From the NCBI RefSeq assembly GCF_003330845.1, contig NZ_CP026121.1:558001-622000 (forward strand): a stretch of 64,000 bases of DNA, written 5' to 3'. The notes under the pieces were generated by a model, which saw only the letters and a list, made by a program, of their open reading frames with translations, made no database searches and had not been told where the DNA came from. Below, in pieces: positions 1 to 64,000 of the stretch; the stretch's first letter is position 1, and the number at the start of each line of letters is the position of its first letter. Position numbers and translations under genes: made by a program. Source of the DNA: Streptomyces sp. Go-475. Its GTDB lineage: Bacteria > Actinomycetota > Actinomycetes > Streptomycetales > Streptomycetaceae.

Positions 1-513
1 CTGAATCCGTATGCCGCGAAGCCGCACCGACGGCCTGAGGGATACGAGACGCACCGGCTGCTGACGCCTCGCTGGGAGGCCGCCGAGCGGCGTCGGCTGA
101 CTGAGTGGGGGCTGCCCAACAAGCCGGTGAAACCGCTGCGCGTGTGGCTCAACCCCGGTCACGGCCCGGCATTGCACGCACTTCCCTTCGACCTGGTGTG
201 GGCGACGACGTGGGAGGAAGAAGCCAACGCTTTCGTCGCGCCGGTCCTGGGACTACCCGAGCTGCCCTTCATCACCTGGTCCTCACCGCGGGCCGAGCCC
301 GGCGGCGGTGTGTTCTGGAAGACGCCGGAGATCGTCGCGTGGGCCAAGGGCCGGGCGTTCGCCTGGATCGACGACGAGATCACAGACGCGGATCGCACCT
401 GGGTGAAGGAACACCACGATGGTCCCGCCCTACTGCACCGGGTCGACCCTCGATGCGGCCTTGCCGTCGACGACTTCACTGCGCTGACGGCATGGGCGAC
501 CGGCCTGGACTGA
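1..513 (+). CDS. HAD-like hypothetical protein, 5' end outside window
   Basis: The reading frame is open from the first base of the window to a TGA at 511-513, so the true start lies upstream and at least 170 residues are visible. The C-terminal DPRCGL..DDFTAL pattern and the VWATTWEEEAN stretch resemble the HAD-like proteins of Streptomyces annotated as HAD domain in Swiss Army Knife RNA repair proteins. That assignment comes from remembered family features and not from a search. The catalytic DxD motif would lie outside the visible part. An internal in-frame start at 127 is less likely, because the upstream codons are just as Streptomyces-like in composition. Confidence 0.6.
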   Translation: MNPYAAKPHRRPEGYETHRLLTPRWEAAERRRLTEWGLPNKPVKPLRVWLNPGHGPALHALPFDLVWATTWEEEANAFVAPVLGLPELPFITWSSPRAEPGGGVFWKTPEIVAWAKGRAFAWIDDEITDADRTWVKEHHDGPALLHRVDPRCGLAVDDFTALTAWATGLD

Positions 514-642
514 CTCCACGGCCAATCGACAGCCGCCCGCCACGCCGTTCCACACGATCATTGCGGGACAGCTCTTAGCGCCGTGGACAGTGCCTCCCAC
601 CACTGACGGCCGGTCCTCGTCGTCCTGAGCTGATCCGCGCAG

Positions 643-1669
643 TCATTCCGGCTTGGCCGTGCTCGCCGCTGTCTCGTCCGGCCCCGCAACGCTTGCCGTG
701 CCGTCCGCCGTGACGAAGGGCTCCTGACCGGGCTGCCGTGCGCCGACGCATGCGAGGGTGAGCGCGGCGGTCACGGCCAGGACGACAACGGCGGCCCCCG
801 AGAGCAGGAAGGCGTTCTCGACTCCGGCGAGGGTGATGGCGGTCGAGGCCACGAAGGGGGAGATCGCCAGGGCTCCTGCCACTCCGGCCTCCCACAGGCC
901 CGGCGACACCGAGGAGGAGGCCGTACTGGCCGCCTTGTCCCACGACGGCGACCAGTCCGACGGTCAGGAAACCGTTGGTCAGGGCGAGGGCGAGCACGAA
1001 GGTCACGATGACCACGAGGACGTCGGGAGCGGCCCGCACGGCTCTCAGTCCCGCGCTGAGATCGGACCACAGCCCCGTCTGAGCACCGGCCGGGGCGGGT
1101 CGGGTCACGCGGATGGCGGCCACGGCGGCCGCCGAGCCCAGGAAGGTCAGCCCGTTCACCACCAGCGCCGACTGCAGCGAGCCGAAGGCCAGCAGCGGCG
1201 CGAGCATGAGCGGGCCGACGAAGAAGGCGGCCCGGAAGGCGACTTGCAGCAGTCCGTTGGCCTGCTGGAGGCGGTCGTCCGGCACGATCTGCGGGACGAT
1301 GGCGTTGCGGGCCGGGGCGAACGGTGCGCCGATCAGCGCCAGCAGTGCCGTGGTCGCCACGAGCAGGGGCAGGTTCAGCAGGTCGAGGGAGAGCAGGACC
1401 GACGCCACGGCCACCACGGCGACCCGGGCCAGGTCGGTGGCGATCATCAGCTTCCGGCGGTCGCGGCGGTCGGCGTACGACGCGACGACGAAGGTGGCCA
1501 CGAACGCGGGCGCGAACGCGGAGACACTGACCAGGGCGACGGCCGTGGGGTCCTTCGTCAGTGACCAGGCCAGCCAGGCGGTCGCGGCGGTGTACAGGCC
1601 GTCGCCGAAGCGTGAGATGCCCTGGCCGGCGAAGAGAAGCAGGAAGTTGCGGTCCCTGAGCAGTGACAT
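643..1669 (-). pseudogene. MFS transporter, frameshifted with internal deletion
   Basis: The first ~255 residues are a good major facilitator: TM1 with NFLLLFAGQGISRFGDGLY, the YADRRDRRKLMIATD loop between TM2 and TM3, and an intact run to the GGQYGLLLGVAG helix (about TM8). At about 905-930 the frame changes to a different one that encodes the last two helices (LWEAGVAGALAISPFVA to LACVGAR) and stops at 643-645. The two parts total about 345 residues, while family members have about 410-420, so TM9-10 appear to be missing as well. Deletion and frameshift together mean a non-functional exporter. The ArsR-type regulator gene lies 56 bp upstream on the same strand. Confidence 0.75.
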
Positions 1670-1708
1670 GCCGCCACTGTCGGGTCCCTTCGGCGGTCTG
1701 ATCCACTT

Positions 1709-1726
1709 ATTAGGCAGATGGCTAAT
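1709..1726. promoter_or_regulatory. Imperfect palindrome, candidate ArsR-family operator
   Basis: An AT-rich 18-bp imperfect palindrome (attaggca-ga-tggctaat) overlaps the stop of the regulator gene and lies 40 bp upstream of the MFS start. ArsR-family regulators that control an adjacent efflux gene bind palindromes of this size. The low GC content stands out against the surroundings. This is an inference from sequence symmetry and position. Confidence 0.45.
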
Positions 1727-2838
1727 CAGTCACGCTCACTGTCGCCGTACAGGAAGTTTTCCAGGCTGGGGGTCACGCCCGTCACCTGTCCGGGCGCGAG
1801 TCGGTACAGGACGTAGTAGCCCTCGCGGCGGCGCTCCAGCAGGCCCGCGTCCGCCAGCACCCGCAGGTGCTTGGACAGGGCCGCCTCGCTGACGCCAACG
1901 AGCGGGGCCAACTCCTGTGTGCTGCGCGGGCGTTCGGCGAGCAGTCGCAGGGCGCGCAGCCGGGTGTCGTCGGCGAGCGCGCGGAGCGTGCCGACGAGCC
2001 GGGTCGGCGGAATCCTCGGGCGGGCTTCCCGGACGATCGAGGAGACGGGGAAGACGAGCCCGAGGGGCCACGGACCGTCGCAGTTGACGCGTACGTGCGG
2101 CCACACATAGGCGCTGGGGGCGAGCACGAGTGTGTCGTCCGGGCCGATGGCGACCTCGTGGTCGTGCGGCCGCTCCAGCCAGAAGCGTTCAGCGCGCGGA
2201 TCGCTGCGCACCTCCGGCCACAGTCCGCGGAGCATCCCGTACAGGCCGCGTTCCTCGATCTGGCGTCCGGCCTCACTGACGCCGGCGGCGAGTTCGGGTT
2301 CGAGCCGTGCCCATTCCTCCTCGAACGCCTCCCGCCAGTAACGCTCCAACATGCTCAGGAACCGTTCGAGCAACGCGCCGGGGTCGTCGAGGAGCATCTC
2401 GGCCATCGCTTCGTCGCTCTCCCTGGCAACTCGCTCCCGCAGCAGGTGGCGTACCTCCGGTTCGTCAAGCACCTGCGGCTCCCTGCCCTCGCCACCGCCG
2501 GGCCACGGCATGAGCAGGGGGACGGCGAACTCCAGCCGGACAAGCTCCGGATCCGCCCCGCGCAGGACGGCCAGTTCGTCTTCGAAGTCCGCCAGTTGGC
2601 CGGTCGGCTGCGGAAAGAGGAATTCGGGGAAGTACGAGCGCACCGCGTAGGAGAACACCTCGATCTCCCGCTTCAGCGCCGGGGACAGCTTGCGCATCGC
2701 ACGCACCCAGCCGTGCTGGACGGGGTGGTGCTTGGGCTCCACCAGCACATGGAGACTCAGTACGGCTTCCATCGTCGGCGAGTAGGCGAACCCCACCCGC
2801 TCCGCACCGCCGGCCGGGACCCGGAACACGATCGTCAT
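1726..2838 (-). CDS. ArsR-type winged-helix regulator with long N-terminal domain
   Basis: The protein has 370 residues. The C-terminal part (about 280-350) is an ArsR/SmtB winged helix: TLRALADDTRLRALRLLAE, then LVGVSEAALSKHLRVLADAG and the wing RREGYYVLYRL. The N-terminal ~270 residues resemble the DUF5937-type extension seen in actinobacterial regulators that sit beside MFS pumps. No metal-binding CxC motif is visible in the helix region, so a metal sensor is unlikely. It is the first gene of a two-gene unit with the decayed MFS transporter, and an operator-like palindrome lies between them. It probably repressed that pump; its ligand is unknown. Confidence 0.8.
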   Translation of the reverse strand: MTIVFRVPAGGAERVGFAYSPTMEAVLSLHVLVEPKHHPVQHGWVRAMRKLSPALKREIEVFSYAVRSYFPEFLFPQPTGQLADFEDELAVLRGADPELVRLEFAVPLLMPWPGGGEGREPQVLDEPEVRHLLRERVARESDEAMAEMLLDDPGALLERFLSMLERYWREAFEEEWARLEPELAAGVSEAGRQIEERGLYGMLRGLWPEVRSDPRAERFWLERPHDHEVAIGPDDTLVLAPSAYVWPHVRVNCDGPWPLGLVFPVSSIVREARPRIPPTRLVGTLRALADDTRLRALRLLAERPRSTQELAPLVGVSEAALSKHLRVLADAGLLERRREGYYVLYRLAPGQVTGVTPSLENFLYGDSERD

Positions 2839-2925
2839 GACCCGTCATCCTCGCCTCACGGCGTCCTCGACGGAAGACACGCCGCGCCCCGGGACGGCTT
2901 CTGCACCGCTTACCTGCGCGCGGCG

Positions 2926-2964
2926 GACGTCCCTGCGGCGAGCGAGAATCGCCGCAGGGACGTC
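2926..2964. promoter_or_regulatory. Perfect 15-bp inverted repeat with 9-nt loop
   Basis: The arms gacgtccctgcggcg (2926-2940) and cgccgcagggacgtc (2950-2964) are exact reverse complements. The element lies about 90 bp upstream of the regulator start at 2838. It could be an operator, a hairpin in the regulator leader, or a terminator left from the decayed DNA to its right. There is no following T-run on either strand. Confidence 0.45.
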
Positions 2965-3119
2965 CAGCCGCTCGAGTACTTCCGCATCCCGTCGATCACC
3001 TGTCGGTGTTCACGCGAGCGCCCGCACCGACCCTAGAAGGAGCACATCATGCGATGGTCACGTGATCGGAGGGACAGCCGGCGCCAAGGTTCTTGAGGCT
3101 GCCGGAACCCGTCCAATGA

Positions 3120-3293
3120 GGTGCACCCAGTCCGGGGTTGTGCGAGAAGCAGGCCGCCTTCTCAGCGGAGAACGCGTTCGCGCTGCGCATGGTCGGGTCC
3201 ATGCCCATGCGTCGGTTCCTCGGGTTCTTGCCGAATCCACTACCGCAGGAGTTCCTGGAACAGCTGAACCAGACGAGCCACACCCTTGCATGA
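3120..3293 (+). pseudogene. Possible remnant of GH3 beta-glucosidase C-terminus
   Basis: Between two in-frame stops lie 57 codons whose translation ends with RMVGSMPMRRFLGFLPNP, then LPQEFLEQLNQ. This pattern (small-residue-MPxR-xLxxF, then PxxxLxxLN) resembles the end of some GH3 beta-glucosidases/xylosidases. There is no start codon with a ribosome site, and everything upstream is missing. The identification rests on a short pattern only; it could be chance. Confidence 0.3.
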
Positions 3294-3504
3294 CGGAGTG
3301 AGCGGACAGGCGCCGTCGCGCCGTTCACGGCCGGTGCGTTCAGGTCCGCTGCTGCACGGCCACGACGGTCAGGAGCACGCCGGGCAGGGCATGGGCCGCG
3401 TCGGCGTTGTAGATGTCCAGGTTCGGGTTGTGGTGGACGAGCCCGCCGGGGCCAGATGCGGTCAGGTCGAGACGCACTTCCGAAGGGCTGAACCGACTGG
3501 ACTT

Positions 3505-3535
3505 GAAGGCGGCCGCGACTGCTGCGGCCGCCTTC
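3505..3535 (-). terminator. Hairpin terminator after the esterase gene
   Basis: A perfect 12-bp stem (gaaggcggccgc / gcggccgccttc, loop of 7) begins 11 bp beyond the esterase stop. This position and GC-rich form are usual for the end of a Streptomyces operon, here the GH5-GH95-esterase unit. Confidence 0.65.
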
Positions 3536-3545
3536 ACACCTCTGC

Positions 3546-4871
3546 TTACGCTCGGACCCAGCGCTGGTTGGCGCCGGTGTGGCAGTTCCACACGATCACC
3601 GCAGCGCCGTTGGCGGTGCTGGCGCCGTCGACGTCCAGGCAGAGTCCGGTCTGGACGTTTCTGACGGTTCCGTCGGTGTTCACATTCCATTGCTGGTTCG
3701 CGCCGCCGGTGCAGTCCCAGATCCGTGCTCGGGCACCGGAGGCGGCGTTGCTCGGCACGTCCAGGCATCTGCCCATCACCCGCAGGGTCTGTCCGGTCTG
3801 GGTGAACTGCTGGTTGGTGCCGGTGTGGCAGTCCCAGATGATCATCTGGGCGCCGTTGGACGAGTTGGCACCGCTGACGTCCAGGCATCGGTCGGCGGAC
3901 TGGCTCCGCAACCGGAACGCGGTCGGGTCCGGAGGAGTCGGGTTCGGGCCAGCGCCCGTGAAGAAGCTCCAGACCTCTCCCTTGACCCAGCTCCTGGCGC
4001 CGCTCTCACAGCCGGCGCACCCGTCCACGGGGCCTTGCTGGTGACCTCCGTCGAACGCGGCCCAGACGACCGGATACCCCTCTCGGCAGCCCGAGTAGGC
4101 GGTGGTGATGTGGGTGCGGCTGCCCTGCGCGGGCTCCGGCGGGTTCTGCGGAGTGCAGCCGTTGTTCCTGACGAACCTGTCCCGCATGCCGCGACCGGCG
4201 CCGATGTTGTCGTTGATGCCGTGGATTCCCATGTACGCGAAGGGCTGGGTGCCCCCGCTGCACCCGCTGATCCCCCCGGGCGCGGCTATCGCGGCGACCG
4301 CACGGAAGACGTTCGGCCTGGCACATGCGAGGGCGTAGCTCATGGCTCCGCCGTAGCTGAACCCGAGGGCGAAGCGCTGCGTGGTGTCGACACAGAGGTC
4401 GTTGTCGATACGCCTGATCATGTCGTCGACGAAGGTCACGTCCTCGCCGCCGGAGTTGCCCCAGCCGTTGTTGAGGCCCTGCGGAGCAACGAAGATCGCG
4501 CTGTTGTTCGCCAGTCGGCGGAGTCCGTAATGGGCATAGACATCGCCGTCGCTTCCGCCGCCGGCGACCTGCCCGGCGGTGCCACCCAACCAGTGGAAGC
4601 CGAAGACCAGTCGGTATGGGCGGGTGTTGTCGTAGTTCTCAGGGATGCTCAGGATGAAGGAGCGGCTCTTACCGTTGCTCTGAATCGTGTGCGTGCCGCT
4701 CGTCAGTGTGGGGGCACGTCCGCACCCGGCGGTCCCCGCAAGGGTGGGGGTGGCCCCGGCGGTGGGCGACGTGTCGGCCGCGACGCTGACTCCTGCCCCG
4801 CCGGCCATGGCCAGAACGAGCAATGCCGCTGACACGGCTCGCCCGAACAACCATCTGTGGATCGACATCAT
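3546..4871 (-). CDS. Secreted CE1/PHB-depolymerase-like esterase with ricin domain
   Basis: The protein has 441 residues: a Sec signal peptide (1 to about 31), an alpha/beta-hydrolase domain (about 45-300) of the feruloyl/acetylxylan esterase and LpqC-type depolymerase group, and a C-terminal ricin/CBM13 domain (about 311-441) with three QxW repeats (CLDV and NQQW/NQRW). The nucleophile is probably S172 in [15 protein letters not shown] supplies the oxyanion-hole region, and FDGGHQQG probably carries the catalytic His. ATG at 4871 has a gagggag ribosome site and overlaps the TGA of the upstream GH95 gene by four bases, so translation is probably coupled. Likely role: removing acyl or feruloyl esters from a plant polysaccharide. 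Confidence 0.85.
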
Positions 4872-7789
4872 GCGACTCCCTCGCTGCTCGGTGACAGGGC
4901 TCTGACTGGTCGGTGGGACCGCTGTGCGCCCTGGGGCTGGATGCGGTCGAGTCGGAACCGCTGATTGGTGCCGCCGGTGGCCGTCCACTGGGAGATGCGG
5001 GCTCCGTCGGCGGTGGATGCCTCCCACACGTCCAGGGCGAGGCCGCTCTGCCGGTTGACCAGACTGACCACGCCACCGCCGTGGTCGACTGTCCGCCACT
5101 GCTGGCCGGCGGTGTCGGTGTCCGGCTGCTGGGTGATGTCGGCGCCGCTGCCGCTACCGGCGGCTTGCAGGAACAGACCGCTGTGCCCGAGCCGGATCTT
5201 GTAGTGCCCGCCGTCGGAGGGCAGGAACTCGAAGTGCTGGTTGGGACCGGCGGTGATCTGCCACTGGATCAGCCGCGCACCGGCGGCCGTGGACGCACCG
5301 TTGATGTCGGCGGCCTTGCCGCTGTGCTGGGCCACCAGCCGGTAGGCCACGCCGGCCTCCACCGGACCCGACCTGAGTGCGGACGCGCGGTAGGTGCGGC
5401 CGGCCTGGCCGGCGAACTCGATGAGATCGGCCTCCAGCCGCTTCGGCTGGACCGGCTCGCCGCTCGATTCGTCCTTCAGTGTGAAGTCGCCGGCGAAGAT
5501 CCGGCTGCGCACCCGGACGGCACCGGTTCGGTCGGGTGTGACGACGCACTCGATCCGGCTACTGCTCCATTCGGCGCCGACGGTGTGTCCGCCGCGGCCG
5601 CGCAGTCCGCTCACGCGCCCGGTGGGCCAGGCGGCCGGCAGCGCCGGCAGCACGTGCAGTTCGCCGTTGTGGCTCTGCAGCAGCATCTCCGCGATGCCCG
5701 AGGTGGCGCCGAAGTTGCCGTCGATCTGGAAGGGCGGGTGCAGGTCGAACATGTTGGGCGCGAGCCGGTCCGTCCGCACCAGGTCCCGGATCAGCTTGTG
5801 GGCGCGGGAGCCGTCCTCCAACCGTGCCCAGAAGTTGATCTTCCACGCGAGCGACCATCCCGTCCCGTCGTCACCGCGCAGCTCCAGCGTCCGCCGCGCG
5901 GCCTCGTGCAACTGGGGTGTCCCGCGCTTGGTGATCTGGTTGCTCGGATGCAGACCGTACAGGTGGGAGACGTGCCGGTGAGTCCGCTCGGTCTCCACCC
6001 AGTCGGCCAGCCACTCCTGGACATTGCCCCGGGAGCCGACCCGCGTCGGCGCCAGCCGGTCCCGGGCCGCCAGTGCCTGAGCGCGGAAGCCGGCGTCCAC
6101 GCCGAGGACTTCGCCCGCGCGGACGACGCTGTTGAAGAGGTCGCGCAGGATCTGGTTGTCCATGGTGGGCCCGGCGCAGACGGTGGCGTTCGCGTGGTGA
6201 GCGAGCTCCGGAGAGTTCGACGGGTTGGTGACCAGGTGTCCGAGCATCGGGTGGGCGACCAGGGTGTCGAGGAAGAACTGGGCGGCGCCCTTCAGGGCCG
6301 GGTAGTTCGAGCGGAGGAAGTCGGTGTCACCGGTGAACAGGTAGTGGTCCCAGATCAGGGTGGCCAGCCATGCGCCACCGGTCTGCCACATCCCCCACCG
6401 CGCTTCGTCGACGACCGAGGCGCCCCGCCACGCGTCGGTGTTGTGATGCGTCACCCAGCCGCCGGCGCCGTACTGCGCCTGGGCCACCCGGGCACCGGTC
6501 ACGGTCAGGTCGTCGATCATGTCGAAGACCGGGAGGAAGCATTCGGAGAGGTTCGTCGTGTCGGCGGGCCAGTAGTTCATCGGCAGGTTGGCGTTGATGG
6601 TGAACTTCGAGTCCCAGGACGGGGCCATCTGGTCGTTCCAGATGCCCTGCAGGTTCGCCGGCTGGGTGCCCGGCCGCGAGGACGAGATGAGCAGGTACCG
6701 GCCGAACTGGAACAACAGGGCGGAGAACTGCGGGTCGTTCACCTGCGCGTGCTGTGCGATGCGTACGTCGGTCGGCTGGTCGGCCGCCGCTGTACGTCCC
6801 AGATCGACCGACACCCGGTTGAACAGCGCCTGATAGTCGGCGCGATGCCGACTGCGTAGTTCGTCGATGCCTACGTTGCGGGCAGCGTTGAGGCGGCTGC
6901 GCGCGATCCCCTGGTAGTCGCCGTCGACCTTCCGGAAGTCGACGTAGCTGGAGCCGATCGACACCAGCACCGTCACGCTGGTGGCGCCGGAGACCCGCAG
7001 CGTGCCGCCCGCGCTGCTGACCGTGCCGCCGGTCACGGCGGCGTGGGCCAGGGCGAGGAACCGGACCCGCCCGGTGATGCCCTCCATGGTGGCGGAGGTG
7101 CCGTCGAGGGCGATCGTGGTCCCGTCCGGGCTGGACACGGTGGTCCGTTGTGGACTGTCGAACGTGGCGGTGAAGGTGAGGGAGTTGGCCCGGTCGGCCG
7201 TCAGCCGGACCACGATCACCTGGTCGGGTGCGCTGGCGAACACCTCACGCTGGTACCGCACGCCGTTCAGCGCGTAGGTCGTGACGGCCGTGGCGGTGGT
7301 GAGGTCCAGCGTCCGGTTGTACTGCGACGCACCGGTGGCGCTGCCGAAGGCGAGCCGAAGGTTTCCGACCGGCTGGTAGGCCAGCTGTCCGGCCGGGCTG
7401 CCCAGCATCGTCTGATTGATCAGGTCCTGTGCCGGCCCCCACTGGTCCGCGAAGACCCGCCGTCGGATCTCCGCGAGGCTGGCCGCGCCGCGGGGGTTGG
7501 CGGAGTCGTACGGGCCGCCGGCCCAGACGGTGTCCTCGTTGAGCTGCAGCCGTTCGGTGTCGACGTTGCCGAACACCATCGCGCCCAGGCGTCCGTTGCC
7601 GATCGGCAGTGCCCGCAGCCAGTCCGTGCCGGCCGGCTTGTCATACCACAGGGCGAGGTCGTCGGCGGCCCGAACCTCCGGAGGGGCGGCCGAGCCGGCC
7701 CTGGCAGTGGCCGTCCACCCACCCGGCACGATCCCTGCTCCAGCCACCGCCCCGGCGGCGAGAAACCGTCTGCGTGTCACCTCGGACAT
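4868..7789 (-). CDS. Secreted GH95-type alpha-L-fucosidase/galactosidase with ricin domain
   Basis: The protein has 973 residues with a twin-arginine-like signal ([14 protein letters not shown]). GH95 hallmarks are in order: the N-terminal beta domain with [14 protein letters not shown], then [29 protein letters not shown] (general acid Glu of the family), [11 protein letters not shown], and QIDGNFG (the Asp that assists the nucleophilic water). A ricin/CBM13 domain (about 845-955, SGKAADI, SGLALDV, NQRF) is attached at the C-terminus. GH95 enzymes remove alpha-L-fucose or alpha-L-galactose by inversion. The gene lies 138 bp after GH5 and overlaps the esterase start by ATGA, so all three form one operon. 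An agggaga ribosome site precedes the ATG. Confidence 0.9.
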
Positions 7790-7927
7790 GTCGTTCTCCC
7801 TTCACGGGCCGGAGCAGGTCGCTGACTGGGGTGATGACGAACCGCCGGTGAGAGAGGCGACGTCCGCACGCCGGCTTCTCCGACGAGCCGCAGGCCGTTA
7901 CGCCATCGGCTCGGCCGCGGACGGCGG

Positions 7928-9409
7928 TCACCGTCCACCGTGTCCGCCGAGTCGGGCGTCGCGTCGCGCGGCAGTGTTCTGGGTCTGCCATTTCTGGTTG
8001 TCGCCGCCCCAGCACGCCCACAGCTGCACCTTGAAGGTGGCGGTGTTCACGTCGAGGCAGAGGCCGGAGTGAACGTTGCGGACGGTGCCGTCAGTGCCCA
8101 CCGTCCAACGCTGGTTGTCGCCGCCGTTGCACGCCCACGTGCCGACCACGGTGCCGTTCGTCGTTCCGCTGCTGTACGCGTCCAGGCACTTCTGGCCCCC
8201 GAGTGCGGTGATCTGTCCGCCGGCCGTCAAGGTCCACTGCTGGCCGACCGAGTTGGCGCAGGTGGACACCTGGACCTGGATGTTCGCCGTGGTCCCGCCG
8301 GGGATGTCCAGGCAGCGCCCGGTGCCGACGTTGCGCAGCGGGCCGGTCGGGGCCGGGGCGTCGCCGTCCAGGCCCCAGCCGTACCGGAGGCGCTCGCGGC
8401 CGCTGGCGCTGGGGGTGCTGAGCGTGAGGTTGGTGCCGGTGCCGTGCAGTTTCTGCATGGCATACCAGTCGTCACCCTGGCCGGCGCGTATCTTTCCACC
8501 CAGCCCGGGCCAGTAGACGGAGCCGATCCGCAGTTCCCGGAGCACCGTGGTGGTGGCCCGGAAATAGCGCACGAAGTTGTCGGTGCTGCCGGCGTCGTGG
8601 TAGTTGAGCCCGGTGTCCATCGGCGCGCCGAACTCGTCGACGACAGTGCGGTCGGCGCAGGAGCCGATCGCGTTCCGCAGGTACGCCACCCACTGGTCGT
8701 AGGTCTTCGCGCCGCTGAAGAACGTGTAGTGGTGCAGCGACAGGAACGTGCCGTCCAGGCGGCGGTCGGCGCACATGGACTTGATGTCGGTGTTCAGGCC
8801 GGCGCCGCTGACGAAGACGCGGTTCCGCGGAATCGACGGGCGGCCGCTGATCCAGTTGCTCACCACGTTCGCCCACTCGCCGGCGCTGTGCCCGCCCGGT
8901 TCGTTCATCGGCTCGAAGTAGACAAGACTGTTGGTGCCGTACCGGGCGAGCACGGTGTTCCACATGGTGTCGAAGGCGCTCGGGTTGACGATGCGACCGT
9001 CGCGGGCGGCCACCCCGTCCTCCCAATAGGACAGGACGACCTTGAATCCCCTCGCGGTGGCCGCGTCTATCGCGCCCGTGTACGCGCTCCACCAGTTCGT
9101 CCCGACTGTGTAGGTGTTGATCGGGAGCCGAACGGTGTTGGCGCCCAGGTTGTTCTCGAAGCCGGTGTAGACGGCGTTGGCTTTCGCCACGACCGTCTGG
9201 TAGCTGTCGGAGCCGCTCAACCCGTGCAGGACCAGCGGTCCACCGTGGAAGTTGTCACCGAGCCGGGCCCAGTTGACGCCGCGGAACTGGGCGGTGTCGG
9301 CGGCGGCCGGCGAGGCGCTCTGGGGTTCGACGACCGCGAGCGCGCCGAGGGCGGTCAGCATGCAGGCGAGCGCCCGGGCGACGTGGCGCCGGCGATGGGT
9401 GTGGGGCAT
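7928..9409 (-). CDS. Secreted GH5 glycoside hydrolase with ricin domain
   Basis: The 493-residue protein has a signal peptide (1 to about 37), a GH5 (beta/alpha)8 domain (about 42-345) and a C-terminal ricin/CBM13 domain (about 352-480). The family catalytic pair is visible: E170 in FEPMNEP (acid/base) and E259 in VVDEFG (nucleophile). The HHYTFF segment before the nucleophile strand is also typical. The subfamily and exact substrate (cellulose, xyloglucan, galactan) cannot be told by eye. The ATG at 9409 is preceded by gggaagg; a longer in-frame extension upstream has no signal-peptide logic. It is the first gene of the operon with GH95 and the esterase. Confidence 0.88.
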   Translation of the reverse strand: MPHTHRRRHVARALACMLTALGALAVVEPQSASPAAADTAQFRGVNWARLGDNFHGGPLVLHGLSGSDSYQTVVAKANAVYTGFENNLGANTVRLPINTYTVGTNWWSAYTGAIDAATARGFKVVLSYWEDGVAARDGRIVNPSAFDTMWNTVLARYGTNSLVYFEPMNEPGGHSAGEWANVVSNWISGRPSIPRNRVFVSGAGLNTDIKSMCADRRLDGTFLSLHHYTFFSGAKTYDQWVAYLRNAIGSCADRTVVDEFGAPMDTGLNYHDAGSTDNFVRYFRATTTVLRELRIGSVYWPGLGGKIRAGQGDDWYAMQKLHGTGTNLTLSTPSASGRERLRYGWGLDGDAPAPTGPLRNVGTGRCLDIPGGTTANIQVQVSTCANSVGQQWTLTAGGQITALGGQKCLDAYSSGTTNGTVVGTWACNGGDNQRWTVGTDGTVRNVHSGLCLDVNTATFKVQLWACWGGDNQKWQTQNTAARRDARLGGHGGR

Positions 9410-9871
9410 GGTCGTGCCTTCCCGATTGGCGGTGTGGTCACGTCTGCGCTGTGCGGGGCCTGTCGACGTCGACCGCCTGCCGGCAGCCGGGCGAGCCGGC
9501 GCGGAGCTTGCCCTCTCCGCGCCGGCCCCCTCCCAGATCGCTCGCGCAGCGAGCATGTCAGCGTCATGTCGCTGCCGTGGCGCCTGGAAAGCCTCGCTCC
9601 CCGGCTTCGCCCGGTTCTCCGGTCAGCAGGTGGAGTTGGTTCGCGTTGCGTGGTTGATGGCGGCGATGCGCAAGAATGTGCTTCCGCTTTCGCGTCGACG
9701 ACTAGAAGATGACATATTGCCATGGTCCATTCAAGAGAGAACCGTCGATATATCTGGGCCTGAGCCGTTGTTCAACCAACCGGAGAAGCGGGACTATTAA
9801 CGGCCACCCCTCATAACGTTTTCAGGCGGCTAATTGATGCGGCGAACCCGTGTGAATCGCGGCAGTTTTCG
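9410..9871. other. 462-bp non-coding region upstream of GH5
   Basis: No gene is visible. The half nearer the sigma-factor end (about 9700-9860) is unusually AT-rich for this genome, with stretches such as gatatatctgg and cataacgttttcag. The promoter and operators of the GH5-GH95-esterase operon must be here, but no operator is convincingly symmetric. Confidence 0.5.
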
Positions 9872-10819
9872 TTATCGGCGGCCGGCTTGAACAGTCGCCG
9901 TCGCAGTCGCCGTGGTTGCCGAAAAGCAGGGCGCCGTCAACCGAACGCGAAGACCTGGGTGCCGACTAGCGGCCTCGGCCGGCTCGGCTCCCCTCACGAC
10001 GGCGTTCTCGGCCGCCCCGGCGAGCGCACGTTTGTCGAGCACCGTGGCCGACCGCGCCGGCGGGACGGGGAGCAACGCCAGGGCGACGATCAGCCGCTCG
10101 AGGGGTACCAGTTCGTCGGCGGCCCGGCCGCAGTCCGCGCAGGCTCTGGTGTGCCGGGTGATGCGTTTACGCCACAGCGTGCTCGGTACGCCGTCCCAGC
10201 CCCCCAGCGCGGCGGTCAGCCGTGGGCACCGGGGGCTGGCTTCCAGCGCGGCGACGAGTGACCGGCTCAGCTCCAGCTGGTTGCGCATGCGCTGGACGCG
10301 CACAGCCGCGTGAGCCACGCTCGTTCCCAGCGCCGCCGCGAGCTCCGCCCTCGTCAGCCGGCCCGCGGTCTCCAGCCACCACAGAGACAGCAGCGCCCGG
10401 GCGTCCGGGTCGAGCCATCGACTGGCGCGTACGGTCTTTCGGCGATGACCGGACAGCTCGACGTGGATCAGGGCCAGGTTCTCGGCGTCGGCGTCCGGCG
10501 GGTCGGTCATCTCGTCGAGGGGGGCCGTCCGTTCGGCGTCCGCCTGCCGTCGGTGCAGGTGGGTGCTGATCTGTCGTGTCGCGATCGTGGCCAGCCAGGG
10601 CCGGAAGCACTCCGGGGCGCGCAACGTACGCAGCTCGGGAAGGACCCGCAGCATCGTCTCCTGCACCACGTCGTCGACGTCCGCGAGCTCACCCATCGCC
10701 CTGCGCACGATCGCGTACACCAGCGGCAGGTACGTCGCGGCCAGGTCGTCGAGCGCTCGTGGATCGCCGGCCTGTGCGGCGACGACCAGGCTCGTCTCGT
10801 CGGCTCGGCCGGCTCGCAT
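9872..10819 (-). CDS. ECF-type RNA polymerase sigma factor with C-terminal zinc-finger-like segment
   Basis: With the start at ATG 10819 the protein has 315 residues. Sigma region 2 is at about 12-85 (YLPLVYAIVRRAMGELADVDDVVQETMLRVL). Region 4 is at about 130-190 (LLSLWWLETAGRLTRAELAAALGTS). It is followed by a HTRACADCGRAADE motif like the zinc-binding anti-sigma segment of long actinobacterial ECF factors. Proteins of this kind often continue into a membrane or carbohydrate-binding region. Here the tail after ALALLPVPP ends in low-complexity sequence, so it may be truncated. No separate anti-sigma gene is adjacent. Its position at the end of the sugar operon suggests control of the CAZyme genes, which is inference. 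An in-frame ATG at 10948 would overlap the SDR fragment and is less likely. Confidence 0.75.
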   Translation of the reverse strand: MRAGRADETSLVVAAQAGDPRALDDLAATYLPLVYAIVRRAMGELADVDDVVQETMLRVLPELRTLRAPECFRPWLATIATRQISTHLHRRQADAERTAPLDEMTDPPDADAENLALIHVELSGHRRKTVRASRWLDPDARALLSLWWLETAGRLTRAELAAALGTSVAHAAVRVQRMRNQLELSRSLVAALEASPRCPRLTAALGGWDGVPSTLWRKRITRHTRACADCGRAADELVPLERLIVALALLPVPPARSATVLDKRALAGAAENAVVRGAEPAEAASRHPGLRVRLTAPCFSATTATATATVQAGRR

Positions 10820-10932
10820 CACGAGCCCATCCACGTTGCCTCGGGCAAGGCCGCCCCAGGTTCCGCGCACGTCGCCACCCTCGGATCCGCACGCACGATC
10901 GACTCGGGCGCGGCCGGCTGGTAATCGGCCCA

Positions 10933-11250
10933 TCATCGCCCCAGCCATCCGCCATCAACGGGAAGAGCGATGCCGTTGACACGGTCCGACGCCAGGAAGG
11001 CGAGGAACACCGTGGCCCCGGGGAGATCGTCGGCGCGTCTCCAGCGACCGGCCGGGATCCGGCCAACGAACGCCTGGTTGCGCTGGGGGTCCGCGCGTAA
11101 CGCCTCGGTGTTGTCGGTGGCGACGCAGCCCGGTGCGATGGCGTTGACGTTGGCGCCGCGCCCGCCCCACTCCTTCGCCAGGGCCGGCGCGTCGGCGACC
11201 CGGCTCTCGATCTCGCGGGTGCGGGTTCCGCGGTGGACAACCGCTTTCAT
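10933..11250 (-). pseudogene. Chimeric dehydrogenase remnant: ADH-like start joined to SDR C-terminus
   Basis: The 105-codon frame ends with a clear short-chain dehydrogenase C-terminus of the KduD/gluconate-dehydrogenase type: NVNAIAPGCVATDNTEAL, RIPAGRWRRADDLPGA, and SDRVNGIALPVDGGWL. The N-terminal Rossmann half and the YxxxK catalytic motif are absent. The first ~20 residues (MKAVVHRGTRTREIESRVA) instead look like the beginning of a zinc alcohol dehydrogenase. The ATG overlaps the enolase stop by ATGA. A deletion that fused the 5' end of one gene to the 3' end of another explains this best. It is probably not an active enzyme. Confidence 0.7.
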
Positions 11251-12449
11251 CGATCCTCCATCCCCATAGTGTCGAACGTCCCTTCCGCGGTGTACCGGTA
11301 TGGTCCAGGGGTGACCGCGAGCAGCCGCCGGCCGGCCTGCTCCGGCCGTATGTGCGGTCCGTCGGGGGCGTGTGCCGTTCGCTGACGGGCCGCTGTGATC
11401 ACCGTTTCGTCGATCCGGATGCCCAGGCCCGGCGTGTCGCCGAGCACGAAGGCGCCGTCCTCGACGTGCAGGTCCATCGCGACGCCGATCGGCGGCCGCA
11501 GGCCCTGCAGTTCGCTGACGAGGTGGTTGGGCACCGACGTCGCGGCGTGCAGCAGCGCGACAGGCGTGTTGCCGATCGGGCTGACCGGCAGGTCGTAGGC
11601 GTGCGCCAGCGCGGCGACACGCAGGAAGTGGGTGACTCCCCAGACCGCGGCCGTCTGGACGATGTCGACGCCTCCCGCCGCGATCAGCGGGCGGAACTGC
11701 TCGAGGCCGGTGAGGTTCTCCCCACTGGCGACGGCCGTCCGTACGCCACGGCTGACAGCGGCCAGGCCGTCGGCGTCCCAGCGCCGGACCGGCTCCTCGA
11801 TCCAGGTCAGGTCGAGTGTGCGTTCCAGTTCACCGACGTGGCGTACCGCCTGCTTGCGGCTCCAGCACTCGTTCGCGTCCAGCATGAGCCCTGGCCGCCT
11901 CCCGTGCGCGGCCTCGGTCAGTACCTCGCGTACGAGAGACAGCCGGTGCCGGTCACGCTCGATGTCCAGACCGCCCTTGAGCTTCGCCGCCCGCAGACCG
12001 CGTTCGGCATAGACCTGGTAGGTGGCGACGAGCTCGTCGTCGGTGAGGGCGATGTCCAGGCCGGAGGCGTAGGCGTGGACCATGCGGTCGTTGCCGCCGA
12101 GCAACCGCCACAGCGGCTCACCCACGGCCTGTGCCTTGATGTCCCACAACGCCGTGTCGAACGCGCCGATCGTGCCGAACACCACGCCGGCATGCCCGGC
12201 TTTGAAGGTGTGCCGCAGCATGCGGTCGTAGAGGGCGGTCACCGCGCGCGGGTCCTGGCCGTCGATGGCGGCGAAGATCGCCTCGGCTTCCACGTGCGGT
12301 CCCAGGCCGACTCCGGTGATCCCCTCGTCGGTCTCGACGACGACGACCGGCACGGGCACGACGCCGTCGGCGTAGACGCCGTTGGCGTCACCGACAGGTC
12401 GGCCCCATCGCTGTGCCGTCGTCAGGGTTCTGTACCCGGTGACGCGCAT
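11247..12449 (-). CDS. Enolase-superfamily (mandelate racemase-like) sugar-acid dehydratase
   Basis: The 400-residue protein has the N-terminal capping domain and a C-terminal (beta/alpha)7-beta barrel. Metal ligands appear as D in LMLDANE, E in WIEEP and E in SGEN. The catalytic lysine motif is AAKLKGG. Relatives dehydrate aldonic acids such as galactonate, fuconate or rhamnonate. The gene lies 3 bp after the permease gene of an ABC sugar importer and overlaps a broken SDR gene. It therefore probably acts on the imported sugar or its oxidised acid in the cytoplasm. The exact substrate cannot be told from sequence alone. Confidence 0.82.
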   Translation of the reverse strand: MRVTGYRTLTTAQRWGRPVGDANGVYADGVVPVPVVVVETDEGITGVGLGPHVEAEAIFAAIDGQDPRAVTALYDRMLRHTFKAGHAGVVFGTIGAFDTALWDIKAQAVGEPLWRLLGGNDRMVHAYASGLDIALTDDELVATYQVYAERGLRAAKLKGGLDIERDRHRLSLVREVLTEAAHGRRPGLMLDANECWSRKQAVRHVGELERTLDLTWIEEPVRRWDADGLAAVSRGVRTAVASGENLTGLEQFRPLIAAGGVDIVQTAAVWGVTHFLRVAALAHAYDLPVSPIGNTPVALLHAATSVPNHLVSELQGLRPPIGVAMDLHVEDGAFVLGDTPGLGIRIDETVITAARQRTAHAPDGPHIRPEQAGRRLLAVTPGPYRYTAEGTFDTMGMEDR

Positions 12450-12452
12450 ACG

Positions 12453-13280
12453 TCATCCCTTCGTCGCGCCGGCCGTCACGCCGTCGGCGATCTGGCGCTG
12501 CAGGAACAGGTAAGTCACCAACACGGGGAGCCCGGCGATCAGGACACCGGCTGCGAAGGTGGGGATGTCGGCGGAGTACTGGCCGCGCAGTGAGGTGATG
12601 CCCACCATCAGCGTGCGATGGTCGGCCGACGGCATCATCAGCAGGGAGATGAGCACGTCGTTCCAGCAGAACAGCGCGTCGAGGATGCCCACCGACAGCA
12701 GTGCCGGGGCACCCATCGGCAGCATGATCCGCCGGTAGACGCCGTACAGGGTGTTGCCGTCGATCCGGGCGGCGTCGACGAGCTCGGTGGGCACCGCTCG
12801 GTAGTAGCTCGTCATCAGGAAGACGGTGAACGGCAGGAACTGCGCGACGTAGGCGAGGACCAGCCCCGGATAAGTGTCGATGAGACCGCCGTCGGCCATG
12901 ATCCTGGCCAGCGGCACCATGATCACCTGGAAGGGGATGAACAGTGCCGCGAGGCAGACCAGAGCCAGCGCGGACGAGCCACGGAACCGCACCTGGGCCA
13001 GCGCGAACCCGGCCATGGACCCGATGAGCAGCAACAGCGCCACGGCGCAGGCCACCACGATCACGGAGTTGAGGAAGTACCGCCCCATGCCGTCGCTGTT
13101 CCACGCGGCGCTGAGGTTGTCCCACCTCGGAGTGCTTGCCAGGGAGAACCGGTCGAGGACGTACTCCCGGCGGGTCTTCATCGCGACGTTGGCGGTGAAC
13201 AGAAGCGGGTAGATCGTGCCCAGGGCGAGGAGCGCCATCGGCACGGCGACCAGCCATCTGCTCGGCCCCAGGCGGGACAT
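12453..13280 (-). CDS. Carbohydrate ABC transporter permease, MalG/UgpE type
   Basis: The 275-residue inner-membrane protein has six predicted helices. The EAA motif of the CUT1 family appears as DAARIDGNTLYGVYRRIMLP at about residues 165-184. It pairs with the MalF-type permease encoded upstream; the TGA of that gene and this ATG overlap (TGATG). The operon has no ATPase gene, as is usual in Streptomyces, where a shared MsiK-type ATPase elsewhere energises CUT1 importers. Confidence 0.92.
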   Translation of the reverse strand: MSRLGPSRWLVAVPMALLALGTIYPLLFTANVAMKTRREYVLDRFSLASTPRWDNLSAAWNSDGMGRYFLNSVIVVACAVALLLLIGSMAGFALAQVRFRGSSALALVCLAALFIPFQVIMVPLARIMADGGLIDTYPGLVLAYVAQFLPFTVFLMTSYYRAVPTELVDAARIDGNTLYGVYRRIMLPMGAPALLSVGILDALFCWNDVLISLLMMPSADHRTLMVGITSLRGQYSADIPTFAAGVLIAGLPVLVTYLFLQRQIADGVTAGATKG

Positions 13281-14260
13281 CAGTCCTCCCTCCCCGCCCG
13301 GCGCAGCAGGCCGACCTGCAGCAGGCCCACGACCAGCATGACGAGGAAGAGGACGGTGGACGCGGCCGACGCGAGCGCCGGGCGGCTCATCTGCCCCTGC
13401 TGGACCCAGATGTAGTACTCCGGCAGGTAGGTCGACCCTTCCGGGCCGCCGCTGGTCATGACGTAGAGCAGCCCGAACATCGAGGTGAGCATTCCGATCA
13501 TCGTGGTGACGACGACGAACTGGATGGTGCGGGACACACCCGGGATGATGACGTGCCAGATCATCCGCGCGAGCGAGGCGCCGTCGACCCGGGCGGCGTC
13601 CAGGAGCGCGGGGTCCAGGGTCGAGAACCCGGCCAGGAACACCACCAGCGCCATCCCTGACGTCGCCCAGATGTGCACGCCGACGACGGTGAACATGGCT
13701 ACGTCGGGATCGCCGAGCCAGTCCACCGGGCCGAGCCCCGAGCCGCCGAGCACGGCGTTCAGCGGACCGTCGAAGGCCAGGAGCAGGTTGAAGATCGCGC
13801 CGACGATCACCGGTGAGAGCACAGCCGGGAAGAAGTAGACGCTCCGGAAGATCCGGTGTCCTGGCACCCGCAGATAGATGAAGGTGGCGAGCAGTCCCGG
13901 GATCGCGACCGCGACCGGCAGCAGCAGTACCAGCAGTCCGACGTTGCGCAGCGCGGTCCGGAACAGCGGGTCGTCGATGAGCTCCGCGTAGTTGTCGAAC
14001 CCCACCGTGGCGCCGTTGTGTTCGCCGTCACCGGTGAAGGAGAAGTTGACACCCAGTCCCAGTGGCCAGAGCCGGAGCACCACGATGATCAGGACGGCGG
14101 GAGCGACCAGGATGTAGGGGGCGAGGCGATCGGCGCGCCGGCCGCCCCGGACTCGCGGAGCCTTCGGCGCAGGGCCGCGGCCACCTACCGCCTCACCTGC
14201 CGGCGCCCCGTCGGGCCGCCCTGCTTGAGCAGCGCGGCCCGACGAACCAATGGGTGACAT
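13280..14260 (-). CDS. Carbohydrate ABC transporter permease, MalF/UgpA type
   Basis: The 326-residue protein has an Arg/Pro/Gly-rich cytosolic N-terminus (about 1-45), then six predicted helices starting with YILVAPAVLIIVVLRLWP. The EAA loop is LLDAARVDGASLARMIWHV. It forms a heterodimeric channel with the next gene product. It follows the binding-protein gene by 4 bp, so all importer genes are co-transcribed. The start at 14260 has only a weak ribosome site; a later start just before the first helix is possible. Confidence 0.9.
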   Translation of the reverse strand: MSPIGSSGRAAQAGRPDGAPAGEAVGGRGPAPKAPRVRGGRRADRLAPYILVAPAVLIIVVLRLWPLGLGVNFSFTGDGEHNGATVGFDNYAELIDDPLFRTALRNVGLLVLLLPVAVAIPGLLATFIYLRVPGHRIFRSVYFFPAVLSPVIVGAIFNLLLAFDGPLNAVLGGSGLGPVDWLGDPDVAMFTVVGVHIWATSGMALVVFLAGFSTLDPALLDAARVDGASLARMIWHVIIPGVSRTIQFVVVTTMIGMLTSMFGLLYVMTSGGPEGSTYLPEYYIWVQQGQMSRPALASAASTVLFLVMLVVGLLQVGLLRRAGRED

Positions 14261-14264
14261 GGCC

Positions 14265-15536
14265 TCAGCCCGCCCGGTCGGATGCCGCCAGCTGCTCGAC
14301 CGCCGAGTCGACCGTGACCGATCCGCTCAGCAGTTGCTGGGACAGCCGCCCCATCAAATCCACGGTCTTGGACGACAGCGCCACGTGCAGGGCGGGCTTG
14401 CCACGGTCGATCTCGGACACGATCGTGGCGACGGCCGGGCCGGCGCTCGAGACGTCCACGGTGCGGTCCGCCGCGATGGCGCCCGCGTCGGTGTGGAACG
14501 ACTTCAGTGCGTCGGTCGAGCTCAGGGAGCGCACCAGGTCGGCGGCGACCTTGGGGTCCTTGGTCCGCTTCGCGACGGCGTAGCCGATGCCGCCGTCGTA
14601 GGGAAGGCGCGGCGTGGCACCGGCCGTGACGACCGGCGACTTCATGACGCCGACGTCGTCGGCGTCGAGGAATTCGGCGAAGTCCTTCCAGTGCCCGACG
14701 TCCGACATCAACCCGATGACGTGGGCGGCCTTGTTGGACTGGAACACCGCGAACGCGTCGTTGAACATCGCCGTCGAGTTCGCCCCGTCGTTGTTCAGGC
14801 CTTTGTCGTCGGCCTCTTTCCAGAGCGAGAAGACCCGCTTGACCGCAGGTGAGGACCAGTCCCGTCTGCCTGCGATCCAGTCGTCGTACTCCTTGGGCGA
14901 CAGGACGCCCGAGCCGAGCCCGGACAGGAAGAACTGGATACCGATGCCTTCCTTGTTGCCCTGCGCGAAGCACCTGGCACCGGTCGCCTTGGTGATGGTC
15001 CGGCAGTCGGCGACGAACTCGTCCCAGCTGGTGGCCGGCTGCTCCGGGTCCAGCCCTGCCTTCCGGTAGAGCGACTTGTTGTAGTAGATCGGGTGACCTT
15101 GCAAGGTCACCGGAGCGGCGTAGGTCTTGCCGTCCTTGGTGAAGGCCTCCCACCCGGCCAGCCGCTTCCTGTCATCACGGACGTACTCGTCCAACGGCAG
15201 AAGGGAGTCCGCGCGGTCGCGGAGCTGCCCGCCGCCGTTGAAGAGCATGACGTCCGGCCCCTTGCCGGCTTGGATGGCGGCCCCGAGCAGGGTGTAGTAC
15301 TGCTCGAACGGCTGCGCGACGAACTCGACCGTCACGCCGGGATGCCGCTTGGCGAAGTCAGCCTTGGCCTTCTTGACGTACGAGGACGCCGTGGCGTCGC
15401 CGGACTTCCAGTCCCAGACGACGAGTTTGCCCTGCGAATCACCGGACGCCGCATCCGGGTCGGAGGCGCTTCCGCAGCCGGCTAAGACAACGAGCCCGGC
15501 GACCAGGCTCGCCGACCACAGTGTTCGCTGCTTCAT
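14265..15536 (-). CDS. Extracellular sugar-binding lipoprotein of ABC importer
   Basis: The 423-residue protein begins with a lipoprotein signal (SLVAGLVVLAGCG, lipobox Cys at about 21). The mature part is a family-1 extracellular solute-binding protein (KLVVWDWKSGD, PDVMLFNGGGQL, ATSWDEF). It delivers an oligosaccharide or sugar to the two CUT1 permeases encoded next. ATG 15536 is chosen because the lipoprotein signal starts there; the in-frame extension upstream runs through the promoter repeats. It is the first gene of the operon running to the enolase-superfamily enzyme. It is divergent from an FCD-type regulator, which probably controls it. Confidence 0.92.
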   Translation of the reverse strand: MKQRTLWSASLVAGLVVLAGCGSASDPDAASGDSQGKLVVWDWKSGDATASSYVKKAKADFAKRHPGVTVEFVAQPFEQYYTLLGAAIQAGKGPDVMLFNGGGQLRDRADSLLPLDEYVRDDRKRLAGWEAFTKDGKTYAAPVTLQGHPIYYNKSLYRKAGLDPEQPATSWDEFVADCRTITKATGARCFAQGNKEGIGIQFFLSGLGSGVLSPKEYDDWIAGRRDWSSPAVKRVFSLWKEADDKGLNNDGANSTAMFNDAFAVFQSNKAAHVIGLMSDVGHWKDFAEFLDADDVGVMKSPVVTAGATPRLPYDGGIGYAVAKRTKDPKVAADLVRSLSSTDALKSFHTDAGAIAADRTVDVSSAGPAVATIVSEIDRGKPALHVALSSKTVDLMGRLSQQLLSGSVTVDSAVEQLAASDRAG

Positions 15537-15595
15537 TGCTGCCCCACTCTCCTGAGGTGGCCGGCTGTCCGGCGATTGAGGTTGAGGAGGAACGC

Positions 15596-15630
15596 AACTC
15601 GTATGACGTATGTAACTCGTATGACGTATG
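15596..15630. promoter_or_regulatory. Two direct repeats, candidate GntR/FCD operator pair
   Basis: The 17-bp sequence aactcgtatgacgtatg occurs exactly at 15596-15612 and again at 15614-15630, giving an 18-bp spacing. A further gacgtcaa follows. It lies in the intergenic region between the importer operon and the GntR-type regulator. The gtatgac core resembles sites used by FadR-like regulators. Confidence 0.55.
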
Positions 15631-15694
15631 ACGTCAACCGGGTGTCGTATAGTAGGCCGGTATCCGTGGTACGGCACGGGTCCCGGGGGGTGTC

Positions 15695-16465
15695 ATGACG
15701 GCAGTACCGCAGTCATCCGCAGGGACCTCTGGGGCTCCCGCTTGGAGTCGGCGCCCGGCGAACCTGGCCGCTGCGGTCACGGCTGAGCTGGTGGAGCGGA
15801 TCGTCCGTGGAGTCCATCCGTCCGGTTCGCCGCTCCCCCCCGAGCCCGTGCTCTGCGAGACCTTCTCGGTCAGCCGCACCGTGGTGCGCGAGGCGGTGAA
15901 GATTCTTCAGGAGAAGGGGCTGGTGCAGGTCCGTCAGGGCGCCGGCACGATGGTCACCCCGCCGACGAAGTGGAACATGCTTGACGAGCTGGTCCTCGGC
16001 GCGACCATCGCCGAGGACGAGAGCCTGGCCATCCTCGATCACCTCGTCGCGACCCGCCGCGCGCTGGAGTCCGATATGGCCAACGTCGCCGCCCGCCTGG
16101 CGAACGCCGAGGTGATCGACCAACTGCGCGGTCTGGTGGAGCGCATGGACGAGCTCGTCGACGACCCCGCCTCGTACCACGAAGCGGACCGGGCGTTCCA
16201 CGACACCGTCATGCAGGCGTCGGGGAACCGCATCGGCCGGGCCGTGGTCCGTTCGCTGGAGCGCCAGGTCATCGACTCGGCCCGTTACACGGGCCGAACC
16301 GGCCGCGCCTTCTGCGTCGCGTCCAACCACGGCCATCGGCGCATCTACGAGCGGATCGCCGCGCACGACCCCAAGGGTGCGGCCGAGGCGATGTTCACCC
16401 ACATCACCGAAGCGTGGGTGGTGCGCCGCAGCGGGCCGGGCGAGCCGACCCCGCTGCGGCGTTAG
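15695..16465 (+). CDS. GntR-family regulator with FCD domain
   Basis: The 256-residue protein has an N-terminal winged helix (about 24-90: LVERIVRGVHPSGSPLPPEP, FSVSRTVVREAVKILQEKGLVQVRQGAG). A FadR C-terminal ligand domain (about 105-235) follows, with the metal-ligand pattern D/H in DRAFHDTVMQASGN and H in SNHGHRRIYERI. Such regulators sense sugar acids or other carboxylates. It is divergent from the ABC importer and enolase operon, with a 17-bp direct repeat between them. This supports a role as local repressor released by the sugar acid that the operon processes. Confidence 0.9.
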   Translation: MTAVPQSSAGTSGAPAWSRRPANLAAAVTAELVERIVRGVHPSGSPLPPEPVLCETFSVSRTVVREAVKILQEKGLVQVRQGAGTMVTPPTKWNMLDELVLGATIAEDESLAILDHLVATRRALESDMANVAARLANAEVIDQLRGLVERMDELVDDPASYHEADRAFHDTVMQASGNRIGRAVVRSLERQVIDSARYTGRTGRAFCVASNHGHRRIYERIAAHDPKGAAEAMFTHITEAWVVRRSGPGEPTPLRR

Positions 16466-16471
16466 AGGTGA

Positions 16472-16510
16472 GCCTCGCTCACGGCCGACGGGTCCTGCCG
16501 CGAGCGAGGC
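16472..16510. terminator. Stem-loop between convergent genes
   Basis: The arms gcctcgctc (16472-16480) and gagcgaggc (16502-16510) are exact complements. They lie between the ends of the GntR regulator (+) and the beta-helix enzyme (-), so the element can serve as a bidirectional terminator. Confidence 0.5.
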
Positions 16511-16522
16511 CGACGCATTCCG

Positions 16523-18892
16523 CTAGCGCAGTGCCCACTGCTGGTTGGTGCCGCCGTGGCAGGACCAGAGGATGATCCTGGTGCCGTTGGCGGTGCCGCC
16601 GGCGTTGGCGTCGAGGCACAGTCCGGAGTGGACGCCGGTGATGGTGCCGTTGGGGTTGACGTTCCACTGCTGGTTGTTCTGGTCGTTGCAGTCCCAGATG
16701 ATGACCGCGGTGCCGTTGGTGGTGCCGCGTCCGCTGGCGTCGAGGCACTTGCCGCCGTGGACGGTCAGTTGTTTGCCGGCGGTGTAGGTCCAGGTCTGGC
16801 CGGTCGCGCCGGTGCAGTCCTGGAGTTGGGTCTGGGTGCCGTTGGTGGTGCCGGGGACGGTCAGGCAGCGGCCCGACTGCGCGCCCACGATCTGCTGACC
16901 CGTGGGCGGCGGGGTGGTGCCCTGCGGTCCGGCGGTCGCCATCACGTCCTGGGCGCCGGAAGGCCAGTTGCCATTGGTGACCGTGACGTTGCCGGAGACC
17001 ACGTTGCCTCGGTCCCCGTTGGTGATGTTCGTGCTGCCGTTGGTCGACCAGTTGTTGGTGACGGTCCAGTTCCCCATGTTCTCGCCACCCCAGTAGTTGG
17101 CCGTCGCCCACGTACCGGTGTTCGAGAAGACATTGTTGGTGGCCGTGTAGTACTTCGAGCCCTCGTCGAAGTACACCCCGAAGTATCCGTTGGTCCGCTG
17201 GCAGTGGTTCCGGCTGATCTGCGCGCTCGGGTTCCATCCGAGGGTGTAGATGCAGCCGCCGTCGTTCATCTGCTGCATGACATCGTGGATGTAGTTGCCG
17301 ATGAGCCGGTTGTTGGACGCGGTGGTCGGCGTCGTGTAGCGCGGCTGGTAGTTGTACAGGCCGCGGTTGGCGTAGTGGGTGCTGCCGCCCGCGTCGTTGG
17401 CGCCCCAGCCGTACCCGATCGACATGCCGGAGTACGGCATGTTGTAGACCTCGTTCTGGGCGACGGTGCTGTTGGTGACGTACGTGGTCAGGACGGAGAC
17501 GATGCCCCGGTAGTCCGCCCCGAGGTCGTGGATGCGGTTGTTGCTGATCGTGATGTCCCGGTTGACCATGCGCTGGTCGCCGGGGTGGTGGGCGTCGGCG
17601 CGTACGCCGCCCACGAGGATGCCGCCGGCTGAGCTCCGGGCGATCTCCGACCGGGTCACCGTGATGTCGGCGGCGCCCAGGCCGACCCCGCTGGCGTGCG
17701 CGTTGGCGTCGTTGCCGATTCCGATCGCCGTCTGGCCCAGGTTGACGAACCGGGAGTCGCTGAAGGTGATGGTGTTGGCGGCGGAGACCTGCACGGCGGC
17801 CGGCATCTGCTGCCAGTGCGGCCGGGCGGCCTCGAACTGTGTGCAGCCGTTGTGGCAGGAGTCGAAGCCCGGCCAGTTCCAGTTGCCGGAAAGGTACGCG
17901 CCGGTCTGCTGGTCCACGTAACCCTGGTTGCTGCTGGGACCCAGCCAGCTCGTACCGGTGAAGGTGATCCCGCTGAACGTGATGTGGTGCGCCGGCTCGC
18001 TGTACGTGCCCCCCACGCTCACCAGCGACTGCAGCCTCGGCAGTTCCACGCTGACGGTGCTCATGTTCTGCCCGGCCAGGGGGATGTAGTACAGGGATCC
18101 GGCCGTGGGGTTCAGGTACCACTCGCCGGGCGAGTCCAGGAACTCGTACGCGTTGGACAGGTAGAACGGACCGGCCCGGTGCGGCCGCATGAGGGTGTCG
18201 TAGCCGAAGTTGTTGTTGTTCCACGCCGGCTGCTGCATCGTGATGAAGTTCCCGCTGATGCTCTGCACCGGCGAGTACCGGTCCGTGAAGGAGTTGACGC
18301 CCTCCACCTCGATCCGGCTCTGGTTCGCCAGGTTGTTCAGATAGCTCAACGCACCGCTGGAGAACCTCATTCCGGTGCTGGACGGCGTGAAGTCGGCTCT
18401 GTTCACCTGCGTGCGGGCCCGGGTGGCGACGGCGCCGTCGACGTAGAGCTGCCGGGCGTCGAGACCGGCGGGCACGTCGGCCTTCCAGATGTTCTTGGCC
18501 GCGTCGGCCACCGTCCAGCCGGTGACCGCCCGGGCGCCGGTGATCACCGGGCGCGCCGACGGGGCGGCCTGCCACACGACCGTGTGGCCGCCTGAGCCGG
18601 AGTCCTCCGCCGTCAGCCGAAAGGGTTGGGCCAGCCGGTACACACCGTCGGCCAACTGCACCACGATGTCGTCCGACATGGCGTCGTTGAGCGATCGCAC
18701 CGCCGCCTGTGCGGCTGTCAGCGAGCACGGCTGCGCGCTGGAACAGTCGGTGCCGGTGCCGGACGGCGAGACGTACAGGGTGCGGGGAGCCGCGGACGCG
18801 GGCGCGGGGAACGCCGTCACGGCGGTCGCGGCTAAACCGACTGTGGCGGCTCCGGCCAGCAGCCGCCTTGGTATCGCGAGAGTTGTGAACAC
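16523..18892 (-). CDS. Secreted right-handed beta-helix enzyme with ricin domain (GH141-like?)
   Basis: The start is GTG 18892, preceded by aaggag at good spacing. The 789-residue protein has a signal peptide, then LYVSPSGTGTDCSSAQPCSL and LADGVYRLAQPFRLTAEDSG, the opening of secreted parallel beta-helix carbohydrate enzymes. Repeated helix coils run to about 650, and a C-terminal ricin/CBM13 domain occupies about 665-789. Proteins of this layout include GH141 fucosidases/xylanases and related families; the exact family is not certain. Its CBM13 DNA is 353/357 identical to that of the GH54 gene 12 kb away on the other strand. It is the last gene of the second ABC operon, 62 bp after the epimerase. 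Confidence 0.8.
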   Translation of the reverse strand: MFTTLAIPRRLLAGAATVGLAATAVTAFPAPASAAPRTLYVSPSGTGTDCSSAQPCSLTAAQAAVRSLNDAMSDDIVVQLADGVYRLAQPFRLTAEDSGSGGHTVVWQAAPSARPVITGARAVTGWTVADAAKNIWKADVPAGLDARQLYVDGAVATRARTQVNRADFTPSSTGMRFSSGALSYLNNLANQSRIEVEGVNSFTDRYSPVQSISGNFITMQQPAWNNNNFGYDTLMRPHRAGPFYLSNAYEFLDSPGEWYLNPTAGSLYYIPLAGQNMSTVSVELPRLQSLVSVGGTYSEPAHHITFSGITFTGTSWLGPSSNQGYVDQQTGAYLSGNWNWPGFDSCHNGCTQFEAARPHWQQMPAAVQVSAANTITFSDSRFVNLGQTAIGIGNDANAHASGVGLGAADITVTRSEIARSSAGGILVGGVRADAHHPGDQRMVNRDITISNNRIHDLGADYRGIVSVLTTYVTNSTVAQNEVYNMPYSGMSIGYGWGANDAGGSTHYANRGLYNYQPRYTTPTTASNNRLIGNYIHDVMQQMNDGGCIYTLGWNPSAQISRNHCQRTNGYFGVYFDEGSKYYTATNNVFSNTGTWATANYWGGENMGNWTVTNNWSTNGSTNITNGDRGNVVSGNVTVTNGNWPSGAQDVMATAGPQGTTPPPTGQQIVGAQSGRCLTVPGTTNGTQTQLQDCTGATGQTWTYTAGKQLTVHGGKCLDASGRGTTNGTAVIIWDCNDQNNQQWNVNPNGTITGVHSGLCLDANAGGTANGTRIILWSCHGGTNQQWALR
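16535..16891 (-). repeat. CBM13 module repeat A, copy 1 (357 bp)
   Basis: Aligned by eye with 28938-29294 in inverted orientation, only four of 357 bases differ and there are no gaps. It encodes the C-terminal lectin of the beta-helix enzyme. Confidence 0.9.
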
Positions 18893-18954
18893 GTTTTCTC
18901 CTTGTGGGGGTTCCCGGGCCGAAGGGGATGACGGCAAGAGCGACTCCACCCCTG

Positions 18955-19833
18955 TCACCCGGTCAAGGGAGCGTTTTCCAGTCCACGCAGGACAGTTCGG
19001 AGGTACGACAACCCGTCACGGGCGAGGGCATCCTGCGACGGGGCGAGCGGCCGCCAGATCGAGGCCGCGGTGGCGATGGCCTCGTTCCGCGCGGTGAACG
19101 ACTCGATGCACACCGCGCCGCCGTAGCCGGCCGTGGCCAGGCCGGCGAGGAAGCGCGGCCAGTCGAAGTGGTCGGCGCCCGGGGTGCCGCGGTCGGTGCC
19201 GCTGACCTGGACGTGCTTGAGGTGCGGACCAGCCGTGACGAGCGCCTCGTAGGGGTCGGCCTCCTCGATGTTCATGTGATAGGTGTCGATCATGAGGCCG
19301 ACGTTCGCGGGCAGGCCGTCGATCAGCTCCACCGCCTGCTCGACGGTGTTGACGACGCTCGTCTCATAGCGGTTGAGGGCCTCGACTCCGATGCTCACGC
19401 CCCGCTCCCCCGCGTAGTCGGCCACTGGCCGCAGGGCGTGGCGGACGTCCGCGTAGCAGGCCGCGCGCTCAGGCGGTGACATGCGCCAGGTACGCCCCAC
19501 CGCGGCGTAGACCGGGCCGCCGACGCAGGGCGCGCCGACGGCCACCGCAGTGTCCACACAGGTTTTCAGGTACGCCACGGTGGAGGCGACGGCCTCCGGC
19601 GGGGCGTTCACGAGGTCACGTCCGGGTGAGGTGACCGCACAGACGCCGACCGCGCGCAGGCCGTACGCCGCCAGCAGGTCCCGGGTGCGGGCCGGGTCCC
19701 CGTCGCCGGGTTGCTCGATCGGCAGCTCGACCGCGTCGAAGCCGAACGCGGCGATCCGCGGCACCAGTTCGGCCAGGGCCTCGTCGTCGACCGGCGAGGC
19801 CCAGACCCACGGGTTGACACCGATGGGGTACAC
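18955..19833 (-). CDS. Sugar phosphate isomerase/epimerase family TIM-barrel protein
   Basis: The 292-residue protein is of the AP-endonuclease-2-like TIM-barrel type used by ketose 3-epimerases and by keto-glycoside-processing enzymes. Likely metal ligands are E in IGVEALNRYE, D in MIDTYHMN, H in HLKHVQVSGTDRG and E in CIESF. It has no signal peptide and acts in the cytoplasm. The start is GTG, four bases after the binding-protein stop. It lies within the furanose-type ABC operon, so it probably isomerises the imported sugar. The similarity does not settle which sugar. Confidence 0.85.
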   Translation of the reverse strand: MYPIGVNPWVWASPVDDEALAELVPRIAAFGFDAVELPIEQPGDGDPARTRDLLAAYGLRAVGVCAVTSPGRDLVNAPPEAVASTVAYLKTCVDTAVAVGAPCVGGPVYAAVGRTWRMSPPERAACYADVRHALRPVADYAGERGVSIGVEALNRYETSVVNTVEQAVELIDGLPANVGLMIDTYHMNIEEADPYEALVTAGPHLKHVQVSGTDRGTPGADHFDWPRFLAGLATAGYGGAVCIESFTARNEAIATAASIWRPLAPSQDALARDGLSYLRTVLRGLENAPLTG

Positions 19834-19837
19834 CGGG

Positions 19838-21034
19838 CTACTTCCAGCGCTTCGGGTAGCCGGGCAGGTCGGTGCAGCCGCACATCGCGTAGTGCAGCGG
19901 CGGCATGGTGGGGTCGACGTACTCGTCCAGGTTGTCCTGGGTGATGGTCGGCTGCGGCAGCTTCCACGGGTTCGGCACCCGCTCGCCGTCGAGGATCTTC
20001 AGCGCGGCGATGACCGGGGTGCGCCACTGGTAGGTCGGGTAGGTCGGGGCGATCGCCGTGAGCTTCTTCTCCTTCCACAGCTTCAGGAAGTCGAGCTGGT
20101 CCTCGCCGTTGATCGGCGGCACGGGCTTGCCGGCGTCCTCGAACGCCTCGACCGCCGCGCCCGCGACCGCCCCGGCGTCCATCCAGACGCCGTCGATCGT
20201 GCCGTACCGCTGGATGTAGTCGTTGACGATCTTCTTCGTCTTCGCCGGGTCGCCGTCGGTGAACTCGACGCCGACGACGTCGACGCCCGCCTTGTCGAAG
20301 GCGACCTTCGCCGCGGACCAGCGGGTCTCCAGCACGTCGACGCCGGGCAGGATGCGCAGCGCGAGCACCTTGCCGCCCCGCTTCATCTTCTGGGTGACGA
20401 ACTCCGCCGCGACGTGGCCGAATCCGTAGCCGCCGATGGGGTTGATGAACGTCACCGGGCAGGTCGTGTCGACGCCGCGGTCGAAGACGATGACCGGCAG
20501 GCCCTTCCGGCAGGCGGCCTCCACGGCCGGGGTGAGCGTCGCGGTGGTGTTCGGCGAGACGATGAGCGCGTGGCAGCCCTTGCCGAGCAGGTCGTTGATG
20601 TCGGCGATCTGCTTCTGGTCCTTGCCTTCGGCATCGACGTGGACGAACTCGGAGATCCGGCCGCGGTGCGTGTCGACCTCGGCCCGCATGGTCTTGAAAC
20701 CGACCTGGCGCCAGGGGTTGTTCAGCCCCGCGTTGGAGAAGCAGAGCTTGTACGGTCCGGGCTTCTTGAACTTCGCGGTGTCCACCATCTCCGGGTTGAG
20801 CGCCTGCTCCCAGGGCTTGCCGGACGGCCCGGTGGGCGCGGCGTCCAGGAGCGCGAGCTGCTCGTCGTAGTCGGCCTGCACGAAGAACTTCGACTGCTCC
20901 CCGGTGCCCGACCCGGTGTCCGATCCGGTGCTCGCGGAGGCCGAACCCGTTGCGCCGGTGGTGGGCTCGTCGGTGGAGCAGCCGGCCAGCACCAGTAAGG
21001 CGCTCACGGCCAGCACCGTCATGGAATGCCTCAC
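19838..21034 (-). CDS. Sugar-binding lipoprotein, RbsB/YtfQ type
   Basis: The 398-residue protein starts at GTG 21034 after aaggggattca. It has a lipoprotein signal with VLAGC (Cys about residue 19). The periplasmic-binding fold shows YKLCFSNAGLNNPWRQVGFK, ALIVSPNTTATLTPAV and VIVFDRGVD, closest by pattern to YtfQ, the furanose-binding protein of E. coli. The C-terminal tail is long and contains CGCTDLPGYPKRW. It belongs to the operon with two permeases and one ATPase. Binding of arabinofuranose or galactofuranose is a reasonable inference. Confidence 0.9.
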   Translation of the reverse strand: MRHSMTVLAVSALLVLAGCSTDEPTTGATGSASASTGSDTGSGTGEQSKFFVQADYDEQLALLDAAPTGPSGKPWEQALNPEMVDTAKFKKPGPYKLCFSNAGLNNPWRQVGFKTMRAEVDTHRGRISEFVHVDAEGKDQKQIADINDLLGKGCHALIVSPNTTATLTPAVEAACRKGLPVIVFDRGVDTTCPVTFINPIGGYGFGHVAAEFVTQKMKRGGKVLALRILPGVDVLETRWSAAKVAFDKAGVDVVGVEFTDGDPAKTKKIVNDYIQRYGTIDGVWMDAGAVAGAAVEAFEDAGKPVPPINGEDQLDFLKLWKEKKLTAIAPTYPTYQWRTPVIAALKILDGERVPNPWKLPQPTITQDNLDEYVDPTMPPLHYAMCGCTDLPGYPKRWK

Positions 21035-21044
21035 TGAATCCCCT

Positions 21045-22016
21045 TTATCTGGTCGGGAAACGGAAGGACGCGGCCGCCACGGCGAGCAGGATGATCGCGC
21101 CTTGGACGGTCGGTTCGAGGGCGCCGGAGACGCCGTAGAAGTTCATGAGCGTGAAGAGCGTCTCCAGGGTCAGCGCGCCCAGCATCGCGCCGACGACCGA
21201 ACCACGGCCCCCGCCCAGAGCGACACCGCCGAGGACCGCCGCGGTGATCGCGCCGAACTCGAGGCCGGCACCGGCCTGGAACGACACTCCGCTGTACCCG
21301 CCGATGAGGACCGCCGCGAGCGTGGCGGCGACTCCGCTGAGGACGAACGCCATGGTCTTGGCTCGCCACACGCGCACGCCGCTCAGCTCGGCGGTCCGCG
21401 GGTTGCCGCCGACGGCGACCAGGGTGCGGCCGAAGTCCGAACGCGCCAGCACCAGCGCCACGGCGGCCGCCGCCAACAGGACGATCAGGGCATACGGTAT
21501 CCGGCCCAGCACGGGCACGTCCTCGAACGCCGACCGACCGAGCCGCCGGAACTCCTCGGAGAGGCCGCCCTTCGGGGCACCGTCGGACCACAGGTACACG
21601 GCACCGACGAGTATCAGGAACATCCCGAGGGTCGTGATGAACGACGGCACCCGCAGCCGCGTGGTGACCAGGCCGTTGACGAGGCCGACGGCGACGCCGA
21701 ACGCCAGCAGGAGCACGACGACAGGCCAGCCGGCCGACGGATCACCGTCGATCAGCCGGGCGGCGATGACCACCTGCGCGGTGACCAGAGAGCCGACGGA
21801 CAGGTCCAGCTCGCCGGAGACGATCACGAAGTACTGGCCGGCGGCGAGCAGGACGACCGGCGCGGAGCGGCCGAGGAACGACATCAGCGACGGCGGCGAG
21901 AGGAAGTCCGGCTGGCGGGCGGTCAGCAGGACCAGCAGCACCGCCAGGATCACGAGGATCGGTGCGAGACCGCCGGAGCGGAACGTGAGGAGCCGCAGTG
22001 GGCGCGCGATCCGCAT
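21045..22016 (-). CDS. Sugar ABC transporter permease, RbsC/YjfF type
   Basis: The 323-residue polytopic protein belongs to the CUT2 permease family: SGELDLSVGSLVT, GLVTTRLRVPSFITTLGM, GRTLVAVGGNPRTAELSGV and ALGGGRGSVVGAMLGAL are family landmarks. It is the second of two tandem permease genes, separated from the other by one base. Single-permease CUT2 systems form homodimers. Two adjacent distinct permeases point to a heterodimer as in YtfT-YjfF. Confidence 0.92.
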   Translation of the reverse strand: MRIARPLRLLTFRSGGLAPILVILAVLLVLLTARQPDFLSPPSLMSFLGRSAPVVLLAAGQYFVIVSGELDLSVGSLVTAQVVIAARLIDGDPSAGWPVVVLLLAFGVAVGLVNGLVTTRLRVPSFITTLGMFLILVGAVYLWSDGAPKGGLSEEFRRLGRSAFEDVPVLGRIPYALIVLLAAAAVALVLARSDFGRTLVAVGGNPRTAELSGVRVWRAKTMAFVLSGVAATLAAVLIGGYSGVSFQAGAGLEFGAITAAVLGGVALGGGRGSVVGAMLGALTLETLFTLMNFYGVSGALEPTVQGAIILLAVAAASFRFPTR

Positions 22017-22017
22017 G

Positions 22018-22989
22018 CTATGCCGCCTTTCGCATCGCCCGGCGGGCGTAGACGGCGACGGCCGCGATGATGATCACGCCACGGATCACCTGCTTGAAGA
22101 ACACGTCGACCTCGAGCTGGTTGAAGACGGCGTCGATACTCGCCAGCAGCAGCACGCCGCCGACCGTGCCGACCACGCCGCCGCGCCCGCCGGCCAGGGC
22201 GGTGCCGCCGAGCACGACCGCGGCGATGGACTCCAGGTCGTACAGTCCCTCGGTGCCCACCCTCGGTGCGCCGGCGCCGAGCCGACTGGCGAGGTAGACC
22301 CCGGCGAGGCCGGCGCAGAGGGCGCACAGCACATGGGCGGTGACGAGGACCCGGCCGCCCCGCACGCCGGAGAGCCGGGCGACCTCCGGGTCACCGCCCA
22401 CGGCGATCAGGTGGTGGCCGAAGCGGGTGCGCGCCAGCACGAACCAGGTCGCGGCGGCGACGGCGAGCAGCAGCAGGAACGACACCGGCACCGGGCCGAC
22501 GCGCTGGTACCCCAGGCCCCGCACCAGGGCGGGTGCGGTCTTGCCGGCCGGGCCGTCGTATCCGTTGTCGAGGTATCCCTTCAGCAGCAGTCCGACGCCG
22601 ACGGTCGCGATGAAGGGGTTGATCCGCGCTGTGGTGACGAGCAGGCCGTTGACGAGGCCGATCGTGGCGCTGACGGCGAGCGTCAGGCCGATCGCCGGCA
22701 GCAGCGCACCGTCGTCGCCGGCCATGGTCTCGGCGGCGACGAGGGTGCTCAGGCTGACCACGTACGCCACGGACAGGTCCAGCGAGCCCCCGATGACGAC
22801 CAGCGTCTGGCCGACCGCGACCAGGCCCAGACCGGCGGCGACGTGCAGCAGGCTCACCGTCGTCGGCACGCTGAACAGCCGGCCGCCGTCGACCGTGACG
22901 ACGATCCAGCCGATCGCCAGGGTGAGGACCAGGGCGACGAACACACCGGGCGGGGTCCACCGGGCCGGCGGGGACAGCGCGCCGCTCAT
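22018..22989 (-). CDS. Sugar ABC transporter permease, RbsC/YtfT type
   Basis: The 323-residue CUT2 permease shows GGSLDLSVAYVVS, GLLVTTARINPFIATVGVG, GHHLIAVGGDPEVARLSGV and ALAGGRGGVVGTVGG. Its ATG overlaps the ATPase stop by ATGA, giving coupled translation and close stoichiometry. It is homologous to, but clearly diverged from, the next permease, so the duplication is old. Confidence 0.92.
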   Translation of the reverse strand: MSGALSPPARWTPPGVFVALVLTLAIGWIVVTVDGGRLFSVPTTVSLLHVAAGLGLVAVGQTLVVIGGSLDLSVAYVVSLSTLVAAETMAGDDGALLPAIGLTLAVSATIGLVNGLLVTTARINPFIATVGVGLLLKGYLDNGYDGPAGKTAPALVRGLGYQRVGPVPVSFLLLLAVAAATWFVLARTRFGHHLIAVGGDPEVARLSGVRGGRVLVTAHVLCALCAGLAGVYLASRLGAGAPRVGTEGLYDLESIAAVVLGGTALAGGRGGVVGTVGGVLLLASIDAVFNQLEVDVFFKQVIRGVIIIAAVAVYARRAMRKAA

Positions 22990-24515
22990 CCGGCCGCCTC
23001 CCGCGCGGTGCCGACCGCCAGGGCGACGACATCCTCCTCACTCGCGCCGGCGGGTAGCTCTCCGGCGATCCGGCCGTCGCGCATGACGATGATCCGGTCG
23101 CTCATACCGAGCAGTTCGGGCAGTTCGGACGAGACCATCAGCACGGCGGCGCCGTCGCGGGCCAGCCGGCGGACGAGATCGTGGATCGCCGACTTGGCGC
23201 CCACGTCGATGCCGCGGGTCGGCTCGTCGAAGAGCAGGATCCTCGGGGCGAGCGCGAGCCATCTGGCCAGCACGACCTTCTGCTGGTTGCCCCCGGACAG
23301 GAAGCGGATCTCCTGCTCCTCCCCCGCGGCGCGAAGCTCGACGGCCGCGAGCAGCTCCCGGACCCGCGCGGTACGGGCACCGCGGCCGAGCCGGCCTGGG
23401 CCGACGGCGCGGACGGCGCGGACGGCGCGGGCGGCCAACAGCGCGTTGTCGAGCACCGACTGCCCGGCGACGATCCCCTCGCCCTTGCGGTCCTCGGAGA
23501 CGTAGGCGATACCGGCCCGTATCGCGGCGCGGGGCGAGCGCAGCCGGACCGGCGCTCCGTCGACGGTCACCCGGCCGGTGCTGAACGGTGCGGCGCCGAA
23601 CAGTGCGCGGGCCAGCGCCGACCGGCCGGAGCCCTGCAGGCCGCCGACGCCGAGCACTTCGCCGGCGCGCAGCCGCAGGTCGATGTCGCGCAGCTTCCGG
23701 TTGCCTCCGCCCCGGACGGTCAGCCGCACCGGGCCCAGCTCCTGCGGATCGGCCCGGGCAGGGTAGTAGCTCGACAGCTCGCGGCCGACCATGTGATGCA
23801 CCAGCTGATCGGCGCTGGTGTCCGCGGTGTCCAAGGCGGCCACCGCCCGGCCGTCCTTGAGCACGGTGATCCGGCTGGACAGGTCGAAGACCTCCTTGAG
23901 GCGGTGCGAGACGTACAGCACGCCTATCCCGTGCTCCTGCAGCCGCCGTACGAGCGCGTAGAGCTGGTCGACTTCGTGGTCGGCCAGAGCCGCGGTGGGC
24001 TCGTCCATGATGAGCAGCCGCGCGTCGAGGGCGAGCGCCTTGACGATCTCGACCACCTGTTGTTGCGCCACGCCGAGTCGTCCCACGCGCGTGTCGGGCG
24101 GTATCGAGCCCTCCCCGATCGAGGCGAGGAGCCCCGCGGTCTGGCTGAGCATCGCCCTGCGGTCGACGAGCCCCCGGCGCAGGGGCTCACGGCCCAGACA
24201 GACGTTCTCCGCGACGGTGCGCTCGGGCAGCAGGGTCAGCTCCTGGTAGACGATGCCGATTCCGGCCTGTCGGGCCTCACGCGGGGTGCGGAACATCCGC
24301 GGTGCGCCGGCGAACTCGACCGTTCCCTCGTCAGGCTGGTGGACGCCGGACACCACCTTCATGAGCGTGGACTTGCCGGCACCGTTCTCACCCACGACCG
24401 CGTGCACCTCGCCCGGCCGGACCTGGAGGTCGACGCCGTCGAGCACTCGCACGCCGAGGAACGACTTGCCGATGCCTCGCAGAGTGAGCAGCGGCGACGG
24501 CAGCAGGCCAGACAT
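22986..24515 (-). CDS. Sugar ABC transporter ATP-binding protein, RbsA/MglA/YtfR type
   Basis: The 509-residue protein contains two ABC domains. The first is canonical: Walker A GENGAGKST at about 42, signature RLGVAQQQVVEI, Walker B LLIMDEPTAAL. The second has GLQGSGRSAL in place of a normal Walker A, signature FLSGGNQQKVVLARWL and Walker B ILLFDEPTRGID; this asymmetry is normal in CUT2 ATPases. It is the first gene of the leftward operon ATPase-permease-permease-binding protein-epimerase-beta-helix enzyme. The upstream region carries the 61-bp repeats. Confidence 0.95.
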   Translation of the reverse strand: MSGLLPSPLLTLRGIGKSFLGVRVLDGVDLQVRPGEVHAVVGENGAGKSTLMKVVSGVHQPDEGTVEFAGAPRMFRTPREARQAGIGIVYQELTLLPERTVAENVCLGREPLRRGLVDRRAMLSQTAGLLASIGEGSIPPDTRVGRLGVAQQQVVEIVKALALDARLLIMDEPTAALADHEVDQLYALVRRLQEHGIGVLYVSHRLKEVFDLSSRITVLKDGRAVAALDTADTSADQLVHHMVGRELSSYYPARADPQELGPVRLTVRGGGNRKLRDIDLRLRAGEVLGVGGLQGSGRSALARALFGAAPFSTGRVTVDGAPVRLRSPRAAIRAGIAYVSEDRKGEGIVAGQSVLDNALLAARAVRAVRAVGPGRLGRGARTARVRELLAAVELRAAGEEQEIRFLSGGNQQKVVLARWLALAPRILLFDEPTRGIDVGAKSAIHDLVRRLARDGAAVLMVSSELPELLGMSDRIIVMRDGRIAGELPAGASEEDVVALAVGTAREAAG

Positions 24516-25181
24516 CGTGGACCCTCAACATTCGCGTCGTCAGCAGGACCGAGTCGCCGATAGCTGAATCGTTCGGGTACGCCCGGCATGGAATGACAGC
24601 TCCCCTCCGGAAGCTGTCGTCCAATAGCCGCGAACTTTCGCCGGACGCGATGGCGACATCGCGGCCCCGAGGGTAAATGCCTGGATGAGTGCCTGGCAAT
24701 ACCAGCAGACATCAGCGATTGATACGCCAAAATCTGTTATCGAATCGCCCCGTCCACAGTCGCGCGCCGAACCACGACGGCTGTTGCGCAAAATGTGTTA
24801 TCGAATCGCCCCGTCCACAGTCGCGCGCCGAACCACGACGGCTGTTGCGCAAAATGTGTTATCGAATCGGCCCGGCGACGGTCGCGCGCCGAACCACAAC
24901 GATTGATGCGCAAAATGTGTTATGGAATCGGCAGTACCCGATTCATATTGACTGTTGCGATACGCCGCTGCATGCTGGCCCGGCAGACCACGGGAGACGG
25001 TCGCATCTGGTGTGACTCCCTTGCTTCCGTAGGGACTTGACTGCCCGTCACGGCGGACGGGACGACGAACTGACGGCACACGCGTGCCTACGACCGCGCT
25101 CGGGCACTCCGGCGCATCTTCAGGTGCGGCCGACGCGTGCCCGTGGTCATGCCATCGTTGCTCCGCCGAATAGGAGACGGC
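24516..25181. other. 666-bp divergent intergenic region
   Basis: The region separates the ABC importer operon (leftward) from the ThuA/PQQ gene (rightward). It contains small hairpins (around 24595-24625 and 24648-24662) and the 61-bp repeat array (about 24715-24967). Several short open frames cross the repeats, but they have no ribosome sites. It must hold the promoters of both transcription units. Confidence 0.6.
24729..24911. repeat. Three tandem 61-bp repeats plus flanking partial copies
   Basis: Copies are at 24729-24789, 24790-24850 and 24851-24911. Copies 1 and 2 differ at one base; copy 3 is diverged at about ten. A partial fourth copy starts at 24912 (aaaatgtgttatggaatcgg) and another partial flank precedes copy 1 (gattgatacgcc). 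Each junction contains ttgcgcaaaatgtgttatcg or a variant. This includes the palindrome ttgcgcaa and the half-site tgttatcga found in LacI-type operators. Confidence 0.9.
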
Positions 25182-28100
25182 ATGCGTCGCATCATCTTTG
25201 TCTTCGGGGCGATCGCGAGCGTGCTCCTGTCGCTCGTCGTCGCCCCACCGGCGTCAGCGGCGCCGGCCTTCCGAGCCCTGGTCTTCACGAAGACGGCCGG
25301 TTACCGGCACGATTCGATCCCGGCCGGCCTGACGATGTTCCGGGAGCAGGCGGCGGCCAACAACTTCGAGTTGGTCCACAGCGAGGACTCGAGCGTTTTC
25401 ACCCCGGCGAACCTCGCCACCTTCGACGTGCTCATCATGTTCCAGACCTCGGGAATGGTGTGGACCACGGCGGCCCAACGTCAGGCGGTGGAGGGCTACC
25501 TCGCCAGTGGCAAGGGCATCGTCGCGATCCACAACGCCACGGACATGGGAATCGAGAACGAGTACCCGTGGTGGGACCAGACCATCAACGGCGGCGCGCA
25601 CATGCCGGAGCACTCCCCCGGCGTGCTGGGCGGCACCGCCATCGTCGCGGACAAGAAGCACCCGTCGACGGCCGGCCTGCCGGACCGTTGGAACCGCAGC
25701 GAGGAGTGGTACAACTTCGACCGCAACCTCCGCGGCGACGTCCATGTCCTGGTCACCGCGGACGAGCGCACGTACAACCCGGGCCCCCGCGCCATGGGGC
25801 CGGACCACCCCATCTCCTGGTGCCGCAACACCGGCGGCGGCCGCGTGTGGGCCACCGGCATGGGGCACGCCAGCGCGGCCTACAGCGAGACCCATTTCCG
25901 CAACCACGTCCTCGGCGGCGTCAAGTGGGCGGCCGGCGCCGAGCCCGGCGACTGCGGCGGCACCGTGTGGAGCAACTTCGAGAAGCGCACCCTCGACGAC
26001 AACACCGCGGACCCGATGGCCCTCGCGGTCGCCCCGGACGGAAGGGTGCTCTACGTCCAGCGGGGCGGGCAGCTGAAGATCTTCAAGCCGACCACGAACA
26101 GCACCGTGACAGCCGGCACGCTCAACGTCTACACCGGCGGCGAGGACGGCCTGACCGGACTGGCGCTCGACCCCGACTTCGCCGACAACGGCTACGTGTA
26201 CCTGTATCACTCCCCGGCCGGAGTCCCGAACGACATCAACCGGGTCTCCAGGTTCAAACTCACCGGCGACACCCTGAACATGTCGAGCCAGGTGACGATC
26301 ATCGACATCCCCGCGACCCGGGACCGCACGTTCGCCGAGCCCGGGCACACGGGCGGGTACATCGAGTTCGGCCCCGACGGGAACCTCTACATCGGCACCG
26401 GGGACGACGTCCCACCGAACCTCGACTCCAACTGGCAGGGCTACGCCCCGCTGGACTGGCGGCCGGGCAAGGCCAACCTCGACGCCGCCCGCACCGCCGG
26501 CAACACCAACGACCTGCGGGGCAAGCTTCTGCGCATCCGGCCGTCGGCCGACGGCGGCTACACCATCCCGTCCGGCAACCTCTACCCGCAGGGCACGGCG
26601 CAGACCCGGCCGGAGATCTACGCGATGGGCTTCCGCAACCCGTTCCGCTTCTCGATCGACCCGGCCAACGGGTGGGTCTACCTCGCCGACTACGGCCCGG
26701 ACCGGAACCCGCCCGCGACCAACCGCGGCCCCGAAGGGCTCGTCGAGCTCAATGTCATCAAGTCCCCGGGCAACTACGGCTGGCCGTTCTGTCACGGCGA
26801 CAACCAGGCCTACGCGCCCTACAACCCGGACACCCGCGTCGTCGGCCCCAAGTTCAACTGCAACGCGCCGGTCAACAACTCGCCGAACAACACCGGCCTG
26901 ACCAGCCTCAAGCCGATCGTCGCGCCGAACATGTGGTACGGCTACGGCGTCTCACCGCAATTCCCCGAACTCGGCTCCGGCGGCTCGGCGCCGATGGGCG
27001 GACCGGTCTACCGCTACGACGCCGCGAACCCGTCCGGGACGAAGTTCCCGCCCTACTACGACGGGGTCCACTTCTTCTACGAGTGGTCGCGCCACACCGT
27101 CAAGGAGGTCCACTTCGACTCCGCGACCGCGGTCACCCGGACCAACCCCTTCATGCCCGCCGCCAAGTTCCTCAAGCCGATGGACATGGAGTTCGGGCCC
27201 GACGGCTCGCTGTACCTGCTCGAGTGGGGCACCAACTTCTTCGGTGGCAACAACGACTCGGGGCTCTACCGCATCGACTACAACCAGGGCGGGCGGTCGC
27301 CGATCGCCAAGGCCACCGGAACGCCCACCAGCGGGAACGCGCCGTTGACCGTGCGGTTCAGCAGCGCGGGGTCCACGGACCCGGATCCCGGTAACACGAT
27401 CAGCTACCACTGGACGTTCGGCGACGGCACCACGTCCACGGCGGCCAACCCGTCGCACACCTACACCGCCAACGGCAACTACACCGCCCAGCTCAAGGTC
27501 ACCGACAACACCGGCAAGACAGCCTTCGCCAACGTGCCGATCACCGTGGGCAACACCGCACCGGTCGTCACCATCACGATCCCGCCCGACGGCGGCATGC
27601 TGGACTTCGGCGACCGAGTCTCCTACAAGGTGTCCGTCTCGGACCCCGGCGGCGCGCCCGTCGACTGCGCCAAGGTCTTCGTCAACCCCGCCCTCGGCCA
27701 CGACGACCACCAGCACGAGACCACGGACTACCCGGGGTGCTCGGGCACCATCGACACGAAGCTGCTCGGCGGGCACCCCGACGGCGCCAACCTGTATTAC
27801 GTCCTCAACGCCCGCTACACCGACGACGGCGGCCCCGGCGGTGCGGCGCCGCTCACCGGCTACGCCCACACGATCCTCCAGCCCAAGCACAAGCAGGCCG
27901 AGTTCTACACGGACCAGTCGGGTGTGCAGGTCGTCGAGCAGGCCGGGGCGGAGAGCGGCAAGCGGGTCGGCAACATCTCCGACGGCGACTGGATCGCGTT
28001 CAACCCGATGAGCCTGTCGGGCATCACGAGCGTGAAGTACCGCCTGTCGTCGCCGAGCGGCGGCGGATCGATCGAACTGCGCGCCGACTCCCCGACCGGC

Positions 28101-28736
28101 ACGCCCCTGGCCACGACACCGGTGCCGAGCACCGGCGGCTGGAACAACTACCAGTCCACGTCGGCGGTGAACACCGCCGATCTTTCCGGCTCGCACCAGC
28201 TCTACCTGGTGTTCAAGGGCACCTCGAACAACTGGTTCGACCTCGACTCGCTCACCTTCGGGGGCAACGGGGTCGGCGAACCGGGCAGCGGCGACGGTGG
28301 GGGCGTGGCCGGTCGGACCTGGACGGTCGCGGCGCAGCACAGCGGCAAGTTCATGGACGTCAGCAGCGCCTCGACCGCTGACGGCGCCCAGGTCGTCCAG
28401 TGGCCGGCCACCGGCGGCAACAACCAGAAGTGGCAGGCCGTCGACGCCGGTGGCGGCGCCGTCCACCTGAAGGCAGCGCACAGCGGCAAGTGCCTCGCCG
28501 TCACGGGCGGGTCCACCACCCAGGGCGCGTTCCTGCAACAGTCCACCTGCGACAACAGCAACCCGCAGAAGTTCCTCGTCACACCGACCACCACGGTAGG
28601 CGTGTACACGGTGAAGAGCCTTCCCAGTGGCCTGTGCGTCGACGTCAACGGCGGCTCTACGGCCGACGGCGCACGGCTCCTGCAATGGAGCTGCCACGGC
28701 GGCACCAACCAACAGTGGCGGTTCACCGCCGTATAG
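25182..28736 (+). CDS. Secreted ThuA + PQQ sugar dehydrogenase + PKD + CBM6 + CBM13 protein
   Basis: The start is ATG 25182 after aggag. The protein has 1184 residues: signal peptide (1 to about 28), ThuA domain (about 30-240: FRALVFTKTAGYRHDSIPAG, MFQTSGM, GIVAIHNATDMG), glucose/sorbosone-type dehydrogenase propeller (about 256-700: YIEFGPDGNLYIGTGDD, TRPEIYAMGFRNPFR, GNYGWPFC), PKD domain (about 704-785: YHWTFGDGTTSTAANPSHTY), CBM6-like beta-sandwich (about 903-1035) and a ricin/CBM13 domain (about 1043-1184). It is probably an extracellular polysaccharide-bound oxidoreductase. The partner of the ThuA domain is unknown, but the domain recurs with keto-sugar enzymes. It is co-directional with GH54. 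Confidence 0.88.
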   Translation: MRRIIFVFGAIASVLLSLVVAPPASAAPAFRALVFTKTAGYRHDSIPAGLTMFREQAAANNFELVHSEDSSVFTPANLATFDVLIMFQTSGMVWTTAAQRQAVEGYLASGKGIVAIHNATDMGIENEYPWWDQTINGGAHMPEHSPGVLGGTAIVADKKHPSTAGLPDRWNRSEEWYNFDRNLRGDVHVLVTADERTYNPGPRAMGPDHPISWCRNTGGGRVWATGMGHASAAYSETHFRNHVLGGVKWAAGAEPGDCGGTVWSNFEKRTLDDNTADPMALAVAPDGRVLYVQRGGQLKIFKPTTNSTVTAGTLNVYTGGEDGLTGLALDPDFADNGYVYLYHSPAGVPNDINRVSRFKLTGDTLNMSSQVTIIDIPATRDRTFAEPGHTGGYIEFGPDGNLYIGTGDDVPPNLDSNWQGYAPLDWRPGKANLDAARTAGNTNDLRGKLLRIRPSADGGYTIPSGNLYPQGTAQTRPEIYAMGFRNPFRFSIDPANGWVYLADYGPDRNPPATNRGPEGLVELNVIKSPGNYGWPFCHGDNQAYAPYNPDTRVVGPKFNCNAPVNNSPNNTGLTSLKPIVAPNMWYGYGVSPQFPELGSGGSAPMGGPVYRYDAANPSGTKFPPYYDGVHFFYEWSRHTVKEVHFDSATAVTRTNPFMPAAKFLKPMDMEFGPDGSLYLLEWGTNFFGGNNDSGLYRIDYNQGGRSPIAKATGTPTSGNAPLTVRFSSAGSTDPDPGNTISYHWTFGDGTTSTAANPSHTYTANGNYTAQLKVTDNTGKTAFANVPITVGNTAPVVTITIPPDGGMLDFGDRVSYKVSVSDPGGAPVDCAKVFVNPALGHDDHQHETTDYPGCSGTIDTKLLGGHPDGANLYYVLNARYTDDGGPGGAAPLTGYAHTILQPKHKQAEFYTDQSGVQVVEQAGAESGKRVGNISDGDWIAFNPMSLSGITSVKYRLSSPSGGGSIELRADSPTGTPLATTPVPSTGGWNNYQSTSAVNTADLSGSHQLYLVFKGTSNNWFDLDSLTFGGNGVGEPGSGDGGGVAGRTWTVAAQHSGKFMDVSSASTADGAQVVQWPATGGNNQKWQAVDAGGGAVHLKAAHSGKCLAVTGGSTTQGAFLQQSTCDNSNPQKFLVTPTTTVGVYTVKSLPSGLCVDVNGGSTADGARLLQWSCHGGTNQQWRFTAV

Positions 28737-28747
28737 CCCGTCCGGAC

Positions 28748-28781
28748 GGGATGCCCGGCGCGGTCGCGCGCCGGGCATCCC
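28748..28781 (+). terminator. Perfect 15-bp hairpin after the ThuA/PQQ gene
   Basis: The arms gggatgcccggcgcg (28748-28762) and cgcgccgggcatccc (28767-28781) pair exactly around a gtcg loop. The element starts 12 bp after the stop and lies 30 bp before the GH54 ATG. It can terminate or attenuate transcription into GH54, or stabilise the upstream mRNA. Confidence 0.7.
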
Positions 28782-28802
28782 TCACACCCTACGAACAGGT
28801 GA

Positions 28803-30299
<1,497 letters not shown>

Positions 30300-30360
30300 G
30301 CCGCTGCCCGCACCGAAACGCGGCACAGCCTGACGTCAGCCACTCCCGGCCAGAGAACCC

Positions 30361-30399
30361 GGAAGGGCCACCGCCCAGCAGTGGGCAGGTGGCCCTTCC
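30361..30399. terminator. Bidirectional terminator between GH54 and the ThuA/DUF1080 gene
   Basis: A 17-bp stem (left arm 30361-30377, right arm 30382-30399 with one bulged base at 30387) has a gcag loop. It lies between convergent genes, 61 bp after one stop and 16 bp from the other. Confidence 0.75.
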
Positions 30400-30415
30400 A
30401 GCGTGCCGCGTCAGC

Positions 30416-32128
30416 TCACGGCAGGGTCCATTTCTGGTTGGCTCCGCCGTGGCAGGTCCACAGGTGCACGAGGGTGCCGTCGGACGAGCTGGCGCCCGAC
30501 ACGTCCAGGCACTTGCCCGCCTGCGGGTTCCGCAGCGACCCGTCCGAGGACGCCTGCCAGTTCTGGTTGGCGCCACCGTTGCAGGACCACAGCTGGACTT
30601 TCGCCCCGTCCGCCGTACTGTTGCCGCTGACGTCCAGGCACTTGCCCAACGCCTTGACCGTCGACCCCGGCGTCACCGTCCACTGCTGCCCCGCCGAGCC
30701 CGTGCACGACGAGATCTGCACCGCCGTACCGTCCGCCGAGGCGCCGTCACGGACATCCAGACACTTGCCCGCGAGCCCAACGACCGGACCCACGCCGGGT
30801 GTGGGTGGTGGGGTGCCGCCCAGCTCCTTGATCCGGACGTTGCGGAACGACACGTCGTCCCCCGTGCCGTGGTTCTGGATGCCGACGTGGCCGGCAAGCG
30901 AGCGGGCGGGGTCGGTGTTGGTGAAGTCATTGACCTTCACGCCGTTGAGCCAGACCTGGAGCCGCTCGCCCTCCACCAGCAACTCGAAGGTGTTCCACTC
31001 GCCCGGTGGGTTGAGCGCCGCGTCCCGGGCGGCCGTGTCCGGGGCCTTGACGGCGTAGATCGAGCCGGTCGTGCGGTCAGGCGCGTCGGTGGCGTCGATC
31101 TGGACCTCGTAGCCGTTGTTCAGTGCCGACTGCGGGTCGCTCGACGGTGGGAAGCCCACGATCACGCCGGAGTTGTCGTCGCCGGGCATCTTCCAGTCCA
31201 GCTTGAGCGAGTAGTTGGTGAACTGCCGGGCGCTGTACCAGAGCATGCCCATGCCGCCGTGCGAGGCGAGGGTGGCGTCCGCGTTGGTGAAGCCGCCCGG
31301 GCCGGCCTGCGACCAGCCGGTGGTCGAGCCGTTGTAGAGGCTCGTGTAGCCGGTCTCGGGCCGGCAGTCGGCCTTGGTCCGGCCTGCCGCGTACCGGATG
31401 CCGCCGAGCAGGTGTGCCCGGAACGCCGGCTCGGCGTACGACGCCTGGCTGTGCCCGCCGCCGGTGTAGAAGGACCGGCCCCCCGAGTAGGTCTTGCACC
31501 AGGTGTGCGGGTGGTCGGCGCCCATCGAGCCGCCCGAGTACGACGACTCGTCCAGCGTGGTGAGCACGCGCGCGGTGGTACGGGGGTTGGTCCGGAAGTT
31601 GTACCACTCGTCGGTGCGGGTCCAGGTCTGCGGCAGGTGGGCGGTCGCCGCGTGCGCCCGCCCCTCCACCTTGACGTTGGCCCGCTGGATGGCGGGGTGC
31701 GAGGCGAAATAGGCGCCGACCAGCTCACCGTAGAACGGCCAGTTGTACTCCGTGTCCGCGGCCGAGTGGACGCCGACGAAGCCGCCGCCGGAGCCGATGT
31801 ACGACTGGAACGCCGACTGCTGGGCGTCGTTCAGGACGTCGCCGGTGGTGTTGAGGAAGATCACCGCCTCGTAACGGCTCAGGTTGCCGGCGGTGAAGTG
31901 GTTGCCGTCCTCCGTGGCCGTCACCGTGAAACTGTTCGCCGCTCCGAGGTCGCGGATGGCCTGGATCCCTGCCGGGATCGAGTCGTGCCGGAAACCGGCC
32001 GTCTTGGAGAACACGAGGACGTCGTAGGCCGTGTCCGCGGCACTGACGGGGCCGGGCTGCCCGAGGAGGGCCAGGGCGGCGAGTGTCGCGGCCGCCCCAC
32101 CAAGCAGCATTCGGGGTTGTCTGCGCAT
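30416..32128 (-). CDS. Secreted ThuA + DUF1080 (3-keto-glycoside hydrolase-like) + CBM13 protein
   Basis: The start is ATG 32128. The 570-residue protein has a signal peptide (1 to about 32), a ThuA domain (about 37-250: YDVLVFSKTAGFRHDSIPAG, GSGGGFVGVHSAADTE), a DUF1080 concanavalin-like domain (about 258-430: SLYNGSTTGWSQAGPGGF, NYSLKLDWKMPGDDNSGVIV, GYEVQIDATDAPDRTTGSIY) and a ricin/CBM13 domain (about 445-570). DUF1080 proteins are described as 3-keto-disaccharide hydrolases. The gene follows the PQQ-type dehydrogenase gene by 29 bp, so oxidation and cleavage functions would be co-produced outside the cell. The ThuA domain is paralogous to that of the 1184-residue protein. Confidence 0.88.
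   Translation of the reverse strand: MRRQPRMLLGGAAATLAALALLGQPGPVSAADTAYDVLVFSKTAGFRHDSIPAGIQAIRDLGAANSFTVTATEDGNHFTAGNLSRYEAVIFLNTTGDVLNDAQQSAFQSYIGSGGGFVGVHSAADTEYNWPFYGELVGAYFASHPAIQRANVKVEGRAHAATAHLPQTWTRTDEWYNFRTNPRTTARVLTTLDESSYSGGSMGADHPHTWCKTYSGGRSFYTGGGHSQASYAEPAFRAHLLGGIRYAAGRTKADCRPETGYTSLYNGSTTGWSQAGPGGFTNADATLASHGGMGMLWYSARQFTNYSLKLDWKMPGDDNSGVIVGFPPSSDPQSALNNGYEVQIDATDAPDRTTGSIYAVKAPDTAARDAALNPPGEWNTFELLVEGERLQVWLNGVKVNDFTNTDPARSLAGHVGIQNHGTGDDVSFRNVRIKELGGTPPPTPGVGPVVGLAGKCLDVRDGASADGTAVQISSCTGSAGQQWTVTPGSTVKALGKCLDVSGNSTADGAKVQLWSCNGGANQNWQASSDGSLRNPQAGKCLDVSGASSSDGTLVHLWTCHGGANQKWTLP
30421..30802 (-). repeat. CBM13 module repeat B, copy 1 (382 bp)
   Basis: Direct repeat of 32163-32544. 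About six bases differ and there are no gaps. It encodes the lectin tail of the ThuA/DUF1080 protein. Confidence 0.9.
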
Positions 32129-32157
32129 GTCCGTCGCTCTCTTCTCGGTGACAGAAA

Positions 32158-34998
32158 TCAGGGCAGGGTCCATTTCTGGTTGGCTCCGCCGTGGCAGGTC
32201 CACAGGTGCACGAGGGTGCCGTCGGACGAGCTGGCGCCCGACACGTCCAGGCACTTGCCCGCCCGCGGGTTCCGCAGCGACCCGTCCGAGGACGCCTGCC
32301 AGTTCTGGTTGGCGCCACCGTTGCAGGACCACAGCTGGACTTTCGCCCCGTCCGCCGTACTGTTGCCGCTGACGTCCAGGCACTTGCCCAACGCCTTGAC
32401 CGTCGACCCCGGCGTCACCGTCCACCGCTGCCCCACCGCGCCCGTGCACGACGAGATCTGCACCGCCGTACCGTCCGCCGAGCCGCCGTCACGGACATCC
32501 AGACACTTGCCCGCGAGCCCCACGACCGGACCCACGCCGGGTGTCGCGCCACCGCCGGGATTGAAGGTGAACGCGTCGACGTCGAAGAGGAATCCGGAGC
32601 CGCCGGCGAAGGTCAGGTAGAGCGTGGTGGTGCCTGCCGGTGCACCGGAGATCGAGCCGCCCACGGTGGTGAAGTTCGTCCACGAGCCGGTGACCGGGAC
32701 GGAGGCGGAGCCGAGGACGGTGCCGGTCGGCGAGCCGGCCCGGACCTGCAACGTGCCGCCCGCGCCGGCTGACGCCACCCGGGCGCTGAACGACGTGGCG
32801 TTGCTCAGCTTGTACGGCTCGAATGCGATCCAGTCGCCGTTCTCGATGTCACCGACGGACTTGCCGCCCTCGGCTGTCGACTTGTCGTAGGTGGTGATGC
32901 CGGACGATGTCTTGTAGTGCTCGGCCTGCCGGTGCTTCGGCTGCAGGATGTGCTGCGTGTGCGTGGTGAGCCCGGCTTTGTCGGTGTACTCGGCGTCGAA
33001 GACCCCGAAGATGTTCGCCGCGTCGTCGTGCTCGCCGTCGACCGGGATGGTGATCGTGCCGGAACAGCCGGTCTTCGAGGTGATCGGGTGGCCGTGGCTG
33101 TCGTGACCGACGAGGTACGTCAGCTTGACCTTGGCGCAGTCGACCGTGCCGTCCTCCGGATCCGTCACGGTGATGCTGTACGGCACGGTGTCGCCGAAGG
33201 CGAAGATCTCCCCCGCGGCGGGGCTGTTGATGGTCACGGTCGGGGCGGTGTTGCCGACGGTGATCCGCACGTCGGCGGTGCCGGTGGCGCCCTGCGGGTC
33301 GCGCACGGTCAGCCTGGCCGTGTAGTCGCCGTTCGTGTCGTAGGTCTTCGTCGGGTTGGCGGCGGTGGAGCTGGTGCCGTCACCGAAGTTCCACGCATAG
33401 GTCAGTGCCCCGCCCTCGGGGTCGGACGAGCCGGCCGAGGAGAAGGTCACGGTCAGCGGTGCCGTGCCGGAGGTCCGGTTGGCGCCGGCCACCGCCGTGG
33501 GCGCCCGGTTGCCGGCGCCGACGTGGTCGAAGCGGTACAGGGCGGAGTTCTGGTCGCCCTGGTAATACCCGGTGCCGTAGTCCAGCACGTAGTAGGAGCC
33601 GTCCGGGCCGAACGCCGAGTCGATCACCTGCTTGCCGGTCCAGGGGAAGCTGTCGATGGTCCCCGGCGTGCCGTCGGCGTTGAGGTGGATCGGCTTGATC
33701 CAGCCGCGGCCGAACTCCGTGGCGAAGAACTGCCCGTCGAACGACTGCGGGAACTTCGTGGGCGAGCTGAGGTCGGGGTCGTACCGGTACACCGGGCCCG
33801 CCATGGGCGACTCCGAGCCGCTGCCGAACGCCGGCGGGCTGCCGGCCTCGCCGCCGTAGCGGATCCAGGCGGCCTTGGCGGGGGGCAGTGTGCTCAAGCC
33901 GGTGTTGCGGAACGAGTTGTTCGTCGGCCCGCCCGAGCAGTTGTACTTCGCGCCTGCCGTGTTGGTGGCGAAGTCCCACTCCGCGTACGTCTCGGAGCTC
34001 GTGTTCGTGCCGGTGCAGTACGGCCAGCCGTAGAAGCCGGGGCCCGTGACGCGGTTGAACTCGACCTGGCCCTGCGGTCCGCGGGCCGAGGTGGCGCCGG
34101 CGTCGGGGCCGTAGTCGCCGACGTAGACGATGCCGGTGGCCTTGTCCACGCTCATCCGGAAGGGGTTGCGCAGGCCCATCGCGTAGATCTCCGGCCGGGT
34201 CCTGGCCGTGCCGGGCGGGAACAGGTTGCCTGCCGGGATCGAGTACGACCCGTTCTCGTTCACCTTGATCCGTAAGATCTTGCCGCGCAGGTCGTTGGTG
34301 TTGGCGGCGGTGCGCTGCGCGTCGAACGCCGGGTTGCGGTTGGTCCGTTCGTCGAGCGGCGAATATCCGGCGGACTCGAACGGGTTGGTGTCGTCGCCCG
34401 TGGACAGGTACAGGTTGCCTGCCGCGTCGAAGTCGATGTCCCCGCCGGCGTGGCAGCAGATGCCTCGGTCGGCCGGCACGTCGAGGATGTCCACTCTGCT
34501 GGACTGGTTGAGCGTGAAGTCGGCGTTGAGCCTGAACCGGGACAGCCGGTTGACCCCCTGCCACGCCGACCAGTTGGTGCCGGTGGTGGGTGCGTCGCCT
34601 CCTGGCGTGGACAGCGGCGGGGCGTAGTAGAGGTAGATGTGGCGGTTGGTGGCGAAACCCGGGTCGATGCCGATGCCTTGCAGGCCGTCCTCGTCGTGCG
34701 CGTACACGGGGATGCTGCCGATCACGGTGGTGGTGCCGCTGGCGTCCGTGCGGCGCACGGTCCCGTTGCGAGCGGTGTGCAGCACCGACCGGTCGGCGAG
34801 TACGGCCAGCGACATCGGCTCACCGACTTCCGCGACCCCGCGGGCCAGTTGGACCTGCTGGAAGTCGGCGGGATTGATCGGGTGCGCCGAGGCCGGGGGC
34901 GCGCTGGACAAGGTCGCGACGAGAGCGGCCGCGACCAGGAGCAGAGCCGAACCGATGGCCGGCCAACACGCGGGAGCCCGCATGATTTTCATGAACAT
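32158..34998 (-). CDS. Secreted PQQ-type sugar dehydrogenase + PKD + CBM6 + CBM13 protein
   Basis: The 946-residue protein has a signal peptide (1 to about 38) and a glucose/sorbosone dehydrogenase propeller (about 45-495: LQGIGIDPGFATNRHIYLYY, GGDIDFDAAGNLYLSTGDD, TRPEIYAMGLRNPFRMSVD, GFYGWPYC). These are followed by PKD (about 500-585: YAWNFGDGTSSTAANPTKTY), CBM6-like (about 688-815) and CBM13 (about 819-946) domains. The order and linkers match the central and C-terminal part of the 25182-28736 product, so the two are paralogues. This one lacks the ThuA domain, which is supplied by the next gene. The ATG follows aggaagggg at a slightly long spacing. Confidence 0.88.
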   Translation of the reverse strand: MFMKIMRAPACWPAIGSALLLVAAALVATLSSAPPASAHPINPADFQQVQLARGVAEVGEPMSLAVLADRSVLHTARNGTVRRTDASGTTTVIGSIPVYAHDEDGLQGIGIDPGFATNRHIYLYYAPPLSTPGGDAPTTGTNWSAWQGVNRLSRFRLNADFTLNQSSRVDILDVPADRGICCHAGGDIDFDAAGNLYLSTGDDTNPFESAGYSPLDERTNRNPAFDAQRTAANTNDLRGKILRIKVNENGSYSIPAGNLFPPGTARTRPEIYAMGLRNPFRMSVDKATGIVYVGDYGPDAGATSARGPQGQVEFNRVTGPGFYGWPYCTGTNTSSETYAEWDFATNTAGAKYNCSGGPTNNSFRNTGLSTLPPAKAAWIRYGGEAGSPPAFGSGSESPMAGPVYRYDPDLSSPTKFPQSFDGQFFATEFGRGWIKPIHLNADGTPGTIDSFPWTGKQVIDSAFGPDGSYYVLDYGTGYYQGDQNSALYRFDHVGAGNRAPTAVAGANRTSGTAPLTVTFSSAGSSDPEGGALTYAWNFGDGTSSTAANPTKTYDTNGDYTARLTVRDPQGATGTADVRITVGNTAPTVTINSPAAGEIFAFGDTVPYSITVTDPEDGTVDCAKVKLTYLVGHDSHGHPITSKTGCSGTITIPVDGEHDDAANIFGVFDAEYTDKAGLTTHTQHILQPKHRQAEHYKTSSGITTYDKSTAEGGKSVGDIENGDWIAFEPYKLSNATSFSARVASAGAGGTLQVRAGSPTGTVLGSASVPVTGSWTNFTTVGGSISGAPAGTTTLYLTFAGGSGFLFDVDAFTFNPGGGATPGVGPVVGLAGKCLDVRDGGSADGTAVQISSCTGAVGQRWTVTPGSTVKALGKCLDVSGNSTADGAKVQLWSCNGGANQNWQASSDGSLRNPRAGKCLDVSGASSSDGTLVHLWTCHGGANQKWTLP
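32163..32544 (-). repeat. CBM13 module repeat B, copy 2 (382 bp)
   Basis: Direct repeat of 30421-30802, in the lectin tail of the PQQ-type dehydrogenase. The distance between the two copies is 1742 bp. Confidence 0.9.
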
Positions 34999-35730
34999 GA
35001 CAATGCAATCCCCTTCCTGAACAGGTGGCTGCCAGGCTTGGGGCGCGCGCTGCCGCGCCGATGCCGTAGCGGGAAGTCGCCGCCTCGGCCCGCTGGGTGT
35101 GCTTCAGCAGGCCACTACGCCGAGCGGGGGCAACAGCTCGGAAACAGGAGAAGTCGATGGTTACCGCGCTGTCGGGTCACATCGACAACCGTGACGGTAC
35201 GCCGACAAGGCTAGAAGGCTCCAGCCCAATATGTCCACACTTCCCTCCGAACCAGCCAGGCTTTTGGTCTGTTGTGGAGCAAGTTACGAAGGGCCCGAGC
35301 CCTGTCAGGACTCGGTGCCATCTCCGACCCGGATCGGCGGGGGGATGCGGACGGGGGCGTTCGCCGCCGCCCGCGCGGCAACCCGGCCGGGTCCGGCCAC
35401 GCCTTCGCCGACCACGGATCACCCCTGCGCACCGCAGTAGAGGCCGCGGGACCCACCACGTCCCGCAGATCGTGACCATCAGCCGCCCCGGCGAAGGCGA
35501 CCGGTTTCTTGACTACGCCGGCCCGGCCGAAGCCAGTGATGCGGCCAACCAGTCCGCGACCACCCCCGGCCCTCCAAGCCTGTCAGCCGCCCCTCCACGA
35601 GCGGGCATGGTGTTCCCACGCATAGCCACGCCCCAGACTATGTTGCCCCACCATATGTGCCCCTGACCTGCATGTTCCTACGGTGTGCCAACACGTACCC
35701 GTCCCCACCGCACACGAGGAAGTGGCGCAC
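34999..35730. other. 732-bp region without a recognisable gene
   Basis: Between the dehydrogenase and the MHS transporter there is no convincing gene. An ATG at 35158 follows acaggagaa and opens a frame, but its product is low-complexity and unrecognised. Small hairpins exist (for example gcgggac 35447-35453 with gtcccgc 35461-35467). The region marks the change from the CAZyme island to conserved chromosome. Confidence 0.5.
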
Positions 35731-37116
35731 ATGGCCTCCGCATCCACCGCTCCCCCATCGCCCGGCAACCTCAAGCGCATCGTCGCCGCCAGCCTCATCG
35801 GCACCACCATCGAGTGGTACGACTTCTTCCTCTACGGCTCCGCCGCCGCGCTCGTGTTCAACACCTTGTTCTTCCCGGACTCCGACCCGCTCGTCGGCAC
35901 ACTGCTGTCCTTCCTGACGTACGCGGTCGGTTTCGCCGCCCGCCCGCTGGGCGCGCTGGTGTTCGGGCACTACGGCGACCGGCTCGGGCGCAAGAAGCTG
36001 CTGGTGCTGAGTCTGCTGCTGATGGGCGGGGCGACCTTCGCGATCGGGCTGCTGCCCACGCACGCCACCATCGGGACGGCCGCGCCGGTGTTGCTCACCG
36101 TGCTCCGGCTGGTGCAGGGCTTCGCGCTCGGCGGCGAGTGGGGCGGTGCCGTGCTGCTCGTGTCGGAGCACGGAGACGCGCGACGGCGCGGGTTCTGGGC
36201 GTCGTGGCCGCAGACCGGCGCGCCGGCGGGGCAACTCCTCGCCACCGGTGTGCTGTCCCTGCTGACGGCCCTCCTCTCGGACGCCGCGTTCGGCAGTTGG
36301 GGCTGGCGGATCCCGTTCCTGCTGTCCGGCGTCCTGGTGATCGTCGGTTTGTGGATTCGTCTGTCTGTCGACGAATCCCCCGTTTTCAAGCAGGCGTTGG
36401 CGCAGGCCGAGGCCCGTAAGGCGGACCGGTCCGGAGACGCGGAGAAGCTGCCGCTCGTCGCCGTACTGCGGCACCACTGGCGTGACGTCCTGGTCGCGAT
36501 GGGCGCACGGATGGCGGAGAACATCAGCTACTACGTCATCACCGCGTTCATCCTCGTCTACGCCACCACCTCGGCCGGCGTCTCCAAGCAGGTCGCGCTC
36601 AACGCGGTACTGATCGCCTCGGCCGTGCACTTCGCCGTCATCCCGGCGTGGGGCGCGCTGTCCGACCGGATCGGCCGCCGTCCCGTCTACCTGCTGGGGG
36701 CGGTCGGTGTCGGGCTGTGGATGTTCCCCTTCTTCTCGCTGATCGACACCGGCGGCTTCGGCAACCTGATCATCGCCGTCACCGTGGGGCTGGTGCTGCA
36801 CGGAGCGATGTACGCGCCGCAGGCGGCGTTCTTCTCCGAGATGTTCGCGACCCGGATGCGCTACTCCGGCGCTTCCATCGGCGCCCAGTTCGCCTCCGTC
36901 GCGGCGGGCGCGCCCGCGCCGCTGATCGCCACCGCGCTCCTCTCCGACTACGGCAGCTCCACACCGATCGCCCTGTACGTCGTCGCCGCTTCCCTCCTCA
37001 CCGTCGTTGCCGTGGCGGCGGCGAAGGAGACCCGCCACCGGGACCTGTCCGACGTCACGTCCGCCGCCGCCCCGGACCGGGCCACGGCCCCGGCGGCGGA
37101 CGCCCGTACCCCCTGA
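35731..37116 (+). CDS. MHS-family MFS transporter (monocarboxylate/metabolite:H+ symporter)
   Basis: The start is ATG 35731 after gaggaag. The 461-residue, 12-helix protein has the metabolite:H+ symporter signature: ASLIGTTIEWYDFFLYG at the N-terminus, FGHYGDRLGRKKLL in the loop between TM2 and TM3, and LQGFALGGEWGGAVLL in TM4. Substrates of this family include citrate, shikimate, proline, alpha-ketoglutarate and other carboxylates. It is convergent with the PucR regulator and close to the 3-hydroxybutyrate dehydrogenase, so uptake of 3-hydroxybutyrate or a related acid is a plausible inference. Confidence 0.9.
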   Translation: MASASTAPPSPGNLKRIVAASLIGTTIEWYDFFLYGSAAALVFNTLFFPDSDPLVGTLLSFLTYAVGFAARPLGALVFGHYGDRLGRKKLLVLSLLLMGGATFAIGLLPTHATIGTAAPVLLTVLRLVQGFALGGEWGGAVLLVSEHGDARRRGFWASWPQTGAPAGQLLATGVLSLLTALLSDAAFGSWGWRIPFLLSGVLVIVGLWIRLSVDESPVFKQALAQAEARKADRSGDAEKLPLVAVLRHHWRDVLVAMGARMAENISYYVITAFILVYATTSAGVSKQVALNAVLIASAVHFAVIPAWGALSDRIGRRPVYLLGAVGVGLWMFPFFSLIDTGGFGNLIIAVTVGLVLHGAMYAPQAAFFSEMFATRMRYSGASIGAQFASVAAGAPAPLIATALLSDYGSSTPIALYVVAASLLTVVAVAAAKETRHRDLSDVTSAAAPDRATAPAADARTP

Positions 37117-37137
37117 GCCTTCCGCCGGTGCGGCCGG

Positions 37138-37163
37138 CCCCCGTACATCCCCGCGTACGGGGG
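37138..37163. terminator. Bidirectional terminator hairpin
   Basis: The arms cccccgtac (37138-37146) and gtacggggg (37155-37163) pair exactly with an 8-nt loop. The element fills the short gap between the convergent MHS transporter and PucR-type genes. Confidence 0.75.
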
Positions 37164-39233
37164 TCAGTGCCGCGCCGGTGCCGACAACCGGTGCAGTCTC
37201 AGGGCGAGTTGGATCTCCAGGACGCGCGCCGGGCTCTGCCAGTCGTCGCCCAGGAGGCGGCCGACGCGCTCCAGGCGCTGGGCGACCGTGTTCACGTGGA
37301 CGTGCAGTTCGTCCTTGGTGCGGGCGGGGCTCATGCCGCAGGCGAAGTACGCGTCGAGGGTGCGCACCAGCTCCGTGCCGCGTCTTCGGTCGTACGCGAC
37401 GACGTCGCCGATGGTGCGGTCGACGAAGCCGGGGATGTCCCGGTCACCGGCCAGGAGCAGCCCCAGGAAGCCGAAGTCCTCGGCGGCGGCCCCGTCCCCG
37501 GAACGGCCGAGCAGGCCCAGGGCGTCGAGACAGCGCCTGGCCTCCGCGTAGGCCGTGGCCACCGTGTCCGGGCGGGCGGAGAGGTCCTCGGCGGGTGCGG
37601 AGGCGCCGACGGTGACCGGCGCGTGGACCGCGGTGCCCAGCTGACGGGCGGCCGTGCGCGCAAGGTCGGTGGCGGTGTCGCCGGGGCCGAGGGGCAGCAG
37701 CAGGACGGTGCCGCCGTCGCGTGCGGCGGCGAGGCCGTGCCGGGTCGCGGCCAGGTGGGACGCCGCGGCCGCCAGGCGTCTGCGGGCGTCCGCCTCCTGG
37801 TCGGCGTCGGCCGCGCCGCCCTCCAGCCGCGCGGCCAGCACCACATGGACGGCGTCGAGGTCGGCGTCGAGACGGGCCGCCCGCTCCCGCAGCAGGCGCG
37901 GATCACGGTCGCGGGCGTCCAGCAGGTCGTCCAGCAGCTCGCCGCGCACGCGCTGTTCGGCCTCGGCGGCGGACCGGCGGGCCAGGAGCAGCAGGGACGT
38001 GACCATGGCGGCCCGCTCCAGGGTGCGCTGGTCGACGGGGTCGAGGCCCGGGTGTCCGCGCAGCACGAGTGCGCCGAGCAGTTCGCCGCCGGCGGCGACG
38101 GCGGCGATCCAGTCGTCCTCGTGCCGCACGGCGTGCCCGTCCGCGCGGGAGGCCTCCAGTGCCTCGGCCGGTGCCGCGGCGGCCTCGGCGAACTGGACCG
38201 TGCCGTCGAGGACCTCGGAGACCGCGGCGGCCACGTCGTGCACGCCGCCGCCGCGCAGCACCAGCTCGGCGAGCCGGTCGTGCACCTCGGAGGCGCGCTC
38301 GATGACACCGCTGCGGTCCCGGATGATCTCGTTGGCCCGCTCCAGGCCGGCGAGCGCCGACCGCGTCTCGGCGAGCAGGTTGGCGGTGTCGATGGCGGCC
38401 GCGGCGAGGGCGGCGAAGGAGCCGAGCAGGGCGATCTGCTCCCGCTCGAAGACCCGGGCACGGCGGTCCGCGGCGAACAGCACCCCGATGACGTGGTGCC
38501 CGAGCGTCAGCGGCACGCCGAGGATGGCCACGAGCCCCTCGTCCCGCACGCCCGCGTCGATGGTGAGGGTGTGCTGGAAGCGGTCGTCCTTGAAGTAGTC
38601 GTCGGTGACGTAGGGGCGTGCGGTCTGGGCGACCAGGCCGCCGAGTCCCTCGCCCATGCCTAGTCGCAGCTGCTGGAAGCGGGCCGCGACCGAGCCCTCC
38701 GTGACCCGCATGTACGTGTCGCCGCGCTCCGGGTCGTTCAGGCTGAGGTACGCGACGTCCGTGCCCAGCAGCGACCGGGCGCGCTGCACGATCGCCTGGA
38801 GCACGGCGTCCAGGTCGCGCAGCCCGGCGAGATCGTGGGCGGTCTCGAACAGGGCGGACAGCTCGGCCTCGCGGCGGCGGCGTCCCTCCAGCTCCGCACG
38901 CACGCGCAGGGCGAGCGGCTTGGCCCGCTGCAGCGCGTCGATCCACTCGGCCGGCCGTCCTTCGGCGCGTGCCAGCAGCACCGGCTGCTCGTAGGCGTCG
39001 GCGGACGCGCCCCGGGCCAGCAGCTCGAGGAACGGCGTCTCGGCACTCACCGACGGCACTTCCACGCGGCCCGACGGCGCCTCCGCCCGGCCCGACGGCA
39101 CTTCCGCACGCGCCGACGGCATCTCCGCCCGGCCCGACGGCCCTTCCGCCCGGCCCGACGGTGCTTCCGCGGCGCCGGCGAATCGCCCGGCCGGCTGAAC
39201 GTGATCGCTGGACATGCCCACAGGATTCACCAT
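37164..39233 (-). CDS. PucR-type GAF/HTH regulator with repetitive N-terminus
   Basis: The 689-residue protein has a repetitive N-terminus (23-64), a helical linker, a GAF domain (about 125-280: LFETAHDLAGLRDLDAVLQA, GMGEGLGGLVAQTARPYVTD, VPLTLGHHVIGVLFAADRRA), a central PucR/CdaR-like region and a C-terminal HTH (about 625-680: TLDAYFACGMSPARTKDELH, NTVAQRLERVGRLLG). Regulators of this class control catabolic genes. The 3-hydroxybutyrate dehydrogenase gene lies 58 bp upstream on the same strand and the MHS transporter is convergent. A small regulon for hydroxybutyrate is an inference. Start at 39233 or the ATG at 39215. Confidence 0.85.
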   Translation of the reverse strand: MVNPVGMSSDHVQPAGRFAGAAEAPSGRAEGPSGRAEMPSARAEVPSGRAEAPSGRVEVPSVSAETPFLELLARGASADAYEQPVLLARAEGRPAEWIDALQRAKPLALRVRAELEGRRRREAELSALFETAHDLAGLRDLDAVLQAIVQRARSLLGTDVAYLSLNDPERGDTYMRVTEGSVAARFQQLRLGMGEGLGGLVAQTARPYVTDDYFKDDRFQHTLTIDAGVRDEGLVAILGVPLTLGHHVIGVLFAADRRARVFEREQIALLGSFAALAAAAIDTANLLAETRSALAGLERANEIIRDRSGVIERASEVHDRLAELVLRGGGVHDVAAAVSEVLDGTVQFAEAAAAPAEALEASRADGHAVRHEDDWIAAVAAGGELLGALVLRGHPGLDPVDQRTLERAAMVTSLLLLARRSAAEAEQRVRGELLDDLLDARDRDPRLLRERAARLDADLDAVHVVLAARLEGGAADADQEADARRRLAAAASHLAATRHGLAAARDGGTVLLLPLGPGDTATDLARTAARQLGTAVHAPVTVGASAPAEDLSARPDTVATAYAEARRCLDALGLLGRSGDGAAAEDFGFLGLLLAGDRDIPGFVDRTIGDVVAYDRRRGTELVRTLDAYFACGMSPARTKDELHVHVNTVAQRLERVGRLLGDDWQSPARVLEIQLALRLHRLSAPARH
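39042..39167 (-). repeat. Six 21-bp coding repeats (7-residue unit) in the PucR-type gene
   Basis: The unit E-x-P-S-G-R-A is repeated six times in frame (residues 23-64), with substitutions growing toward the last copy. This is a minisatellite in coding sequence and would form a flexible N-terminal arm. Confidence 0.85.
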
Positions 39234-39291
39234 GACCCGCCCGTCCCGTCAGCCCTGTGGATAACTCCCCGGCCGACGGACACCGCCGTGC

Positions 39292-40092
39292 TCAGTGGGC
39301 GGTCCAGCCGCCGTCGAGCACGAGCGACGTGCCGGTCACGAAGGACGCCTGCGGAGCGCACAGGTACGCCACGGCCTCGGCGACCTCCTCCGGTTCGATG
39401 AGCCGCTTGACCGCACTGTCCTGGAGCAGCACCTCGGACAGGACCCGCTCCTCGGGGATGCCGTGCGCCTGGGCCTGGTCGGCGAGTTGCTTCTCCACCA
39501 GTGGGGTGCGCACATAGGCGGGGCTCACACAGTTCGAGGTGACACCGTGGGGCGCGCCTTCGAGGGCGGTGGTCTTGGAGAGCCCCTCCAGGCCGTGTTT
39601 GGCGGCCACGTAGGCCGACTTGTAGGCGGAAGCGCGCAGTCCGTGGACGGACGACACGTTCACGATGCGGCCCCACCCCTGCCCGTACATATGGGGCAGG
39701 GCACCTCGGATGAGGCGGAAGGGTGCCTCCAGCATCACGGTGAGCACCGTGTGGAAGACGTCGGGCGGGAACTCCTCGATGGGGCGCACGAGCTGGAGCC
39801 CGGCGTTGTTGACGAGGACGTCGGTGCCCGCGGCGGCGAGCTCGGCGGCGTCCAGGTCGGTGAGGTCGAGGACGTGCGGCTCCACGGTGCCCGCGAGGTC
39901 ACGGCCCTGCTCGGCGAGCGTCTCCAGGCCGGCGGCGTCCCGGTCGACCGCTCTCACCTTGGCCCCGGCGGCCGCGAGCCGCAGCGCGCAGGCACGGCCG
40001 ATGCCGCCGGCGGCGCCGGTGACGAGCGCGGTGCGGCCGCCGAGGTCGAGCGGGGAGGCGTGGGGAGCCGGTAGGACAGGGGGCGCGGTCAT
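39292..40092 (-). CDS. bdhA: 3-hydroxybutyrate dehydrogenase (SDR)
   Basis: The 266-residue classical SDR has the cofactor motif TGAAGGIG, NNAG, catalytic S in VNVSSVHGL and YxxxK in SAYVAAKHG. Segments that separate 3-hydroxybutyrate dehydrogenases from other SDRs are present: NNAGLQLVRPIEEFP, SSVHGLRASAYKSAYVAAKH and SPAYVRTPLVEKQ. It oxidises D-3-hydroxybutyrate to acetoacetate with NAD in the cytoplasm. A TAGGGT -10-like hexamer lies six bases before the ATG with no ribosome site, suggesting a leaderless mRNA. Confidence 0.92.
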   Translation of the reverse strand: MTAPPVLPAPHASPLDLGGRTALVTGAAGGIGRACALRLAAAGAKVRAVDRDAAGLETLAEQGRDLAGTVEPHVLDLTDLDAAELAAAGTDVLVNNAGLQLVRPIEEFPPDVFHTVLTVMLEAPFRLIRGALPHMYGQGWGRIVNVSSVHGLRASAYKSAYVAAKHGLEGLSKTTALEGAPHGVTSNCVSPAYVRTPLVEKQLADQAQAHGIPEERVLSEVLLQDSAVKRLIEPEEVAEAVAYLCAPQASFVTGTSLVLDGGWTAH

Positions 40093-40146
40093 GCCTCGAC
40101 CCTAGGCAGCGCCCCTGCCCCGCCCCATATGGTCAGACCCCATAGT

Positions 40147-40626
40147 TCAGTTGGAGGTAGTGGGGTCGAACCATGTGGGGGCGTCCGACATGGCTTGCTT
40201 GATCCGGAACAGGCAGTGCTCGTTCAGCTCGGGCAGGGCGTCGACCTCGAACCAGCCCACCTCCAGCGACTCGTCGTCGTTGACCCGGGCCTCGCCGCCG
40301 ATGGCCCGGCAGCGGATGGTGATGTCCAGGAACTGGCAGGTGTCGCCGTTGTCGTACGTGACGGGGTCCCCGGCCTGGACGAGGACGATCCGCTCGGCGA
40401 CACAGCGCACGGCCGTCTCCTCGTAGACCTCCCGCACGGCGCAGGCCGCGGGCTGCTCCCCCGGGTCCGGGATGCCGCCGATCACCGACCACTTACGGGT
40501 GTCGGACCGGCGGTTCAGCAGGACTCTGCCCTCGTCGTCGAAGACCAGGGCGGTGACTCCGGGGAGCCACAGCAGCTGATGTCCGGCGGAGGCACGGAGG
40601 GCGCGGATGAAGTCGGGAGTAGCCAT
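40147..40626 (-). CDS. Nudix hydrolase
   Basis: The 159-residue protein has a Nudix box GIPDPGEQPAACAVREVYEE followed by TAV, so the usual final Gly of the box (EExGU) is Ala. The four catalytic acidic positions are intact. The substrate is unknown. ATG 40626 is seven bases after a TAGGGT hexamer and has no ribosome site, so it is probably leaderless. Confidence 0.9.
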   Translation of the reverse strand: MATPDFIRALRASAGHQLLWLPGVTALVFDDEGRVLLNRRSDTRKWSVIGGIPDPGEQPAACAVREVYEETAVRCVAERIVLVQAGDPVTYDNGDTCQFLDITIRCRAIGGEARVNDDESLEVGWFEVDALPELNEHCLFRIKQAMSDAPTWFDPTTSN

Positions 40627-40694
40627 GACGTCGACCCTAAGGGGCCGGTCAGGCCGCCCCGGCCCGTTTCAGGCAGCGTGCGACCGGGATACGA

Positions 40695-42314
40695 CTAGAC
40701 GTCACCGGCGCGTCGCCCGCGCACACCGGCGCCGACGGCCCAGCCCAGTCCGCCCGCCGCGACCAGTACGAGGGCGATCTCCGGCAGCACGCCGAGCCGC
40801 GTGGCGGGGGTCAGCGAGGACCGCAGCGGGACCTTCTGCACCAGCGAGTCGGCCACGAACATGCCGGTCCGCTGCGTGATCCTGCCGTCCGGCATGATGA
40901 AGGCGCTGACACCGCTGGTCACCGGCACGGCCACGGTACGGCTGTGCTCGACGGCGCGGACGCGGGACATGGCGAGCTGCTGGTACGTCATCTCGCTGCG
41001 GTCGAAGGTCGCGTTGTTGCTCGGCACGGAGATCATCTGGGCGCCGTCGGTGACCTCCGAGCGCACGGTCCAGTCGAAGGCGGCCTCGTAGCAGGTGACG
41101 AGACCGACCTTGGCGCCGTCCATGGTGAACACGCCCGGCTTGGTGCCGCGGCTGAAATCCTGGCGCTGCATCGAGGTCCAGTCGCTGTTGATCGCCCCGA
41201 TGAGCGAGCGGAACGGCAGGTACTCGCCGAACGGCTGGATCTGGCGCTTGTCGTAGGTGTCGACGGGGCCCTTCACCGGGTCCCACAGGATCTGCTCGTT
41301 GTACAGCTTGCCGTCCCGCTCGACGACGCCACCGATCGAGACGGGCACGCCGATGGCCTTGACCGCCGTGTCGATGACGGCTCGGGCGTCGGGGTTGGCG
41401 AAGGGGTCGATGTCGGAGGAGTTCTCCGGCCAGAGCACGAAGTCGGGGCGTGCGACCTTGCCGGCCTTGACCTGGGCGGCCAGGCGTTCCGTCTCGCGCG
41501 CGTGGTAGTCGAGCACGGCCCGCCGCTGGGCGTTGAACTCCAGGCCCGCGCGGGGCACGTTGCCCTGGATCACCGCGACGGTGACGCTGCCGTCCTCGGC
41601 CTGGTCGCTGACCAGCGGCCGGGCCGCCACCGCGCCCACGACCGGCACGGCCACGCTCAGCAGGCCCACGGCCGCCGCGGCGCGCCGCACCGTCCCGGCC
41701 CGCCGCCACGCCACGGCCAGCCGGACGACCTCGTACAGCCCGAAGCCGCACAGGACCACCGCGAAGCCCAGCACCGGAGTGCCGCCGACGGCGGCGAGCG
41801 GCAGGAACACCCCGTCCGCCTGCCCGAACGCGATCTTCCCCCAGGGGAAGCCGTCGAACGGCACACGCGCGCGTGCCGCCTCGCCGGCGGTCCACACGGC
41901 CGCCGCCCACACCGGCCACCCGGGCAGCTTCGACACGACCGCGACACCCGCGCCGACCAGCGCGATGAAGAGCGCCTCGATCGCGACCAGGGCGAGCCAG
42001 GGGCCCGGCCCGACCTCCACACCGGTCCACACCAGCAGCGGCAGCAGGAAGCCCAGGCCGAAGAGGTAGCCGAGGCCGAGCCCCGCCTTCCAGCCGCGGC
42101 CGCGCAGCACCCAGCCGAAGGCGGCGAAGGCCGGCAGGGCCAGCCACCACAGGGTGCGGGGCGGGAAGCTGACGTAGAGGAGCAGGCCGGAGAGCGCGGC
42201 AGCGGCGGCCGGGAGGAGGCGCACGAGCCGCTGGGACCACGCCGCCGGTGTCCCGGGGGCGATCCGCGGCTTCAGCTGGTCCGACTCGTCGACGGAGGTT
42301 GCGGTGACGGTCAC
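40695..42314 (-). CDS. lnt: Apolipoprotein N-acyltransferase
   Basis: With GTG 42314 the protein has 539 residues: about six to seven N-terminal membrane helices, a nitrilase-like periplasmic domain (about 250-500) and a last helix. The catalytic triad of the family is visible: E in VLWPENSSD (about 295), K in TYDKRQIQPFGEYLP (about 354) and C in LVTCYEA (about 404). It adds the third acyl chain to the N-terminal Cys of lipoproteins. A TACACT hexamer six bases before the GTG, with no leader, suggests leaderless expression. Streptomyces usually carries two lnt paralogues; which one this is cannot be told here. Confidence 0.92.
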   Translation of the reverse strand: MTVTATSVDESDQLKPRIAPGTPAAWSQRLVRLLPAAAAALSGLLLYVSFPPRTLWWLALPAFAAFGWVLRGRGWKAGLGLGYLFGLGFLLPLLVWTGVEVGPGPWLALVAIEALFIALVGAGVAVVSKLPGWPVWAAAVWTAGEAARARVPFDGFPWGKIAFGQADGVFLPLAAVGGTPVLGFAVVLCGFGLYEVVRLAVAWRRAGTVRRAAAAVGLLSVAVPVVGAVAARPLVSDQAEDGSVTVAVIQGNVPRAGLEFNAQRRAVLDYHARETERLAAQVKAGKVARPDFVLWPENSSDIDPFANPDARAVIDTAVKAIGVPVSIGGVVERDGKLYNEQILWDPVKGPVDTYDKRQIQPFGEYLPFRSLIGAINSDWTSMQRQDFSRGTKPGVFTMDGAKVGLVTCYEAAFDWTVRSEVTDGAQMISVPSNNATFDRSEMTYQQLAMSRVRAVEHSRTVAVPVTSGVSAFIMPDGRITQRTGMFVADSLVQKVPLRSSLTPATRLGVLPEIALVLVAAGGLGWAVGAGVRGRRAGDV

Positions 42315-42577
42315 TCCCGGAGTGTAAGTCGACCGGCCTTGACGCCGACAGCGCGGCCCAGGGGGCGGCGACACGGCTCCGGTCGCCGCGCACGGGACGA
42401 GGGGCCCCCTCAGCCGCCCGCACCGCAGCAACGTTCCTGCTCATTTCGTCACGACACATCCCCAAACCGCCCACCAGCCGTTACGGTGTGCCGAAGCCTC
42501 AGTCGTGCGGTTATGGCGGTCCGTGCGGCCGGGGTCTTCACAGGTCGGGGGCGACGGGGTGCGGGGGGCGGGGCGGG

Positions 42578-43660
42578 GTGGGTGCCAGTGGGATGGCGTC
42601 CGGGGCGGACGCGGACGGCGAGAGACGGATCGCGCTGGACGCGGCGGGCGTGGTGGTGCTGGGGGCCTGCGCCGGCTGGTCCCTGATCACGGCGGCCGCG
42701 CGCGACGGCCGGCCCGAGGGTGTGCTCCTCGCGGTGCTGGCCGTGGCGGCCGGGTACGCCGCCGGGCGGATCAGCGGGGCGCTGCTGCCGGTCGCCGCGC
42801 CCTGCGCCGGCGCGCTGGCCGGCATCGGGCTGACAGTGGCCGTTCCGCATCTCGCTCCGGGCCCGCAGATCACCGTGCCCCTGGGGCACGCCGGGGCCAC
42901 GGCGGCCGTGCTGACGCTGTCGGCGGGCGCCGCGTGCTGCGCCGCCTGGGCGGCTCCCGCGCCGGCCGTGCGGTTCGCGCTGCGCCTGGTGGCCGCCGGG
43001 ACCGCGGTGCTGGCGGCCGTGCTCGGTTCGGCCACCGGCTGCGTCACGTGCGTGGCGGTGCTGCTGTGTTCGCTGGCCGCCGGCCGGACCCGGCGCCGCG
43101 GCTCCGTTCTCGCCGCGATGGCCGCGGTCGCCGTCCTGGTGACCGGCCTGACCTGCGCGATCGCCGCGCGGGCCGTGCCGGGCGGGTTCGGCGCGGCCGT
43201 CGAGGGGCGCCTGACGCCACACCGCGTCCAGCTGTGGCAGGACGCGTGGGGCCAACTGCGCGGGGACACCGCCCTGGGGGTCGGCCCGGGCCGGTTCGGG
43301 GAGCTGAGCGCGACGTCCGCCCAGTCACTGCTGTCCGACGGCAAGCCGCACTCGGCGCCGCTCCAGCAGGCGGCCGAGCAGGGCGTCGTCGGCGTGGCCC
43401 TGCTGGCGGCGGCCTTCGGCTGGGTGCTGTACGCGCTGTGGCGCGGGCCGCGCCCGACGCCGGTGGCGCTGACCGCGGGCGCGGCCCTGACGGTGCTCGC
43501 CGCCATCGCCGCGCTCGGCAACGCGTTGAGCTTCACGGCGGTGTCGGTGGGCGCGGGGCTGCTGGCGGGCATGGCCACGGCACGCCCGCTCGCCGACGAG
43601 CCGCCGAGCCGCGCCCCGGACCCCCATCCGCGGGACACCGGACGCACTCCCGCGTGGTGA
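42578..43660 (+). CDS. Polytopic membrane protein, O-antigen-ligase-like
   Basis: About 360 residues and 9-11 predicted helices rich in Ala, Val and Leu. The C-terminal region (TPHRVQLWQDAWGQLRGDTA, LGVGPGRFGEL, HSAPLQQAAEQGVVGVALLA) follows the Wzy/O-antigen ligase pattern, in which a conserved Arg precedes the W..A helix and the H-S segment sits in the large external loop. The substrate is unknown; a cell-surface polymer is likely. The start is uncertain: GTG 42578 with a GGGGCGGG stretch upstream or ATG 42593. Confidence 0.7.
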   Translation: MGASGMASGADADGERRIALDAAGVVVLGACAGWSLITAAARDGRPEGVLLAVLAVAAGYAAGRISGALLPVAAPCAGALAGIGLTVAVPHLAPGPQITVPLGHAGATAAVLTLSAGAACCAAWAAPAPAVRFALRLVAAGTAVLAAVLGSATGCVTCVAVLLCSLAAGRTRRRGSVLAAMAAVAVLVTGLTCAIAARAVPGGFGAAVEGRLTPHRVQLWQDAWGQLRGDTALGVGPGRFGELSATSAQSLLSDGKPHSAPLQQAAEQGVVGVALLAAAFGWVLYALWRGPRPTPVALTAGAALTVLAAIAALGNALSFTAVSVGAGLLAGMATARPLADEPPSRAPDPHPRDTGRTPAW

Positions 43661-43783
43661 GGGACGCCCTGGCGGCACGGGGGCTCCGGGACTCGTCCGC
43701 TCGGAGACGGAAGCACGTCAGGCCCTCCGATCGGAGGCGGTAGCCCGCCGGGCCCTGGAAGCGGCGGCCTCGGCTCGCTCGCT

Positions 43784-44338
43784 TCAGTGCGCGGGAGCGC
43801 CCGGCTTTCGGGGGCGCAGCCGGGCCTTGATCACCTCTACGGCCGCCTCCGCGTCGTCCACCGTGATCGTGAAGGTGTGTCCGTCCCACAGCTCCAGCAC
43901 GACACCCTCCCCCTGGCGTACGACCACCGCGGTGCCCTTCTCGGGCCGCCACCGGTAGCCCCAGCCGCCCCAGTGGCGGGGCGTGACGTGGGAGGTGTAC
44001 GTGGCGCCCGCCACATGGGAGAGCGGGATACGGCGGCGGGGCAGGCCGATGTGGCCGCAGCGCACCTCGAGGTGGTCCTCGTCGACCCGCAGGGCGACGT
44101 GCACGAAGGCGAGGGTTCCGAAGAGGACGAGGAGCCCGGCGGCGATGCACCCGACGACGGCCATGATGAGCGGAGCCGTGCCGGAGGTCCACGCCGAGTC
44201 GACCGCGAGTTCGATACCGAGCGCCATGCACGCCGCTCCGACGAGCGCCAGCAGCCACTGGACGCGGTTGGTCGCACGGCCGGTCCAGACGTCGGCATGC
44301 GCGGCAGAGGCGTTCTCGCCGTGGCGGTGGTCCCTCAT
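43784..44338 (-). CDS. PH-domain membrane protein
   Basis: The 184-residue protein has two membrane helices (about 25-45 and 55-85), then a small bacterial PH-like domain (LRVDEDHLEVRCGHIGLPRR, VAGATYTSHV, VVRQGEGVVLELWDG). Such proteins are common in Streptomyces and their function is unknown. The ATG lies seven bases after a TACTCT hexamer without a ribosome site, so it is a leaderless candidate. Confidence 0.8.
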   Translation of the reverse strand: MRDHRHGENASAAHADVWTGRATNRVQWLLALVGAACMALGIELAVDSAWTSGTAPLIMAVVGCIAAGLLVLFGTLAFVHVALRVDEDHLEVRCGHIGLPRRRIPLSHVAGATYTSHVTPRHWGGWGYRWRPEKGTAVVVRQGEGVVLELWDGHTFTITVDDAEAAVEVIKARLRPRKPGAPAH

Positions 44339-44449
44339 GCATATGAGAGTACTCAGGTTTCGCTGCGCTGGTAGCCGGTGGCGGAGCGTGACTGGGCCGG
44401 CCGGGCGTCGGCCGGTTCCACCGCGGCGGCGACCGTCAGGAGGCCGCGG

Positions 44450-45235
44450 TCAGCGGGCCGGGGTGACCGCCTGCAGCAGCCGCCCCTCCTCGTACGCCAG
44501 GGCCGGCGCGGGCAGCGCACCCTCGCGTCCGCTCAGCAGCACGGTCAGGGTGCCGTGCGGGGTGGCGCCCGGCGCGGGCTGCTCGCCGAGCCGGCGCAGG
44601 GCCTGGGCGACCACGGCGCCCGCGGAGCCGTGCAGTACGAGGGGCGGGCGCCCGGGGCGCTGGACGGCGGTCCGGATGCGCTCGGCGACCAGTTCGTAGT
44701 GCGTGCAGCCGAGGACGACGGTGGTCACGTCCTCCGGGGTGAGTGCGGCGGCCGCGGCCACGGCGGCGTCGATCGCCGCCTCGTCCGCGTGCTCCACGGC
44801 CTCGGCGAGGCCCCAGCACGGCACCTCCGTGACGGGCACGCCGCCGGCGAAGTCCCGGATCAGGGTGCGCTGGTACGTGCTGCCGGTGGTGGCCGGGGTG
44901 GCCCAGATGGCGAGGTGTCCACCGCCCGCCGCGGCCGGCTTGATCGCGGGGACGGTGCCGATGACCGGAAGCTCGGGTTCGAGGCGGGCGCGCAGCGCGG
45001 TGAGCGCGTGCACGGTCGCGGTGTTGCAGCCGACGATCAGGGCGTCGGGGCGGCGCGCTGCGGCCGCCTCGGCGACGGCCAGGGCGCGCTCGGTCAGCTC
45101 CTCCGGGGTCCTCCGGCCCCAGGGCATGCCGTCGGGGTCCAGGGAGAGCACGAGATCGGCGTCGGGGCGCAGCCGCCGTACCGCGGCGGTGGCCGCCAGC
45201 AGACCGATTCCGGAGTCCATGAGCGCGATCTTCAC
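44450..45235 (-). CDS. Aspartate/glutamate racemase family protein
   Basis: The 261-residue protein has the two-Cys active site of glutamate racemases: VGCNTAT (first Cys, about 70) and LGCTHYE (second Cys, about 178). The N-terminal MDSGIGLL replaces the FDSGVGGL of MurI. It may be a MurI-like glutamate racemase or a racemase for another amino acid. The start is GTG, six bases after TATCGT, and no ribosome site is seen. The divergent HpnB-like gene starts 57 bp away. Confidence 0.85.
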   Translation of the reverse strand: MKIALMDSGIGLLAATAAVRRLRPDADLVLSLDPDGMPWGRRTPEELTERALAVAEAAAARRPDALIVGCNTATVHALTALRARLEPELPVIGTVPAIKPAAAGGGHLAIWATPATTGSTYQRTLIRDFAGGVPVTEVPCWGLAEAVEHADEAAIDAAVAAAAALTPEDVTTVVLGCTHYELVAERIRTAVQRPGRPPLVLHGSAGAVVAQALRRLGEQPAPGATPHGTLTVLLSGREGALPAPALAYEEGRLLQAVTPAR

Positions 45236-45292
45236 CCGATCACGATAGACGATGAGCGGTCCCGGGCCGGTCCCGTGGGGCAGACTGCGCGC

Positions 45293-46468
45293 GTGAGCGC
45301 CGTTGTGTGGACTGCCGCTGGATCACTTCTCGCCTGGCTGTGGCTGCTGCTCTGCCAGGGCTTCTTCTGGCGCACCGATGTGCGACTGCCCCGGCGCGTG
45401 GAGCCGGACGTGTGGCCGGACGTGTGCGTCGTCGTCCCGGCCCGTGACGAGGCGGCGGTGCTGCCCGCCGCGCTGCCGTCGCTGCTCCTGCAGGACTATC
45501 CGGGGCGGGCGGAGGTCTTCCTCGTCGACGACGGGAGTACGGACGGCACCGGTGATCTCGCGCGTGACCTGGCACACCGGCACGGCGGGCTGCCGCTGAC
45601 CGTGTCCTCGCCGGGCGAGCCGCCCGCGGGGTGGACCGGCAAGCTGTGGGCCGTGCGCCACGGCATCGGCCTGGCACGCGCGCGTGGTCCCGAGTACCTG
45701 CTGCTGACCGACGCCGACATCGCGCACGCGCCGGACAGTCTGCGGGAGCTGGTGGCGGCGGCCCGTTCGGGCGGGTTCGACGTCGTGTCGCAGATGGCGC
45801 GGCTGCGGGTGGAGAGCGTGTGGGAGCGGCTCGTCGTGCCGGCCTTCGTCTACTTCTTCGCGCAGCTGTACCCCTTCCGCCGGATCGGCGGGGAGGGGAC
45901 GCGGACGGCGGCCGCTGCCGGTGGCTGCGTCCTGCTGCGGGCGGAGACCGCCGAGCGGGCGCGGATCCCGGACGCGATCCGGCACGCGGTGATCGACGAC
46001 GTGGCCCTGGCCCGGGCCGTCAAGCGCGGTGGCGGCCGCGTCTGGCTGGGGCTGGCGGACCGGGTGGACAGCGTGCGGCCGTATCCGCGGCTGGGCGATC
46101 TGTGGCGGATGGTGTCCCGCAGCGCCTACGCCCAGCTGCGGCACAACCCCCTGCTGCTGGCCGGGACGGTGGCGGGGCTGGCACTGGTGTACCTGGTGCC
46201 GCCCGTGGCGCTCGTGGCGGGTCTGGCCACGGGCGGCGCGGCCGCGGCGGTCGCCGGGGGCCTCGCCTGGCTCGTGATGGCGGGGACGTACGTCCCGATG
46301 CTCCGCTACTACCGGCAGCCGCCGTGGCTCGCTCCGCTGCTGCCGTTCACCGCCTTCCTCTACCTCCTCATGACGGTCGATTCGGCCGTGCAGCACTACC
46401 GGGGACGGGGTGCGGCCTGGAAGGGCCGCACCTACGCGCGCCCGGACGCCGTGCCCGACGAGGGCTGA
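45293..46468 (+). CDS. hpnB: HpnB-type GT2 glycosyltransferase
   Basis: The 391-residue protein has an N-terminal membrane helix (about 3-22), a GT2 catalytic domain (VCVVVPARDEAAVLPAALPS, FLVDDGSTDGT, LLLTDADIAHAPDSLREL) with the DAD metal site and EDD-equivalent VIDDVALARAV, and two or three C-terminal helices. The segment AGWTGKLWAVRHGIGLA is characteristic of the hopanoid-associated HpnB family. Hopanoid genes are not in this window, so the link to hopanoids is by family name only. The start is GTG 45293, six bases after CAGACT. Confidence 0.85.
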   Translation: MSAVVWTAAGSLLAWLWLLLCQGFFWRTDVRLPRRVEPDVWPDVCVVVPARDEAAVLPAALPSLLLQDYPGRAEVFLVDDGSTDGTGDLARDLAHRHGGLPLTVSSPGEPPAGWTGKLWAVRHGIGLARARGPEYLLLTDADIAHAPDSLRELVAAARSGGFDVVSQMARLRVESVWERLVVPAFVYFFAQLYPFRRIGGEGTRTAAAAGGCVLLRAETAERARIPDAIRHAVIDDVALARAVKRGGGRVWLGLADRVDSVRPYPRLGDLWRMVSRSAYAQLRHNPLLLAGTVAGLALVYLVPPVALVAGLATGGAAAAVAGGLAWLVMAGTYVPMLRYYRQPPWLAPLLPFTAFLYLLMTVDSAVQHYRGRGAAWKGRTYARPDAVPDEG

Positions 46469-46484
46469 CCACCGCCGGAGGGCG

Positions 46485-47753
46485 TCACTTCCTGCCGGGG
46501 GTCCAGTTCATGCCCCATCCGTAGGCCTGGTCGACGGTCCGCTGCGGGCTCACCCCGCGCTCGGGCACCAGGTAGCGGGCCTCCCGCTGGACGACCAGGT
46601 CGCCGCCGGTGTTGGTGATCAGGGCGAGCGCGCACACGGGTGAGGGGACCGTGCACTCGTCGAGGGAGAACTCGATCGGGGCGCCGTACTGCGGCTGGAG
46701 CGTGACGGTGGCGTGCAGGTCGGCGAAGGAGCGGGCGCCTTCGTAGATGGTGACGAAGACGAGGATGCGCCGGAAGGCGTTCTTGTGGTCGAGATTGACG
46801 GTGAGGTTCTCACCGGCCGCGACGGCGCCGGTGCGGTCGTCGCCGTCGAGGTGGATGTACGGCGGCTGGTGCAGTGCCCCGAAGGTGTTGCCGAGGGCCT
46901 GTACGACGCCCTTGCTGCCGTCGGTGAGTTCGAACAGGGCGCACAGGTCGAGGTCGAGGTCGGAGTGCAGCGCGGCCGGGCGGCCGAACTTGCTGCTCCA
47001 TCCCGAGAACTGCTTGCGCACTTCCCAGTTGAGGTTCACGTGCAGGGCGCCGGAGGTCCCGCCCTGCTTGGTGAGCGAGACGGAGGGGGCCGCCTTGGTG
47101 AGCGTGACCTTGGTGAGGCGGACGGGTGCGGGGGGTTCCGCGGGGGGCGGCGGGGCGGCCTGCTGGGTCGTCGTCGTCGGGGGCGTGTGGGCCGGCGGTG
47201 CGGGCGCCGTCACGGGCGCCGCCTGCTGCGGCTCGTCCACCGTGATGCCGTAGTCCGTGGCCAGGCCTTCGAGTCCGCTGCTGTAGCCCTGGCCGACGGC
47301 GCGGAACTTCCAGGCGCCCTGGCGGCGGTAGAACTCGCCGAGCACGAAAGCGGTTTCGGTGGTGGCGCCCGGGTTGTCGAAGCGGGCCACCGGGGTGCCC
47401 TGGGCGGCGTCCTGGACCTCGATGTACAGGTCCGGGACCTGCCCGAAGGCGCCCCCGTCGGCGGAGGCGGCGAGGACGATCGTCTCGATGGCGGGCTCCA
47501 CGCGCGCGAGGTCGACGAGGAGCGTGTCGGTCACGCGGCCGCCGGTGTTGCGCTTGCCCTCGTGGCGGATCGCGCCGGAGGAGTGCGCGGGCTGGTTGTA
47601 GAAGACGAAGTCCGCGTCGGAACGCACTTTTCCACTTACCAGCAGCAAAGCGGAGGCGTCGGCGTCGGGCACGCCCGGTCCGGTGCGCCAGCCCAATTCC
47701 ACTCGCAGCGCCGCGGCGGGCACAGGAGTGTTTGAACCTTTCAGCATTTGCAT
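46485..47753 (-). CDS. TerD-family protein with two TerD domains
   Basis: The 422-residue protein has an N-terminal TerD domain (about 1-170: [58 protein letters not shown]), a Pro/Thr/Gln-rich linker (about 175-215) and a second TerD domain (about 240-420: [51 protein letters not shown]). TerD proteins bind calcium and are stress or tellurite-resistance-associated; in Streptomyces they influence differentiation. No ter partner genes are adjacent. ATG 47753 is chosen for its ggggcgg upstream sequence. Confidence 0.88.
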
Positions 47754-48044
47754 GTCCGCCCCCATTGTGTGGCACCGCGCCAGGCCCATCCCGGCCGTCC
47801 GGACGAGTTCCGTTCCGACAACCTATTCCTCCCCGCGGCGAACTCCCATGCACGACGACCGGACGACCGGCGGCCAACCCCCGGCAACCCGCCCGGAACT
47901 CGGCCTTTACACGATCAGAACCCGGTTCGCCGCCCCTTTTTGCCGAGTTCGCTCGCATTGGGGATCCCAGGTCACTGCGGACACGGAAAACAACCCTCTT
48001 ATCGGTCTCCCCAACCAGCACATCGTGGGCTTAACTTATGTGCC

Positions 48045-48473
48045 ATGACCTCCCCCCGCTCCACCTATGGCGGCGGCTACTACTCCGCCTCCTTCCCGGA
48101 CACCCCGATCTACGACAAGCTCGTCGCCGAGCGGGGCACCCCGCAGATCGCCCCGATCCGGGTCCCCGCTCAGTACGACATGCCGGCCGGCAACCTCCCC
48201 GCCCTCCCGTCGGCGCTGCCCGCGCTGCCGGCGGCCCCGTCCCAGCCCGCCTACGGCTATCCGCAGGCGCCACAGCCCGCCCCGCTCCAGCAGGCGCCCG
48301 CGGCGTACATCCCGCAGCAGGCCACCGCACCACGCGGCTACCCGGGGCCCCAGCCCCAGCAGCCGCGCCCGGCGGCGCCCGCGGGTTACGAGGCGATGCG
48401 CCCCGCGGCGCCCCGTCCCGCCCAGGCTCCTTACCAGGACCCGTACAACAACCAGCAGTACCGCGGTTACTGA
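48045..48473 (+). CDS. Small Pro/Gln/Tyr-rich conserved protein
   Basis: The 142-residue protein is conserved-looking at the N-terminus (MTSPRSTYGGGYYSASFPDT, YDKLVAERGTPQIAPIRVP) and then low-complexity, rich in Pro, Gln, Ala and Tyr. It resembles a family of Streptomyces proteins without known function (DUF6643-like). It has no signal peptide or helix. The ATG is seven bases after TAACTT and lacks a ribosome site. Confidence 0.7.
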   Translation: MTSPRSTYGGGYYSASFPDTPIYDKLVAERGTPQIAPIRVPAQYDMPAGNLPALPSALPALPAAPSQPAYGYPQAPQPAPLQQAPAAYIPQQATAPRGYPGPQPQQPRPAAPAGYEAMRPAAPRPAQAPYQDPYNNQQYRGY

Positions 48474-48518
48474 GCCGCCGCCCCGGGGGCTGTCGGTGCC
48501 GGCTGGCACGATGGCCCC

Positions 48519-49346
48519 ATGGGGAACGCACACCTGCACGCGATTCATGTCCATCCGGTCAAGGCGGTCCGGGGCCAAGCGCCCCGGGAGGCCGTCGTGG
48601 AGCCGTGGGGACTGGCCGGCGACCGGCGCTGGATGCTGATCGACGACGGGGGAAAGGTCGTCACGCAACGCCAGCAGCCGCGCCTCGCGCAGGCCGCCGC
48701 CGAGCTGCTGCCCGGCGGCGGCGTCCGGCTGTCCGCGCCCGGCATGGAGCCGCTCACGGTGCCCGTCCCAAGGTCGGTCGGTACCGTGCCGGCGCAGGTC
48801 TTCCGCGACAAGGTCGAGGCGGTCCCGGCCGACGACGAGTCCGCGCACGCCTGGTGCAGCGCCTACCTCGGCATCGGCGCGCGCCTCGTGTTCATGGACG
48901 ATCCGGCCACGCGCCGGCCCGTCGACCCGGAGTACGCGCGCCCCGGTGACACGGTCTCCTTCGCCGACGGCTTTCCGCTGCTGCTCACCACGACGGCCTC
49001 CCTCGACTCCCTCAACGCCCTGATCGCGCAGGGCGACCACGCGGACGAGGGCCCGCTCCCCATGAACCGCTTCCGGCCGAACCTGGTCGTGACGGGCACC
49101 GAGGCCTGGGCCGAGGACGACTGGTCGGGCCTCGCCGTCGGAGAGGTGACCTTCCGCGTCGCCAAGCCCTGCGGCCGGTGCGTGGTGACCACCACCGACC
49201 AGGGCACCAGCGAGCGCGGCCGCGAGCCCCTGCACAGCCTCGGGCGGCACCGGCGGCTCGGCGGCAAGCTGGTCTTCGGCCAGAACCTGGTGCCCCTGTC
49301 CCGCGGCACGATCCGGGTCGGGGACCGGGTCAGGATCCTCGAGTAA
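48519..49346 (+). CDS. MOSC-domain protein, YcbX-like
   Basis: The 275-residue protein has an N-terminal MOSC beta-barrel domain (HLHAIHVHPVKAVRGQAPRE, GLAGDRRWMLID) and a MOSC domain (about 140-275) with the conserved Cys motif FRVAKPCGRCVVTTTD, the molybdenum ligand region of mARC/YcbX proteins. A likely role is molybdenum-dependent reduction of N-hydroxylated compounds. No [2Fe-2S] domain is fused. The start region CACGAT, six bases, then ATG suggests leaderless expression. Confidence 0.9.
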   Translation: MGNAHLHAIHVHPVKAVRGQAPREAVVEPWGLAGDRRWMLIDDGGKVVTQRQQPRLAQAAAELLPGGGVRLSAPGMEPLTVPVPRSVGTVPAQVFRDKVEAVPADDESAHAWCSAYLGIGARLVFMDDPATRRPVDPEYARPGDTVSFADGFPLLLTTTASLDSLNALIAQGDHADEGPLPMNRFRPNLVVTGTEAWAEDDWSGLAVGEVTFRVAKPCGRCVVTTTDQGTSERGREPLHSLGRHRRLGGKLVFGQNLVPLSRGTIRVGDRVRILE

Positions 49347-49513
49347 GCGCAGGCGGCGGGTCTCCCGCAGGGGCGGGAACCGCGTCGGCGGCCCGGGCGT
49401 TGGCCTCGTGTGAGAAGTTCATGAGTGGCCCTGAGGAGAGGTGATTTCGCTCTCTCTTCGCCGGGTGCGCGCGTGGGCGGCTCCGTCGGGGGTTATCACG
49501 GAGCGGGAAGGGG

Positions 49514-50128
49514 GTGCAGGCGGTGCGAGCGATCAGCGGACTCTGGCGCTGGCGGCGCAACCCGTTGTGCCGCGCGACCGACCTGGCCGAGGCCTGGGCG
49601 GCGCTGGCGGCCCTGCTGCTGATCCTGCTCATCGCCCCGGTGGCCGGATTCCTCGTCGGGGGCACCGCCCAGGACGCCCTGCAGCGCTCCGTCCGGGAGC
49701 AGCACGAGGCGCGGCATCTGGTGACGGCCACCGTGGTCCGCAAGCTCGACCCCTCCCCGCTGGACGCCGACCCGGAGACCTCCACCGGCCGGGATCTGCG
49801 CAACCGCGTCCTCGCCGACTGGACCGCGCCGGACGGCACACAGCAGCAGGGCCCGGTCCTGTCGAGCCTCAAGGACCCGCAGCGGGGCGACGAGTTCCGG
49901 ATATGGACCGACCGGCACGGCCGGCTGGTGGCCCGCCCCCTGGACTCCGCGACGGCGTCGACGCACGCGGTCCTCGCCGGTTTCGGCGCGGCCCTGGCGG
50001 CCGGCGGGCTCATAGAGGGCGGCCGACGGCTGATCGTCTGGCGCATGGTCCGCCGCCGGTACGCCCGTTGGGACCAGGCATGGGACAAGGCGGGCCCGGA
50101 CTGGGGCAGGACGGGCACCGGCAGCTGA
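49514..50128 (+). CDS. Membrane protein of the Rv1733c-like family
   Basis: The 204-residue protein starts with GTG after gcggagcgggaaggg. The layout is a short basic cytosolic N-terminus (WRWRRNPLCRATDLAEAWAA), helix (about 30-52), extracellular domain (about 55-155) and second helix (about 158-178) followed by a basic tail. The RRNPL..T..E opening matches the Streptomyces/Mycobacterium Rv1733c-type proteins. Function unknown. Confidence 0.75.
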   Translation: MQAVRAISGLWRWRRNPLCRATDLAEAWAALAALLLILLIAPVAGFLVGGTAQDALQRSVREQHEARHLVTATVVRKLDPSPLDADPETSTGRDLRNRVLADWTAPDGTQQQGPVLSSLKDPQRGDEFRIWTDRHGRLVARPLDSATASTHAVLAGFGAALAAGGLIEGGRRLIVWRMVRRRYARWDQAWDKAGPDWGRTGTGS

Positions 50129-50357
50129 CAGCCTTCCGGCTCTGGTCAACCCACCACCCGCGCGCACGCTACGGTGGTCCGGCCGAACCGTTCGGCACAA
50201 CCCGCGTGCGAGCGAGCAGGAGGGACACGCCGGGTGTCGATGCCGCGTGCGCGCGCAGCCCCCGGGGGCCGGGCACGGCAGCGGCCCCGACACCGGCCAC
50301 AGCGTCCCGAGGGCGAACGAGCCATCAGTACGACCGAGGTGGGGGCACAGCTACACC

Positions 50358-52793
50358 ATGGCACAGGGCACGGTCCAGGTGACGCACACCGGCACGTCGC
50401 GGTGGCGGCGCCGCACGGGTGAGTACGCATCGCTCGCCGCCGCCCTGGAGGCCGCGGCCGACGGCGACGTCCTCACCGTCGCCCCCGGCACCTACCGGGA
50501 GAACCTCGTGGTGCAGCGCGCGGTGACCCTGCGCGGTCCCGAGGGCTCCCCCGGCTCGGTGCGGATCGCGCCCGTGGACGGGGTGCCGCTGACCGTGCGC
50601 GCCTCGGCGGTGGTCCAGGACCTGCACGTGGAGGGCCAGGACGCGGCCGCCCCGGCCGTGCTGGTCGAGGAGGGCACCCCGGAGCTGCGGGACGTGCGGG
50701 TGGTGACGCGGTCGGCGGCCGGGATCGAGGTGCGCGGCAGCGCCCGGCCCACGGTCCGGCGCTGCGCGGTCGACAACCCGGCCGGCATCGGCATCGCCGT
50801 ACTCGACGGCGCGGGCGGGGTGTTCGAGGAGTGCGAGGTCGTCGCGGCCGGCCAGGCGGGCGTGGCCGTGCGCGGCGGCGCGCACCCCCGTCTGGAGCGC
50901 TGCCGGATCCACCACACGTCCGGCTCGGGCCTGTCGGCGACCGGGGAGAACACCGCGCTGGAGGCGGTGGGCTGCGAGGTGTACGAGGTGCGGGGCAGCG
51001 GGGTGCAGATCACCGGCCGGGCCACGGCGCACCTCACCGACTGCGATGTGCACCGCACGACCGCCGACGGGGTCACGCTCGACACGGACGCCGTGCTGAC
51101 CCTCGCCGACTGCCGCATCCACGACATCCCGGAGAACGCGGTCGACCTGCGCTCCCGTTCCGTCCTCACGCTGACCCGCACCACGGTGCGGCAGTTCGGC
51201 CGCAACGGCCTGTCGGTGTGGGACCCGGGCACGCGCGTGGACGCCAACCAGTGCGAGATCTTCGACAGCACGGGCGACTACCCCGCGGTGTGGGTCAGCG
51301 ACGGCGCCACCGCGGTCCTGGACTCCTGCCGGGTGCACGACGTGCCGGACGCGCTGTTCGTCCTCGACCGCGGCTCGCGCGCGGACGTCGTCGACAGCGA
51401 CCTGTCGCAGGTGCGCAACACGGCCGTGTCGGTGAGCGACGGCGCGACGGCGCAGCTCGACGACTGCCGGATCCGGGACGCGGCGACGGGCGCCTGGTTC
51501 CGCGACCACGGCAGCGGCGGCACCCTCAGCAACTGCACGCTGGACGGCACCCAGACCGGCGTGATCGTCACCAAGGGCGCCGACCCCACCGTGGAGCGCT
51601 GCACGGTCGACTCCCCGGCGGAAGCGGGCGTCTACGTGTCGGCCGGGGGCCGCGGCAGCTTCCTGAACTGCCGGGTGACGGGCAGCGGCGGCTACGGCTT
51701 CCACGTGATCGACGGCAGCCGTACGACGCTCAGGAAGTGCCGCACGGAGCGGTGCGCGCGCGGGGGTTACGAGTTCGCGGACAGCGGCGCGGACGCGGCG
51801 TCCGGGGCGGGCCCGCTCGTCGAGGACTGCACGAGCGACGAGAGCGCGGGGCTGCGGGCGCCCGCGGCGCGGGAGACGGCCGTGCAGACGGTGAGCCACT
51901 CCCCCGGTCTGCTCGGCGCGGTGCCGGAGCAGCGCACCGAACCGCCGCCCCCGGCCCCGGTCGCCGAGCCCGCGCAGCCCGTCCGCACCTCCAAGGACGT
52001 CCTCGGTGAGCTGGACGCGCTGGTGGGCCTGGAGAGCGTCAAGCGCGAGGTGCGCGCCCTCACGGACATGATCGAGGTCGGCCGGCGCCGGCAGCAGGCC
52101 GGTCTGAAGGCGGCGTCGGTCAAGCGGCACCTGGTCTTCACCGGCTCCCCGGGCACGGGCAAGACGACGGTCGCGCGCCTGTACGGCGAGATCCTCGCCT
52201 CCCTCGGCGTGCTGGAGAAGGGCCACCTGGTCGAGGTGTCCCGGGTCGACCTGGTCGGCGAGCACATCGGCTCGACGGCGATCCGCACGCAGGAGGCGTT
52301 CGAGAAGGCGCGCGGCGGCGTGCTGTTCATCGACGAGGCGTACGCGCTGTCCCCGGAGGACGCGGGCCGTGACTTCGGCAAGGAGGCCATCGACACGCTG
52401 GTGAAGCTGATGGAGGACCACCGGGACGCGGTCGTGGTGATCGTCGCGGGCTACACGGCCGAGATGGAGCGCTTCCTGTCGGTCAACCCCGGTGTTGCTT
52501 CCCGTTTCTCACGGACCATCACCTTCAGCGACTACGGCCCCGAGGACCTGCTGCGGATCGTGGAGCAGCAGGCCGAGGAGCACGAGTACCGGCTGGCGCC
52601 GGGTGCGGCGGAGGCGCTGCTCAAGTACTTCACGGCGATGCCCAAAGGCCCGGCGTTCGGCAACGGCCGTACGGCGCGGCAGACGTTCGAGGCCATGGTG
52701 GAGCGGCACGCGAGCCGGGTCGCCCAGCTCGCCGAGCCCACCACGGACGATCTGACGTTGCTCTACGCCGAGGACCTGCCCGAGCTGCTCTGA
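50358..52793 (+). CDS. Right-handed beta-helix fused to CbbX/SpoVK-type AAA+ ATPase
   Basis: The 811-residue protein has no signal peptide. Residues about 10-500 form a parallel beta-helix of short repeats (motifs such as VRRCAVDNPAGIGIAV, LERCRIHHTSGSGLSA, LTDCDVHRTTADGVTL) of the pectate-lyase-like type. A Pro-rich linker (about 515-545) leads to an AAA+ module of the CbbX/SpoVK/EccA group: Walker A GSPGTGKT (about 596), Walker B VLFIDEAYAL (about 654), second-region SRFSRTITF. It is probably a cytosolic remodelling ATPase whose beta-helix recognises a partner. Only 7 bp separate it from the convergent membrane hydrolase gene. Confidence 0.88.
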   Translation: MAQGTVQVTHTGTSRWRRRTGEYASLAAALEAAADGDVLTVAPGTYRENLVVQRAVTLRGPEGSPGSVRIAPVDGVPLTVRASAVVQDLHVEGQDAAAPAVLVEEGTPELRDVRVVTRSAAGIEVRGSARPTVRRCAVDNPAGIGIAVLDGAGGVFEECEVVAAGQAGVAVRGGAHPRLERCRIHHTSGSGLSATGENTALEAVGCEVYEVRGSGVQITGRATAHLTDCDVHRTTADGVTLDTDAVLTLADCRIHDIPENAVDLRSRSVLTLTRTTVRQFGRNGLSVWDPGTRVDANQCEIFDSTGDYPAVWVSDGATAVLDSCRVHDVPDALFVLDRGSRADVVDSDLSQVRNTAVSVSDGATAQLDDCRIRDAATGAWFRDHGSGGTLSNCTLDGTQTGVIVTKGADPTVERCTVDSPAEAGVYVSAGGRGSFLNCRVTGSGGYGFHVIDGSRTTLRKCRTERCARGGYEFADSGADAASGAGPLVEDCTSDESAGLRAPAARETAVQTVSHSPGLLGAVPEQRTEPPPPAPVAEPAQPVRTSKDVLGELDALVGLESVKREVRALTDMIEVGRRRQQAGLKAASVKRHLVFTGSPGTGKTTVARLYGEILASLGVLEKGHLVEVSRVDLVGEHIGSTAIRTQEAFEKARGGVLFIDEAYALSPEDAGRDFGKEAIDTLVKLMEDHRDAVVVIVAGYTAEMERFLSVNPGVASRFSRTITFSDYGPEDLLRIVEQQAEEHEYRLAPGAAEALLKYFTAMPKGPAFGNGRTARQTFEAMVERHASRVAQLAEPTTDDLTLLYAEDLPELL

Positions 52794-52800
52794 GGTTCGC

Positions 52801-55185
52801 CTACGCCGCGGGCGGCTCGGGTGTGTCCCGTGGGGCCGGCGGCTCGGGTGTGTCGCGGGGTGCGGGCACCCCCGGCCGCAGGCGGGCCAGCAGCAGGCGG
52901 CGTTCCTCGGCGAACGCCGGGTCCGCCTGGTAGTCGGAGTGGCCGAGGATCGGCGCGGGCAGCGGCAGCAGGTCGGTGCGGCCGTAGGCGAGGGGGTCCT
53001 TCAGGGGCGGGTGGTCGACCTGGGGGCCGCGGTCGCCGGGCAGGCGCATGGGGCCGCCGATGGGGTCGGTGAGCCGGTACAGGTTGCGCCAGCAGTCGAC
53101 GTCCCGGTGCAGGGAGCTGAGCGCGGCGGGGCCGAAGTGCGCCGGGAACCAGCGGCCGTACAGGCGCTCCAGCGGGGAGCCGTAGGTCAGCAGCGCGACG
53201 CGTCTGCGGGCGGAGGGGGCGAGTTGCCAGGCCGCGGCGGCGGCGAGCACGCTGCCCTGCGAGTGCCCGGAGATGACGAGGCGTCCGCCGGTGACCCGGG
53301 TCCAGGTCGCCATCCGCCAGGTCAGGTCGGGCACGGCGCGCTCGGCGTAGCAGGGCGGGGCGAAGGGGTGGGCGGCGCGCGGCCAGAAGGTGCCGACGTC
53401 CCACAGGATGCCGATGGTGCGGCGCGCGGCGGGGTCCTTGTAGGCGCGCCTGCCCCAGGTGACGAAGAGTATGAAGCCGAGGCCGATCAGCCAGGAACCG
53501 AGGGCCTGGGCGGTTTCCGCGGCGCCGTGGAGGACGGGGTAGGTGCCCCGTGCGGCCTCGCCGGGTGTCTGGTCGGTGGTCAGGGCACCGACGAGGGCTC
53601 CGGCGCCGAGCAGCAGGGTGACGCCGGAGGTGACGGCGACGATGCGGGGTCCTCGGTCGGTGAGGGCGGCCATGGCGCGGGCGTAGGCGATCCGGCGGGT
53701 GCGGGCGGGGTCCATGGCCGCGTCCGGGTAGTCGCGTGCGACGGCGTCGCGTTCGGCGCGGGCGAGCTGCCAGGCGCGGTGGGCCAGCCAGCCGAAGAGC
53801 CCCAGCAGCACGACGAGCAGCGGCGGGATCACGGACGCCTGCCAGGTCAGCAGGACCGGCGGGCCCGCGATCGACGCGCCCGTGCCGTCCAGCCAGTCGG
53901 AGACGCGCTGGGACACGCCGCCGGACATCACCCCGCCCAGGGCGCAGCCCAGCATCGCCACGGCCGGTCCGCCCATGCCCCGCAGCACGGCCCGCCGGTC
54001 GGGGTCGGTGCGGTGCAGGGTGTGGGCGACGACGGCCAGGACGACCACGAGCAGGCCCTGGGCCAGGGCGAGGCCGCCGAAGGCGGTGTCGCCCGGCAGC
54101 CGCCCTGCCGACTCCCAGCCGGGCCGCTCCCACCCGGCGTAGAGCAGGGCGAGGGCGAGCAGGGCGAGGGCGGCGAGCGGCAGGCGTCGTACGAAGCGCT
54201 CGTCGAGTTCCTTGTCCAGGCGCTTCTCGCTGCGGCCCCGGCGGCACACCACCCAGACCACGGCGACGGCGCAAGCGGCGAGGGCCGCTTCCAGGAGCAG
54301 GCCGAGGGTGTGCAGCAGGGCGGGGCCGCCGGGCTCGCGGTCGTGGCGGGCGGCGGCGCTGCCGACCGCGGCGGCGACCGTCAGCAGGCCGGCGGCGGTG
54401 TGCGCGGCGCGCAGCCGGGCCACCAGCCGGCGTCCGTACCAGAAGCCGGGCCGGCCGAGGGCGGTCGGTCCGGGGTCCTCGTCGGACTCGGGGTCGCGGG
54501 CGATCGGCTGCTGGGACTCGTAGTCGCTCCAGGTGCGCCGGGACAGGTACCAGAGGAGGCCGGTCAGGGCGGTGGGGACGAGGGAGGCGAGGGCGAGCCT
54601 GCGGCCGGGGCTGCTCCACCAGCCGCCGTCGGAGACGGTGGGTGAGAGGAAGCCCAGCCAGGAGTGGCGGTCGGCGCAGGCGGTCGTGCCCGCGCACTGC
54701 CAGGCGGCCAGGTCGAGGGCGACCTCGCAGGCCGCGGCGACGAGCAGCACCGTCAGGGTGAGGGCGGCGAGCCGCACCAGGAGGCCGTACAGGCGCACGG
54801 TGCGGCGGCGGCCGTGGGCGCTGGGGCGCATCCAGTGGGCGAGGTTGACGACCATGAACGGCAGGAGCAGCAGCCACAGGGCGCGGGTGCCGTTGCCGGA
54901 GGTGAGGTTGCACCAGACGTAGGCCTCGGGCACGGGGCCGTCCCGGCGGTGGGCGTCGGGGTTGTTCTCGGCGTCGACGTCGTCGGCGCGCCGGAAGACG
55001 GCCGCGATGTCGTCGCCGGTGATCCGCTCGGTCCGCGGGTCGTTGAGCATCTCCTGCGGCGTGGTGCCGCCCACGCCGTGGACCAGGAGTTCCAGGGCGG
55101 TGCCGGTCTCGCCGGGCCGCGTGGCCAGGCCGTCCGGTCCGCCGGTCGACGCATGTTCCTGCGCACGTTCCACTGATTCGCACAT
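52801..55185 (-). CDS. Large membrane protein with split alpha/beta-hydrolase fold
   Basis: The 794-residue protein starts with ATG 55185. The N-terminus has a hydrolase strand with the oxyanion-hole motif (ALELLVHGVGGTTPQEML, about 30-47). About 8-10 membrane helices follow (about 80-590). Near the C-terminus is the nucleophile elbow SGHSQGSVLAAAAAW (Ser about 640) and LLTYGSPLERLYGRWFP. It resembles membrane lipase/esterase-like proteins of Streptomyces. The C-terminal end repeats APRDTPEPP twice. Substrate unknown. Confidence 0.75.
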   Translation of the reverse strand: MCESVERAQEHASTGGPDGLATRPGETGTALELLVHGVGGTTPQEMLNDPRTERITGDDIAAVFRRADDVDAENNPDAHRRDGPVPEAYVWCNLTSGNGTRALWLLLLPFMVVNLAHWMRPSAHGRRRTVRLYGLLVRLAALTLTVLLVAAACEVALDLAAWQCAGTTACADRHSWLGFLSPTVSDGGWWSSPGRRLALASLVPTALTGLLWYLSRRTWSDYESQQPIARDPESDEDPGPTALGRPGFWYGRRLVARLRAAHTAAGLLTVAAAVGSAAARHDREPGGPALLHTLGLLLEAALAACAVAVVWVVCRRGRSEKRLDKELDERFVRRLPLAALALLALALLYAGWERPGWESAGRLPGDTAFGGLALAQGLLVVVLAVVAHTLHRTDPDRRAVLRGMGGPAVAMLGCALGGVMSGGVSQRVSDWLDGTGASIAGPPVLLTWQASVIPPLLVVLLGLFGWLAHRAWQLARAERDAVARDYPDAAMDPARTRRIAYARAMAALTDRGPRIVAVTSGVTLLLGAGALVGALTTDQTPGEAARGTYPVLHGAAETAQALGSWLIGLGFILFVTWGRRAYKDPAARRTIGILWDVGTFWPRAAHPFAPPCYAERAVPDLTWRMATWTRVTGGRLVISGHSQGSVLAAAAAWQLAPSARRRVALLTYGSPLERLYGRWFPAHFGPAALSSLHRDVDCWRNLYRLTDPIGGPMRLPGDRGPQVDHPPLKDPLAYGRTDLLPLPAPILGHSDYQADPAFAEERRLLLARLRPGVPAPRDTPEPPAPRDTPEPPAA

Positions 55186-55464
55186 CCCCCGTGACACGCC
55201 GTCGGCTCTGTCCGTGCGGGCACAAGGATCTCCGGTTCGGCGGCGTCGTACACCTCCTGTCACGGAATCTTCCCGATCCGTGATGCGGCGGGGCGGCAGA
55301 TGAGCCCTGGCGTGGCATGTGCGCGGCGAGCGGTCGATGCCGCCGGTCGCCCCGCGACATGCGAGGATGGGACGTCCGCGCACCGGAGCCGGGAGAAATG
55401 TCCTGGTTGGGGCGGGTGCGCTGGGCGTGTCGGACGGCATTGAGGCGAAAGGACCGGAGCGTAC

Positions 55465-56301
55465 GTGAGCGAGAATCAGAACCTCCTCGCGGAGCAGCGG
55501 CGATCCCTGATCCTCGACGAGGTCCGCCGCCGGGGCGGAGTGCGGGTCAACGAGCTGACCCGCAAGCTCGGCGTGTCGGACATGACGGTCCGCCGCGACC
55601 TCGACGCGCTCGCCCGGCAGGGCGTGCTGGAGAAGGTGCACGGCGGCGCGGTCCCGGTGGTCGAGGCGAGTACGCACGAACCGGGCTTCGAGGCCAAGTC
55701 GGGCCTGGAGCTCACCGCCAAGGAGGACATCGCGCGGGCCGCGGCCAAGCTGGTCGCGCCGGGCGCGGCGATCGCCCTGTCGGGCGGAACGACGACGTAC
55801 GCGCTGGCGCACCAGCTGCTGGACGTCCCGGACCTCACGGTGGTCACCAACTCGGTGCGGGTGGCCGACGTCTTCCACGCGGCGCAGCGCACCTCGGGCC
55901 CGCGGCAGGGCGCGGCCACGGTCGTGCTGACCGGCGGTGTGCGCACGCCCTCCGACTCGCTGGTGGGGCCGGTGGCCGACCAGGCGATCGCGGCGCTCCA
56001 CTTCGACCTGCTGTTCCTCGGGGTGCACGGCATATCGGTCGAGGCCGGCCTGTCGACGCCGAACCTCGCGGAGGCCGAGACGAACCGGCGGCTCGTGCAG
56101 TCGGCGCGGCGCGTGGTGGTGGTCGCCGACCACACCAAGTGGGGCAAGGTGGGCCTGAGTTCGTTCGCCTCGCTGGAACGGATCGACACGCTCGTGACGG
56201 ACGCCGGCCTGCCCGAGGAGGCGCGCGGGGTGGTCGCCGAGCATCTGCGGCGGCTGGTCGTGGCCGGGGAGCCCGAGCCCGAGGAGGGGGCAGACAGCTG
56301 A
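55465..56301 (+). CDS. DeoR/GlpR-family sugar-responsive regulator
   Basis: The 278-residue protein starts with GTG after aaaggaccggagcgtac. It has an N-terminal DeoR HTH (about 10-65: RRSLILDEVRRRGGVRVNEL, LGVSDMTVRRDLDALARQG, KVHGGAV). The DeoR-C sensor domain (about 80-240) shows ALSGGTTTYALA, VVTNSVRV, LFLGVHGIS and VVVADHTKWGKVGL, the sugar-phosphate-binding landmarks. No sugar operon is adjacent, so its regulon is unknown. Confidence 0.9.
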   Translation: MSENQNLLAEQRRSLILDEVRRRGGVRVNELTRKLGVSDMTVRRDLDALARQGVLEKVHGGAVPVVEASTHEPGFEAKSGLELTAKEDIARAAAKLVAPGAAIALSGGTTTYALAHQLLDVPDLTVVTNSVRVADVFHAAQRTSGPRQGAATVVLTGGVRTPSDSLVGPVADQAIAALHFDLLFLGVHGISVEAGLSTPNLAEAETNRRLVQSARRVVVVADHTKWGKVGLSSFASLERIDTLVTDAGLPEEARGVVAEHLRRLVVAGEPEPEEGADS

Positions 56302-56363
56302 CGGGGCGCCAGCTAGGGTGACGCTTCGGTCATCGCCCGCTTCCGTCCGGGAGGGCTGCGTCC

Positions 56364-56834
56364 ATGGCTCACCGTCTGCGCCCGGTGGGGCTCGACTTCC
56401 TCGAGGTCGCGCCGGTACGGCATGTGTTCGTACGGGAGATCTCCGCGCCGGTGGAGGCGGTCTACCGTGCGCTCCACGACGACGTGCCCGGCTGGGCCGA
56501 GTGGTTCGCCCAGGTGCGGGCCGCCCGCCCGGTCGACGGCGGCGCGGGCCGCGACATCACGCTCACCGGGGGCGTCCGGTTCCGCGAGTCGGTCATCGCG
56601 GCGAAGGAACCCGAGGTGTACGCCTATCGGGTCGACGTCACCAACGTGCCCGGGGTGCGGGCGATCGTCGAGGAGTGGCGGCTCTCCCCGGCCGGCACCG
56701 GCACCCGGGTGCGGTGGACCTTCGCCACCGACGGGTCGGCGGTGTACCGGCTCGCCATGAAGCCGGTCCGCGCGGGCCAGGCGCGTGCCTTCCGGGACGC
56801 CGTGGCCGCGCTGGACCGCAGGCTGACGGCCTGA
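56364..56834 (+). CDS. SRPBCC (START-like) family protein
   Basis: The 156-residue protein has the SRPBCC pattern: VFVREISAPVEAVYRALHDD at the first strand and helix, and a C-terminal long helix (AGQARAFRDAVAALDRRL). It binds a small hydrophobic ligand or acts as a cyclase/dehydrase-like protein. The ATG follows gggagggctgcgtcc. A TAGGGT hexamer about 50 bp upstream may be its -10. Confidence 0.8.
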   Translation: MAHRLRPVGLDFLEVAPVRHVFVREISAPVEAVYRALHDDVPGWAEWFAQVRAARPVDGGAGRDITLTGGVRFRESVIAAKEPEVYAYRVDVTNVPGVRAIVEEWRLSPAGTGTRVRWTFATDGSAVYRLAMKPVRAGQARAFRDAVAALDRRLTA

Positions 56835-56848
56835 GCCCGGGCCCGGTC

Positions 56849-57973
56849 TCAGTCGGGCCAGACGCCGGTCGCCAGCAGCGAGTCGATCGCGGCGGTGTAG
56901 GGCTCGATGTCCAGCCCCTGGGCGGCGAGCCAGGCGTCCGAGTAGTACTTGTCGAGATAGCGGTCCCCCGGGTCGCACAGCAGGGTCACGACGCTCCCCT
57001 GCCGCCCCGCGGCCACCATCTCCGCCACGATCTTCAGCGCGCTCCACAGGCCCGTGCCGGTCGAGCCGCCCGCCTTGCGGCCGATGGCGCGCTCCAGGGC
57101 CCGTACGGCGGCGACGCTGGCCGCGTCGGGCACCTTCATCATCCGGTCGATCGCGCCGGGTACGAAGCTCGGTTCCATGCGGGGCCGGCCGATGCCCTCG
57201 ATCCGGGAGCCGCAGTCGCACGTGACGTCCGGATCGCCGGTGGTCCAGCCGTCGAAGAAGCACGAGTTCTCGGGGTCGGCCACGCAGACGCGGGTGTCGT
57301 ACTGCATGTAGTGGATGTAGCGCGCGAGGGTCGCGGAGGTGCCGCCGGTGCCCGCCGTGGCGACGATCCACGCGGGCTCGGGGAACCGCTCCAGGCGCAG
57401 CTGGCGGAAGATGGACTCGGCGATGTTGTTGTTCCCGCGCCAGTCCGTGGCCCGTTCGGCGTAGGTGAACTGGTCCATGTAGTGGCCGCCGGTCTCGGCC
57501 GCGAGCCGGGCGGACTCCTCGTACATCGTGCGCGGGTCGTCCACGAAGTGGCAGCGGCCGGAGTGGAACTCGATGAGGCGGATCTTCTCGGCGCTCGTGG
57601 TGCGCGGCATGACGGCGATGAAGGGCACCCCGATCAGCTTCGCGAAGTACGCCTCGGAGACGGCCGTCGAGCCGCTGGAGGCCTCGATCACCGGTCTGTC
57701 CGGCCGGATCCAGCCATTGCACAGGCCGTACAGGAAGAGCGAGCGGGCGAGGCGGTGCTTGAGGCTGCCGGTGGGGTGCGTCGACTCGTCCTTCAGGTAC
57801 AGGTCGATGCCCCAGCGCTCCGGCAGGGGGAACTGGAGCAGATGCGTGTCGGCCGAGCGGTTGGCGTCGGCCTGGACCCTGCGGACGGCCTCTTTCAGCC
57901 ACGCGCGGTAGGCGGGGTCGGTGTGGTCGACGTCGAGGGTCACGCCGGTCCGGGTCTGCCGGGGAGTGCTCAC
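56849..57973 (-). CDS. cds1: PLP-dependent cysteine desulfhydrase/cysteine-synthase-like, Cds1 type
   Basis: The 374-residue fold-type II PLP protein has the lysine motif in [18 protein letters not shown] (Schiff-base Lys about 70), substrate loop [20 protein letters not shown] and phosphate-binding [15 protein letters not shown]. The overall layout ([43 protein letters not shown]) matches Cds1 of mycobacteria, which converts cysteine to H2S, pyruvate and ammonia. GTG 57973 follows ttaggag at good spacing. Confidence 0.85.
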
Positions 57974-58449
57974 GAGGGGGCTCCTAACGCTGCGCGCCGA
58001 CAACGGGGCGCGCGGCCGGCACCCCCGATCATAAGCACCCGGCGCACGCTTCTCACCTGCATAAACGCGCCTTTGAGCCCCCCAAAGCGCCCCCTGGGGC
58101 AGAGGCCGGGGCAAGGGGGCGCGCGGTCCCGGGGGCGCTTTCGCGTGTGTGCTGCGGGCGCCCCCCGGCGAGGGGGCCGCATGGACTGGTGCTCGACGCC
58201 GGGCGGGGGCAGACTGCACCGCGGGACCGAGGCCCCGGGCGGGGCGACGGCGGGGTGGGAGCACCGCCGGAGCGACGCTTCCGGTCGAGGCGGGCCAGGG
58301 TTCCGGCAGGCACAGCGCGCCGTCCGCGAGCGGCACGCCGCCCTGCGGGACCGGGCCGCGGGACGGGGCAGACTGGATCAGGACGGGGGCCCGTACCGGC
58401 ACCGCGCGGGGCGGGCGGGAACACCGAGGCGCACAAGGGGGCGGGTGGC
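57974..58449. other. 476-bp non-coding region with long stem-loop
   Basis: No gene is visible. Exact complementary arms aaagcgccccc (58084-58094) and gggggcgcttt (58131-58141) enclose a 36-nt GC-rich loop that can fold further. It lies upstream of the leftward Cds1 gene and upstream of the rightward small gene at 58450. Two cagact hexamers, at 58210 and 58370, resemble actinobacterial -10 elements. Confidence 0.5.
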
Positions 58450-58773
58450 ATGGCGGAGCCGGAGTTCAGGGCCACGGGCGTGCGGATCGGGAAGCGGCTG
58501 CGTTCGCTCACCCGGGCCGGCCAGGTCCGCATCAGCGACGGCCGGCTCGAGCTGCTGACCAGTTACGGCAGTGAGATCGACAGCGCGCCGGTGCAGGCCG
58601 TGCGCGCCTCCAAGCCCTGGTTCGGCCCCGACGGCCGGGCCACGGCGGATCTCAACGGCAAGCGGTACCTGCTCACCCTGGGCGACCACGACCCCGCCCC
58701 GGGCGAGCCGGGCCCGCCGGCCGCGCGGCGCTTCATCGAGGCCGTGCGCCGGGCGGCGGGGCGCGGCGACTGA
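58450..58773 (+). CDS. Small conserved hypothetical protein
   Basis: The 107-residue, soluble, basic protein shows [40 protein letters not shown] and [18 protein letters not shown]. It looks conserved in codon use. No domain is recognised; the beta-strand-rich pattern is PH-like at best. The ATG at 58450 has a weak ribosome site. Confidence 0.65.
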
Positions 58774-58956
58774 GATGGCCGCGAGTTGCGGTACCCCACC
58801 CCCTGGGTCACTCTTGTCTCACGTCACTCTGGGTTTACCGGCGATAACGCTGCGAACCAGCCCGCCGGCCACGACAGCGGGCGGCAGTGTCACGAAGGCG
58901 CCCTGCTGGATCCGAACTCCGTGTTCTTCCGGACCTCACGTCGGGGAGTCGCAGCC

Positions 58957-59499
58957 GTGATCAGCTACCCAAGCAGGCACTGCACGGTGGAGCTCCAAGC
59001 CCTGCCGTCGCGGATCGGCCAGGTCCGCAGAATCGTCTCTGCGCAGTTGCGCTACTGGCATCTGGACGCCCTGATCGACCGGGCCTCGCTCGGTGTGACG
59101 GAGCTGCTGTCCAACGTCCACCGGCACGCCCAGCCCGACAAGACCTGCACCGTGGAGATAGAGCTGCTGCTCGACCGGCTCACGGTCTCGGTGCGTGACC
59201 ATGACCCGCGGATGCCCGTGGTGGAGGACCCCCAGGACATCGCGCCGCTGGCGACCCGCGGTCGCGGGCTCGCGATGGTGGCCGCCATGAGCGAGAGCTG
59301 GGGCGTGCGGCCGGACGGCGAGTCCGGCAAGGTCGTGTGGTTCACGCTGCCGACGTCCTCCCCCGCGGTGGCGGCGCCGTCGCGCCGGTCTCGGCGCGCG
59401 GCCCAGGAGAAGCCCGCGCGCCGGTTCGCCGAGGTGGGACACTCCGGCGACGGGCTGCGGCCCGACCATGCTCCCGCCCGGTCCGCCGTTGCCGGTTGA
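58957..59499 (+). CDS. HATPase (RsbW/anti-sigma-factor-like) ATP-binding protein
   Basis: The 180-residue protein starts with GTG 58957 after cggggag. It has a GHKL ATPase core: N box TELLSNVHRHA (about 50-60), G1 box VRDHDPRMP, G2 box TRGRGLAMVAAMSESWGV. Streptomyces has many such stand-alone serine kinases that act on anti-anti-sigma factors. No partner gene is adjacent. The tail after about 135 is basic and low-complexity. Confidence 0.85.
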   Translation: MISYPSRHCTVELQALPSRIGQVRRIVSAQLRYWHLDALIDRASLGVTELLSNVHRHAQPDKTCTVEIELLLDRLTVSVRDHDPRMPVVEDPQDIAPLATRGRGLAMVAAMSESWGVRPDGESGKVVWFTLPTSSPAVAAPSRRSRRAAQEKPARRFAEVGHSGDGLRPDHAPARSAVAG

Positions 59500-59716
59500 C
59501 CGGGCGGTGACCACCCGTTCGCTCGGCGGTCGCCGGCGGGGCGTACGCAGCGGGGTGCGATCCCGGGGCGTGCGCCGCCCGGCGGGGCCGCCCGGCGGGG
59601 CCGCCCGGCGGGGCCGCCCGGCGCCGCGGACCGCGGCCCGCCACCGTGCGGTTCCGCGGGGCGGCTCGGCGCGCGGCCGCCGCCTGACGGGCCGGTGCCC
59701 CGGCCTGCCGGCAGGT

Positions 59717-60004
59717 TCACGCGCCACCGCCCTTCGCCGTGCGCCCGAACTCCTCGTTCAGTACGGAGAGGCGGCGCCAGTACTCGTCCTCGTCGATCTC
59801 GCCGGAGGCGAAGCGGTGGCCGAGTACGGCGATGGGTGAGTCGTTCCCCACGGGGGACTGCCGCCAGGGGCCGCCGCGGTGTCCGCGCCACGCGGTGCGG
59901 CGCAGCAGCGCGATGCCGCCGCCGATGACCAGCGCCCAGATCACCGGGAAGAACAGGATCCACGGGCCGGGCCCGCCGCCGTCGTAGTTCGCCAGGGTCT
60001 GCAT
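59717..60004 (-). CDS. SHOCT-domain small membrane protein
   Basis: The 95-residue protein has one membrane helix (about 15-35: WILFFPVIWALVIGGGIALL), then a basic stretch and a C-terminal SHOCT motif (RFASGEIDEDEYWRRLSVL). The ATG follows gaggag. Function unknown. It is divergent from the TetR operon. Confidence 0.85.
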   Translation of the reverse strand: MQTLANYDGGGPGPWILFFPVIWALVIGGGIALLRRTAWRGHRGGPWRQSPVGNDSPIAVLGHRFASGEIDEDEYWRRLSVLNEEFGRTAKGGGA

Positions 60005-60146
60005 GTCGTCCACTCCTCGGTCGCCGTGCCGGAATGCCTGTGCTGTCGAGGGTCGTCCCGCGAGGCTGCCCGGTCGTCGTACCGCCGGCGGCAGTGCGCG
60101 TACCCCGCGCGGAGTAGACGGCCGGGTCGCGGCTGCTTCTCCCATC

Positions 60147-60176
60147 TCGACGTCTGTACCTACTGGTATGTACAGT
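60147..60176 (+). promoter_or_regulatory. Leaderless promoter with embedded TetR-type operator
   Basis: A -35-like TCGACG (60147-60152), 18-bp spacer and -10-like TACAGT (60171-60176) are followed six bases later by the ATG. A 22-bp palindrome (60154-60175; half-sites ctgtacctact and ctgtacatacc, nine of eleven positions equal) covers the spacer and -10. Confidence 0.7.
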
Positions 60177-60182
60177 GCGTGC

Positions 60183-60746
60183 ATGAGCACCTCGGAACGG
60201 CTGATCGAATCCACCCGCGAGCTGCTGTGGGAGCGCGGCTACGTGGGCACCAGCCCGAAGGCGATCCTGGAGCGCGCGGGCGCCGGGCAGGGCAGCATGT
60301 ACCACCACTTCAAAGGCAAGCCCGACCTCGCGCTGGCCGCGATCCGGCGGACCGCCGAGGAGATGCGGGCCACGGCCGCGGCCGTGCTGGACGGCCCCGG
60401 GACGCCGTACGAGCGCATCGCGGCGTATCTGCGGCGCGAGCGGGACGTGCTGCGGGGCTGCCCGGTCGGCCGGCTGACCATGGATCCGGACGTGATCGCG
60501 AGCGCCGAGCTGCGCGCGCCGGTCGACGCGACGCTCGACTGGCTCCGGGAACGGATCGCCGCGATCGTCGAAGAGGGCAAGGAGCAGGGCCAGTTCGCGC
60601 CCGGCCTGGACGGCCGGGAGATCGCGACCGCGGTCGTCGCGACCGTCCAGGGCGGTTACGTCCTCGCCCGCGCCTCCGGCTCTCCCGACGCGTTCGACGC
60701 GGGCGTGCGGGGGCTGCTCTCCCTGCTGGCACCGCGCACCTCCTGA
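60183..60746 (+). CDS. TetR/AcrR-family regulator
   Basis: The 187-residue protein has an N-terminal HTH (about 1-50: RLIESTRELLWERGYVGTSP, ILERAGAGQGSMYHHFKGKP) and a helical ligand domain with a Cys in RGCPVGRL at about 95-102. The promoter carries a palindrome overlapping the -10, so it probably represses its own operon with DUF4865 and the phosphotriesterase-like gene. The ligand is unknown. Confidence 0.92.
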   Translation: MSTSERLIESTRELLWERGYVGTSPKAILERAGAGQGSMYHHFKGKPDLALAAIRRTAEEMRATAAAVLDGPGTPYERIAAYLRRERDVLRGCPVGRLTMDPDVIASAELRAPVDATLDWLRERIAAIVEEGKEQGQFAPGLDGREIATAVVATVQGGYVLARASGSPDAFDAGVRGLLSLLAPRTS

Positions 60747-60756
60747 GGAGACCTTC

Positions 60757-61335
60757 ATGCACGCCATGCAGTACGAGCTCACCCTGCCCGCCGACTACGA
60801 CATGGGCGTCATCCGGGACCGCGTCGCCCGGCGCGGGAGGCTGCTCGACGACTGGGACGGGCTCGGCGTCAAGGCCTACCTGATGCGCGAGCGCGGCCTG
60901 CGCGGCTCGCCGGTCAACCAGTACGCGCCGTTCTACCTGTGGAACACCGTCGAGGGCATGAACGCCTTCCTGTGGGGCGGCGGGTTCCAGGGACTCAGCG
61001 ACGACTTCGGGCGGCCGTCCGCGCGGCAGTGGACGGGGCTCGCGTACGAGGAGGGGCAGGGCTCGCGGGCGCGGTGCGCGGTGCGGCGGAGTCAACCGGT
61101 GCCGCAGGGCGTGCCGTTGGCCGGCGTGGTGGCGGACGCGGTGGGCGAGGCCCGTCGGCTGGCCGCCGGGGACGGGGCCCTGCTGGCCGCTGCCGCCGTC
61201 GACACCAGCCGCTGGGAGCTGGTCCACTTCTCCCTCTGGGAGCATGACGCGCCCGAGGCCGGTGGCGACGTGTTCGAGGTGCTGCACCTGTCGGCGCCGG
61301 GTCGGGAGCGGCTGCCCCGGGGGCGGCAGTGGTGA
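60757..61335 (+). CDS. DUF4865 family protein
   Basis: The 192-residue protein matches the DUF4865 layout: MQYELTLPADYDMGVIRDRV, FYLWNTVEGMNAFLWGGGF and WELVHFSLWEHDAP. The family is often next to TetR genes and looks like a ferredoxin-like alpha/beta-barrel monooxygenase fold. It starts 10 bp after the TetR stop and ends overlapping the next gene by GTGA. Confidence 0.85.
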   Translation: MHAMQYELTLPADYDMGVIRDRVARRGRLLDDWDGLGVKAYLMRERGLRGSPVNQYAPFYLWNTVEGMNAFLWGGGFQGLSDDFGRPSARQWTGLAYEEGQGSRARCAVRRSQPVPQGVPLAGVVADAVGEARRLAAGDGALLAAAAVDTSRWELVHFSLWEHDAPEAGGDVFEVLHLSAPGRERLPRGRQW

Positions 61336-62243
61336 GCGCGGTCCGTACGGTGCTGGGGGACGTGCCGCCCGGGGACCTGGGGGTGTGCGACGCCCACGAC
61401 CATCTGTTCTTCGGCAGTCCCCGGCTGCCGGGCCAGGAGCTGAGCAGCGTGGCGGCGGCGCGGGCGGAGCTGGCCGCGTTCCGGGAGCAGGGCGGCGGGG
61501 CCGTGGTGCAGTGGACGCCGTACGGGCTCGGGAGGCGGGCCGCCGATCTGCCGCCGCTGTCCCGGGAGTGCGGTGTGCACGTGGTGGCGGCGACCGGGCT
61601 GCACCAGGACGTGCACTACGACGAGGACACCCTCGCGGGGCTGCGGGGACGGCTCGCCGACGTCTTCGTCGCCGAACTCACCGACGGCATCGGGCCGCCG
61701 GGGGTGCGGGCGGGGCTCGTCAAGGTCGCGGGCGGCTTCCACGCCCTGGACGCGCATGCCCGCTGGACCATGACGGCGGCGGCCGAGGCGCACCACGCGA
61801 CGGGCGCGCCGATCGCCGTGCACCTGGAACTGGGCACCGGTGCGCTGGACGTACTGGACCTGCTGTGCGGGGAGTTGGGGGTGCCGCCGCACCGGGTGGT
61901 GCTCGGGCATCTGAACCGCTCCCCCGACTTCGTGGTGCACCGGCAGGCCGCGGAGTCCGGCTGCTATCTGGCCTTCGACGGGCCGTCGCGCGCGAACCAC
62001 GCCACGGACTGGCGGATGCCGGACGCCGTACGGGCCCTGGCCGACGCCGGGTTCGGCGATCGGCTGCTGCTGGGCGCGGACACCACGACGGCCGCCGCCC
62101 GCTCGGTGGACGGCGGCCCCGGGATGCCGTATCTGCTGCGCCGCGTGCGGCCCCGGCTCGCCCAGGCCGTGGGCGAGGACCTGGTCGAGCGCGTCCTCGT
62201 GGACAATCCGGGCCGGGCGTTCGCGGTGGAGTGGCGGCGCTGA
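61332..62243 (+). CDS. Phosphotriesterase-family amidohydrolase
   Basis: The 303-residue TIM barrel has the binuclear metal site of the phosphotriesterase family: HxH in DAHDHLFFG, the bridging Lys in LVKVAGGF, His in IAVHLELGTG, His in VVLGHLNRSPD and Asp in LLGADTT. Family members include lactonases and phosphotriesterases. GTG 61332 overlaps the DUF4865 stop (GTGA). An in-frame GTG at 61329 is the only alternative. Confidence 0.88.
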   Translation: MSAVRTVLGDVPPGDLGVCDAHDHLFFGSPRLPGQELSSVAAARAELAAFREQGGGAVVQWTPYGLGRRAADLPPLSRECGVHVVAATGLHQDVHYDEDTLAGLRGRLADVFVAELTDGIGPPGVRAGLVKVAGGFHALDAHARWTMTAAAEAHHATGAPIAVHLELGTGALDVLDLLCGELGVPPHRVVLGHLNRSPDFVVHRQAAESGCYLAFDGPSRANHATDWRMPDAVRALADAGFGDRLLLGADTTTAAARSVDGGPGMPYLLRRVRPRLAQAVGEDLVERVLVDNPGRAFAVEWRR

Positions 62244-62245
62244 CC

Positions 62246-62668
62246 TCAGGTCGAGGCCTGGTCGCTGTCCTTCATCGCGCCCCAGCCGTGCCAGCGGTCG
62301 ACCTCGACCCAGGCGCTCACCCGGGGGCGGGCGCGCTCCGGGTAGGGCTTGCCGAGGTAGTGCCGGGCGAGGCGGTCGATGTCGGCCAGGCCCTCGTCGT
62401 CGTACATCTCGGTGACGCGGCCGATCAGGGTGACGTGGGTGTACCAGTCGTCGCCGGCCAGGACGGTGAGGGTGACGCGCGGGTCGCGGCGCAGGTGCTT
62501 CAGGCGGACGCGGCCCGCGTCGAAGTTGACCAGCACCCGGCCGTCCTGCCACGCGTACCAGGTGGCGGTGGACACCGGCGCGCCGTCGGAGCGCACCGTG
62601 GCCATCACGCACGGGTTGGGCCGGCTCAGCAGGGCGTCGGCCTCGGGCGGCAGCGGCGGCTTGGACAT
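62246..62668 (-). CDS. PPOX-class F420-dependent oxidoreductase-like protein
   Basis: The 140-residue split-barrel flavin/F420-binding protein shows LLSRPNPCVMATVRSDGAPV, STATWYAWQDGRVLVNFDAG, RLKHLRRDPRVTLTVLAGDD and YTHVTLIGRVTEMYDDEG. Such proteins bind F420 or FMN and reduce enones or similar compounds. The ATG follows aggaggtccctcc; this ribosome site overlaps the stop of the upstream dehydrogenase gene, so they are co-expressed. Confidence 0.9.
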   Translation of the reverse strand: MSKPPLPPEADALLSRPNPCVMATVRSDGAPVSTATWYAWQDGRVLVNFDAGRVRLKHLRRDPRVTLTVLAGDDWYTHVTLIGRVTEMYDDEGLADIDRLARHYLGKPYPERARPRVSAWVEVDRWHGWGAMKDSDQAST

Positions 62669-62679
62669 GGAGGGACCTC

Positions 62680-63570
62680 CTAGGAGTGGGGCTTGTCGTC
62701 GAAGCTGGCGAAGTAGGCGGCGGCCATGTCCTCGTCGCCGTGGCCCTGGGCGGCGGCGCGCTCCAGTCGGGCGGCGGCGGCCTCGGCCACGTCCAGGCGG
62801 ACGCCGTTCTCCGCACCGGCCCGGACGATCAGGCGGGCGTCCTTGGCGGCGGTGCTCACGGCGAACTGGGGCGGGGTGAGCCGGTCGCCGAGGACGAGGT
62901 CGGACTTGGCGCGCAGATAGCCCATGTCGAGCGGGCCGCCCGCGATGAGGTCGAAGAAGCCGTGCGGGTCGACGTCCAGGGCCTCGGCCAGGGCGAGGGC
63001 CTCGCCGGCGGCGGCCGTGGCGGCGAGGACCCAGCTGTTGGCGACGAGCTTCAGGCGGGTGGCGGCGCCCGTGGCCCCGTCGTCGCCGGTCCACACGGTG
63101 CGGGCGCCGACGGCGTCGAAGACCGGCGTCACCCGGTCCCGGCCCTCGGCGGGGCCGGCCGCGAGCACGGTCAGCTGCCCGGCCTCGGCGGGCTGGCGGG
63201 TGCCCAGGACGGGGGCGTCGTAGAAGACCAGGCCGTGCTCGCGGGCGAAGGCGGCCAGGGTGCCGAGGGACTCGAGGCCGGCGGTGGTGGACTGCACCCA
63301 CGCGGTGCCGGGGCGCAGGGCCGGGGCGGCCTCGCGCATGGTGTCCAGGGCTGCCGGGCCGTCGTAGAGCATGGTCAGGACGACGTCGGCGTCCCGGACC
63401 GCCTGCGCGGGGGTCTCCGCGAGGTGCGCGCCCTCGGCGGCCAGGGGCTCCGCCTTGGCCCGGGTGCGGTTCCAGACGCGGACGGTGTGTCCGGCGCGGG
63501 CGAGGTTGCGGGCCATCGCGGCGCCCATGATGCCGGTGCCCAGGACGCTCACGGTGAGCTTGTCGGTCAT
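62680..63570 (-). CDS. NAD(P)-binding 3-hydroxyisobutyrate dehydrogenase-like enzyme
   Basis: The 296-residue beta-hydroxyacid dehydrogenase has the Rossmann motif VLGTGIMGAAMARNLARAGH. The substrate loop is changed from DAPVSGG to DAPVLGT. The catalytic Lys is in ATRLKLVANSWVL (about 170). Relatives reduce succinic semialdehyde, glyoxylate or imines. The ATG follows gaggaag. Confidence 0.88.
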   Translation of the reverse strand: MTDKLTVSVLGTGIMGAAMARNLARAGHTVRVWNRTRAKAEPLAAEGAHLAETPAQAVRDADVVLTMLYDGPAALDTMREAAPALRPGTAWVQSTTAGLESLGTLAAFAREHGLVFYDAPVLGTRQPAEAGQLTVLAAGPAEGRDRVTPVFDAVGARTVWTGDDGATGAATRLKLVANSWVLAATAAAGEALALAEALDVDPHGFFDLIAGGPLDMGYLRAKSDLVLGDRLTPPQFAVSTAAKDARLIVRAGAENGVRLDVAEAAAARLERAAAQGHGDEDMAAAYFASFDDKPHS

Positions 63571-63662
63571 TGCGTCAACTTCCTCGGTGGTGCGGTGCGG
63601 ACGTGCTGTCTGCCGACCAGCCTGCCCGCTCAGCGGCTCGCCTGCCCGGAAGCGGCGCACGC

Positions 63663-63689
63663 AAGCCTGATACCCCTGGGGTCAGGCTT
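63663..63689 (-). terminator. Hairpin after the reductoisomerase gene
   Basis: The arm aagcctga..acccc pairs with ggggtcaggctt over twelve base pairs with a two-base bulge. It starts at the stop codon of the gene at 63689 and so probably terminates it. Confidence 0.55.
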
Positions 63690-64000
63690 CAGGTCACCGA
63701 GATGTCCACGGACGGCCGCAGCTTCGCCGCCGCGGCCAGCGCCTCGTGCACCGGGTGGGTGGCGAAGGCCGCCACCAGCTCCGGGTCCGCCGGGGCCGCG
63801 GCCGCCGGGTAGGCGATCTGCTCGTACGCGGCCTGGAAGCGCGGACCCCAGCGACGGGCGCCGAGCCGGGCCGTGCGGGAGCAGTTGTCGACCATGTGGG
63901 CCACGTCCCGGGCGCGCATGTACGGCAGCAGGGAGTCGACGGCCTCGATGACGGACTCGTTGACGATCTCCGACCAGGGGTGGCCGCGCTCGGCGAACTC
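63689..64000 (-). CDS. ilvC: Ketol-acid reductoisomerase, class II (plant-type), C-terminus only
   Basis: The frame is open to the window edge, so only the last ~103 residues are visible. EIVNESVIEAVDSLLPYMRA, HMVDNCSRTARLGARRW and the final VHEALAAAAKLRPSVDISVT match the C-terminal knotted domain of the long class II reductoisomerases of plants, where the ending is VCAQLRP.VDISV. The conserved Glu of NESVIEAVDS is a metal-binding candidate. The enzyme makes dihydroxy-isovalerate in valine and leucine synthesis. Most Streptomyces IlvC proteins are the short class I type, so this is likely a second copy or a variant. Confidence 0.75.
   Translation of the reverse strand, partial: EFAERGHPWSEIVNESVIEAVDSLLPYMRARDVAHMVDNCSRTARLGARRWGPRFQAAYEQIAYPAAAAPADPELVAAFATHPVHEALAAAAKLRPSVDISVT

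Follow-up and report, generated by a model that had tools for sequence, protein, structure and literature searches.

Actinobacteria rank among the foremost degraders of plant matter, and one gene set in Streptomyces sp. Go-475 raises the question of whether some of them could cut plant polysaccharides by oxidation outside the cell. The set lies at positions 25182–34998 of the 64,000-nucleotide stretch that we analysed (contig NZ_CP026121.1, positions 558,001 to 622,000; hereafter, the window) and comprises four genes, each with an apparent signal peptide. On the plus strand, g1 (25182–28736; 1184 aa) encodes a ThuA domain (25272–25931; PF06283, 207.7 bits), a glucose/sorbosone dehydrogenase (GSDH)-like propeller (26001–27341) whose catalytic His is preceded by Pro-Gly instead of Cys-Cys, a PKD domain, an Ig-like domain with four histidines (27540–27899; GHDDHQH ... 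C ... GGH), a CBM6 (109.0 bits), and a ricin-type lectin domain, which we take to be CBM13. Downstream, g2 (28812–30299, plus strand) encodes a CBM13 followed by an arabinofuranosidase B catalytic domain (461.6 bits; PF09206, presumably equivalent to GH54), i.e., an alpha-L-arabinofuranosidase.

The other two genes are on the minus strand. The product of g4 (32158–34998; 946 aa) repeats the order of g1 from the propeller onwards: a GSDH-like propeller (33514–34881) that keeps Cys-Cys-His183, Arg277, and Asn278 with the PQQ-anchoring Arg pair replaced, a PKD domain, a four-His Ig-like domain (32923–33261; H632, H635, H637, H657, C621, and C645), a CBM6 (116.6 bits), and a CBM13 tail (32158–32457). 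After 29 bp comes g3 (30416–32128; 570 aa), with a ThuA domain (31388–32020; 274.9 bits, cut-off 33.4), a DUF1080 domain covering the whole profile (30827–31351; PF06439, positions 1–187, 140.1 bits, cut-off 26.8), and a CBM13 tail (30416–30715) 98% identical in DNA to that of g4. We picked the start of g3 by eye, as the ATG ahead of the signal peptide; the frame is open from 32449. These Pfam matches bear out the domains and coordinates given by the first-pass annotation for the three secreted ThuA, GSDH-type propeller, and DUF1080 proteins with CBM13 tails, as well as the GH54 gene and ABC importer said to adjoin them.

The importer is of the ribose type (ATPase, two permeases, and binding protein; genes at 22986–24515, 22018–22989, 21045–22016, and 19838–21034). 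It forms, with a gene for an AP_endonuc_2 TIM barrel (18955–19833), a minus-strand block at 18955–24515. The annotation had assigned the barrel to a type of epimerase known to process keto-sugars. It does adjoin the set, and its closest solved structures are D-tagatose/ketose 3-epimerases (7erm, E 2.3e-47), but it resembles a 3-keto-D-glucoside 4-epimerase much less (6wn6, E 4.2e-9). Given these nearest solved relatives, we do not favour a role as a 3-keto-sugar eliminase. Next to it lies a gene for a GH141-like protein with a CBM13 tail (16523–18958, minus strand), recognised by 34 residues that match the GH141 insertion domain at 40.4 bits (cut-off 27). Among 80 actinobacterial loci, chosen as the best matches to the propeller, 8 have such a gene beside the set. 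The CBM13 of the GH141-like protein (16535–16891) forms a 99% inverted-repeat match with that of g2 (28938–29294). The hydrolases of the island (GH54, GH95, GH5-type, and GH141-like) each have a ricin-type lectin match. No Gfo/Idh/MocA reductase was found among the 31 window ORFs searched against Pfam, which reach to 46.5 kb; such a gene is present in 22 of the 80 loci. Between the importer and g1, repeats spaced by 61 bp (24728–24930) contain four copies of AAAATGTGTTATCGAATCG (at most 1 mismatch), with no copies elsewhere in the genome at up to 2 mismatches. The DNA under study yielded no Rfam families, tRNAs, or sigma-70 promoters, and its terminator-like sites are no commoner than in shuffled sequence.

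The association of ThuA, propeller, and DUF1080 domains, proposed from this locus, holds across genomes. Of 59 genomes of the class, 12 have strong DUF1080 domains (over 100 bits). These 12 were chosen for that reason; they contain 42 such domains, 32 of which have a GSDH match within 6 kb, where gene numbers predict 0.93, and 26 of which are near ThuA, where 0.70 would be expected. Propellers of the g1/g4 type are linked in 33 of 77 cases, whereas the canonical GSDH class of the same genomes never is (0/21). The trio is present in 65 of the 80 propeller-selected loci and is thus not rare in actinobacteria, contrary to the expectation that it would be unusual in an actinomycete. Fusions also exist. 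A paralogue in the same genome (L018) joins propeller, PKD, CBM6, ThuA, and DUF1080 in a single protein, encoded behind ABC importer and Gfo/Idh/MocA genes. At another sister locus (L019), a blue-copper domain is fused to DUF1080; its Pfam score (21.0) is just below the cut-off (21.2), and the His, Cys, His, Met ligand signature is complete in 4/4 cases, L019 and loci from three further Streptomyces genomes, collected with a profile built from the L019 protein. Residues E341, Q343, N379, and R429 of the g3 DUF1080 domain are invariant in 38 sequences. Relatives of g4 number at least 7807 among 8000 scored, and many of those listed are named 'PQQ-dependent sugar dehydrogenase', 'carbohydrate-binding protein', or 'ThuA domain'.

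Are the propellers PQQ dehydrogenases, as had been proposed? Both exceed the PF07995 (GSDH) cut-off of 25 (122.1 bits in g1, 104.7 in g4), with partial matches that end at positions 227 and 232 of 332; all 77 hits of this type in the 12 genomes end by position 245. The PQQ-coordinating residues are not all lost: His144, Arg228, and Asn229 (sGDH numbering) are kept in 110/110 propellers, Gly247 in 106, and Pro248 in 109. The arginines that anchor the PQQ carboxylates fared otherwise, with Arg406 in 5/110 and Arg408 in none, against 18/20 and 15/20 of the canonical GSDH controls. Gln231 is also lost, and Cys-Cys precedes the catalytic His in 105/110. We dropped Lys377 as a marker of PQQ binding: it is absent from all 110 propellers, where an Arg stands one place further on in 102, but the canonical controls also lack it (present in 2/20, with Arg in 12/20). 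In a tree (35 rows used), the propeller clade is separated from canonical sGDH/Asd with 100/100 support. The two propellers of the set score 66.2 and 44.2 bits with the NCBIfam PQQ model TIGR03606, well under its cut-off of 434.55, and the model of PVC-type haem-binding propellers (TIGR02604, cut-off 122.2) gives g1 28.9 bits and does not list g4. Neither pqqE nor pqqC scores above its cut-off in the Streptomyces sp. Go-475 genome, nor in 11 of the 12 genomes chosen for strong DUF1080; one has a match. The conserved core of the PQQ site is therefore real, but because both anchoring arginines are gone and no pqqE or pqqC exceeds its cut-off, the label is doubtful, and we do not accept it at face value.

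Between the PKD and CBM6 domains, g1 and g4 carry an additional Ig-like domain that matches no Pfam family above cut-off. Four of its histidines are near-invariant and it also has a Cys pair; it is found solely behind GSDH propellers (63/63 matches in the 12 genomes), and it is new, having escaped annotation so far. The closest parallel is in Bacteroidota. The best 120 relatives of a Runella propeller are of the same kind by propeller score (450.8–565.3 bits, against 41.1–99.5 for 20 canonical propellers and sGDH), and they keep the catalytic core (120/120) but rarely or never the anchors (Arg406 in 2/120, Arg408 in 0/120). All 120 have CxxCH after the propeller and none has HxxHxH; the Runella domain matches solved class I cytochromes c (2d0s, E 4.7e-18). 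Conversely, the 103 actinobacterial proteins have HxxHxH in 100 cases, a longer loop in 3, and CxxCH in none, over a region that starts 200 aa ahead of the His domain and runs to the C-terminus. The haem of the Runella type sits between two halves of the scaffold that bears the His site in Gram-positives: the first half aligns well (hhalign E 3.8e-16), and the second is weak alone (probability 0.9%, E 0.06). A four-His site where relatives carry haem suggests a new kind of electron wire, in a redox enzyme where a metal site, perhaps for copper, would stand in for the haem. A search for stand-alone copies gave 98 hits of 68–210 aa, many of which carry PKD or CBM6 pieces and resemble partial copies of these proteins. 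Three of these hits carry a precomputed match to DUF4625 (PF15418), to which the Ig-like domain of L018 is also weakly similar (E 0.034).

Our best reading is that the set is predicted to oxidise plant polysaccharide outside the cell and then cleave it with DUF1080, for and against which we judge the case evenly balanced. A redox function as such is likely, because the propeller relatives carry a haem c motif and the sister locus has a blue-copper domain. The proteins would form a secreted, substrate-bound, two-step deglycosylation set. The CBM6 and CBM13 modules may hold g4 and g3 on one glycan, with targeting matched because their CBM13 tails are 98% identical. The propeller of g4 (and g1) would oxidise a ring hydroxyl of the sugar, using the core His183/Arg277/Asn278 kept in g4 and an unusual cofactor site that either holds PQQ differently or takes another cofactor. 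Electrons could exit through the Ig-like site, putatively copper-bearing and placed where Bacteroidota have cytochrome c. The DUF1080 domain of g3, by its family function, would then cleave the keto-glycoside by elimination or hydrolysis, the importer would take up the released sugar, and the Gfo/Idh/MocA enzyme of the sister locus or the ketose 3-epimerase of the window might return it to metabolism. This two-step reading is weakened by the loss of Arg406 and Arg408 with pqqE/pqqC above cut-off in just one of 12 genomes, by the weak second half of the scaffold, by the 10/42 strong DUF1080 domains with no GSDH match inside 6 kb, by the 17/77 propellers that lack the His domain (six fused relatives also lack the blue-copper domain), and by a Paenibacillus ThuA-propeller-His protein that sits in an apparent exopolysaccharide-synthesis cluster. 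It is also weakened by THTE_1561, a DUF1080 protein with endo-xanthanase/lichenase activity according to the available text of PMC9007349.

This last protein suits a rival account, in which DUF1080 is a plain glycan hydrolase targeted by CBM13 in ordinary plant-polysaccharide degradation, the propeller and ThuA being accessory. The wealth of CBM13-type hydrolases in the island agrees with it, but we find it improbable: DUF1080 is closely linked, and in places fused, to propeller and ThuA, the canonical GSDH class is unlinked, and a blue-copper domain is fused to DUF1080. Somewhat less improbable, if still rather unlikely, is that the clade has kept the fold and the catalytic His and is no PQQ enzyme, working with another cofactor or as a lyase, hydrolase, or sugar-binding module without redox function. 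The replaced arginines (Runella-type branch included), the truncated profile matches, the low TIGR03606 scores, and the lack of pqqE/pqqC matches over cut-off in 11/12 genomes all point this way. Against it, the haem c motif in 120/120 Runella-propeller relatives argues for electron transfer, possibly with an unknown redox cofactor. In addition, the consulted part of PMC6881789 reports that fungal AA12 binds PQQ although it lacks Lys377 and has Arg408 replaced, and that bacteria not making PQQ can take it up from outside.

Within the oxidation-then-cleavage reading, the part played by the four-His site is a separate matter. Secreted Ig-like domains can bear structural metals, and electron transfer is deduced here from position; a structural zinc or calcium site with no role in electron flow is thus a possibility to which we give some weight, though less than half. 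The same loop holds cytochrome c in relatives, the two motifs are mutually exclusive (CxxCH 0/103, HxxHxH 0/120), and the restriction of the domain to GSDH propellers also speaks against it. We propose, tentatively and as somewhat unlikely in its entirety, that the domain transfers electrons as a hitherto undescribed module, probably with copper, replacing cytochrome c in secreted sugar dehydrogenases of Gram-positives, and that ThuA-propeller-DUF1080 sets are a widespread extracellular route for cutting glycans by oxidation and elimination. If true, this route would be separate from hydrolases, LPMOs, and the intracellular keto-glycoside pathway.

We know of no protein of this kind with a tested function, and among the papers searched we found none joining ThuA with DUF1080, PQQ-dependent sugar dehydrogenase, sorbosone dehydrogenase, or 3-ketoglycoside. 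One propeller kind that is haem c-wired in Bacteroidota and four-His-linked in Gram-positives, combined with DUF1080, offers a testable scheme of oxidative deglycosylation, what may be a new metal domain, and tools with which biomass could be converted; a large protein family may also carry the PQQ annotation wrongly. In Streptomyces scabiei, SCAB_42951, a 'Glucose / Sorbosone dehydrogenase' that may be of either propeller class, is among the top ten secreted proteins by abundance with suberin (PMC4098958, available text), and the accessible portion of a xylan proteomics study of SirexAA-E makes no mention of PQQ, glucose dehydrogenase, or PKD (PMC12772271).

Among known systems, sGDH (1c9u/8re0) and Asd (2ism, 3a9g, 2g8s, 3das) share with these propellers the GSDH family and His144, Arg228, and Asn229. 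They differ in Arg406, Arg408, Lys377 (rare in the canonical controls too), and Gln231, lost here, in the Cys-Cys before the His, and in the multidomain build of the set, with CBMs, ThuA, and DUF1080. The Bacteroidota ThuA-propeller-cytochrome c-CBM6 proteins (Runella WP_013921610) have the same propeller kind by score and the same domain order; their Ig scaffold after PKD matches the Gram-positive one in its first half, with cytochrome c inserted in the loop that bears the His site in Gram-positive members. The thu operon of rhizobia encodes ThuA, ThuB, and an ABC importer. It resembles L018 in bringing ThuA together with a sugar importer and a Gfo/Idh enzyme, but in the present set ThuA is part of secreted proteins with further catalytic domains. 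The fungal AA12 pyranose dehydrogenase CcPDH is, in the text available, likewise secreted, with a propeller, an electron-transfer domain (cytochrome b), a CBM, and a diverged PQQ site without Lys377 (PMC6881789). AA12 keeps Arg621, near the C-terminus and shared with bacterial enzymes, whereas both C-terminal Arg positions are replaced here, and it uses haem b where the partner domain here has four His. Finally, DUF1080 is a 3-keto-glycoside hydrolase in BT2157 and, as proposed, in CCNA_01705, and in BT2157 and in Caulobacter (LacABC and CCNA_01705) it has genes for a sugar dehydrogenase, an importer, an epimerase, and a reductase as neighbours (PMC9007349, in the part consulted). The window has an importer, a putative dehydrogenase, and a candidate epimerase in like positions, with a Gfo/Idh/MocA gene at sister locus L018. 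Unlike LacABC, the oxidant here would be a secreted, CBM-bearing propeller acting outside a Gram-positive cell.

Four genes, g1 to g4, occupy positions 25182-34998 of the window, in a genome of 8.57 Mb on a single contig. The forward-strand genes g1 (ThuA-propeller-PKD-CBM6-CBM13) and g2 (CBM13-GH54) are faced on the reverse strand by g4 (propeller-PKD-CBM6-CBM13) and g3 (ThuA-DUF1080-CBM13), the last two 29 bp apart; propeller denotes the GSDH-like domain (PF07995). All four start with an apparent signal peptide, judged by eye, and the domain calls of the first-pass annotation for g1, g3 and g4 (ThuA, propeller, DUF1080, CBM13 ends, secretion) were all recovered. Genes for a ribose-type ABC importer and a ketose 3-epimerase-like TIM barrel lie west of g1 and diverge from it, beside one for a GH141-like protein that ends in CBM13. 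Farther out on this side, the window also has a GH95 gene (4868-7789) and encodes a GH5-type protein, an MR_MLE enzyme, and another importer. The gap that separates the ribose-type importer operon from g1 holds direct repeats (24728-24930) spaced at 61 bp, with four copies of AAAATGTGTTATCGAATCG (at most one mismatch); the motif is absent from the rest of the genome at up to two mismatches, and the repeats are possibly operator sites.

The three activities form a recurrent unit. A PF06439 profile search of this genome gave six DUF1080 matches, three of them weak; the three strong ones are all accompanied by GSDH and ThuA: in the window and at two further loci, L018 and L019. L018 encodes, behind ABC importer and Gfo/Idh/MocA genes, a single 1276-aa frame (propeller-PKD-CBM6-ThuA-DUF1080) that equals g4 plus g3 minus both CBM13 tails. 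Downstream of this fusion (L018:12759-18934) are myo-inositol-1-phosphate-synthase-like, UbiA, and AP_endonuc_2 genes, which we take to resemble an Ebo-type cluster. At L019, a ThuA-propeller gene adjoins a cupredoxin-DUF1080 gene. Of 59 genomes drawn across the class, 20 yielded DUF1080 matches, which were strong (>100 bits) in 12. In these 12, a GSDH match lies within 6 kb of 32 of the 42 strong domains (0.93 expected by gene numbers) and ThuA is near 26 (0.70 expected); part of the strong domains without a neighbouring partner sit at contig ends, and none of the seven weak matches is near GSDH or ThuA. A variant with tandem DUF1080 domains after the propeller occurs at L114 (genome G046), G057:C385, and G033:C134, the locus itself having been read at L114. 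We also took, by propeller similarity, the best 80 of 585 confirmed relatives in named genomes, and detected partner genes with profiles built from this genome's own proteins. These loci, actinobacterial throughout judging by names, include ThuA in 73, the complete trio in 65, an ABC ATPase in 40, a Gfo/Idh gene in 22, a GH141-like protein in 8, and GH54 in 6. The linkage and the one-protein fusion bear out the first-pass proposal that the three activities belong together. Its view that an extracellular keto-glycan route would be unusual in an actinomycete is not supported: given the 12 of 59 genomes, the linkage counts and the 65 of 80 loci, the trio architecture is common in Actinobacteria and no peculiarity of one strain.

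The propellers of these sets are a separate kind. The GSDH matches of the 12 genomes comprise 21 over the whole profile (canonical), 77 that reach no further than position 245 of 332 (trio kind), and 13 fragments. None of the canonical matches is near ThuA or strong DUF1080; the trio kind lies within 6 kb of ThuA in 55 cases and of strong DUF1080 in 33, and the fragments are near ThuA in five and near DUF1080 in none. In a tree of 56 rows, a branch supported at 100/100 sets the 35 trio-kind propellers apart; the program warns of long branches meeting, including sGDH and the branch to the trio kind. The g1 and g4 propellers fall among Micromonosporaceae, in contrast to the L018 fusion, which groups with Streptomyces; the window copy may therefore be an acquisition. 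The western part of the window (1-36000) has a G+C of 0.68-0.72, the eastern part (36001-64000) one of 0.73-0.75; this contrast and the tree placement suggest that the cluster may be horizontally acquired. Among the matches listed, the protein closest to g4 is from Streptomyces europaeiscabiei (96% identity over the propeller).

In sGDH, we assume PQQ-site roles for Arg228, Asn229, Gly247-Pro248, and Arg406. These agree with the AA12 residues named in the available text of PMC6881789, according to which sGDH binds PQQ through Lys377 and Arg408, with His144 catalytic, and AA12 enzymes can hold PQQ through other residues. We aligned 110 trio-kind propellers (106 from fetched loci, four from this genome) with 20 of the 21 canonical ones and sGDH. 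His144, Arg228, and Asn229 are retained in 110/110, Gly247 in 106, and Pro248 in 109. Arg406 is present in five and Arg408 in none (Met in 95, Ile in 10, His in 5); the canonical controls have them in 18 and 15 of 20, with neither in two. Lys377 proved uninformative as a marker, being absent from the trio kind (0/110) and rare in the controls (2/20, with Arg in 12); an Arg stands one position after this site in 102/110. The first-pass label of PQQ dehydrogenase is doubtful given the missing arginines, though not all PQQ-site residues are lost. As an annotation of these propellers, PQQ is unproven; loss of both arginines would be compatible with PQQ because AA12 holds it through other residues. 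Models for pqqE and pqqC both fell below cut-off in this genome and exceeded it in one of the 12 (G056). There, at L141, pqq genes adjoin an eight-blade PQQ dehydrogenase and a metallo-hydrolase gene, with a ThuA match in between, one case linking ThuA with quinoprotein genes. Two adjacent cysteines directly precede the catalytic His in 105/110 propellers (both missing in the other five), which fits a vicinal disulphide next to the active site; another Cys pair is found in all 110.

The CBM13 tails distinguish two sets in the window. DNA identity is 98% between the tails of g3 and g4 and 97-99% between those of g2 and the GH141-like protein; from one set to the other, likeness drops to about 58%. 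A 357-nt, 99% inverted repeat joins the GH141-like CBM13 (16535-16891) and that of the GH54 gene (28938-29294), 12 kb apart on opposite strands, and could also promote inversion. We compared tails in 33 loci (32 of the 80 plus the window) whose propeller-CBM13 and ThuA-DUF1080-CBM13 genes each occur just once. Within-locus tails are closer than either's best counterpart elsewhere in 22 (median likeness 0.89 within loci, 0.67 between). Five Nonomuraea and Microbispora loci have one CBM13 type common to their members (81-96%), and one Catellatospora locus has two types, as in the window. We infer that gene conversion may keep enzyme teams on one target, with g3+g4 and g2+GH141-like as two putative teams.

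Between PKD and CBM6, g1 and g4 carry about 115 residues; in this four-His stretch of g4, the sole Pfam match, to Big_7, is just below threshold (23.9, cut-off 24.1). An alignment of 106 copies shows H632, H635, and H637 (g4 numbering) to be invariant, H657 to be present in 102, and Cys621 and Cys645 in 105 each; the loop ahead of HxH is longer in three. Across the 12 whole genomes, 60 of the 63 matches lie in frame behind a trio-kind propeller and three behind a GSDH fragment, with none outside this position; 60 of the 77 trio-kind propellers bear the domain. The His form also occurs in a Paenibacillus protein, whose ThuA-propeller-His-domain gene (L151) lies within an apparent exopolysaccharide-synthesis cluster, a setting at odds with an exclusively catabolic role. 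At the third, L019-type locus, the propeller has no His domain and the partner DUF1080 protein bears a cupredoxin whose ligand signature, H-C-H-M, is present in 4/4 Streptomyces genomes; six fused relatives in other genera show no cupredoxin domain. A haloarchaeal GSDH protein fused to plastocyanin is closer to the canonical kind.

A plasmid search led to a protein of Runella slithyformis (Bacteroidota) with a trio-kind propeller, PKD, cytochrome c, and CBM6. Its propeller retains His144, Arg228, and Asn229, with Arg406 replaced by His and Arg408 by Val; the cytochrome is a match to class I cytochromes c of solved structure (2d0s, E 4.7e-18). The Runella gene (L150) is separated by about 3.5 kb, including a recombinase gene, from a GH95 gene, an enzyme family that the window also encodes. 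The 120 best relatives among the matches listed, whose named members are presumably Bacteroidota, score 450.8-565.3 bits with the trio-kind profile, against 41.1-99.5 for 20 canonical propellers and sGDH. All 120 have the catalytic His, Arg, and Asn and a CxxCH after the propeller, and none has HxxHxH; Arg408 is found in none, Arg406 in two, Cys-Cys-His in 74, and ThuA (own profile) in 64. Conversely, HxxHxH is present in 100 of 103 His-domain proteins, the other three having a longer loop, and CxxCH is absent from all 103 between 200 residues ahead of the domain and the protein end. In profile-profile comparison, the pre-haem stretch aligns with columns 1-49 of the His domain (98.7%, E 3.8e-16). 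The post-haem stretch aligns with the final 34 columns, in correct order and weakly when taken alone (0.9%, E 0.06), placing the haem insertion between columns 49 and 85, the site of the His. The simplest reading is that this loop would carry an electron acceptor: haem c in Gram-negatives and a putative metal site in secreted Gram-positive proteins.

According to the available text of PMC9007349, DUF1080 is described as a 3-keto-glycoside hydrolase on the basis of BT2157 and Caulobacter genetics, and a DUF1080 endo-xanthanase is also known. The linkage, separate propeller kind, residues, domain swap, and matched tags are established at the level of sequence. In the best reading, whose chemical steps are each conjectural, the propeller would oxidise the substrate, electrons would exit via the metal or haem domain, DUF1080 would then cleave, and the product would be taken up and reduced inside the cell. 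The odds we assign to the readings follow from the loss of Arg406 and Arg408 and from the haem swap; Lys377 has no bearing on them. The Bacteroidota proteins of the Runella type are like g1 and g4 in propeller kind, PKD, and CBM6, but have a cytochrome c where g1 and g4 have the four-His site.
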